From: Planctomycetia bacterium
Lineage (GTDB): Bacteria > Planctomycetota > Phycisphaerae > Phycisphaerales > SM1A02
Direction: 5' to 3'
Assembly (NCBI GenBank): GCA_005790605.1
Contig: SXUI01000065.1
Span: forward strand, 1-33,780
Length of the DNA: 33,780 nt
Under the pieces are notes generated by a model. The model saw only the letters and a program-made list of their open reading frames with translations, did not search any database and was not told the origin of the DNA. A program made the translations under genes and the position numbers. Shown here piece after piece: positions 1 to 33,780 of the stretch (the first letter of the stretch is position 1; every line of letters begins with the position of its first letter).

Positions 1-1614
1 CCCATTCCCTACAAACTCACGCATCAGCCACTCCACGACTGTGCCGCGCTCCTCGGCACCGCCGACGAGATGGATACGCATCGTCTCGGCATCCTTGAGT
101 TCCGCGATCGGACGCACGCGCGTTATGAAGATCGGATTCCCGTGTTGCGGATGACGCAATCGATTCGGTTCGGGCGTATCGAACCCATCCGGGTGCTCGA
201 AAACGAGTCCAATGCGCGGGGCGAGCGCACCGAGTCGCGCCAAAAGTTCTGTCACGGTTGCGGCTGGAATCGGCGCACACTTCGTCACCACTGATGTCGG
301 AATGTCCTGCGATATCGCAGGCACGCGCATCAGCGTCCCGCCCGAAAGTAACTGCGCGCAATGCGTGAGTGAACCAGTTGCGAGATCGGGGAGCTCCCAG
401 TGCGGTCGCTGAGAGATCAGCCCGATGCGCACGCGCCTAGTACTCGTGACCTGCATCAGAGTCTCTAACGCTTCCGGAAGAAGTCGGCCATCAGGCGCAC
501 TCAGCCCGTGATCAAGATCGACAAGGACTCCATCGTGGATGGCAGCCGTCCCCTTCGCAAGATCCGCGGGGGAGAGCGCGGTCCCACCTCCGCGTCCGGT
601 TGCCAACCCGTCCTCTGCGGCCGGTGCGCGCGGAGGCACAAGTTTCTCCTCCTGCCCCATCACGCTGCGCGACGCGGCCCACCTCGAACAACAGTCATCG
701 AGCGCACGAGCGAGCGTTGGGAATTCAAACTGAAAGCCATGCATAGTCGCTCGACTCGGCACTGCGTGCCTTGACGCCGTCAGTTCCCCGGCGCCCTGTC
801 CGAGCAGCACACGCAAGACGATTGCGGGAATCGAGTGAACCGGTGCAATGACTCCCCGCGCGCCGCAACGCGCGGCAAGTTCATTCGCGAGCCGCGACCA
901 CTGCACAGACTCTGGAGCGACGGCATTCACCGCTCCTCTCATCGCGATGCTCGCGATGGCCCAATCGAACATGTGAACGGCATCTTGCCAGTGAATCCAT
1001 GGGACAAACTGCACTCCCTTCCCAGGAATCACGCCGCATCCGCGCCGAAACCACGGCGCGGCGTGCGGAATGAGTCCGCCCTCCGCGTCAAGCACGCTTC
1101 CAAGTCGCAGTGCCACGATTCGCATGCCGAGCACTTCAGCCCGCGCACACTCGCTTTCGAGTTGCGCCATGACACCGGCAAGGAAACCTGCGCCGTACGA
1201 CGCGCGATCGTCGAGTTGTTCAAATCCTCGATCTCCAAACGCGGCCACCGTCGACGCGACGATAAACGCGCGCGGAGGGTTTGTCGCCATTCGAACACCA
1301 TCCACGAGACGCCGGGCGCTCTCGAGTCGACTCGTTCGGATCTCCTCCCGCACCCGTTTGGTCCATCGGCCATGCGAGGTGGAATGACCTGCGAGATGGA
1401 CGATCGCATCGCACGATTCCAATGCACTCTGCCAAAGTCCAGGAAATCGAGCGTCTCCAGCGACGACCTCAACAGACCTCCCAAGATGCGCGAACAAGCT
1501 CCGCGCATGCGCCGCGTGCCGACTCAACGCGACAACGCGATCACCTCGGCGCGCGCGATCTGCCACGAGCCTGCGTCCAATCGTTCCAGTAGCGCCGGTG
1601 ATGAAGATCCGCAT
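1..1614 (-). CDS. SDR-family epimerase (YfcH/TIGR01777-like) fused to a HAD/Cof-like domain, 3' end cut by window
   Basis: The frame is open without a stop from an ATG at 1614 to the window edge (538 codons seen). Residues 1-16 hold a Rossmann start with the GxxGxxG motif GATGTIG at 7-13, typical of atypical SDRs. Residues to about 310 follow the TIGR01777/YfcH plan, including a C-terminal part of the DUF1731 kind (an LLGQGAGEL stretch, then a GFQFEFPTLARAL stretch). A low-complexity linker (about 315-360) leads to a second domain that begins GVLVDLDHGLS, like HAD motif I. Two aspartates (D366, D368) are kept but the usual Thr/Val after them is Gly, so catalysis is doubtful. Later segments resemble a Cof-type cap. 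The SDR substrate is unknown; family members are annotated as nucleoside-diphosphate-sugar epimerase-like. A separate HAD gene starting at the in-frame ATG at 660 cannot be excluded if the assembly has an error, but no stop separates the two parts. Confidence 0.75.
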   Translation of the reverse strand, partial: MRIFITGATGTIGRRLVADRARRGDRVVALSRHAAHARSLFAHLGRSVEVVAGDARFPGLWQSALESCDAIVHLAGHSTSHGRWTKRVREEIRTSRLESARRLVDGVRMATNPPRAFIVASTVAAFGDRGFEQLDDRASYGAGFLAGVMAQLESECARAEVLGMRIVALRLGSVLDAEGGLIPHAAPWFRRGCGVIPGKGVQFVPWIHWQDAVHMFDWAIASIAMRGAVNAVAPESVQWSRLANELAARCGARGVIAPVHSIPAIVLRVLLGQGAGELTASRHAVPSRATMHGFQFEFPTLARALDDCCSRWAASRSVMGQEEKLVPPRAPAAEDGLATGRGGGTALSPADLAKGTAAIHDGVLVDLDHGLSAPDGRLLPEALETLMQVTSTRRVRIGLISQRPHWELPDLATGSLTHCAQLLSGGTLMRVPAISQDIPTSVVTKCAPIPAATVTELLARLGALAPRIGLVFEHPDGFDTPEPNRLRHPQHGNPIFITRVRPIAELKDAETMRIHLVGGAEERGTVVEWLMREFVGNG

Positions 1615-1706
1615 CGTGAAGGTGACGGAGAAAGAGCTTGCTCGCAGACTAACCGTTTGCGCCGCAGTTCGTCAGCGATCAAGGTAAAACGCCGAAACTA
1701 CCTAGA

Positions 1707-3227
1707 TTATGCATGAATCTTTCGCACGGTCGCCGCTGGAATGCCAAGTTGTTCGCGGTACTTCACAACCGTGCGGCGAGCGATCTCGACACCGCGAGCC
1801 TGCAATTGTTCGGCAATCGCCCGGTCGCTGAGTGGATGATGGCGATCCTCGCCTTCCACGACCTCGGAGAGCATCGCTTTGATCGCGTTCCAAGAGACAT
1901 CTTCGCCCTCTCGATTCTCCGTGCCGCCCGCGAAGAAATCCCGGAGTCGCACGAGACCGCGTGGCGATGCCATCCACTTCTCTGCAACCGCTCGGCTCAC
2001 GGTGCTGACATGGATCCCAAGTTGCTCAGCGAGATCGGTCATCGGCATGGGACGCAAGAAGTTCGGCCCATGTTCGAACCACTCGCGCTGACGCGAGACG
2101 ACTGCCTTGGTCACTCGCGCAAGCGTCGTCTTGCGTTGCTCAATAGCCTCAAGCAAGGTCCGCGCCGCGCGGACACTGTCGCCGGCGAATGCGCGCGCAG
2201 CCTTATCCGCAGACTTGTCCTCCGCGAGCTCTTCGTACTCGCGCGAAACTCGCACGCGCGGAATCAACTCGTCAGAGAGTCGCACCGTGTACTCATCCGC
2301 ATCTACATCGAGTTCGACAATCACATCCGGCACGATGGGTTCATTGCTTGGCGGAACAAGTGCGTAGCCTGGCGCGGTCGTCAGGCGACGCATCACGCTC
2401 TTTGCCTCATCGATTCTGGCATAGTCCATGCCGCTCGCACCGCAGATCTTGGGAAGTCGATTCGCAAGCAGGTCGTCATAGTAGTTCTCAAGGAGTGCGA
2501 GCGCGTCGCTCCACACCACCGCCGTCGCTTCTGTCTGCGCCTCTTCAAGAGCCGCGGATGCTTGCAGTCGCAAGCAATCTCGTACGGAAGTCGCACCTAA
2601 ACCAGGCGGGCTCAATTCATGTTGAAGGCGCGTAAGCCCGCGCTGCAGGAGTTCCATCGACCAGTCGCAACCCGGCATGGAAGCCGATTGATGCAGCACT
2701 GTTTCAAGATCCGCGCTCAACAAACCCTCAGGGCCGATGTACTCAATCAAGCGAGCGCCGACTGCGCGAAGTTCGGGATCGTGAATCTCCGAAAACGACC
2801 ACTGCTCAAGCAGTTGCTCGGTTAACGACGCGCCGCTGCCAGCGGTGTTGTTCATCGCCGACAACTTCGGGTCCTCGTCGGAATCGCTCGCCCGACTCGG
2901 CCGATAGTCTCGATCACCCGACCACTGATCGCCGTAACTTCGCTCCATCAACCGGAGCCGCTCAAACTCTGTCGAGCCACCGCCCTGCGGTGCATCTTCG
3001 CGAGTCGAACTCGTGCGAGTCTTGACCGCGTCGAGTGACTGCGGTCGATCATCCCCCGGCTCGACGATCTCAAGCGCGACATTCGTCTCAAGTTCACGAT
3101 CGAGTCGCTCGCGAAGCGCGAGCAATGGCAACTCAAGTATCTCCGCCGCTTGAATCAACTTCGGCGTGAGCGCAAGATTCTGGCCTTGCCGCAGTCCCTG
3201 AGAAGTTTCAAATCGCATTCCGCTCAT
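1707..3227 (-). CDS. rpoN: RNA polymerase sigma-54 factor RpoN
   Basis: This 506-residue protein has the full sigma-54 plan. The N-terminal region I is Gln/Leu-rich (LRQGQNLALTPKLIQAAEIL), which contacts the activator. An acidic, variable region II follows, then the core-binding domain, a helix-turn-helix segment (LAEQLGIHVSTVSRAVAEKW) and the C-terminal RpoN box at about 483-492 (ARRTVVKYRE), which reads the -24 promoter element. Length is normal for the family. Start is the ATG at 3227; a second ATG at 3218 is possible. It lies 174 bp after recR on the same strand. Its probable targets are in this window: sigma-54-type promoters stand upstream of fliE and fliK, and an NtrC-type activator is encoded at 20220-21749. 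It should therefore direct part of the flagellar programme. Confidence 0.96.
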   Translation of the reverse strand: MSGMRFETSQGLRQGQNLALTPKLIQAAEILELPLLALRERLDRELETNVALEIVEPGDDRPQSLDAVKTRTSSTREDAPQGGGSTEFERLRLMERSYGDQWSGDRDYRPSRASDSDEDPKLSAMNNTAGSGASLTEQLLEQWSFSEIHDPELRAVGARLIEYIGPEGLLSADLETVLHQSASMPGCDWSMELLQRGLTRLQHELSPPGLGATSVRDCLRLQASAALEEAQTEATAVVWSDALALLENYYDDLLANRLPKICGASGMDYARIDEAKSVMRRLTTAPGYALVPPSNEPIVPDVIVELDVDADEYTVRLSDELIPRVRVSREYEELAEDKSADKAARAFAGDSVRAARTLLEAIEQRKTTLARVTKAVVSRQREWFEHGPNFLRPMPMTDLAEQLGIHVSTVSRAVAEKWMASPRGLVRLRDFFAGGTENREGEDVSWNAIKAMLSEVVEGEDRHHPLSDRAIAEQLQARGVEIARRTVVKYREQLGIPAATVRKIHA

Positions 3228-3401
3228 AGGTGTTCAACGCAGCGCAGGGCAAATCGGACGAGGCAATCCTACGGCAAGCATGGCACAGCCTCGGCCATCT
3301 CGAAGCCGAAAGCCGCAGAAAGAACGCAAAGAGAAGCGCGCTCCCGCGATGCCATTTCAGCACACCTCACACTTCCCCGCATGAATCGGGCGATGACCCG
3401 C

Positions 3402-4022
3402 TTACAAGCCCGTTCGCCCCGCGATCGCGTCGGCGATAACTCCCGGATTCGCTAAGTCGATTTGACTTCCGCTCGCGAGCCCTCGCGCAAGTCGCGTCAC
3501 CCGCACCCCGCGCTTTCCCGCCTCCCGCGCAATCCAAAGCGCCGTTGTGTCACCTTCAAGATCTGGGTTCATCCCGAGCACAAGTTCCTCAACCGCGACT
3601 GACTGCGCGTTCTTGGTCGCGTCGTCAAGACGCGCGAGCAGAGGTTGCAGCACGATGCCCTCAGGACCAACGCCCGCGAGTGGGTCCAACCGACCAAGCA
3701 ACACATGGTAGATCCCACGAAAGGATCCAGCCTTCTCAATCGCAAGAACATCCTTCGGCTGCTCCACAACGAGCACGATGGACGCTTCTCGACGAGCATC
3801 TGAGCAGATGCCGCACTGTTTGTCGTCGCAGATGTTCCAACAGATTGGACAGTGCGAGATTTTCGTCTTTGCGTCCTTGATTGCTTCAGCGAGCGCATCC
3901 GCATCCGCAGGGCTCTCACGAAGCACATGAAACGCGAGCCGCTCGGCGCTTCGACGGCCGATGCCGGGAAGCCGCGCGAACGCGTCGATGAGCCGCGAGA
4001 CCGCCTCAGGATAGCCTTTCAT
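3402..4022 (-). CDS. recR: Recombination mediator protein RecR
   Basis: The 206-residue product matches RecR from end to end. A helix-hairpin-helix region lies at about 15-30 (RLPGIGRRSAERLAFH). A four-cysteine zinc site follows (C58-x2-C61 and C70-x2-C73). A Toprim domain follows (VVEQPKDVLAIE, then the LGGRLDPL-like segment LLGRLDPLAGVGPE). RecR acts with RecO and RecF to load RecA on gapped DNA. The ATG start overlaps the ybaB stop by four bases (ATGA), so translation is probably coupled. The dnaX-ybaB-recR order is widely conserved in bacteria, which supports all three calls. Confidence 0.97.
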   Translation of the reverse strand: MKGYPEAVSRLIDAFARLPGIGRRSAERLAFHVLRESPADADALAEAIKDAKTKISHCPICWNICDDKQCGICSDARREASIVLVVEQPKDVLAIEKAGSFRGIYHVLLGRLDPLAGVGPEGIVLQPLLARLDDATKNAQSVAVEELVLGMNPDLEGDTTALWIAREAGKRGVRVTRLARGLASGSQIDLANPGVIADAIAGRTGL

Positions 4023-4393
4023 CCGAGCATCCCTTGCACTGCTTCAGGAGGAAGCGGAATGTCCATCTCCTTCGCGGCCTCCGAGAGTTCGCTCGCAAGT
4101 CGCGCTCGCGCGATGTCGAGCGCGGCATTCACGCACTCCGCGATGAGCCTATTCGCGTAGGCGGTGTCCGCGCTGCTCCCCGATGCAAGGCCGCGGATCA
4201 TGCTTGGTGCGAGTTCAACTTGCGTGATACGAAGGTCGCAAGTCGCGCGGACTTGCACCGCGCCGCCACCGACGACAGCCGAGACCTCGGTCGTCGCGAG
4301 ACGTGCTTTGATTTCATCCATGCGTGCTCGCAGCTTCGGCAAGTCCTTCAACATGCCACCAAGTTGCGATGCCAACTTGAGTTTCTCAAACAT
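4019..4393 (-). CDS. ybaB: YbaB/EbfC-family nucleoid-associated protein
   Basis: The small protein (124 residues from the ATG at 4393) is helical at both ends with a beta-rich centre (VVGGGAVQVRATCDLRITQV), the plan of YbaB/EbfC DNA-binding dimers. The start is chosen because GGAGG lies seven bases upstream of this ATG; the longer frame would need a TTG at 4399. It sits 38 bp after dnaX and overlaps recR by four bases. Family members bind DNA and are linked to nucleoid organisation; its exact role beside DnaX and RecR is not settled. Confidence 0.93.
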   Translation of the reverse strand: MFEKLKLASQLGGMLKDLPKLRARMDEIKARLATTEVSAVVGGGAVQVRATCDLRITQVELAPSMIRGLASGSSADTAYANRLIAECVNAALDIARARLASELSEAAKEMDIPLPPEAVQGMLG

Positions 4394-4431
4394 CCGCAAA
4401 CCTCCATCAACAAACTCGACAACTGCTGCAC

Positions 4432-6243
4432 TCAGTGGGACTCTGGCGCGTCGTTCGCCACCGTTTCGGTCGAGCCCGCGAGCGGAAGACGAGTGACTTC
4501 CACGATACTCGCATCAAACAGTTCCATCACGCCGCGGACGATTGGATCGTTGCGCACTGAGGCATCGATTCCAATCGCAACGCTCGGCGCGGGCGCCGTC
4601 GTTCCCAGTCGCGGTCGCAGATCAAACTGCACGGGACCGTTGAGGACCCGCCGCAGCAACGCGCGCACGCGATCGGGATTGTCCAAGACGAACCGTCCGG
4701 AGGCCGTCGAAGCATCGGCGTCGAGGACAACCCGCACCTCGTCGCGCGTTCGGGTGAACTCGATAAGTGCAAGTTCGCCGATCAGCGCGTTGTCCGCCGG
4801 GCTTTGCTCACCGACAACGGCAAGTTGCGCGCGGAGTGCCTCAAGCGAATGAATCTCAACCGATTCGCATGACACGGAGTTTGGCGCGGAGTTTGGCGAA
4901 GCACTCACTGTGCGCGGCGGCAGAGCCCGAGGCTCAGGCACTGCGGGACGGGGCAACGCGCTCGCTCGTGATTCCTGACCCCCAACACGCTCGGTGCGGG
5001 GGTCATCCGCTTTTTTTGCGTCAACCCCTGTGGGCGTTCGAGGCGCACCAGCAAGAAGTGCCGCGCCCGAAGCGAAGCGCGATGCCAGCGCGAGGCGCAC
5101 GAGGCACGCATCGAAGAGCGCGCGGGGAGCGCTTGACGCTCGAATGCTGCGGCCAATGCTGTCACACGCGGCAATCGCGTGCACGCAGTAGGCAGGATCC
5201 ACCCGCGGTGCCAATCCAGCGAGTCGATCTCGCGATGCGCTCGCACACTCGAGCAACGCACTCTCGCCTCCGCAGGTCGCGGCGACGAGCAACCAGCGGA
5301 AGCGTTCCGCAAGCATGTCGAGCGAGTGCTCAACCGCGGTTCCGCCTTCAAGCAGCTTCCCGCCGATGGCAAGCGCGTCGGCGCATCGTTCCTCCACGAT
5401 TGCCGCAATCAAGTCAAGAAGCAGCGCGTCTTGCGGAAGCCCGAAGACTTGTTCGAGGAGAGCAGCGTCGACCCGATGATCCGTGCTTGCAGCAAACAGT
5501 CGGTCGAGCAAGCTGAGGCCATCGCGCATGGATCCATTTGCCATGCGCGCAACGGCGAGCAGCGCGTCCGTGCTCGAGTCCATGCCTTCCTTGACGGAAA
5601 CCACGCCGAGGTGCTTCGCAATCTCTGTCGCAGGAATGTTGCGAAAATCAAAGCGCTGGCAACGCGACTGAATTGTCTGCGGAACCTTGTGTGGTTCGGT
5701 TGTGCAGAGAATGAACTTCACATGACTCGGTGGCTCTTCCATCGTCTTCAACAACGCGTTGAAGGCCGGCGTGGTCAGCATGTGCACTTCATCGATGATG
5801 TAGATGCGGTACTTGCCACGAGTTGGCGCGAGTCCCGCCCCCGCGATGAGTTCGCGCGCATCGTCGATGCCGCGATTCGAAGCGCCGTCGATCTCCATCA
5901 CATCAAGGTCTTCGCCGCGGAGAATCGCCTCTCCGACCGCGCCTTGGTCGCCTTCGCCTTGCCCCGCATTCAGCGCGCGAGCAAAGATCCGAGCGAGTGA
6001 AGTTTTTCCAACGCCGCGCGTTCCACAGAAGAGATAGGCATGCGCCGTGCGACCAGTCGCGATCGCATTTCGGAGTGTGCGAGCGATGGGTTCCTGTCCA
6101 ATCAAGTCCTCAAACTCACGCGACCTGTAGCGCCGCGCGAGCACTGTGTAGGGCTTGCGCGACTGCTCCGTCGTGAGCGGTGTCATGACGACATCCTCAA
6201 CGAGCGCAGCGGAGTCCGGAGATCGAACAGACTTCTTGGCCAT
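4432..6243 (-). CDS. dnaX: DNA polymerase III subunit tau (DnaX), with probable frameshifted gamma form
   Basis: The 603-residue protein is the clamp-loader ATPase. Walker A is GTRGVGKT at about 74-81, Walker B/DEVH at about 151-154, and the SRC arginine-finger motif near 193-195. The C-terminal third is Pro/Ala-rich, then tau-specific. The four-cysteine zinc module that normally sits between the first helices after Walker A and the (D)V(M/I)EID segment is absent: the region is a short Gly/Gln-rich linker with no cysteine. At codons 409-411 the mRNA reads GCA AAA AAA, a slippery run followed by a stable hairpin; a -1 shift adds Ser-Gly and stops, giving a 413-residue gamma-like product. Start options are ATG 6243 (used here), TTG 6258 and ATG 6186; only 6186 has a clear ribosome site (GAGG eight bases upstream). 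It follows the SRP RNA gene and precedes ybaB. Confidence 0.95.
   Translation of the reverse strand: MAKKSVRSPDSAALVEDVVMTPLTTEQSRKPYTVLARRYRSREFEDLIGQEPIARTLRNAIATGRTAHAYLFCGTRGVGKTSLARIFARALNAGQGEGDQGAVGEAILRGEDLDVMEIDGASNRGIDDARELIAGAGLAPTRGKYRIYIIDEVHMLTTPAFNALLKTMEEPPSHVKFILCTTEPHKVPQTIQSRCQRFDFRNIPATEIAKHLGVVSVKEGMDSSTDALLAVARMANGSMRDGLSLLDRLFAASTDHRVDAALLEQVFGLPQDALLLDLIAAIVEERCADALAIGGKLLEGGTAVEHSLDMLAERFRWLLVAATCGGESALLECASASRDRLAGLAPRVDPAYCVHAIAACDSIGRSIRASSAPRALFDACLVRLALASRFASGAALLAGAPRTPTGVDAKKADDPRTERVGGQESRASALPRPAVPEPRALPPRTVSASPNSAPNSVSCESVEIHSLEALRAQLAVVGEQSPADNALIGELALIEFTRTRDEVRVVLDADASTASGRFVLDNPDRVRALLRRVLNGPVQFDLRPRLGTTAPAPSVAIGIDASVRNDPIVRGVMELFDASIVEVTRLPLAGSTETVANDAPESH
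4976..5029 (-). promoter_or_regulatory. Programmed -1 ribosomal frameshift signal in dnaX (tau/gamma switch)
   Basis: Read on the minus strand, the elements come in the canonical order. A Shine-Dalgarno-like AGGGG (5029-5025) is followed by seven bases, then the heptamer A AAA AAA (5017-5011) in the correct X XXY YYZ phase with the dnaX frame (GCA AAA AAA GCG). Five bases later a hairpin starts: 5' arm TGACCCCC (5005-4998), 3' arm GGGGGTCA (4983-4976), a perfect 8-bp stem. Four more pairs (GCAC with GTGT, one G-U) can form inside with a single bulged base and a five-base loop. In the -1 frame the codons after the slip are AGC GGA TGA, so the stop is reached at once, at the foot of the hairpin. 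The E. coli dnaX signal has the same three parts. Transcriptional slippage on the A7 run is an alternative route to the same protein. Confidence 0.85.
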
Positions 6244-6302
6244 GGAGCGAGGTACCAAAGTGCGAGGGCGCAGGTCGCTGGGCAGTGTCCAAGGACCACA
6301 GT

Positions 6303-6425
6303 GGAGTTGCTGAAGACGGCCAGGCGACGACTGCTCGGACGACGACGCTTATGGCTGCTGCGGTCAAGCCCTGACCAAGTTCACGGTCCGCCCGACTGCC
6401 GAGCCTGACCGTCTTCAGAAACTCC
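6303..6425 (-). ncRNA. ffs: Signal recognition particle RNA, bacterial small type (4.5S-like)
   Basis: A 23-base inverted repeat with two mismatches joins 6403-6425 to 6303-6325. On the minus strand one mismatch becomes a G-U wobble, which favours this strand. Near the tip the minus strand carries GGTCAGG, ten bases, then AGCAGCC, exactly the two conserved halves of SRP domain IV that bind Ffh (E. coli 4.5S has the same heptamers with the same ten-base separation). The apex reads UGAC where many bacteria have GGAA; URRC-type loops are known in SRP RNAs. The total of about 123 nt fits the small bacterial form without an Alu domain. Ends are taken from the stem, not from any mapped transcript. 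dnaX begins about 60 bases downstream; ffs beside dnaX is a common arrangement. Confidence 0.85.
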
Positions 6426-6435
6426 AAGGACAGCG

Positions 6436-6444
6436 ATGGTAGCA
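6436..6444 (-). promoter_or_regulatory. Possible extended -10 promoter for the SRP RNA
   Basis: The minus strand reads TGCTACCAT, which fits the extended -10 form (TG, one base, then TAnnnT). It ends about ten bases before the first paired base of the SRP RNA, so transcription would begin near 6429-6427. No good -35 hexamer is seen at the usual distance. Confidence 0.3.
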
Positions 6445-6494
6445 CAGCGCAAGCCCCATGGAGCCCACGAGAGTTCGTTGTGTAAACTCAGGCG

Positions 6495-7766
6495 ATGTCC
6501 GCGGCCAATGAAGCATCGCCAAGTAGCAGCCCACCTCCCCTGCAAACGACTTCGCGCGCGCGCCATTCGAGTGAACGGCACCTACGCGAAGAGCAATCGC
6601 GGCGCGTCGTCTTACTCGTCGTGCGGCTCAGCTTCTTCGTGCTCCTCGTGACGACCGCGGTCCTGCTCATTGCAACTCGGACCAGCGCGAACGAAAGTTT
6701 TTCCTACCTCAATCTCGCGGTCATCGCTGGAACCGCGATCAGCGTCGGCGTCATCGTCCTCGTCATCGACATCATGACACCGAACAAACGCATGGCGGCG
6801 ATGTTCGGGACCTATCTCGGCATCTGCTTTGGACTCATCGGCGCGCTCGCGCTTGGCGCCCTCCTCGAAATGCTCGCGCACGCATGGGAACTCATTCCGC
6901 AGAATCCAAACGCGCCGCCTCCGATCTGGATCCCGGTCGTGAAAGCGATGCTCGCGATCACCCTCTCGTACATCGCAGTCAGCACGGTGCTCACCACACG
7001 CAACGACTTCCGATTCATCATCCCATTCGTGGAATTCAAACGGCAACGGCGAGGGGCGCTCCCAATTCTTGTGGATACGAGTGCGCTCGTTGACGGGCGC
7101 GTGCAAGAACTTGGACTCGGAGGCATCATCGATGCCCCCCTCTCCATTCCATCCTTCGTCCTCGATGAACTCCAGCGGCTCGCGGACAGCAGTGAGCGCA
7201 GCAAGCGCGCGCGGGGTAAGCGCGGACTCGAAATCGTGCAACGATTGCAATCGAATGCGCTCGTCGACCTAAGCATCGAGGAGTTCGATGTCGATGTAGG
7301 CGGCCGCGGCGTCGATCGATTACTTGTCGAACTCGCACAGCGCGACGGCTACCGCATTCTCACGACCGACGCAAACCTCGAAAAGATCGCGTCCATCGGC
7401 GGTGTCGGCGTCATCAATGTGAACGCGCTCGCGATGGGTCTTCGTGTGGCTGCCGTTCCGGGTGACATTCTTGAAGTGGAAGTCCTCCGCTCAGGCGACA
7501 CTGCTGCACAAGGCGTTGGCTACCTCGATGATGGCACGATGGTCGTCATCGAAAATGGCGAGCGAACCATCGGCACAGTCGTCCGTGTCCAAACCACGAA
7601 CAGCGTGACCACTGCTTCGGGCCGCATCATCTTTGCGAAGGTTGTGCAGGGCACGCCCGAACCAGGCAGCACTGCGAGCGTCACGAAGCTCGCGACCGAA
7701 CAGCCGAAATGGAAGGGACCGCCACCCGCGTCGCGAAGCGCGAGCGACCGTAATCCGCGCCGGTGA
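6495..7766 (+). CDS. YacL-like membrane protein with PIN and TRAM domains
   Basis: The 423-residue protein begins with a charged cytoplasmic tail, then about four hydrophobic segments (about 38-60, 71-94, 104-127, 147-167). A PIN nuclease domain follows from about 190. It keeps acidic residues expected for metal binding: D194 in ILVDTSALVDGR, E225 in the VLDELQ segment, D274, and D292 in LTTDANLEK. A TRAM RNA-binding domain follows (VPGDILEVEV to about 400). This is the layout of Bacillus YacL and mycobacterial relatives. The family is thought to be a membrane-bound ribonuclease, but substrates are unknown. The gene is divergent from the SRP RNA/dnaX group and convergent with flgE. Start is the ATG at 6495. 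Confidence 0.9.
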   Translation: MSAANEASPSSSPPPLQTTSRARHSSERHLREEQSRRVVLLVVRLSFFVLLVTTAVLLIATRTSANESFSYLNLAVIAGTAISVGVIVLVIDIMTPNKRMAAMFGTYLGICFGLIGALALGALLEMLAHAWELIPQNPNAPPPIWIPVVKAMLAITLSYIAVSTVLTTRNDFRFIIPFVEFKRQRRGALPILVDTSALVDGRVQELGLGGIIDAPLSIPSFVLDELQRLADSSERSKRARGKRGLEIVQRLQSNALVDLSIEEFDVDVGGRGVDRLLVELAQRDGYRILTTDANLEKIASIGGVGVINVNALAMGLRVAAVPGDILEVEVLRSGDTAAQGVGYLDDGTMVVIENGERTIGTVVRVQTTNSVTTASGRIIFAKVVQGTPEPGSTASVTKLATEQPKWKGPPPASRSASDRNPRR

Positions 7767-7783
7767 CGAGCGAGCACACAACG

Positions 7784-7813
7784 CGCAACGCGCGCCTTCC
7801 GACGCGCGTTGCG
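7784..7813. terminator. Bidirectional hairpin between yacL-like gene and flgE
   Basis: A perfect 11-bp GC-rich stem (7784-7794 with 7803-7813, CGCAACGCGCG and its complement) with an eight-base loop lies in the 77-bp gap between two convergent genes, 17 bases after one stop and 30 after the other. There is no T-run on either side, so it is either a Rho-assisted stop or an mRNA 3'-end stabiliser. Confidence 0.6.
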
Positions 7814-7843
7814 ATGATGAACAGTGTGAAAGACTGATTCGAA

Positions 7844-9604
7844 TCAACGACCGAGCGCGAGGAGTTGGTTGATCAACTCATCCGTTGTCGTGATCACTCG
7901 GCTCGCAGCGGAGTATCCGGTGCTTGCGAGGATCATGTTGATGAATTCTTGCGAGAGGTCGACATTGGAAAGCTCGAGCGCGCCGCCCACGAGCCGGCCC
8001 GTTCCGAAATCACGCGGCTTCGCAACGAGCGGCGTTCCTGAATTCGGTCCCGTGCGGAAGACATTGTCGCCGCCATCCACGAGACCCTCTGGGTTGGAGA
8101 ACTTCGCAAGCGCGATCTGACCAATCGCTCGGGTCAGTCCATTCGTGAAGGAGCCAGCGATGATGCCATCCTCGCCGATCGAGAAGTTGGCAAGGGTCCC
8201 GATCGAAGAACCATCTTGGTACACCGCGGCGAGATTTGACGCAGAGTCCGTCAAACTCGAGACGGAGTCCGCGCCCGAATTGAAGTCCATATTGACCGTC
8301 AAGGGCGAGACTGCACCATTCGTGCGCGTAATCGAGAACGCCTGATTTGTCGCGGAGAGGAATCGACCGCTTGCATCGAAGCTGACTTCGCCAAGTCCGA
8401 TCAAACGCGCCGCAGCATCGTTGTCGTTGCTCTCAGCCACAAACTGCCAAGTCGTTCCGCCGCTCGCTGAAGTTGCCTGCAACACGAAGGTCAGGTCGAT
8501 GGTGAGTGGCGTCCCAAGCGAGTCGTACACGACGAAGCTCGTGCGCACACTTTCACCAGTCGCGGAACCGGTCTTGGTAAGCACGAGTGGCTGACCGCTT
8601 CCTGCACCGGGTGTGGTCACGACGAAGTCTGCAGTTTCGAGCCCGAGTTCCTGCACCGTACCTTCGTTCCCTTGAATGACGAGCTGGCCCCCAGCGTTGA
8701 TCGAAACAGTGCCGCCAAGATTCGAGTTCGACCCGATCGCCGAGTTGTCGACGCCGAGAATGTCTTCGAGATACGAAGTGAAGTCACCAAGCGTTGTTCC
8801 AAATCCATCAGAGCCAGCAACCGCGGTTGCGCTAAACGCAAAGCTGTGCGTCTCAAGGTCCTTGCCGCCCTTCTCAACGCCGCTGAGCGTGATGACCTTT
8901 GGATTGGTTGAACTATCGAAGGCCATGACAAACCCGCCCGCGCCATCGGACATGTAGACATCCGTCGTGGTGAGATCAGTTGACGCATCGACCGGGATGG
9001 TGAGCGCCGCATCCGTAAACCATGCGCGGCCCTCATGCACCGAGCCCGTCGTTCCAACCGTTCCCGATGCATTCAGATTGCCGTTGAAAATCACATTACG
9101 ACTCGCCTCCGCGAGCGTCAGCGTTCCAACTGGAACGGAAAGCGGCACAAGGTCGCCCTCAATGACATTGAACTGTTCGTCCACGGAAAAACCCATGACG
9201 CGCGCGCCACTCTGCGTCACGAGTTCGTTCTGCGGATTGCGCACGAAGTTTCCCGAGCGGGTGAACGCGCGCGAACCAGCGACATCGACGATGAAGAATC
9301 CATCGCCCTCGATCGCCACATCGGTCGCCACGCCCGTCGCGCCAATCGCGCCATTGTTGAAATTTCGCTGCGTGCCGGCGATCGTGACGCCAAGTCCAAT
9401 CTGACCTGGGTTCGTGCCGCCGTTGTTTCCACTCGGCGCGCTCCCGAGGGAGAAGTTGCGGCTGAAGGTTGGCGTGAACTGGATCCGGTTCGACTTGAAC
9501 GCGGTGGTGTTCACATTCGAGATGTTGTTACCGATCACATCGAGCCTGCGAGAGTTCGAGATGAGTCCCGAGAGGCCAGTGAAGAGTGCGGTTGTTGATG
9601 CCAT
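7844..9604 (-). CDS. flgE: Flagellar hook protein FlgE
   Basis: The 586-residue protein has the axial-protein plan: an N-terminal heptad region with the flagellar rod/hook signature (SRRLDVIGNNISNVNTTAFK), the IEGDGFFIV turn after it, a long variable Ser/Thr/Gly-rich middle that would form the outer hook domains, and a C-terminal helix (QEFINMILASTGYSAASRVI). FlgE polymerises about 100-200 copies into the hook. The start at 9604 is chosen because GGAGG lies nine bases upstream and the product then begins as FlgE proteins do; a longer frame reaches 9700 with no family support. It is the last gene of the flagellar run, 31 bp after the TIGR02530-like gene. Confidence 0.95.
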   Translation of the reverse strand: MASTTALFTGLSGLISNSRRLDVIGNNISNVNTTAFKSNRIQFTPTFSRNFSLGSAPSGNNGGTNPGQIGLGVTIAGTQRNFNNGAIGATGVATDVAIEGDGFFIVDVAGSRAFTRSGNFVRNPQNELVTQSGARVMGFSVDEQFNVIEGDLVPLSVPVGTLTLAEASRNVIFNGNLNASGTVGTTGSVHEGRAWFTDAALTIPVDASTDLTTTDVYMSDGAGGFVMAFDSSTNPKVITLSGVEKGGKDLETHSFAFSATAVAGSDGFGTTLGDFTSYLEDILGVDNSAIGSNSNLGGTVSINAGGQLVIQGNEGTVQELGLETADFVVTTPGAGSGQPLVLTKTGSATGESVRTSFVVYDSLGTPLTIDLTFVLQATSASGGTTWQFVAESNDNDAAARLIGLGEVSFDASGRFLSATNQAFSITRTNGAVSPLTVNMDFNSGADSVSSLTDSASNLAAVYQDGSSIGTLANFSIGEDGIIAGSFTNGLTRAIGQIALAKFSNPEGLVDGGDNVFRTGPNSGTPLVAKPRDFGTGRLVGGALELSNVDLSQEFINMILASTGYSAASRVITTTDELINQLLALGR

Positions 9605-9635
9605 AAGAAAAACCTCCAAGTGTCGGAAGCAACTT

Positions 9636-10190
9636 CTACGCGGCGGACGCGCCACGCGAAGCGGAGCCCATACCAACGGGATCCGCGCTCTGTGCAGCAA
9701 GGTCTGTGCCAGTCATCGACTCGGCATCCGTTGCCGTTTCCCGCGCAAGAACGATCTGCTCTTGCACAGCAAGGGGCGTGAGCGCATGCAAGACAAGCAC
9801 TCGTGAGCCAGCGCTCGCGCTCCTTGCTCCGATGCGAATGGCGCAATCGATCGCTTCGAGCGCTGCACCAAGCGGCCGCTCCACGCTTCGAGTCGCTACA
9901 TCCGCGACGAACGGACCCTCATGCGTCACAATCAGCGCGCGGCGAAACCCTCGAGCCTCGGCCTGATCAAGGGCCTGCGCGATCTCTTCGAGTTCAGTCT
10001 GGTTGAGATCCGCGCCGCCACGCGCATCGACCGTGCGATGCGACTGCAGCTCTCCATCCCGTGCGAGCTCAAGCAATGCATCGAAGCCGCCGTCCGCGAC
10101 CGACACGCGTGCGGCACTCGACTTCCCAGAACTCGCCGGGCGAATCGCCGGTTCAAGCCTGCGCAAGAGTTGACGCGGATCAATCGTCAT
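9636..10190 (-). CDS. TIGR02530-like flagellar operon protein
   Basis: The 184-residue protein sits exactly between flgD and flgE, the position typical of the short flagellar operon family TIGR02530 (flg_new). The match is by position plus a central segment of the right style (DLNQTELEEIAQALDQAEAR, then RALIVTHEGPFVADVATRSV, then the AIDCAIRIG segment). Family members are small soluble proteins found only in flagellar operons; their function is not established. It lacks a signal peptide and membrane segments. It lies 15 bp after flgD. Confidence 0.75.
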   Translation of the reverse strand: MTIDPRQLLRRLEPAIRPASSGKSSAARVSVADGGFDALLELARDGELQSHRTVDARGGADLNQTELEEIAQALDQAEARGFRRALIVTHEGPFVADVATRSVERPLGAALEAIDCAIRIGARSASAGSRVLVLHALTPLAVQEQIVLARETATDAESMTGTDLAAQSADPVGMGSASRGASAA

Positions 10191-10205
10191 CGGGACTTCG
10201 GCGTG

Positions 10206-10691
10206 TTAGCCGCCACCGCCTGATGCTCCGCCACCACTCGAGCCGCCGCCAGTACCGCCCGTTGGAGTCGATGGCGTCGCAGGTGGCGAATCAATGAACT
10301 CAACATTGTCCATGGGCAGCAACCAACCAGTATTGAGCACCAGTCCCACGGAATCACCGTCTCGAATCACGCTTTGCACGGTTCCGCCAACGCGAATCGC
10401 GTCCTGCGTGAGCCCACTGACGCGCTTCCCGATGAGATTGCCAGCACTCGCGAGTTGGTTCTGGAACACGATGGCACCCAATCGCTCTTGCAATTGGATG
10501 TCGGTCTCGATCGATCGAATGGAGTTCAACTGTTCGAGCAACGCAGAAGAATCGCTCGGCTTGAATGGGTCCTGATTCGAAAGCTCCGTGAAGATGATTC
10601 TCATGAAGTCTTCACTACTGAGTTCGTTGAAGCGACTTGGCAAAGATGCGGTCGATCCGACTGCAGCGGCATTACTAGCGATTGCGCTCAT
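10206..10691 (-). CDS. flgD: Hook assembly scaffold protein FlgD (short form)
   Basis: The 161-residue protein has the conserved FlgD N-terminal half: SSEDFMRIIFTELSNQDPFK followed by the SSALLEQLNSIRSIET helix. FlgD caps the growing hook and controls FlgE polymerisation. A segment of about 55 residues follows (LIGKRVSGLTQ to NVEFID), which fits the Tudor-like fold, but the FnIII-like part of longer FlgD proteins is missing. The protein ends in a Pro/Thr then Gly/Ser tail. Its ATG overlaps the fliK stop by four bases (ATGA). It is probably expressed with fliK, the TIGR02530-like gene and flgE. Confidence 0.9.
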   Translation of the reverse strand: MSAIASNAAAVGSTASLPSRFNELSSEDFMRIIFTELSNQDPFKPSDSSALLEQLNSIRSIETDIQLQERLGAIVFQNQLASAGNLIGKRVSGLTQDAIRVGGTVQSVIRDGDSVGLVLNTGWLLPMDNVEFIDSPPATPSTPTGGTGGGSSGGGASGGGG

Positions 10692-12385
10692 GAGCGGGCT
10701 CCATTCAATAGTGCGGAGGCAAAGGAATCTGCGGTTTGAAGTGCGTCGGCTGCGCGCGCGCGAGTCCCAGACCCTGATCGAGCACCGTGGTCTTGACGAC
10801 CGCGCGACTCTCCGTGGGCACTGTCTTGGCGCGCTGACGACTGCTGTTGATTCGAACGATCTTGCGATGCGTCGTTGTGTGTGTTTGCTGCGATGGTCGC
10901 GCGCCGATCACCGGATGCCAGTGCGGCGCTCGCTTGTTCAGCATTCGCACCGCGCTGCAAGGTGGATGGGGTTGCGGTTCCTTCGACTTGCAACCGATCG
11001 ACATGCAAGCCCTGCGACTCAAGCGCGCCGCGCAACGCACCAAGGTGCATCTCAAGAATCGCGCGCGCCTCAGGCGTCGCTGCGCGGAAATCCACGCGAA
11101 CGCTTCCTTGATCCATCACCATCTTGACTTGCACCGCGCCTAGTTCGGGCGGATCAAGTCGAATCGAAAGTGTGCCGCCCCGCTGCTGCGTGAGTGCCGC
11201 GAGACCTCGCGCGACAAGTTTGCTGTTCGATTGCGCGGCAAGTTCGGGCGCGGGCGCGGAAGCCGCAGCAAACTCTGGCGCAAGGAGAACCGCCTGCGTC
11301 GCCTGAGGTGCGCTTGGTGAAGATTGGACCATTCCGATCTGTGAAGCGACGACTCCTGTGTTGGCGAGAGAAGGCGTCGAGGCCGCAGTGGCGCCGTTGG
11401 GCGACGCCTGCAACGGCATTGGCTCTGCTTCGATTGTCGTGACGGTCTCCGCTTGATTGGCGAGTGCGATTTGGCTTTCGACGGCGGTCAAGCGCGATGC
11501 AATCGCCTGCGCACTGGCGTTCCCGTTGGCCAGCGACGCGCCAATCCTAGAAGCTTCGTGAGCCGACGCATCCATCGCTGCTCGACCCGCCATTCGCGGC
11601 GACGGCAAGAAGGAATGCTCGAGGACCGAGAACGGCAACTCAAGCGCTGAGGCGGTTGAGAGCGCGCTCGTCGCGGCCTGCTTCGCGGTGTTCGGCTGTT
11701 GGGCGCGCGCGGCGGCGCTGGTGAAAGTGGAAGCCTGACTCGGTGAGGCAAGTTGCGGTCGAAGTGCCAATGCAAGTTGCAGCGCTTGCGTAGATTCCTT
11801 CGGCGAAAGTTGCAACTTGATTGGCTCAACCGAACTCAACGAGACGCCGCTCTCGGCGCGATCCACACTCGTCGAAGCGTCAGCTTGCACGGTTGCGAGG
11901 AATGGCGCTACTGAACTCGATTGCCCCTCGACGCTTTGCGACGCGACGCGTGCCTGCGACACCGCAGGAGACGACAAAGCGACGGTTGGGTTCGCACGGA
12001 CGGCTTCAATCTCTGCGGCCACATTGCCCGTCGCCGCTGCTTCAAGACTCGCTCGCGACTGCTGGGGAGAAAGAGTCGACTCTGTCCCGTTCTCGACGAC
12101 CGAATCAGGCTCGCGTGACGGATCACCACCATGCTCCGTAGACATTCGCGGCTCCGCGTCAGCCTGGGCGACCGCGCTCAAGGCATTTGAAGTGCCATCG
12201 CAAAGATCTTCGCGTGCGCTTCTCCGATGGCTTTCCTCGACCGTCTGGGCTTCCGTCACATCTTGAAACGCGCCGCGAAAATCACCGCGCGCATCCGCGG
12301 CCGGCGAAGTCGTAGGCGCAGAAACTGCACCCAGTCGGGCGGATCCTGCGGCAGCAAACGGAGAAGTTGGCGAGAAATCAACCAT
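10688..12385 (-). CDS. fliK: Flagellar hook-length control protein FliK
   Basis: The 565-residue protein is long, Ala/Ser/Gln-rich and of low complexity for about 400 residues, as expected for the ruler part of FliK. The conserved C-terminal domain is recognisable by the motif RLDPPELGAVQVKMVMDQG followed by VRVDFRAATPEAR and the LRGALESQGL segment. FliK measures the hook and switches export from hook to filament subunits. The tail is rich in Gln, Asp, Ser and Arg. Start is the ATG at 12385; a TTG at 12397 is possible. A strong sigma-54-type promoter and a hairpin lie in the 83-bp gap upstream. Confidence 0.9.
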   Translation of the reverse strand: MVDFSPTSPFAAAGSARLGAVSAPTTSPAADARGDFRGAFQDVTEAQTVEESHRRSAREDLCDGTSNALSAVAQADAEPRMSTEHGGDPSREPDSVVENGTESTLSPQQSRASLEAAATGNVAAEIEAVRANPTVALSSPAVSQARVASQSVEGQSSSVAPFLATVQADASTSVDRAESGVSLSSVEPIKLQLSPKESTQALQLALALRPQLASPSQASTFTSAAARAQQPNTAKQAATSALSTASALELPFSVLEHSFLPSPRMAGRAAMDASAHEASRIGASLANGNASAQAIASRLTAVESQIALANQAETVTTIEAEPMPLQASPNGATAASTPSLANTGVVASQIGMVQSSPSAPQATQAVLLAPEFAAASAPAPELAAQSNSKLVARGLAALTQQRGGTLSIRLDPPELGAVQVKMVMDQGSVRVDFRAATPEARAILEMHLGALRGALESQGLHVDRLQVEGTATPSTLQRGANAEQASAALASGDRRATIAANTHNDASQDRSNQQQSSARQDSAHGESRGRQDHGARSGSGTRARAADALQTADSFASALLNGARS

Positions 12386-12429
12386 AGAGAGCACCAAAGC
12401 CCCTTGCAGGGGGACTCGTCTCCGAAGGT

Positions 12430-12445
12430 TGCAATTGGAGTGCCT
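12430..12445 (-). promoter_or_regulatory. Sigma-54 (-24/-12) promoter upstream of fliK
   Basis: The minus strand reads AGGCACTCCAATTGCA. Against the consensus TGGCACG-N4-TTGC(A/T), the GG and GC pairs have the required ten-base separation, and only the first T and the G after CAC differ. With GC at 12432-12431, transcription should begin near 12419, about 35 bases before the fliK ATG. The -24 element overlaps the 3' arm of the hairpin at 12442-12462. rpoN and a sigma-54 activator are encoded in the window. Confidence 0.7.
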
Positions 12446-12462
12446 CGGCGCGAAGCCGAGGC
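12442..12462 (-). terminator. Hairpin after the MotE-like gene
   Basis: A perfect 8-bp stem, GCCTCGGC with GCCGAGGC, and a five-base loop start seven bases after the stop of the upstream gene. No T-run follows. It may end or slow transcription of the upstream segment, separating it from the fliK-flgD-flgE unit that has its own promoter immediately after. Confidence 0.5.
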
Positions 12463-12468
12463 GGTTCG

Positions 12469-13281
12469 TCAGCCCTTCACGCTCACGGGCGCGTTCGCAG
12501 CAGGCGCGTCCTGCGGTTGAGGCTTCGGAGGGGCAGCCGCCGCGGAGGCGGGTGTGACTGGGCTAGTTGGTGGCGCGGTTGGCTTTGACTTCGACGCTTC
12601 AGCTTGTTCACTCTCGAGTCCGAGAGAACGAAGCCTCTCAAGTAAGTCCGTTGCGATCTTCGCTTCTGACGCGGTCTTGAATGCCTTCAGCAGATTCGCA
12701 CTCTTCGTGCCGCTCATCGCGTCGAGGTATTTCACCGCTTGCTCCACTTTCCCACTCGCCACGAGTTCGAGAATCCAGTCTTTGCTCTGCTTGGGCGGCA
12801 TCCCTTCAAGCAGCTTGACTGCCTTCTTGAACTGCTCGCTCGTCTCACGCTGCTTTTCATCCGCGATCGCCTGCTCCCACGCCGTCCGACGCGCATCAAG
12901 CGCGTTCTCACGAGTCGCGACAGCATCTTCGCGCTCGCCGATTTTGTTCGCAAGGCGTACTTGCTCATCGTTGAGCGATTTCATCGCGAGTTGCGCGCGC
13001 TCCTCAAAGCGCTCGGAGGCCGCGATCTGCTCAACGCGCGTGAATGGCGCTTCGAGCAGTTTGCGATCTTCAGCCGCCACGCGTGCAGTCTCCTCTGCAA
13101 TCGCCGTTTCTTCAGCGAGCCGCGCCGCATCTTCCGTCGTGCTTGACGCGAGAATCGTCTTCAAAAGTTCGAACCGCTGCGTGTCCATCCGTCCGGTCTG
13201 CCAGAGCCAGCCCACAAATGCACCGAGCGCGATGAGGTTCGAGATCGCGAGGATGGAAAGGAGTCGCCAGAGCGTTTTCAT
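12469..13281 (-). CDS. MotE-like flagellar protein (membrane anchor plus coiled coil)
   Basis: The 270-residue protein starts with an uncleaved signal-anchor-like segment (about 6-28, ILAISNLIALGAFVGWLW). A long charged coiled coil follows (about 50-160, rich in Glu/Ala/Arg). Next is a compact helical segment (AVKLLEGMPPKQSKDWILEL) like the MgtE N-terminal fold found in MotE/FlbB proteins. The C-terminal 45 residues are Pro/Ala-rich. MotE in alphaproteobacteria is a periplasmic chaperone of the motor protein MotC; related genes next to fliJ/fliK in other phyla are less studied. It overlaps the fliJ stop by four bases. The call rests on position and architecture, not on a database match. Confidence 0.7.
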   Translation of the reverse strand: MKTLWRLLSILAISNLIALGAFVGWLWQTGRMDTQRFELLKTILASSTTEDAARLAEETAIAEETARVAAEDRKLLEAPFTRVEQIAASERFEERAQLAMKSLNDEQVRLANKIGEREDAVATRENALDARRTAWEQAIADEKQRETSEQFKKAVKLLEGMPPKQSKDWILELVASGKVEQAVKYLDAMSGTKSANLLKAFKTASEAKIATDLLERLRSLGLESEQAEASKSKPTAPPTSPVTPASAAAAPPKPQPQDAPAANAPVSVKG

Positions 13282-13736
13282 GAAGTTCCTTCCTGCTGCT
13301 TGCGTTGGGCAAGATCTGCGCCGAACTCATCAAGTTGGTCTCGTTCCTTCTTCTCCTCGGCACGACGCCATTCCGCCGCGCGCGCATCTCGGAGCATTTC
13401 CAACGCGCGACGCTCTTGCGCCGCGACAACCATTGCAGCCCGCGCAGCCTGCAGTCCTCGATCGAGCCCTGAGAGTTCGATGACCGTCCGCTGCGCCTTT
13501 CGGAAGAGGCCGAGTCCCGCATTCGCATGCTGACGAAGTTGCGTTGGGTCGATCGCGCCCACCATCGAACTCCGCCATGCTTCGCGGCTCAACTGGATCT
13601 CCGCCTGTCGCGCGCGAAGCCCTTCTTCTAGGCGAATGCGCATCGCATCGATGCGCGCAAAGGCCGCGCGCTTCTCTTCTTCGACCTGCATCCGGCGCTC
13701 AAGCGCGCGTTGGAGTTTGAAAATGAATCGTGCCAT
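13278..13736 (-). CDS. fliJ: Flagellar export protein FliJ
   Basis: The 152-residue protein is almost entirely charged coiled coil and begins in the FliJ manner (MARFIFKLQRALERRMQVEE). FliJ forms the central stalk inside the FliI hexamer and links it to FlhA, by analogy with the gamma subunit of F1-ATPase. It lies six bases after fliI and overlaps the MotE-like gene by four bases. Length and position are typical. Confidence 0.9.
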   Translation of the reverse strand: MARFIFKLQRALERRMQVEEEKRAAFARIDAMRIRLEEGLRARQAEIQLSREAWRSSMVGAIDPTQLRQHANAGLGLFRKAQRTVIELSGLDRGLQAARAAMVVAAQERRALEMLRDARAAEWRRAEEKKERDQLDEFGADLAQRKQQEGTS

Positions 13737-13742
13737 CGTGTC

Positions 13743-15140
13743 TTAGCGACGCGCTCGCGCGCCTCCGTTTGGTGTTGTCGTCGTATGCGCAGCCGGCGAG
13801 GCTCCAGTACTGCTACTGCGCAGCGCATCGGCGGCGAGCGAGAGCTCAATGAGCGATCGAAGCGACTGCGGGTACTCCGCACGCTCGTCGCGATCCTGCT
13901 TGAGGAACTGATCGATGTGTGGCTTCATGACAATCGCAGCGTCGACATCAGGGGACGCGCCCTTCTGATACGCCCCGATGGCGAGTAGTTCCTCCGCCTC
14001 TCGATGCGCAGACAGGAGCCGGAGCACATGACGCCGAGCCTGCGTATGCGCGGCATCCGAAACTTGATCCGCCACGCGAGAGATCGACTGCAGTGGATCA
14101 ATCGCGGGAAAGTGCGAGCGCTCAGCAAACTTGCGACTCAGAACGATGTGTCCGTCAAGAATGCCCTTCGCTGCATCGGCAATCGGCTCGGTGAAATCAT
14201 CGCCTTCCACAAGCACGGTGTAGAAGCCTGTGATGGAGCCACCCGACGCAAGCCGCCCCGCGCGTTCAAGGACACGCGGAAGCAGTGCGAAAACGCTCGG
14301 AGTAAATCCCTTCGTGGCTGGCGCTTCTCCCGCAGAAAGACCGATCTGTCGCTGCGCCTGCGCGAATCGCGTGATGGAATCGAGCATGAGAAGCACATCT
14401 TGCCCCTCGCCGCGGAAGTGCTCCGCGATCGAACAAGCCGCGAGCGCAGCCCGAACTCGCATGAGCGGAGTCTCGTCACCCGTCGCCACAACGACGACGC
14501 TCCGCGCCAGTCCGGCCTCACCAAGAACATGCTCAAGGAATTCAGGAACTTCACGGCCTCGCTCACCGATGAGCCCAATCACATTGACATCGGCATCTGT
14601 GCCGCGCGCGATCGAGCCTAAGAGTGTGCTCTTGCCAACGCCAGGACCCGCGAAGATCCCGATGCGCTGACCCTTGCCCACCGTCAGAAATGAATCAATC
14701 GCTCGCACACCAGTGGGAAGAGGATCGCGAATGACACCGCGCTCAAGCGGACCGGTTCTCGCTGGCCAAAGCGGCTGCGGCGAACCTGTGAGAATCGCGC
14801 CCTTTCCATCCAACGGTCGACCAAGTGCATCCACCACTCGTCCAAGCAACTGGCCTGAGACAGGGATCGAAGCGATCGGCCGCTCGCCGATCACCTTGAC
14901 GCCACTGCCAATACCATCCGCTTCACCGAGCAACATGACGAGCGCGCGCGGTCCGTCGAATCCGACAACTTCACCACGCGGGTGCTCTCTCCGAGTCGTG
15001 ACGGCAACGCGTACGAGCGATCCAACGGGCAAGGGCAGACTGTCAACGACGACCACGAGCCCTTTGACGGCCGCAACAGTGCCGACGATTTCTCGTGGTT
15101 CCACCGATGGCATCGCGGCACGGATCGCCGCGAGATTCAT
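13743..15140 (-). CDS. fliI: Flagellum-specific ATPase FliI
   Basis: The 465-residue protein is a complete type III export ATPase related to F1-beta. Walker A is GPGVGKST at 165-172. The GERGREV motif follows at about 192-198, then the Walker B segment VLLMLDSITRFAQAQRQIGL. The LAxGxxPATKG-like segment is seen as SAGEAPATKGF. Hexameric FliI unfolds and escorts export substrates at the base of the flagellum, with FliH as regulator and FliJ as stalk. The ATG at 15140 overlaps the fliH stop by four bases. The last 25 residues are Ala/Thr/Arg-rich and variable. Confidence 0.96.
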   Translation of the reverse strand: MNLAAIRAAMPSVEPREIVGTVAAVKGLVVVVDSLPLPVGSLVRVAVTTRREHPRGEVVGFDGPRALVMLLGEADGIGSGVKVIGERPIASIPVSGQLLGRVVDALGRPLDGKGAILTGSPQPLWPARTGPLERGVIRDPLPTGVRAIDSFLTVGKGQRIGIFAGPGVGKSTLLGSIARGTDADVNVIGLIGERGREVPEFLEHVLGEAGLARSVVVVATGDETPLMRVRAALAACSIAEHFRGEGQDVLLMLDSITRFAQAQRQIGLSAGEAPATKGFTPSVFALLPRVLERAGRLASGGSITGFYTVLVEGDDFTEPIADAAKGILDGHIVLSRKFAERSHFPAIDPLQSISRVADQVSDAAHTQARRHVLRLLSAHREAEELLAIGAYQKGASPDVDAAIVMKPHIDQFLKQDRDERAEYPQSLRSLIELSLAADALRSSSTGASPAAHTTTTPNGGARARR

Positions 15141-15907
15141 GTTGCATCCCCAGATGGAGGCGGCTGCGGAGTGGCTCGTCGATCGGGCATGGTCGTGCGC
15201 GGCGTGTCGCCAACCATCGCTTCTTGGATGCGACGAAACTGCGTCGTCAGTGTCGCGTCGACGGAGCCTTCGGGCGTAGTCACCAGAATGCCGCCGCGAC
15301 CGACCGATTCTTGTTGCTCGAGACGTACCGAAGGATTTCCACCAACAACGGAGATGAGCGCGGGCAACTCGCGCTCAAGAATCGCGTAATCGTCGGGGTG
15401 ACATCGAACGACGAGAGTGGTGGCCTTCGAGACAAGCGCGATCGCCGCCTCGACTTGCCGAACGACCGCCCAATCATCCACAGCCACCGCGGTCCGCGCG
15501 GCCTTCTCAGCGATCATGACCGCAAGCGCCGCGAGGTCTCGCTCGGCCTCCTGCATCCGCTCCTCGCGCACCGATTGCCAGCGAACCAGTTCCTTCACAT
15601 ACGCCGTCGAAAGTGCCTCAAACCGCGCATTCCACTCGACTCGCGCGGCCTCATGACCCGCGCGCTCACCCGCCGCAAGTCCATCGCTCTCACCTTTGGC
15701 AAACCCCTTCGCGAGACCTTCGGCGTGCGCCCGCTTCCGCTCGACATCCACAATCTGCACGGCGTCGATGCGAGCCTGTGCGACCAATCGCTCGGCTTCG
15801 AGTCGCGCCGCGCGAAGCGTTTCTTCCGCGCCGCGACGAAGATCGGTGAGATCGAAGGCGCCACACGCGAGGTTGACGCTCTTAGATTGTTGCTTGATGA
15901 CGCTCAT
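15137..15907 (-). CDS. fliH: Flagellar assembly protein FliH
   Basis: The 256-residue protein has the FliH plan. An N-terminal helical part (LRAARLEAERLVAQARIDA) is followed by the repeated GxxxG/AxxxG pattern (about 66-86) that marks this family. The C-terminal half resembles the V/A-ATPase E-subunit (ALAVMIAEKAARTAVAV, then VRCHPDDYAIL, then GRGGILVTTPEGSVDATL). FliH holds FliI in check and docks it to the export gate. It ends in a short Pro-rich tail. It lies 41 bp after fliG. Confidence 0.93.
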   Translation of the reverse strand: MSVIKQQSKSVNLACGAFDLTDLRRGAEETLRAARLEAERLVAQARIDAVQIVDVERKRAHAEGLAKGFAKGESDGLAAGERAGHEAARVEWNARFEALSTAYVKELVRWQSVREERMQEAERDLAALAVMIAEKAARTAVAVDDWAVVRQVEAAIALVSKATTLVVRCHPDDYAILERELPALISVVGGNPSVRLEQQESVGRGGILVTTPEGSVDATLTTQFRRIQEAMVGDTPRTTMPDRRATPQPPPSGDAT

Positions 15908-15948
15908 CGGAACCTCGTCTCACGGCGTGCGCGGCAATCACGCGCGAA

Positions 15949-16989
15949 TCAGACCACGACATCCTTCTCGCCACCGCGACCAGAGATGATGATCTCGCCC
16001 GCGTCCTCAAGTCGACGCACGATGTCAACAATCCGCTGCTGCGCAGCTTCAACATCGGACATGCGAACCGGCCCCATGAACTCCATGTCATCGCGCACCG
16101 CCTCCGCGGCGCGGCTCGACATGTTCGTGAAGATCTTCGACTTGAGGTCGTCACTCGCGGTCTTGAGTGCCATGCACAACTCAGAGTTGTCCACTTCCTT
16201 CAGCACGGTCTGGATGCCCTTGTCATTGACATTGAGGATGTCCTCGAACACGAACATGCGACGACGAATGTCCTCGACGAGATCGGGGTCTTCGCTTTCG
16301 ACGCCCTGCATGATCGTGCGTTCCGTCGCGCGATCCACGAGGTTGAGGATTTCGGCGACGGTTTCAACACCACCCACTTTTTCCATGGAGGAAGAAATCA
16401 TGTTAGAGAGCCGGCTCTCAAGCGCAGCCTCCACTTCTCGCACGACCTCTGGATTCGTCTGCTCCATGTTGGCGACGCGCCGCACAACCTCAACCTGCTT
16501 TTGCGGCGGAAGTCCAACGAGGATCTCACTCGCCTTGTGATGCGCGAGGTGACTCACGATCAGCGCGATCGTCTGCGGGTGCTCATCCTGAATGAAAGTG
16601 AGCAGGTTGCCGCTCTCCGCGCGCTGCAAGAAGGAGAACGGCGTGCGCTGGACCTGGGTTTGGATTTGCTGAATGACTTTGTCAGCAAGCTTCGGGTCAA
16701 GCGAATTCTTGAGGAGTGTCTTGGCATAGTCGAGTCCACCTTCACGGAGATACCCCTGCGCCATCGCGAGGGAATAGAACTCACTGATCACTTGCTGTCC
16801 GAGTTCTCGCGGCACATCACCGAGACTCGCCAAGGCGCGCATGACTTCTTCGACTTGCTCTTGCGGAAGTTCTCGCAGGATCGATTGCGCCGAGCCCTCT
16901 TCGAGCATGAGCAGCAAGATCGCACACTTGACGGTGCCATCAAGTTCTTCCATGGACTTCTGAGGCTTGAGCGTAGTAGTTCGCGCCAT
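15949..16989 (-). CDS. fliG: Flagellar motor switch protein FliG
   Basis: The 346-residue protein matches FliG in full. The N-terminal domain (KCAILLLMLEE) binds FliF, the middle domain holds the EHPQ motif (DEHPQTIALIVSHL), and the C-terminal domain has the charged torque helix (MFVFEDILNVNDKGIQTVL, then SDDLKSKIFTNMSSRA). FliG sits on the MS ring and turns ion flow into rotation. Start is the ATG at 16989. It follows fliF by 26 bp, so the two are probably co-translated and assembled together. Confidence 0.97.
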   Translation of the reverse strand: MARTTTLKPQKSMEELDGTVKCAILLLMLEEGSAQSILRELPQEQVEEVMRALASLGDVPRELGQQVISEFYSLAMAQGYLREGGLDYAKTLLKNSLDPKLADKVIQQIQTQVQRTPFSFLQRAESGNLLTFIQDEHPQTIALIVSHLAHHKASEILVGLPPQKQVEVVRRVANMEQTNPEVVREVEAALESRLSNMISSSMEKVGGVETVAEILNLVDRATERTIMQGVESEDPDLVEDIRRRMFVFEDILNVNDKGIQTVLKEVDNSELCMALKTASDDLKSKIFTNMSSRAAEAVRDDMEFMGPVRMSDVEAAQQRIVDIVRRLEDAGEIIISGRGGEKDVVV

Positions 16990-17015
16990 AGCGTGGGTGC
17001 TTCCTCAGGCTTGTT

Positions 17016-18725
17016 TCAGGCGGTGTTGCGCATCCAGCGCTTGAGAATGCCCGCGAGGTCTGTTGCGTCGTGTTTCGCGATGTCGTTGAGTTGCTTCACC
17101 ATCTGCTGACGACGAAGACTTTCGTCATCGAGTTCCATGCCCTCAAGCGCGGGCGTCGCTTCATCAGCCTCGCCCACGATGTCGGCGTCATCACCGTCAA
17201 GCGCTGGCGGAATTCCTGCAAGCTCCTCTGCACTCGGAAGTGGTTCTTGCACCGCAGCCTTTTTCACCATGCTGAACATGAAGAACAAACTGCCGATCGC
17301 GAGAAGTCCCAACAACGCAGGCTTGATCAGCGTTCCGCCGATGCCGTCGCTCGAAACGATCTCGCCAAGATCAAGCCCAGCGGTGGCTGCGGGCGCGCCG
17401 CCACTCGCCGTGTTCATGTCCACATCGAAGTACCAACTGACTTCCACCACGCCCTTCTTCGATTTTTCGTAGGCATCGGTGCTGATCTGCGTCTCTAGCA
17501 GCTTTCGAATCTTCGAAATCTCGGCATCCCGCACAAGCGCGAGCGCCGCCTCGTCGGGTTCGGTCGTCGAGGTTGGATTCATGAGCTTCCATACACCTCG
17601 GAAATAGGTGTACGGCAGCGCCACGCCAACATCGATCTTCGCGGCGTATCCGGTCGGATCGATCGAGGTCTCTTGCGTCGATGGGACTGCAGGCAGGTAC
17701 CGATTGTCCGATCGCTCGGTCGATTGATGCGACGCGCCGCCGTTAGTTTGCGCGACACTGATCCCAGTGTTGGGAACGACGCCAGGTTCCCGCCCGGGCG
17801 CTGCGCCTTGCGAAGTCGTGCTCGACGCAGATTCGGAGAGCGGCATCACGACGCCCTCACCGTATTCGGTCTTCGTTCGCGTCACAGCAGCGGTTACCAC
17901 TTGTGGATTCACGCTGATGAGGACGCCTGGAATGTTCGCGAGCAGATTTGCAATCCGCGTGTGGACAGCTTCGGCAACCTTCAGCGAGTACTCCAGATTT
18001 TCGCCCGTGGCGTTGCTTCCGCTGCGCGCGACCTTGTACCGGCGCGCTTGATCGGTGACCGAGACATTTTCTGGTTTCAGGCCCGACTGCGTTCCCGCAA
18101 CCATCGCCGCGATCGCCTCGACCTGATCCTGCGAAAGCTCGCCCGACTTCATGACGACATTCACCATCGCCGTTTGCGTGGCACGCATGGAGCCCAGGCT
18201 GAGCGGCGGCTTCTGCGAGATCACGACCGTCGCGCTCTTGACGCCTTTGAATCCCGAGATCGTCCGACCGAGCACATTCTGCAGCGCAAAGTGCTTCTTG
18301 TCTTCACTGCGTCGACCGGTCTCGAACGGGTTGTCGCTTTCGAAGAGTTTGTTGAAGTCCAAGAGGTCCGACGCACCACCGTGCGCCTCCGTGAATCCGC
18401 TCACGAGTGTCGCGTGTTGTTCGACTGGAACGAGAATCTGTCCGCCAGTCTCCTCGTAGTTCACACCGCGATCGCTGAGAAAGCGCTTCGCTTCATCGCG
18501 GCCAGTCGGAAGAACCTCAAACGCGACCATCGACCGCGTGGAGGAATACTGCGCGACGAGGAAGAGCGTCAGTCCAATGATGACGACTAAGGAACCCGCG
18601 AGGAGCTTCGATGTGGGGGTGAGCCCACTGAGCTTCGTGCGGATGGACTCAAGAATGTTTCGAATCGCCTGCAAGGGCAACGGCCTCCATGCCGTGACTG
18701 CCGGAATGTTCCGACTGCGCTTCAT
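17016..18725 (-). CDS. fliF: Flagellar MS-ring protein FliF
   Basis: The 569-residue protein has a first membrane helix (LLAGSLVVIIGLTLFLVA), the YscJ/FliF ring-building domain (about residues 60-225), a Ser/Gly-rich periplasmic loop, a second membrane helix (ALLGLLAIGSLFFMFSMV) and a C-terminal tail with the FliG-binding segment (QLNDIAKHDATDLAGILKRW). The start is uncertain. ATG 18725 is used here. A TTG at 18674 has GGAGG nine bases upstream and gives a protein beginning LQAIRNILES, closer to the usual FliF N-terminus; a TTG at 18746 is also open. A 150-bp gap separates it from fliE and contains a weak sigma-54-like sequence. Confidence 0.95.
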   Translation of the reverse strand: MKRSRNIPAVTAWRPLPLQAIRNILESIRTKLSGLTPTSKLLAGSLVVIIGLTLFLVAQYSSTRSMVAFEVLPTGRDEAKRFLSDRGVNYEETGGQILVPVEQHATLVSGFTEAHGGASDLLDFNKLFESDNPFETGRRSEDKKHFALQNVLGRTISGFKGVKSATVVISQKPPLSLGSMRATQTAMVNVVMKSGELSQDQVEAIAAMVAGTQSGLKPENVSVTDQARRYKVARSGSNATGENLEYSLKVAEAVHTRIANLLANIPGVLISVNPQVVTAAVTRTKTEYGEGVVMPLSESASSTTSQGAAPGREPGVVPNTGISVAQTNGGASHQSTERSDNRYLPAVPSTQETSIDPTGYAAKIDVGVALPYTYFRGVWKLMNPTSTTEPDEAALALVRDAEISKIRKLLETQISTDAYEKSKKGVVEVSWYFDVDMNTASGGAPAATAGLDLGEIVSSDGIGGTLIKPALLGLLAIGSLFFMFSMVKKAAVQEPLPSAEELAGIPPALDGDDADIVGEADEATPALEGMELDDESLRRQQMVKQLNDIAKHDATDLAGILKRWMRNTA

Positions 18726-18842
18726 CCTGAAGCGTTTGTGCCGCAACCGAGTGACACTGTCAGAGAAGGCTCATCGGCAGCAGGTCGTTTCAGCCTGCAG
18801 GAACTACCGAGAAAGGTTTTTGCGCGCAGGAACTGCGTGAGG

Positions 18843-18858
18843 GCAACAACGCTTCCGA
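18843..18858 (-). promoter_or_regulatory. Weak sigma-54-like element between fliE and fliF
   Basis: The minus strand reads CGGAAGCGTTGTTGC, with GG and GC ten bases apart and a good TTGC, but only one of the four bases after GG fits the consensus. It starts 17 bases after the fliE stop and about 120 bases before fliF. The gap also holds a direct repeat of GCAGGAACT (18797-18805 and 18826-18834). I regard this as a possible site only. Confidence 0.2.
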
Positions 18859-18874
18859 TCAAGCGTGCCCAAGA

Positions 18875-19180
18875 TCAGACGCGGATCTGACGAATCTCGT
18901 CGTACGCGGCGACCACCTTGTTACGGACCGCAAGGAGGGCGCGGAACGCGGAATCAGCCTCTTGGGTGGCGAGCATGACGCCCTCCAAGTCATCGCGCTT
19001 TCCCGTCAAAAGATCATTCGTGGCACTCGTCGCGTCCTTCTGAGCATCGTTCACCTGCTGAATCTGCTCAAGCAGCTGCTGCTTGAAGTCGGCACCACCC
19101 TGTGCTGGTGCCCCAGCCGGGCGAGGCGTGATCGGCGGAGTACCGCTGGCGCGTGAAATGAGGCCTAGTGGGTCAGACAT
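18875..19180 (-). CDS. fliE: Flagellar hook-basal body protein FliE
   Basis: The 101-residue protein has the FliE C-terminal signature (LEGVMLATQEADSAFRALLA, then VRNKVVAAYDEIRQIRV). FliE joins the MS ring to the rod. The N-terminal 30 residues are Pro/Gly-rich. Start is the ATG at 19180; a GTG at 19189 is also in frame. A near-perfect sigma-54 promoter lies in the 127-bp gap upstream, so fliE may head a separate transcription unit running to fliF-fliG-fliH-fliI-fliJ. Confidence 0.93.
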   Translation of the reverse strand: MSDPLGLISRASGTPPITPRPAGAPAQGGADFKQQLLEQIQQVNDAQKDATSATNDLLTGKRDDLEGVMLATQEADSAFRALLAVRNKVVAAYDEIRQIRV

Positions 19181-19266
19181 GGGGGTCACTCGAAGAGCGG
19201 TTGGTCGTTCTGGCGAGAGCGGAGTCTATGGAGCGAGTTCAAAGGCGTACAGGTCGTCGTTCCGTG

Positions 19267-19285
19267 ATGCAACGGGCGTGCCAAA
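19267..19285 (-). promoter_or_regulatory. Sigma-54 (-24/-12) promoter upstream of fliE
   Basis: The minus strand reads TTTGGCACGCCCGTTGCAT. It matches every fixed position of the consensus TGGCACG-N4-TTGC(A/T), with GG at 19282-19281 and GC at 19270-19269. Transcription should begin near 19257, leaving a leader of about 77 bases before the fliE ATG. It lies in the flgC-fliE gap. Confidence 0.85.
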
Positions 19286-19307
19286 CGCGCAGGTGGGAGT
19301 CCAAGTA

Positions 19308-19706
19308 CTACGCGAGTAGCGAAATCGCAGCCTCGATCATCGACTTCGATGCCTGCGCGGCGGCAAGATTCGCGTCGTAATTCCGTGCGGCGAGCAGCGC
19401 GTTGGCCTGCTGGACCACCGGGTCAATGTCTGGATACTTCACAAATCCATCAGCGTCGGCGAATGGATGCCATGGTTCATTTCGGAGAATGAAAGCCCTC
19501 CGGGACTCGATACCGGCGACATGCACTCCAAGTGGCGAACCATCCTGGCCGCCTGAAGCCAGCAGAATCATGCGCTCCGAAAACGGCTCCTCACGACTGG
19601 AGGGGTCAACGGGAACATCCGCGTTGGCGATGTTGGCGGCGATGGCGTCCATGCGCACGCGCTGCGCGTAGAGCCCGGAGCTTGAGATGGAGAGTGCACT
19701 GAACAT
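19308..19706 (-). CDS. flgC: Flagellar basal-body rod protein FlgC
   Basis: The 132-residue protein begins with the rod-protein signature (ALSISSSGLYAQRVRMDAIA, then ANIANAD) and ends with the conserved helix (NYDANLAAAQASKSMIEAAI). The middle has YPDIDPVVQQANALLAARNY, where FlgC proteins usually carry a YPNV-type motif followed by a conserved helix. FlgC forms part of the proximal rod. The ATG at 19706 is chosen because it gives the family N-terminus; GAAGGG lies about nine bases upstream. It follows flgB by 64 bp. Confidence 0.93.
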   Translation of the reverse strand: MFSALSISSSGLYAQRVRMDAIAANIANADVPVDPSSREEPFSERMILLASGGQDGSPLGVHVAGIESRRAFILRNEPWHPFADADGFVKYPDIDPVVQQANALLAARNYDANLAAAQASKSMIEAAISLLA

Positions 19707-19722
19707 CAGCGAGGACCCTTCT

Positions 19723-19739
19723 TGCAAGGACTATGCCAC
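19723..19739 (-). promoter_or_regulatory. Sigma-54-like sequence just upstream of flgC
   Basis: The minus strand reads TGGCATAGTCCTTGCAA, with correct GG/GC spacing and two departures (T and A for C and G after CA). Transcription would begin near 19712, only about six bases before the flgC ATG and inside the likely ribosome site. The match is good but the position is awkward, so it may be chance. Confidence 0.35.
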
Positions 19740-19770
19740 GCGCGCCTACTCGGCGCCGAGGCAACTCTCA

Positions 19771-20196
19771 CTATGGCCGCTCACGAATAGCGGCATCAAT
19801 CATGCCAAAGTTGAATCGGACGAGCTGAGTCGCGGCCTTGAACGCGTAGAAATTCTCATTCAGCATCTGCATGAGATGCTCCGCGCTCCGATCATTGCCA
19901 TCATGGAAGAGGACATTGTCGCCAAGGGGCGTCGGTTCAAGGTGCATCCCGTCGCTCGAGAAGGACACGGGTCCCCCTTCGTCAAACGCGAGCGCGCCAT
20001 CGGGCGTTCGCTTCTCTTGCTCAAGCGATGCCGCAAGAGACGCCTGAAACTCCCGTGGATCCACATCGCTCGGCCGAAACCCGGGAGTTTCGATGTTGGC
20101 GATGTTGCCCGCGATGAGTTTCTGACGGGCGGCCGCAAACTGCACCGCCCGTGCCAGTGCTGGGATTGGAGAATCTGAGTAGAGATTGGCACGCAT
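19771..20196 (-). CDS. flgB: Flagellar basal-body rod protein FlgB
   Basis: The 141-residue protein has the rod signature near its start (AARQKLIAGNIANIETPGFR) and the C-terminal helix typical of FlgB (MLNENFYAFKAATQLVRFNF). FlgB is the most proximal rod protein. The ATG at 20196 is used; the frame extends to 20256 but the extra residues have no family support and would overlap the activator gene. It lies 23 bp after the NtrC-type gene and is probably on the same transcript. Confidence 0.93.
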   Translation of the reverse strand: MRANLYSDSPIPALARAVQFAAARQKLIAGNIANIETPGFRPSDVDPREFQASLAASLEQEKRTPDGALAFDEGGPVSFSSDGMHLEPTPLGDNVLFHDGNDRSAEHLMQMLNENFYAFKAATQLVRFNFGMIDAAIRERP

Positions 20197-20219
20197 AGGA
20201 AGCGAGCACTCTTCGCGTC

Positions 20220-21749
20220 TCAGAGCGACTGCGGAACGAGCGCTTCCTCCTTCCACTTCTTCAATTTCAGGCCAAGGGTTCGGACGCCGATGCCAAGTGC
20301 CACGGCACTACGCTGCCGGTGACCGCGATGCTTCTCAAGTGTCGCGACGATGGCGCGACGCTCGATCTCGTCGAGCGTGAGGCTTCCATCACAGACGATG
20401 GGCGTGTTCGGCTCGACCGACAACTCCGCCACGGCATGCGAAGGAAGGGGCTGCAGTCGAATCGGCATGGTCTCGACGATCGTCTCGCCTCGCAAGGAAG
20501 GCTCTGCGAGAGGAAGTCCAACGCCACCCCCAGTCGCACCTGTCCGTGGCGCTGCGCCTGCGACGAACGACGGAAGTGTCAACCACGGAGCGACCAACTG
20601 CGCACCGATTTCTTCACCGCCACACAGCACCGCCGCGCGTTCGCAAAGATTTTGCAACTCGCGCACATTGCCAGGCCATGGATACTGCTCAAACAACTCG
20701 CGCGCTTGAGAGCTGAGTCGCTTGGGCTTCCCGCCCTCGCGTGCGGCAACAAGCTGGAGGAAATGTTCCGCGAGCTCACCGATGTCCTCGACATGCTCGC
20801 GCAATGCAGGCATGCGAAGCGGCAACACATTGAGACGGAAGAACAGATCGCCGCGGAACCGACCAGCATCGACTTCGGTCGCGAGATCGCGATTGGTCGT
20901 TGCGATGATTCGCACATCCGTCTTTTGCGCCATCGAACTGCCGACGCGCTCGAAGCTCTTCTCCTGCAACACGCGCAAGAGCTTTGCTTGCAGCTCTGGG
21001 GGAATCTCGCTGATTTCATCGAGCAGCAGCGTGCCGCCGTCCGCGAGCTCGAAGCGTCCCTTGCGCAACCGGTCGGCTCCCGTGAACGCCCCCTTCTCGT
21101 GTCCGAAGAGTTCGCTCTCGAGCAAACTCGCGCTGAGCGCAGCGCAGTTGAGGGCCAAGAATGGCTGCGAAGCGCGCGGGCTCGCCTCGTGCAATGCACG
21201 CGCGGCAACCTCTTTGCCGGTTCCAGATTCGCCAGTCACCATCACCGTGCCGTGACTTTCTGCGATCGGCTTCAGTTGCGCGCGGAGTTCTTGCATCACG
21301 CGACCAGAGCCAACCATGCGATGCACTGGCGCCTTGGCCCCCTCTCGCGGAAGCGATGCGCGAAGCACTGCGTTCTCTTTCGCAAGCGCGCCGTGTTCGA
21401 GCGCCTTCTCGACGCTCATCGTGAGCTCATCACCCGAGAACGGCTTCGTCACATAGTCGAAGGCGCCCTTGCGCATCGCGTCCACCGCGGTTGCAACCGT
21501 CCCAAAGGCCGTCATCAACACGATGGGCAGTTCAGGATCGACTTTGCGAATCTCTGCGAGCAATTCAAGCCCACTCATACCTGGCATTTGAAGATCCGTG
21601 ACGACGCAGTCAGGCCGCTTCTCCGCAATCCGCGCGAGCGCGAGCCGAGCGTCAGACGCCGCGACGACGGAATGACCCTTTCGCGAAAGCATCGTCGCGA
21701 CACCGTCGCGCATGAGTTCTTTGTCGTCGACCACGAGAATTCTGGCCAT
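20220..21749 (-). CDS. Sigma-54-dependent response regulator, NtrC family (FlgR-like)
   Basis: The 509-residue protein has three parts. The receiver domain (1-120) has D8/D9, the phosphate acceptor D52 in the VVTDLQMPG segment, and KPF. The AAA+ domain has Walker A GESGTGKE, the GAFTGA loop that touches sigma-54, and the Walker B segment GGTLLLDEI. A Fis-type DNA-binding helix-turn-helix lies at the end (RRAIVATLEKHRGHRQRSAV, then LGIGVRTLGLKLKKW). It would open sigma-54 promoters when phosphorylated, presumably by the kinase encoded just upstream. Its place in the flagellar run parallels FlgR of epsilonproteobacteria and FleR of pseudomonads. The likely targets are the promoters before fliE and fliK. 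Confidence 0.95.
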   Translation of the reverse strand: MARILVVDDKELMRDGVATMLSRKGHSVVAASDARLALARIAEKRPDCVVTDLQMPGMSGLELLAEIRKVDPELPIVLMTAFGTVATAVDAMRKGAFDYVTKPFSGDELTMSVEKALEHGALAKENAVLRASLPREGAKAPVHRMVGSGRVMQELRAQLKPIAESHGTVMVTGESGTGKEVAARALHEASPRASQPFLALNCAALSASLLESELFGHEKGAFTGADRLRKGRFELADGGTLLLDEISEIPPELQAKLLRVLQEKSFERVGSSMAQKTDVRIIATTNRDLATEVDAGRFRGDLFFRLNVLPLRMPALREHVEDIGELAEHFLQLVAAREGGKPKRLSSQARELFEQYPWPGNVRELQNLCERAAVLCGGEEIGAQLVAPWLTLPSFVAGAAPRTGATGGGVGLPLAEPSLRGETIVETMPIRLQPLPSHAVAELSVEPNTPIVCDGSLTLDEIERRAIVATLEKHRGHRQRSAVALGIGVRTLGLKLKKWKEEALVPQSL

Positions 21750-21789
21750 AGTGAAGTGCCCTCAGTCCGTTGAGCATGCAGAGAAACCG

Positions 21790-22749
21790 CTACAAACCAA
21801 TACGGCGCTGCACCGCCGCATCGAGCGAAACACCATCCGCATCCGCGCGGACCTGCGTATTGGGAAGCAACAACAATTCGATTCGCGCACCACCTTCTGG
21901 CGCGTCAGTGACACAAACCTGTCCAGCGTGCGCATCCGTAATGCGATGCACGATGGCGAGCCCAAGTCCTGTGCCCTCTTCGCGGGTCGTGAAGAACGGA
22001 TTGAACACCGCATCGCGCGAAGCATGCGGAATGCCAGGCCCCGTGTCTTCGACAGAGAGGACAATCGTCTCGCGGCGCGCGCCATCAGCCCAGCACCGTT
22101 TCTCACGGCAACTTGAGAGTCGCACAACTCGATTGGATCGATCTCGCATTGCTTCGACGGCATTGCGTACGAGATTCGTGAGGGCTTGCACAAGGAGTGC
22201 GCCGTCAGCACAGAACGAGAGTTGCTCGCCAGTGCATTCGACATGGACGCCACCGTGATGCAAGACCTCTTCGCAGTCTGCCAGGGTCAGTTCAAAGAGC
22301 TCACCAGCCGTGACAGACTGCGAACGCAGCTTGGTATCGCGCGCAAACGCGAGCACATCTCCGACGATGCGGTTCAGGCGCTCGGCGGCGCGTGAGATTT
22401 TTTCGGCACTCTGACAAGAAGCCTCATTGCCTCGCAAGTCCTCGCACAACATCTCCGCGTGCAGCGTGATGGCGCCGAGCGGATTGCGAATCTCGTGCGC
22501 AATGCCAGCCGCCATTTCGCCGAGTGCGGCAAGCGATCGCGAGCGGCGCAAACGCTCATTCGCCTCCGCCAGATCTGACTTCAGCGCGGCGACTTCCGAC
22601 TGCAGCGCGACATGCGTTCTCTGCAATCGCTGCGTGGCATCGTTGAAGGCGGAAACCAACTCCGCGAAATCATGAGCTCCGGCGAGCGCGAGAGGCGCGT
22701 CGGTCGGTTCAGCAAGCGCATGAGGGATGGAGCGTGGAAGTGCTGACAC
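21790..22749 (-). CDS. Cytoplasmic sensor histidine kinase (FlgS/FleS/AtoS-like)
   Basis: The 319-residue protein has no membrane segment or recognisable sensor domain. About 75 residues, partly coiled coil, lead into a HisKA domain with H85 in GIAHEIRNPLG. The ATPase domain has an N box (LTNLVRNAVEAM), G1 (VEDTGPGIP) and G2 (EEGTGLGLAIV). It probably phosphorylates the NtrC-type regulator that begins 40 bp downstream. A soluble kinase beside flagellar rod genes resembles FlgS, which senses export-apparatus assembly in Campylobacter and Helicobacter; that role here is inference. The start codon is GTG at 22749. Confidence 0.9.
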   Translation of the reverse strand: MSALPRSIPHALAEPTDAPLALAGAHDFAELVSAFNDATQRLQRTHVALQSEVAALKSDLAEANERLRRSRSLAALGEMAAGIAHEIRNPLGAITLHAEMLCEDLRGNEASCQSAEKISRAAERLNRIVGDVLAFARDTKLRSQSVTAGELFELTLADCEEVLHHGGVHVECTGEQLSFCADGALLVQALTNLVRNAVEAMRDRSNRVVRLSSCREKRCWADGARRETIVLSVEDTGPGIPHASRDAVFNPFFTTREEGTGLGLAIVHRITDAHAGQVCVTDAPEGGARIELLLLPNTQVRADADGVSLDAAVQRRIGL

Positions 22750-22796
22750 GATGTTGAACTCACAAGAACACGCGCGAGGCGCGCAAAAAACTCGGG

Positions 22797-23261
22797 TTAA
22801 CCTTTGGTATCCGTAAACTGAGGCATCGCAGCCGAAGGGCTCGCGCCGACTGGTCCGTACGCGCGCAGCGCGAGCGCCGCGTTGCCCGTCTTTCGAAGCG
22901 CTTCACACACCTCCGACCGCCGCGCGACGAGGAGCGACGCCGTCCGCTCGTCGATGGACTGGATCTCACGCAGAATGCTCTCAGCTTCTTCAGCGAAAGC
23001 GCGAACAGTTTCTAACTCCGTCCTGCTCGACCCGGCGACGGCGCTGGCCCATGCTGCTTGCCCACCACTCAGCGCTGCGACGCACTGCGCCCGTTCGGCG
23101 ACGAGGTGAGCAAGTTCTTCGGTCGCGACCACGGCTTCCACGGAGTCGGCTTCGGCGGAAGCAATCCGCGTGAGAATCGAGTCCTGCATTCGCGCAGCCT
23201 TCAGGAGCGCACGCGCAACCTCAATTCGCATCGTCGTCAGATCGGTGAGCGTCTCTGTCAA
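22797..23261 (-). CDS. Putative FlgN-like flagellar export chaperone
   Basis: The 154-residue protein is helical, with heptads of Ala, Leu and Glu, and carries no signal peptide. A C-terminal segment ending YGPVGASPSAAMPQFTDTKG resembles the flexible tail of FlgN-type chaperones, which bind FlgK and FlgL. Size and neighbours fit, but the sequence evidence is thin and FliT or another small coiled-coil protein cannot be ruled out. The start is a TTG at 23261 that shares bases with the stop of the TPR gene (TTGA), so translation is probably coupled. An ATG at 23231 is the alternative. Confidence 0.5.
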   Translation of the reverse strand: MTETLTDLTTMRIEVARALLKAARMQDSILTRIASAEADSVEAVVATEELAHLVAERAQCVAALSGGQAAWASAVAGSSRTELETVRAFAEEAESILREIQSIDERTASLLVARRSEVCEALRKTGNAALALRAYGPVGASPSAAMPQFTDTKG

Positions 23262-25714
23262 CTGCCACCCCCATCCGGTACCGATCGCGATTCACCCGAC
23301 GCGATCGCCCCGGCGCGCGGAGGATGATTGCGAAGCCATCGATCCCACGCTTCACGCGAAAGGATGCCACCACCGACGAGAAAAGCGTCGTCGGAAAGTT
23401 GCGCGAGTCGCAACTCCGCACGGCGATGCGCCGTCGACGCGCGTTCGGTGTCTGCGAGCGCGTCGCATGCATTCACGATCTGAATGAGCGCCACCATCGA
23501 GACGGCGTCCTCGGGGTACTTGCGATCAACCGTTTCGTAGAATTCTATGGCGTCTGCGTAACGACCGATTTCGTACACGCTGTCAGCGCGGTGTAAGTGC
23601 GCGTTCCGGAGCATGTCGTTTGCGAGCCCGTCTCGCGTCTCTGGCGAGCGCGTCTCGAGTGCGACGACTGCGCGTCGATAGGCAGCCTCCGCCTCTCCGA
23701 AGAGTGCAGCCCATTGCACGCGGATTTCCTCCGCCTTTGACGGCGCAAGTTGTCCCGTCGACGACTGTCGCACGGTGATGGCGAGCGCGCGCAGACTCTC
23801 GCCTTGACGGAACTCAAGCTCTCCAACTCGCTCCGCATCGGGCCGACGGGCGAGCGCTTCGCGTAACAACTCCACCGCGCGCCCGTGATCTCCCTTGCGT
23901 GCAACGATGCCCGAGAGCACATCGAGCGCATCCCAATACTCATCAGCGACGGGCTCAAGTCCGAAGCTTCCATCGAGCACACTTCCCAACTTCACTGCTG
24001 CATCCGCGCTCCGACCGCCTGCATCAAGCGCGCGCGCGAGCGAAACAATGGAGCGGACGGCGAAGGGACCGTTGGGCGCGACACCGATCGCTGCTTCGTA
24101 GTGCTGCGCCGCGGACTCGAAGTCTCCTTCCGCATGCAGGATTCCAGCCAAACGCCACTGCGCCTCCGCGCACCTGAGATTCTCAGGCTGCACGCTCCGC
24201 AGGAATGCGGTGAATCCTTCCGCAGCCTGCTCGCGCCAACCAGCGAGATCAAAGCAATCCGCAGCCGCCCACAAACTCGCAGCATCCGAGCCGTCCGCGA
24301 GCGCGATAGTGGCGGGATGCCGCCCGTGTGCGAGGAACCAATCTGCCGCATTCTTCAACAGTCGGTTGACGCGAATCCGCTCGTTGGGTGGCAGTTTGCC
24401 TGGATCGCCACCTTGCGCCGCATCGCGCAATCGATCCGCTTCAGCGCGGCTCGCGCTCGCGAGTCGGAGCAAGACTGGGCTAGGAGGAGCGACGCCTGGA
24501 ACGAGGTCAGATGCAACCAATGCAAACGCCAACGCGTTTCCTGGTCGATCTTCCAACAACTCTCCATCCGCGAGCGCGACGATCGTCTCAACAACTTCGC
24601 TTCCCGTGAGTTGTCCGTGCTTTCCTTGCGCAAATCGCTCCCGCAAGAGTTTGAAGTCCGCCAGTGCCCCCTCATGATCGTCACCCGCGGCGTATGCCTG
24701 CGCACGAGTGAAGAGCGCTGCGCTCGTGACCCGATCCGCATGCGCGCCATCAATTGCAACCGTGAGCGCATCTCGCGCCCGAACGAAATCGTCAATCGCA
24801 AATGCGCTTCGACCGATCCCGAGGGACGAGTCACCTGACTCGAGTGAACCGGCTGGAGCAAGGGAGAGTGCGTGCTCGAATTGCACGAGCGCGTCGTCAA
24901 ATCTCGTCAGCCGTCGATAGCACTCTCCAAGGAGGTTGGAGAGTCCCGCGAAAGTCCGCGCCTCGATTTCGGTACCCGTTGTCTCAAGCCTTCGGATATC
25001 GAGCAGTAATCGATCAAGTGCTTGCGTGGTGTCCCCCGCCGCGAGACGAATCTCCGCCGCGCGCGCAACCGCCCACGCTTCATCTTCGGCGGAAATCACA
25101 GCATCTGCGCGATACTCGTCGATCGCTGCGAGAAGCGTTGTGGGAGATCCTCCCCCTCTCGCCAAAAGCGCTTCAAGTGAAGATCTTCGCACGGTGCGGC
25201 GCAGTTTGGACGCGCCCTCGCGATCGGCGGATGTCGCGAGCGATGCAAAGGCCTCCTCCGGACGACCGAGCCGAACGAGAACTTCTGCGCGCGAGGCGAA
25301 CTGCGATGGACTGAGCGCCCAACCACGGTGTTCAGCGTCCGCGTAGTGCGCAACAATTGCTTCGTCAATCTCGTGCGAGGGCGCGTTCGTGCGATGCTCT
25401 ACCACGAGCGCATCAGCCAGCGCTGCTTGGTAGCGCGCTTGCATGTCTGCCGGCGCAGTCGCGAGCCGCGGCTCAACAACGCCTGTGAGAATGGACCTCG
25501 CCGCGGCAACTTCGCCACGATCCAAGAGCTCATCGACTTGCGTCAGCGCCGCGGGAAAATCATCATCGGGCTTCGCTCGCGCTCCCCAATCGAGTGCCAA
25601 CCACACGCCAAACGCCGCCGCGGCGAGTGCGGGGATCGGCCAAAGCGCAGCCCAGCGAATGGGTTTCGCAATCGGGCGCTCAAGAGTCGTCGGCGAATCA
25701 GGTTCTGTGGTCAC
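23258..25714 (-). CDS. Membrane-anchored TPR-repeat protein at the head of the flagellar operon
   Basis: The 818-residue protein has a short cytoplasmic tail, one hydrophobic segment at about 21-42, and an otherwise soluble body of helical repeats. Several match TPR spacing, for example the segments beginning GLSNLLGECYRRLTRFDDAL, then AQWRLAGILHAEGDFESAAQ and then SVYEIGRYADAIEFYETVDR. The body would lie in the periplasm or outside the membrane. TPR proteins serve as assembly scaffolds; no enzyme motif is visible. It is translationally coupled to the FlgN-like gene and read in line with the kinase, activator and rod genes, so a role in flagellar assembly or motor scaffolding is a reasonable guess. 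Helicobacter/Campylobacter PflA is a comparable TPR-rich motor protein, but I claim no homology. The start codon is GTG at 25714; the hairpin-rich region lies just upstream. Confidence 0.75.
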   Translation of the reverse strand: MTTEPDSPTTLERPIAKPIRWAALWPIPALAAAAFGVWLALDWGARAKPDDDFPAALTQVDELLDRGEVAAARSILTGVVEPRLATAPADMQARYQAALADALVVEHRTNAPSHEIDEAIVAHYADAEHRGWALSPSQFASRAEVLVRLGRPEEAFASLATSADREGASKLRRTVRRSSLEALLARGGGSPTTLLAAIDEYRADAVISAEDEAWAVARAAEIRLAAGDTTQALDRLLLDIRRLETTGTEIEARTFAGLSNLLGECYRRLTRFDDALVQFEHALSLAPAGSLESGDSSLGIGRSAFAIDDFVRARDALTVAIDGAHADRVTSAALFTRAQAYAAGDDHEGALADFKLLRERFAQGKHGQLTGSEVVETIVALADGELLEDRPGNALAFALVASDLVPGVAPPSPVLLRLASASRAEADRLRDAAQGGDPGKLPPNERIRVNRLLKNAADWFLAHGRHPATIALADGSDAASLWAAADCFDLAGWREQAAEGFTAFLRSVQPENLRCAEAQWRLAGILHAEGDFESAAQHYEAAIGVAPNGPFAVRSIVSLARALDAGGRSADAAVKLGSVLDGSFGLEPVADEYWDALDVLSGIVARKGDHGRAVELLREALARRPDAERVGELEFRQGESLRALAITVRQSSTGQLAPSKAEEIRVQWAALFGEAEAAYRRAVVALETRSPETRDGLANDMLRNAHLHRADSVYEIGRYADAIEFYETVDRKYPEDAVSMVALIQIVNACDALADTERASTAHRRAELRLAQLSDDAFLVGGGILSREAWDRWLRNHPPRAGAIASGESRSVPDGGGS

Positions 25715-25722
25715 GCGGGCTG

Positions 25723-25934
25723 CTCGAGATCCTCTCGAGGTCCTGTGTTGAGTCCGCGCCTATGAACGCGGTTGACTCCGTACCACTGATCACTGGCGAA
25801 TCCATTCGCCAACGAAGAGACTGGGGGAAGATCAGTGGTCTCGGTAGATCGGTCGGCAGGAAGACAATCCTGCAAAGGCAATTTCTGCTCACCCCAAGCA
25901 AGATTCGAAGCACCTTTGACTCGAGCTTCCGAAT
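25723..25934 (-). other. Tandem-hairpin region, possible structured leader RNA
   Basis: This 251-bp gap between the RDD gene and the TPR gene contains five perfect or near-perfect hairpins in a row. (1) 25723-25729 with 25733-25739, 7 bp. (2) 25750-25758 with 25767-25778, GAGT+CCGCG with a 3-base bulge. (3) A nested pair: outer 10-bp stem 25782-25791 with 25830-25839, enclosing 25794-25800 with 25805-25811 (7 bp). (4) 25856-25861 with 25868-25873, 6 bp. (5) 25903-25911 with 25925-25934, 9 bp with one bulged base. Both flanking genes are on the minus strand, so a transcript would read them as a leader of the TPR/flagellar operon. I recognise no Rfam class. Confidence 0.5.
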
Positions 25935-25965
25935 GGAACACGACGTGTCACGGCGACCACTCTGC

Positions 25966-27636
25966 CTAACGGCCGTCTGCGTCCCCGGTTGGGCGCTCGG
26001 AGCGATTACCGCTCCTGCGTATAACTTCAGTCTTGGTAAGGAGTTCGGGAACTCCGCGGAGCCGTGGGTGAGAAATCGTCGCAAGCGCGAGGACTGGCGC
26101 GAGCACCACCACGAATGCCAGAAACGCGCGGAGGAATCGCCGCTTCCACGAACTTGGCTCTCCGCAGTCGCTCACAACGCAGATACCCATGACCCACTTC
26201 CCAGCGCTCGCCCCGGTGATCGACTCGACGAGGATGACGAGACCCCCACTCACACCGACCATCACACAAGACGGCAGAACAGCTTCGAGATCCACCGCAA
26301 GTGAAGGAGTGATGAGAAGAACTCCCGCCTCTTTCAGGCTGAGGTCGAACAGCACGATCGAGGCGACAGCGCCGGGGATGAGATCGATGAGAAGCGCAAC
26401 CAATCGTTGACCAAAGCTCGCGACCGATCGCGAGGGGGCGATCGCCTGCACGCCGTCTCTCCCAGCGGGTCGCATGAAGAATGTGACAACGAGCAGCGCG
26501 GCTGCCGCGAGCCCGAACAAGCTGAATATCCACTGCCCCGCGTTCGGGCTCCCTTCGCGCAGCGGCGTCCATGGACCAATGATCCCTCGCGACACATCAA
26601 TCGACGCAATCCGCGCGCCAAGTGACTTCCCTTCGGGCGTGTCTTCGAACGCAATGATGCGCGCTCCTGTTTGCAGACCAATCGCGATGAAACTCGAAGG
26701 CGCACGCCCTTGCGATGCGATCGTTCCCAAGTCAATCGTGGTCCACGGGAGCAGTGCATCACCTCGCACATCAAAGCACTCCACGCGCCCCATCGGTTCA
26801 CCCATCCCAAGCACAAGCCGGCCTTCAACGATGGTCGAGCCGAGGGTAGGAGTCGCGTCGAAGTGCGCCGCCTCCTTCGTCGGAATCGCGAGCATTCGCG
26901 TCGACCACTTGCGCGTGGTCGCGCCGTCTGAACCTGCCACTTCACGCTCAAGGAGTATCACCGAGCGCGACGGCGAAGTGCCTGTCCCAGCGTGGTTCCC
27001 TCGCGACTGTCCGATGAGAAGGCTTCCGCTCGGAGCCACGCCAAGAAGCCCGATGCCGTCGTCAAGCGAGAGAGCCGTGGCTGCAGACCCTTCGATCGCG
27101 ACGGTTTCAGCACTCCAACGATCTCCATCGCAGTGCAAGAGTTGCGGAGCTTCCCGCAATGTCGGTGACCAACATGCGAACGCGCCGTCTTTGGTGAGAG
27201 CGAGTCCGCGCAGCACTCCAAGGGCGGGAAGCGGCGGCCTCGGCGAAGGCGCGATCGATGTGTTCACCCAATACACCGATGACGAAACTCGATCGGTCGC
27301 AAGCTGGAAGACCTCGCGCGCGCGATCGCCCTGCGGAGCGAATGCAATCCAAACTTCTCGCCCCATCGCGGCGACCGCTTCAGGCGGGCGCGAAAAAGTC
27401 CATGCTCGGCGAATGATCGGTTCCTCATCGAGAAGCGCTCGATGGAACAAGACCCACGCCCGAGGCTCATGTTCGCTCGGCGCAATCTCGCCGATCCACC
27501 ACGCGTGAGTTTCACTCGCCGCCGCGTACACCGCGCTGCCGGGGGGCGCTGCGTGGACTGGCTCGAGCGCACAACTTGCAATCAGCACACAACATTGCGC
27601 GCACCATCGCAGCAGTTGTTGAGTTCGAAGCGTCAA
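25966..27636 (-). CDS. Exported protein with C-terminal RDD membrane domain
   Basis: The 556-residue protein begins with a signal-peptide-like stretch (about 8-30, CCVLIASCALEPVHA before APPG). About 330 residues of beta-rich, repeated Gly/Trp-containing segments follow (for example ALTKDGAFACWSPTLREAPQ), which may form a propeller-like extracytoplasmic domain. A hydrophobic segment (WIFSLFGLAAAALLVVTFFM) leads into an RDD-family domain with about three more helices. The RDD signature is visible as FGQRLVALLIDLIPGAV. RDD domains are membrane modules of largely unknown function. The TTG start shares bases with the stop of the lipoprotein gene (TTGA). Confidence 0.75.
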   Translation of the reverse strand: MTLRTQQLLRWCAQCCVLIASCALEPVHAAPPGSAVYAAASETHAWWIGEIAPSEHEPRAWVLFHRALLDEEPIIRRAWTFSRPPEAVAAMGREVWIAFAPQGDRAREVFQLATDRVSSSVYWVNTSIAPSPRPPLPALGVLRGLALTKDGAFACWSPTLREAPQLLHCDGDRWSAETVAIEGSAATALSLDDGIGLLGVAPSGSLLIGQSRGNHAGTGTSPSRSVILLEREVAGSDGATTRKWSTRMLAIPTKEAAHFDATPTLGSTIVEGRLVLGMGEPMGRVECFDVRGDALLPWTTIDLGTIASQGRAPSSFIAIGLQTGARIIAFEDTPEGKSLGARIASIDVSRGIIGPWTPLREGSPNAGQWIFSLFGLAAAALLVVTFFMRPAGRDGVQAIAPSRSVASFGQRLVALLIDLIPGAVASIVLFDLSLKEAGVLLITPSLAVDLEAVLPSCVMVGVSGGLVILVESITGASAGKWVMGICVVSDCGEPSSWKRRFLRAFLAFVVVLAPVLALATISHPRLRGVPELLTKTEVIRRSGNRSERPTGDADGR

Positions 27637-28523
27637 GGGGTCGGTCCAACTACCCCGTTGCGTTTCGACCGAGTGATCACTTCATCGGGGTGAAGCGCTT
27701 TGAGCAAACTCTCGAGATCGAACAGTGACGGTTTGATACGGACCGCGCGACCGCTCGGAGCGTCGAGCGCAAGTTTCACTTCCCCGCCCTCCGGCGCTTT
27801 CGCCTCGGTTCTGAGCGCGATGCGCGGCCAAGCACCCATGGCGATGTTGTCGACGGGCACGGACACGAAATCGCGAAGCGTGCTCGACGCAACAAGCTTT
27901 CCTTCCGCATCCGCGAGCGTCACCGACGCGGGAAGGCCGCTCGCATCGAAACGCATGGTGCGCGTCACGCCGTTTCGTATCCACCGCACGCATCCTTCGG
28001 CCGTGCACTCTGCGCTCTCGGGAATTCTCTCGATTCCAGCGAGCGCTCGAATACAACCTGGTTCAAGCAATCCAAACCCACCCCGATGCGGTCCGTCTTC
28101 ATCGCGGAAGACCTCCACTCGTGATGGCTTCGCATGCAGATCGAAGACCCACCATCGCGCCCCATCGCCGCCGGCCCAAAAATACTTCTCACCCAACTTT
28201 GACAAACGCAACGCGGCTCGATCCGGAAACGCAAGGTAGAGATCTGCGTCGACCTGCTCGAAGTGCTCGCCTTGGTCGTCGCGCCAGCGGAACTCAAGGA
28301 CTCCGCGCGACTCAAGAACCTGCAGTCGCGCAAGCTCAGCGTTGCGAGCGTTGATCCAACCCATCAGCGTTTCGTTGCTTGGAGGTTGCGCCGGGGGCGG
28401 CGCGTCGGTCGGCAGCGGTGGCCCGCTACCGCTTGTGAGTGCTTTCGGCGCGCATGCATGCAACAGCAGTCCGCACAGAGCGAGTGCCGCAAAGAATGGA
28501 ACGCGGTGACCTCTCAAGACCAT
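27633..28523 (-). CDS. Putative lipoprotein (LolA/DUF4292-like fold possible)
   Basis: The 296-residue protein has a lipoprotein signal peptide: basic start, hydrophobic core (FFAALALCGLLL), then LHAC with the modifiable cysteine at residue 24, followed by a Pro-rich linker. The mature part has beta-rich segments such as RGVLEFRWRDDQGE, DADLYLAFPDRAALRLSKLG and ARWWVFDLHAKP. These resemble the alternating strands of LolA- and DUF4292-type lipid-binding proteins, but I am not certain of the family. It starts inside the end of the previous gene (10-bp overlap) and is coupled to the RDD gene. Confidence 0.7.
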   Translation of the reverse strand: MVLRGHRVPFFAALALCGLLLHACAPKALTSGSGPPLPTDAPPPAQPPSNETLMGWINARNAELARLQVLESRGVLEFRWRDDQGEHFEQVDADLYLAFPDRAALRLSKLGEKYFWAGGDGARWWVFDLHAKPSRVEVFRDEDGPHRGGFGLLEPGCIRALAGIERIPESAECTAEGCVRWIRNGVTRTMRFDASGLPASVTLADAEGKLVASSTLRDFVSVPVDNIAMGAWPRIALRTEAKAPEGGEVKLALDAPSGRAVRIKPSLFDLESLLKALHPDEVITRSKRNGVVGPTP

Positions 28524-29041
28524 TCGCCGTCAAGTACTTCGCCGAGTTGCTCGGTGATCTCACGCATCGCGGCCTCATCGAGTTTCGGATTCATCACCTC
28601 AACACCCGCTTCCCCTTCGGGCACGCCCTTAGGAGCGACGACCCAACATTCGCCGGCAGCCTGTTCCTTCTGCCCAATCACTCGCAGAAGCCGTTTGCGC
28701 ACGAGCAACAACATCAGCACAAAACGAAATCCGACCTGGTGCGCTCGCGCGTCCTGTCCGAGTCGCTCGAAGAGGTCAAGGAGCGCGGCGTCATCCACGA
28801 ACGCGCGACGCTTCACGCCCTCCTCGGGAACTTCCGTTTTCCAGAACGCGAAGATTTGCGCGGGTCGCTGGCCGGCTTCCCAAGCGCTCGATGAAATCTC
28901 AACACGGCGCAAGCCGGTTGCCGTGGTCGGATCATCAACCAAAGCCGCGAAAATCAGCGCGCCGCGTTCCAGTTGCGCGCCGGTCATTGAGCAGCGCCCC
29001 AACGGGCGTCCAACATCCCAGCCAGAAGTCAATCGAGACAT
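28514..29041 (-). CDS. Conserved protein of a planctomycete-type family, function unknown
   Basis: The 175-residue protein starts at ATG 29041 (a TTG at 29104 is further upstream in frame). It opens with GRCSMTGAQLERGALIFAAL, a Cys-x2-Thr-Gly motif, then has RRVEISSSAWEAGQRPAQIF, FAFWKTEVP, a Leu/Arg-rich helix (VLMLLLVRKRLLRVIGQKEQ) and an acidic end with MNPKLDEAAMREITEQLGEV. I associate this layout with small planctomycete proteins of unknown function, but this is from memory. Other members may have more cysteines; here a single conserved Cys pair is not complete, so metal binding is unclear. It is divergent from cdaA and read together with the lipoprotein gene. Confidence 0.65.
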   Translation of the reverse strand: MSRLTSGWDVGRPLGRCSMTGAQLERGALIFAALVDDPTTATGLRRVEISSSAWEAGQRPAQIFAFWKTEVPEEGVKRRAFVDDAALLDLFERLGQDARAHQVGFRFVLMLLLVRKRLLRVIGQKEQAAGECWVVAPKGVPEGEAGVEVMNPKLDEAAMREITEQLGEVLDGEWS

Positions 29042-29128
29042 GGTCGAAAGTGTACGCGCACGCGCAAGCAGATTCGCGCGCGTTCCAAAATCCCTTACGA
29101 TCAATCGGTGGACTCGCTGAGTGGAATC

Positions 29129-30004
29129 ATGGCGCCGGATCGACCGCTTGAGATCTTTCTCGAGCTGTCAGTCATTTGGATTTGCGTCTACGCAGCATTT
29201 CGGTTTCTCCGCGGTACGCGCGGCGCTGGCGTCGTGAAGGGGTTTCTCCTCGTCGCGGTTGGCGTGGCGGTGCTCGTGCGCGTGCTCGGTGACGCAACAG
29301 ATGGGTTGGTTCGTCTCCGCTTCCTCTTCGATCGCCTCTTTGGCCTCTTCGCCATTCTGATCATTGTCGTCTTTCAACCCGAACTGCGCGCGGCGATGAG
29401 TCGACTCGGGCGCACGAACTTCTTCTCCAGAAATGCCGGTGCGGTTGGTGGACTCGCCCGTGAGTTCGCCCAAGCAACCGAGTTTCTGTCCAAGAACCGG
29501 ATGGGAGCGATCATTGTCTTTGAGCGACAGATTGGCATGGGCGACTTGGTGCAGAGCGGCGTGAAACTCGATGCGTTGCCAAGTGCGGCACTCATTCAGA
29601 GTGTCTTCTGGCCGAGCAGTCCGCTGCATGACCTCGCGATGGTCGTTCGGAACGGTCGAATCTGGGCGGCGAATGTGCAACTGCCAATCGCAGAGGAGGC
29701 CGCAGTGCCGTCGACGCTCGGCGCACGCCACCGCGCGGCCATCGGAGCGACGCTCGATGCGGATTGTGTGGTTCTCGTCGTGAGCGAAGAAACTGGGTTT
29801 GTTCGATTTGCCGAGGGAGGCACGCTGAGCGAGCCAGTAGCTCGCGAAGCTGTCGAGGCCGAACTTGCGAGACGGCTCACGCAGAGCAGCGCGATCGTGA
29901 ACGAAATGCTCGAGGGAGCGCGATCTGCGGCACGGAGCGCGACGCATGTGTCCTCGGCGATGGAGTCCCCCCGTGTGCGACGCCGTTCGGAGGATGGAAC
30001 ATGA
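29129..30004 (+). CDS. cdaA: Diadenylate cyclase CdaA-like, with altered DGA motif
   Basis: The 291-residue protein has three N-terminal membrane helices (about 8-25, 33-55, 72-83) and a DAC domain that makes c-di-AMP from two ATP. The RHR motif is intact (GARHRAAIG, residues 200-202), and the FQPELRAAM and VVSEETG segments fit CdaA. The metal- and substrate-binding DGA motif reads DLA here (bases 29630-29638: GAC CTC GCG), so the glycine is replaced by leucine. The start is ATG 29129; a GTG at 29108 adds seven residues. It overlaps the next gene by four bases (ATGA). The usual CdaA partner CdaR follows, supporting the call. Confidence 0.88.
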   Translation: MAPDRPLEIFLELSVIWICVYAAFRFLRGTRGAGVVKGFLLVAVGVAVLVRVLGDATDGLVRLRFLFDRLFGLFAILIIVVFQPELRAAMSRLGRTNFFSRNAGAVGGLAREFAQATEFLSKNRMGAIIVFERQIGMGDLVQSGVKLDALPSAALIQSVFWPSSPLHDLAMVVRNGRIWAANVQLPIAEEAAVPSTLGARHRAAIGATLDADCVVLVVSEETGFVRFAEGGTLSEPVAREAVEAELARRLTQSSAIVNEMLEGARSAARSATHVSSAMESPRVRRRSEDGT

Positions 30005-30432
30005 GTTGGCAAGCAACGCCGACCCGGTCTTGGCGCCAACGATTTCTCGATCTCGCGACCGTGACAGCAGTCACGGCGCTCGTGTGGCTTTGGGCATCAG
30101 ATCAGACACTGCAATCGCGAACCGCTTCGTTTGATCTCATCATCGAATCCAACGATCCCTCGAGACTGGTGGTCACGAACTCCGGACCACACCGAGTCCT
30201 CGCACAACTCGTCGGATCTCGACAATCTGTGCTGAGCGCGTTTGAAGTTCTCAATGGAAGGACCATTCGACTCGTCACTGGCGCTGATGGGGTTCCAAGC
30301 AGCTCGGGCGACCATCAACTTCCTGTCCTCGACATTCTTAGCGCGAGCCCAACCCTCGCACCGCTCGGTGTCGACCTTGCGAATGTGACGCCTGCGTCGA
30401 TTCGCATCGGTGTGCGAAACGCGCCTCGCTAA
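30001..30432 (+). CDS. CdaR/YbbR-like regulator of diadenylate cyclase, single domain
   Basis: The 143-residue protein has one membrane segment near the start (LATVTAVTALVWLWAS) and one extracytoplasmic beta-rich segment in the YbbR style (SFDLIIESND, VVTNSGPHRVLAQLVGSRQS, VTPASIRIGVRNAPR). CdaR proteins normally have several YbbR repeats and bind CdaA; this one appears to have a single repeat. The ATG overlaps the cdaA stop by four bases. The frame continues further upstream inside cdaA, but only this start gives a sensible protein. Confidence 0.72.
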   Translation: MSWQATPTRSWRQRFLDLATVTAVTALVWLWASDQTLQSRTASFDLIIESNDPSRLVVTNSGPHRVLAQLVGSRQSVLSAFEVLNGRTIRLVTGADGVPSSSGDHQLPVLDILSASPTLAPLGVDLANVTPASIRIGVRNAPR

Positions 30433-30517
30433 TCGGCGAACAGCGAACTTTGCTGACCTGGGCAAATGCACACCGTCGCCGAACAACTCGCGCATCGCAC
30501 TCAAGCGAAATCTTGGA

Positions 30518-30539
30518 TCACGCCATGGAGATGGCGTGA
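30518..30539. terminator. Palindrome covering the tyrS stop codon
   Basis: TCACGCCAT (30518-30526) and ATGGCGTGA (30531-30539) form a perfect 9-bp stem with a four-base loop. It includes the stop codon and the last codons of tyrS and lies 85 bp after the convergent cdaR-like gene. No T-run follows on either strand, so its action as a terminator is uncertain. Confidence 0.35.
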
Positions 30540-31801
30540 TACGCCTTCTTGCCGCGACGAATCAGGAGTACGCCGCCGGCGAGGAGGTGCTGCTTGGTGA
30601 TGAGCGTCTCGAGCGTCGCCTTCTCGCCATTGACGCTCACCGCCCCATTCTGCACGAGCTCACGCGCTTCGCGTTTACTCGCGGCGATGGATGTCCCTGT
30701 GATGAGGTCGACGATCGCGACGCCTGCGGCAAGCGCATCTTGAGCGAGCGTGCTTGATGGAAGATCCGCAGCGATGTCCGCGATTTGTGCCGCGTCAAGG
30801 CTCCGCACTTCTCCTGAAAAGATCGCTTCGCTCGTCGCCCGTGCACGAGCGAGTTCTGTCTCGCCGTGCGTGAGGCGCGTCATTTCCGCCGCAAGCGTTC
30901 GCTGCGCATCGCGCTTTCCCGGATCTTGCGCGGCCGCATGCGCAAGCGATCCAATGGCGTCAGCGTCAAGAAATGTGAACCATTGCAAGAACTTGACTGC
31001 GTCCGCATCCGCGGTGTTCAACCAGTACTGATAGAAGCGATACGGAGTGGTGCGATCGGCAGTCAGCCAAATCGCCCCCTTCTCGGTCTTCCCGATCTTC
31101 TGCCCGTCGCTTGTCGTCACGAGTGGGCAGGTCGCGCCGTAACTCTCGCCTTGCGCGACTCGGCGAATGAGATCGATGCCGCTGACGATGTTTCCGAATT
31201 GATCGCTTCCGCCCAACTGCAACGAACAGCCGTCGGCGCGATAGAGGTGCAGGAAGTCATACGCCTGCAGAATCATGTAACTGAATTCGGTGTAACTGAT
31301 GCCCTGCTCGCGTCCGCCCAAACGAGACGCAACGGAGTCGCGTGCGATCATCTGATTGACGGAGAAATGCTTTCCGACATCGCGGAGCATGTCGAGGAAT
31401 CGCATCTCGCAGAGCCAATCGGCGTTGTTCCGCATGACCGCGGCGCGCGGGCCGGAGAAATCGAGGAAGCGCTCAAAGATGCCACGCTGTCGAGAGACAT
31501 TGTGCTCAACAAGTTCTCGCGAAAGGAGCTGTCGTTCGGCGCTCTTTCCACTTGGGTCACCGATCAAGCCTGTCCCGCCGCCCGAAACCACAATCGGTCG
31601 GTGCCCTGCTCGCTGCAAGTGCGCGAGCAACTTGATACCCATGAAGTTGCCGATGGTCAGACTGTCGGCCGTCGGATCAAACCCGGCGTAGCCCGATCGC
31701 ACGCCGCTGCCAAGATGCGCCGCAAGTTGCGGCGAGGTCGACTGGTGCAGCAGACCGCGCCACTGAAGTTCATCGAGAAATGGAAGCATGGGAATGGACA
31801 T
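30518..31801 (-). CDS. tyrS: Tyrosyl-tRNA synthetase (TyrS, bacterial type)
   Basis: The 427-residue protein is a complete class I TyrRS with the GFDPTADSL segment, the GGGTGLIGDPSGKS segment, tyrosine-pocket residues (GISYTEFSYMILQAYDF, then GGSDQFGN) and a KMSKS-type loop KIGKT at 235-239. A C-terminal S4-like domain follows (SKREARELVQNGAVSVNG). The HIGH motif reads T49-I-G-N52, with both histidines replaced. The ATG at 31801 is used; an ATG at 31789 and a TTG at 31852 are possible. It follows tal by 22 bp. A hairpin covers its stop codon. Confidence 0.95.
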   Translation of the reverse strand: MSIPMLPFLDELQWRGLLHQSTSPQLAAHLGSGVRSGYAGFDPTADSLTIGNFMGIKLLAHLQRAGHRPIVVSGGGTGLIGDPSGKSAERQLLSRELVEHNVSRQRGIFERFLDFSGPRAAVMRNNADWLCEMRFLDMLRDVGKHFSVNQMIARDSVASRLGGREQGISYTEFSYMILQAYDFLHLYRADGCSLQLGGSDQFGNIVSGIDLIRRVAQGESYGATCPLVTTSDGQKIGKTEKGAIWLTADRTTPYRFYQYWLNTADADAVKFLQWFTFLDADAIGSLAHAAAQDPGKRDAQRTLAAEMTRLTHGETELARARATSEAIFSGEVRSLDAAQIADIAADLPSSTLAQDALAAGVAIVDLITGTSIAASKREARELVQNGAVSVNGEKATLETLITKQHLLAGGVLLIRRGKKAYHAISMA

Positions 31802-31823
31802 CGAAGCAGCTTGAGAACGCCGT

Positions 31824-32900
31824 TCATCGAACGGATTGCATCTTCTCACCAATCTTCACGATGAGATCGTTCCAACTCTTGTTGAAGGAGTCTCGTCCAT
31901 CGATTTGCAGCTCTGCCGCGATCGAATCTAGGTTTACGCCCGCTTTGGTTGCGCTCGCGAGAATTGCCTCTGCCGCAACGCCATCAGTCGGCATCGGACC
32001 GCGCGGTTTCCCCTCGCTTGCAAGTGCGAGAAGGGTTTCTTCTGGCATCGTGTTCACGGAGTCCGGCGTGCCAAGCGCATCGACATACAGGCACTTCGAC
32101 AGTGCGGGGTCCTTCGTCCCTGTGCTCGCCCACAGCACGCGCTGCACCTTTGCACCCTTGGCAGCAAGCGCCTTCCAGCGAGCGGATGCCGCGAGGTCGA
32201 GTGAAGATTTCAAAATTCTCCCCGCCATCGCGATGCCAATCTTGTTCTGCAATTCTGCGGGAAGCGCCTTGCTCGTCGCACGATCCCATCGAGAAATGAA
32301 CACACTTGCGACGCTCGAAACGAATGGAGGCAGACCCGCAGCGACTCGTCGCTCAATGCCTCGGATGTATGCCTCTGCTGCTGCGAGATAGTGTTCGCGC
32401 GAAAACAGAAGCGTCACATTGATGGGGATGCCTCGGAAGATGAGTTCTTCAATCGCAGGACATCCTTCTGGCGTTCCGGGCACCTTGATGTACAGGTTGC
32501 GCCGGTTTGCGCGCGCGTGCAGCGCGACAGCCTGCTCGATCGTGGCCTTGGTGTCATTTGCAAGCAGCGGCGATACCTCGAGAGAAACGAAGCCATCCAT
32601 GCCGTCCGATGCTTCGTGGATCGGCCCAAAGTGATCTGCCGCGCGGCGGAGATCATCGATCGCGCATTCGAAGAAGGTCGCTTCGACTCCGAGTCCCTTC
32701 GCTGCAAGTTCGCGCACCTGTGGGTCGTACGCGTTTCCGCCGGCGATAGCCTTTTCGAAGATCGTGGGATTTGAGGTCAGTCCCGTCACATTGAGCCGCG
32801 CGATGTACCGAGCGAGCGTCCCGGACTCAAGCAAAGTTCGCGTAATGTTGTCAAGCCAGAGCGATTGACCAGTTGCGGCAAGGGCGGCGGTAGGAGTCAT
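31824..32900 (-). CDS. tal: Transaldolase
   Basis: The 358-residue protein matches the longer transaldolase type. It begins TGQSLWLDNITR, then has LTSNPTIFEKAI and the Schiff-base lysine K139 in LYIKVPGTPEG, then the segments INVTLLFSREHYLAAAEAYI and LWASTGTKDP. Transaldolase moves a three-carbon unit between sugar phosphates in the pentose phosphate pathway. ATG 32900 fits the family start; an in-frame ATG at 32933 is also open. It is divergent from pgi, which links glycolysis to the same pool of sugar phosphates; a fused tal-pgi protein exists in some bacteria, so the pairing is meaningful. Confidence 0.95.
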   Translation of the reverse strand: MTPTAALAATGQSLWLDNITRTLLESGTLARYIARLNVTGLTSNPTIFEKAIAGGNAYDPQVRELAAKGLGVEATFFECAIDDLRRAADHFGPIHEASDGMDGFVSLEVSPLLANDTKATIEQAVALHARANRRNLYIKVPGTPEGCPAIEELIFRGIPINVTLLFSREHYLAAAEAYIRGIERRVAAGLPPFVSSVASVFISRWDRATSKALPAELQNKIGIAMAGRILKSSLDLAASARWKALAAKGAKVQRVLWASTGTKDPALSKCLYVDALGTPDSVNTMPEETLLALASEGKPRGPMPTDGVAAEAILASATKAGVNLDSIAAELQIDGRDSFNKSWNDLIVKIGEKMQSVR

Positions 32901-32922
32901 AGGCGCGAACGGTAGCAGATCG

Positions 32923-32964
32923 CATTCCCGCATTTGCGTGCGTTGCGAGAAGAGATCGGGAATG
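32923..32964. promoter_or_regulatory. Inverted repeat in the tal-pgi divergent region
   Basis: CATTCCCG (32923-32930) and CGGGAATG (32957-32964) form an exact 8-bp inverted repeat, 26 bases apart, between two divergent sugar-phosphate genes. It could be an operator for both, but there is no independent support. Confidence 0.25.
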
Positions 32965-33052
32965 TGCCTGATCCCCTTGTCGCGTCAAGCACTTCCTGCG
33001 ACAGTTCGGCGCAGAACCGCACGAAGCACCGAACGAAGAAGGAATACGGCCT

Positions 33053-33780
33053 ATGCCCTCCGGGAAGTCTCGCACGAAATCGAACACGCAGTCGATCAAG
33101 CAAGCCACACTCGTACCCCCGGCACCCAAAGTCCCCACCTGGAGTGGAGCGCCGACGCAGACCAAGGCTTGGAAAACGCTCGAAGCGCACGCGAAGCTGG
33201 CTCGAAAGTTCTCGCTGCGCGAACTCTTCGCGAAGGACAAACTCCGCGGAACGAAGTTCACCGCAGAAGCACTCGGCATTCGCCTCGACTATTCGAAGAA
33301 TGTGCTTGACGCGTCAACGATGAAGTTGCTTCTGGCTCTCGCAAAGGAGTGCAAAGTCGCAGGCAAACGCACGGCGATGTTCAGGGGCGAGAAGATCAAT
33401 CTCATGGAAGGCCGAGCGGTGCTGCATGTTGCGCTGCGCGCGCCGCGCGGTAGCGTGATCAAGGTCGACGGACAGAATGTCGTCCCGGATGTGCACGCGG
33501 TCCTTGATCGGATGGCGGCATTCGCGACGCAGATTCGTTCGCGCAAGTGGCTTGGATACACGGGAAAGCCAATCAAGAATGTCGTGAACATTGGCATCGG
33601 AGGAAGCGACCTCGGCCCTGTGATGGCGTATGAAGCACTCAAGAGCTTCAGCGACCGAGGACTGACGATGCGCTTCGTCTCGAATGTCGACGGCAATGAT
33701 TTTTTTGAAGCGACACAGGACCTCAACCCTGAGGAAACGCTCTTCGTCATTAGTTCAAAGACCTTCACAACGCTCGAGAC
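33053..33780 (+). CDS. pgi: Glucose-6-phosphate isomerase, 3' end cut by window
   Basis: The first 242 residues are visible. They carry the PGI segments [30 protein letters not shown], then the SIS-type sugar-binding motif [13 protein letters not shown] and [16 protein letters not shown] interconverts glucose-6-phosphate and fructose-6-phosphate. Start is the ATG at 33053, with AAGGA about nine bases upstream; the N-terminal 25 residues are a Lys/Pro-rich extension. The window ends in the [17 protein letters not shown] segment. Confidence 0.93.

Follow-up and report, generated by a model that had tools for sequence, protein, structure and literature searches.

The dnaX gene of a Planctomycetia bacterium from the order Phycisphaerales very probably contains a programmed −1 ribosomal frameshift signal, with the gamma form of the clamp-loader subunit coming from the shift. 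This reading is drawn from the sequence of the gene and of its relatives. The gene lies on a stretch of 33,780 nucleotides (contig SXUI01000065.1, assembly GCA_005790605.1), which as a whole is called the window below. The wider picture is that within one order, dnaX recoding has likely moved repeatedly from transcriptional slippage to ribosomal frameshifting, in the simplest case by losing one codon and gaining a Shine-Dalgarno-like (SD-like) word and a hairpin. The A run would then have become replaceable, and gamma and tau would have exchanged roles through small changes. Selection would keep the ratio of two proteins, leaving the level at which it is set, transcription or translation, free.

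The dnaX open frame begins with a TTG at 6258, and the likely start is the ATG at 6243, which is codon 6 of that frame. The protein matches TIGR02397 (dnaX_nterm) with E 1.5e-107 and 359.9 bits, above the cut-off of 250, and has the Pfam domains DNA_pol3_delta2, DNAX_ATPase_lid and DNA_pol3_gamma3. Counted from this ATG, the predicted tau has 603 amino acids (64.2 kDa) and the predicted gamma, after a −1 slip, has 413 (44.0 kDa). The original prediction, made by a model from the letters of the window, had put a 413-residue gamma-like form beside a 603-residue tau, and both lengths are reproduced from the sequence. The features are listed in Table 1.

Table 1. Features of the dnaX locus and its frameshift cassette, in window coordinates.
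Feature	Position	Strand	Basis and remarks
dnaX, clamp-loader gamma/tau subunit	4432..6258	−	TIGR02397 dnaX_nterm match
AGGGG, putative Shine-Dalgarno-like stimulator	5025..5029	−	sequence; 7 nt (TTGACGC) before the heptamer
Slippery heptamer A_AAA_AAA, codon phase 2	5011..5017	−	sequence; phase kept in relatives
−1 frame after the slip, AGC GGA TGA (Ser-Gly-stop)	5003..5011	−	sequence
Hairpin, putative stimulator	4976..5005	−	8-bp stem TGACCCCC/GGGGGTCA; fold about −20 kcal/mol
Tau-specific C-terminal part, 0 frame	4435..5010	−	tail homology with relatives (hhalign)
YbaB/EbfC-like gene directly 3' of dnaX (context)	4019..4399	−	TIGR00103 E 1.6e-05, below curated cut-off
recR, downstream of dnaX (context)	3402..4022	−	TIGR00615 E 6.2e-60

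The A7 run starts on the third base of a codon, so that the dnaX frame GCA AAA AAA GCG holds the heptamer A_AAA_AAA. A spacer of 5 nt follows (GCGGA, 5010-5006 on the minus strand), and then the stem, in which TGACCCCC at 5005-4998 pairs with GGGGGTCA at 4983-4976 around a loop of 14 nt. Within this loop, 3 further pairs are predicted. The AGGGG, the in-frame heptamer and the hairpin five bases on had all been pointed out in the original prediction, with minus-strand coordinates that turned out to be exact to the base. It had also described the hairpin as eight pairs, extendable by four. The eight-pair stem is indeed there, and if the flanks are included, four outer pairs are predicted, with a bulge.

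The TGA of the −1 frame begins the hairpin stem, which means that this frame ends after two codons at the foot of the hairpin, just as had been claimed. In the +1 frame the first stop comes only after 34 codons, so the window does not have early stops in both non-zero frames. The 0 frame stays open for 192 more codons past the site, which makes this a normal dnaX and not a swapped one, in which the 0 frame encodes gamma and the −1 frame tau. A Thermus-type site has an A run of at least nine; here there are seven. What can be asked of the sequence for a dnaX −1 frameshift is all present: the gene, the phased heptamer, the hairpin, the SD-like word and the early −1 stop. An Rfam search of positions 4700-5300 gave three matches far under their gathering scores, none of them relevant, and no dnaX family.

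In the proposed mechanism, a ribosome on dnaX would arrive at A_AAA_AAA carrying a tRNA-Lys in both its P and its A site, and would be held at the heptamer by the Shine-Dalgarno-like duplex behind it and the hairpin in front. Some ribosomes would slip one base back, add Ser-Gly and stop at the UGA at the hairpin foot. The slipped fraction would make the gamma-like subunit, consisting of the AAA+ ATPase, the lid and domain III. Ribosomes that do not slip would make tau, the C-terminal part of which is expected to bind other replisome subunits. The sequences directly show the anatomy of the site, its phase and conservation, the homology of the tails and the contrast with poly-A relatives, whereas we infer that ribosomes slip in living cells, how often they do so and what both products are for.

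Relatives were collected in several rounds. Whole-genome protein searches matched 60 of 61 genomes, including the own genome, with two of them (G020 and G026) matching weakly (E near 4e-10). The phylum search matched 189 of 195 genomes at E 1e-50, and the order search 157 of 161 at E 1e-60; 80 regions were fetched from this last list. The resulting 195 loci gave 170 distinct sites, after merging duplicates and with one locus (L002) having no match. Left out of the classes were L046 (truncated, no site), L048, where dnaX has no recognisable signal, and L085, which belongs to a distant class and has CCCAAAC.

This leaves 167 classified dnaX sites: 74 heptamers, 90 poly-A sites (A9-A12) and 3 with A8. 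All are located at residues 403-434 in window numbering, just past domain III. The heptamers consist of 61 A7, 11 G_GGA_AAA, 1 C_CCA_AAA and 1 G_GGA_AAG. In the last of these (L020) the −1 stop comes only after 57 codons, and this heptamer may not be a signal. Families f1, f2 (probably Phycisphaeraceae) and f5 each hold both classes, and no sampled genus does. That runs of A9-A10 are common in the order, and need to be separated from ribosomal sites, could not be seen from the window alone.

These poly-A sites bring up transcriptional slippage of the Thermus type, where RNA polymerase would stutter at the A7 and the altered mRNAs would yield gamma. Sites with A9-A12 sit at the same place in 90 of the 167 cases, most of them with early stops in both other frames. 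Passages of Antonov et al. 2013 (PMC3711429) put poly-A dnaX genes down to slippage, and arguably a gene with A7 as well. What speaks against it at the window is a set of differences between the two classes.

The first of these is codon phase. Phase 2 is the only phase that permits tandem −1 slippage, and it matters only to a ribosome. Membership of the heptamer class already required phase 2. Counts free of this selection cover residues 395-440 of the 170 distinct loci, and there every one of the 61 A7 runs is in phase 2, whereas A10 runs are spread 13/37/20 over phases 0/1/2, and A9 runs 1/8/9. Slippage has no need for such a one-phase lock. One extra A7 run is found away from the site, at residue 347 of L082 and in phase 1; this locus has A9 at the site itself.

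The second is how the other frames are guarded. Stops in both of them are needed at a Thermus-type site, but not at a −1 ribosomal one. Within 10 codons the +1 frame meets a stop at 76 of the 90 poly-A sites, but at only 6 of the 74 heptamers, which leaves their +1 frame unguarded (rank test p 5.7e-22, kinship ignored). In normal-form poly-A genes, 68 out of 73 have a −1 stop within 10 codons.

Third, there is the hairpin, which is specific to heptamer sites. A 45-nt fold from +4 lies below the mean local background at 15/15 normal heptamer sites (means of −22.1 versus −15.2 kcal/mol) and at 55/59 swapped ones (−22.4 versus −14.0 kcal/mol). For poly-A sites this is 43/90, with means of −11.6 versus −12.0 kcal/mol. 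The fold is at least 5 kcal/mol under background at 55/74 heptamer sites, with 19/74 falling short, and at 11/90 poly-A sites. Phase, early +1 stops as guards and a hairpin at the site are three criteria that separate the classes by sequence, without any experiment.

The SD-like word is far stronger at heptamer sites as well. Duplex formation with CCUCCU, which had to be assumed as the anti-SD since no SSU (16S) match was found in the own assembly, and which may differ from the host's, peaks around 6 nt upstream of the heptamers, with means of −5.2 (normal) and −5.6 (swapped) versus −1.0 kcal/mol for poly-A sites. A 16S-3'-end pattern gave three matches that were considered for the anti-SD and rejected; the one inspected by eye, in L307, had no 16S-like surroundings. 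An SD-like word is present at 64/74 heptamer sites (16/74 in a control stretch), and at 41/90 poly-A sites (16/90 in an upstream control). Poly-A sites also show a small excess of SD binding (57/90, p 0.0093). The SD contrast between the classes is one of degree, and not a clean one.

Another thing that the window by itself could not reveal is that other slippery heptamers can replace the A run. In loci without a run of at least seven A's, and with any phase counted, non-A heptamers are in phase 2 in 14/14 cases, of which one is L085, set aside above. Twelve loci have G_GGA_AAA or C_CCA_AAA at the same place and in the same phase. By their sequence, these non-A heptamers would keep the tandem re-pairing, while keeping neither the A run nor the amino acids (GK and PK for KK). 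Slippage on an A run cannot explain the signal there. Taken with the phase lock, the unguarded +1 frame and the hairpin, this makes slippage at the window site very unlikely, and ribosomal frameshifting is the preferred reading.

The same hairpin could conceivably serve the other strand. Followed by T7, it would act as an intrinsic terminator on the plus strand and end antisense transcription. A consensus scan does flag, at 4996-5010, a stem of 5 pairs with T7 after it, but it finds 2 such sites where 1.8 are expected in shuffles. Between the conserved 8-bp stem and the T run lie 5 nt, a larger gap than terminators usually have. In addition, non-A heptamer loci have no T7 on the plus strand, yet their fold is below background in 13/13. 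The probability that this is a terminator is negligible.

Kinship has to be taken into account in such comparisons. In seven independent pairs on well-supported branches of the tree, phase and +1 stop both reach a median p of 0.031, with none opposite; as far as phase is concerned, non-A heptamers had entered their class by phase. For the hairpin the pairs give 3.4 for and 0.1 against (median p 0.25), and for the SD-like word 3.5 for and 0.7 against (median p 0.375), both above 0.05.

Close relatives retain the signal. All 4 loci of the window genus keep the 8-bp stem, and the loop varies. The 6 loci of genus g52 have a 10-pair stem at the same place, where two pairs occur in three standard types each, among them changes from G-C to A-U and C-G. 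In 2/6 of these loci one pair is broken, and in 1/6 another. The original prediction had proposed aligning the site in related genomes: position, phase, hairpin and upstream word proved conserved. None of the 4 loci of the genus has lost the signal while keeping the protein.

It might also be that the cassette is a matter of chance plus amino-acid constraint. A linker Lys-Lys would then simply be written AAA AAA, within a GC-rich linker that folds anyway. For a single sequence there is something to be said for this. The window has 2 A7 runs, with 2.15 expected, and the z-score of the hairpin is −2.87 over 50 nt, −2.15 over 48 nt and −1.23 over 106 nt, which is moderately special. One sequence taken alone is modest evidence, and it is the relatives that decide. 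Across 27,069 codons from the N-terminal coding parts of the 74 heptamer loci, X_XXY_YYZ occurs in phase just 6 times, or 0.010 times per 45 codons, and A_AAA_AAA never does. The exchanges of KK mentioned above mean that the protein is not what is kept. In the heptamer class the fold minimum is located at the site, and the −1 stop comes after exactly 2 codons in 10/10 loci of genera g1 and g52. The conjunction of the cassette parts, together with their conservation, is far beyond chance, and this explanation is exceedingly improbable.

Most heptamer relatives turn out to be swapped, so that in these the shift would lead to tau; this too was out of reach for the original prediction. The swapped form is found in 59/74 heptamer genes, from 41 genera, and in 15/90 poly-A genes. 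In family f2, swapped heptamer genes make up 47 of the 52 classified sites. The 0 frame of swapped heptamer genes stops after 0 or 1 codon in 50/59, and the −1 frame is open for at least 69 codons.

The tails show what this open frame is. Compared by hhalign, the −1-frame tails of the 59 swapped genes match, over 128 columns, 0-frame tails from 72 poly-A genes (99.5%, E 3.9e-22), these being the 72 out of 73 normal poly-A tails that passed the length filter. The 15 normal heptamer genes have tails that match both those of their poly-A relatives (99.4%, E 1.5e-21) and the swapped −1-frame tails (99.5%, E 2.3e-23). As a control, +1-frame tails of swapped genes gave no hhalign match. The −1 frame of swapped genes therefore encodes the C-terminal part of tau. 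To an annotator these 59 genes would look truncated, even though tau continues in the −1 frame.

Lysine tRNAs have been brought up in this context before. According to passages in a review (PMC5009743), the two lysine tRNAs of Thermus are perhaps relevant to its slippage, and E. coli, with just one lysine tRNA, shifts far less readily on A_AAA_AAA than on A_AAA_AAG. Among 161 scanned genomes of the order, 16 of which have no classified dnaX site, the tRNA-Lys(CUU) pattern has a match in 142 and the (UUU) one in 160. Unlike E. coli, 70 of the 72 heptamer genomes match the CUU pattern, and so do 56 of the 70 poly-A genomes; the idea that heptamer genomes lack tRNA-Lys(CUU) was rejected on these numbers. 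ARAGORN called Lys(CUU) in 8/8 of the tRNA pattern loci it was given. The own assembly has only Lys(UUU) among 37 tRNA genes, and G002, from the same genus, has Lys(CUU). Since both classes mostly match the CUU pattern, they are not set apart by how many lysine tRNAs a genome has, which bears on the idea that a second tRNA-Lys favours slippage. The A-site codon is AAA in 73/74 heptamers, and A_AAA_AAG is absent from all 74 heptamer sites. This is compatible with AAG being avoided, as it would be poorly slippery where it has its own tRNA.

As to how both classes came about, the poly-A sites would work by slippage, as their resemblance to Thermus suggests. Most likely, several lineages of the order exchanged RNA-polymerase slippage at A9-A10 for the ribosomal signal. 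A quick tree of 167 N-terminal parts needs at least 11 changes of class, 20 of arrangement and 23 between the four combined states. With a poly-A root, parsimony needs 11 changes, of which 9-10 are heptamer gains, versus 14 with a heptamer root. All 9 sampled loci of families f7-f9 are poly-A, and A9-A10 runs occur in 5/13 dnaX genes from other planctomycete classes. For these reasons the ribosomal signals are probably derived from slippage, with f7-f9 being an outgroup that is not monophyletic. A simple candidate path would be the loss of one codon, by which an A10 in phase 2 turns into an A7 in the same phase.

The frameshifting might also be real without the short product having a function itself, in which case the site would set the amount of tau, or that of the downstream ybaB-recR genes. 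The ybaB-like gene and recR are indeed close downstream, and we infer the role of gamma in this group. Gamma-ending signals have however outlasted the changes of mechanism and arrangement counted above while staying at the same domain boundary, and this persistence suggests a need for both products. Caulobacter, as a passage of the same review has it (PMC5009743), makes its gamma by proteolysis, and there gamma is essential. A short product without a role is unlikely.

This kind of recoding is in itself already known, as frameshifting from E. coli and in its swapped form since 2013. The original prediction knew of no description for such an organism, and none was found for dnaX of Phycisphaer* in open-access full text. 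In that literature PMC3711429 is, going by titles and abstracts, the only paper on dnaX recoding that mentions planctomycetes. Within the same open-access scope, partly at the level of titles and abstracts, no earlier description was found of this lineage, of non-A heptamers in dnaX or of switching within an order.

Either mechanism in dnaX was previously known from distant bacteria, E. coli and Thermus. Here both mechanisms, in normal and swapped form, are present in one order and even in the same families, which makes the switch itself open to study.

With E. coli dnaX, the window shares the phased slippery heptamer, the upstream SD-like word, the downstream hairpin and the near-immediate −1 stop. 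The products would be assigned in the same way, with the shift leading to gamma and standard decoding to tau. The heptamer differs, being A_AAA_AAG in E. coli and A_AAA_AAA in the window, which does not have AAG in the A site.

Thermus thermophilus dnaX, with transcriptional slippage at A9, resembles the window in the gene, in having early stops after an A run, and in its two products. What sets the window apart is that its run is an A7 in the ribosomal phase, that a hairpin and an SD-like word accompany it, and that its +1 frame is unguarded.

Passages of Antonov et al. (PMC3711429) report the swapped, two-ORF dnaX from 17 genes in 12 genera, with 2 planctomycete genomes in the set and with slippage favoured. 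It is this form that is common among the heptamer relatives and also found among the poly-A ones, the window gene itself being normal. Most swapped genes here carry ribosomal signals, however, 12 of them without A7. Passages of the review (PMC5009743) call the swapped form rarer than the E. coli form, and mention one unpublished candidate, dnaX of Chlorobium phaeobacteroides. Going by its description, this single case from another phylum combines A7 and the swapped form with E. coli-like stimulators.

Among the relatives' dnaX genes, an A8 run is intermediate between the heptamer class, which is most likely that of -1 ribosomal frameshifting, and the poly-A class (A9-A12), which is probably that of RNA-polymerase slippage. 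Three genes have such a run: L168, L172 (genus g210) and L061. Two of these three are swapped, meaning that the 0 frame stops near the site (gamma) and the other frame stays open (tau). These two are also in phase 2, the codon phase that allows tandem -1 slippage, as in the window's A_AAA_AAA, and could therefore be usable by both the ribosome and RNA polymerase.

Two poly-A genes, L057 and L162 (runs A9 and A12), have 0 and -1 frames that stop shortly past the run, and a +1 frame that is long and open. Judging by the reading frames, it is as if tau required a net +1 change here. It is also possible that the A-run was misassembled.

In the dnaX of one family member, L048 (genome G036), neither an A run nor an in-phase heptamer is seen around residue 410, and the gene's second product may have been lost.

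The window's only A7 run besides the dnaX site lies opposite an open frame that continues beyond the window end.

Other features of the window
Feature	Position	Strand
Flagellar gene run (FlgE-like, FliK-like, FliI-type ATPase, FliF-like)	7844-21749	minus
Sigma-54 response regulator, within flagellar run	20220-21749	minus
Sigma-54 factor gene	1707-3227	
A7 run	33700-33706	minus
Open frame	33053-33778	plus

Among distant dnaX genes, A9-A10 runs past the conserved part are also found in L219, L247, L270 and L221. In L267, from a Clostridia metagenome assembly, dnaX has an A9 run; the 0 frame stops almost immediately, and the -1 frame is open for about 110 codons. From its sequence, this is possibly a swapped gene outside the planctomycetes.
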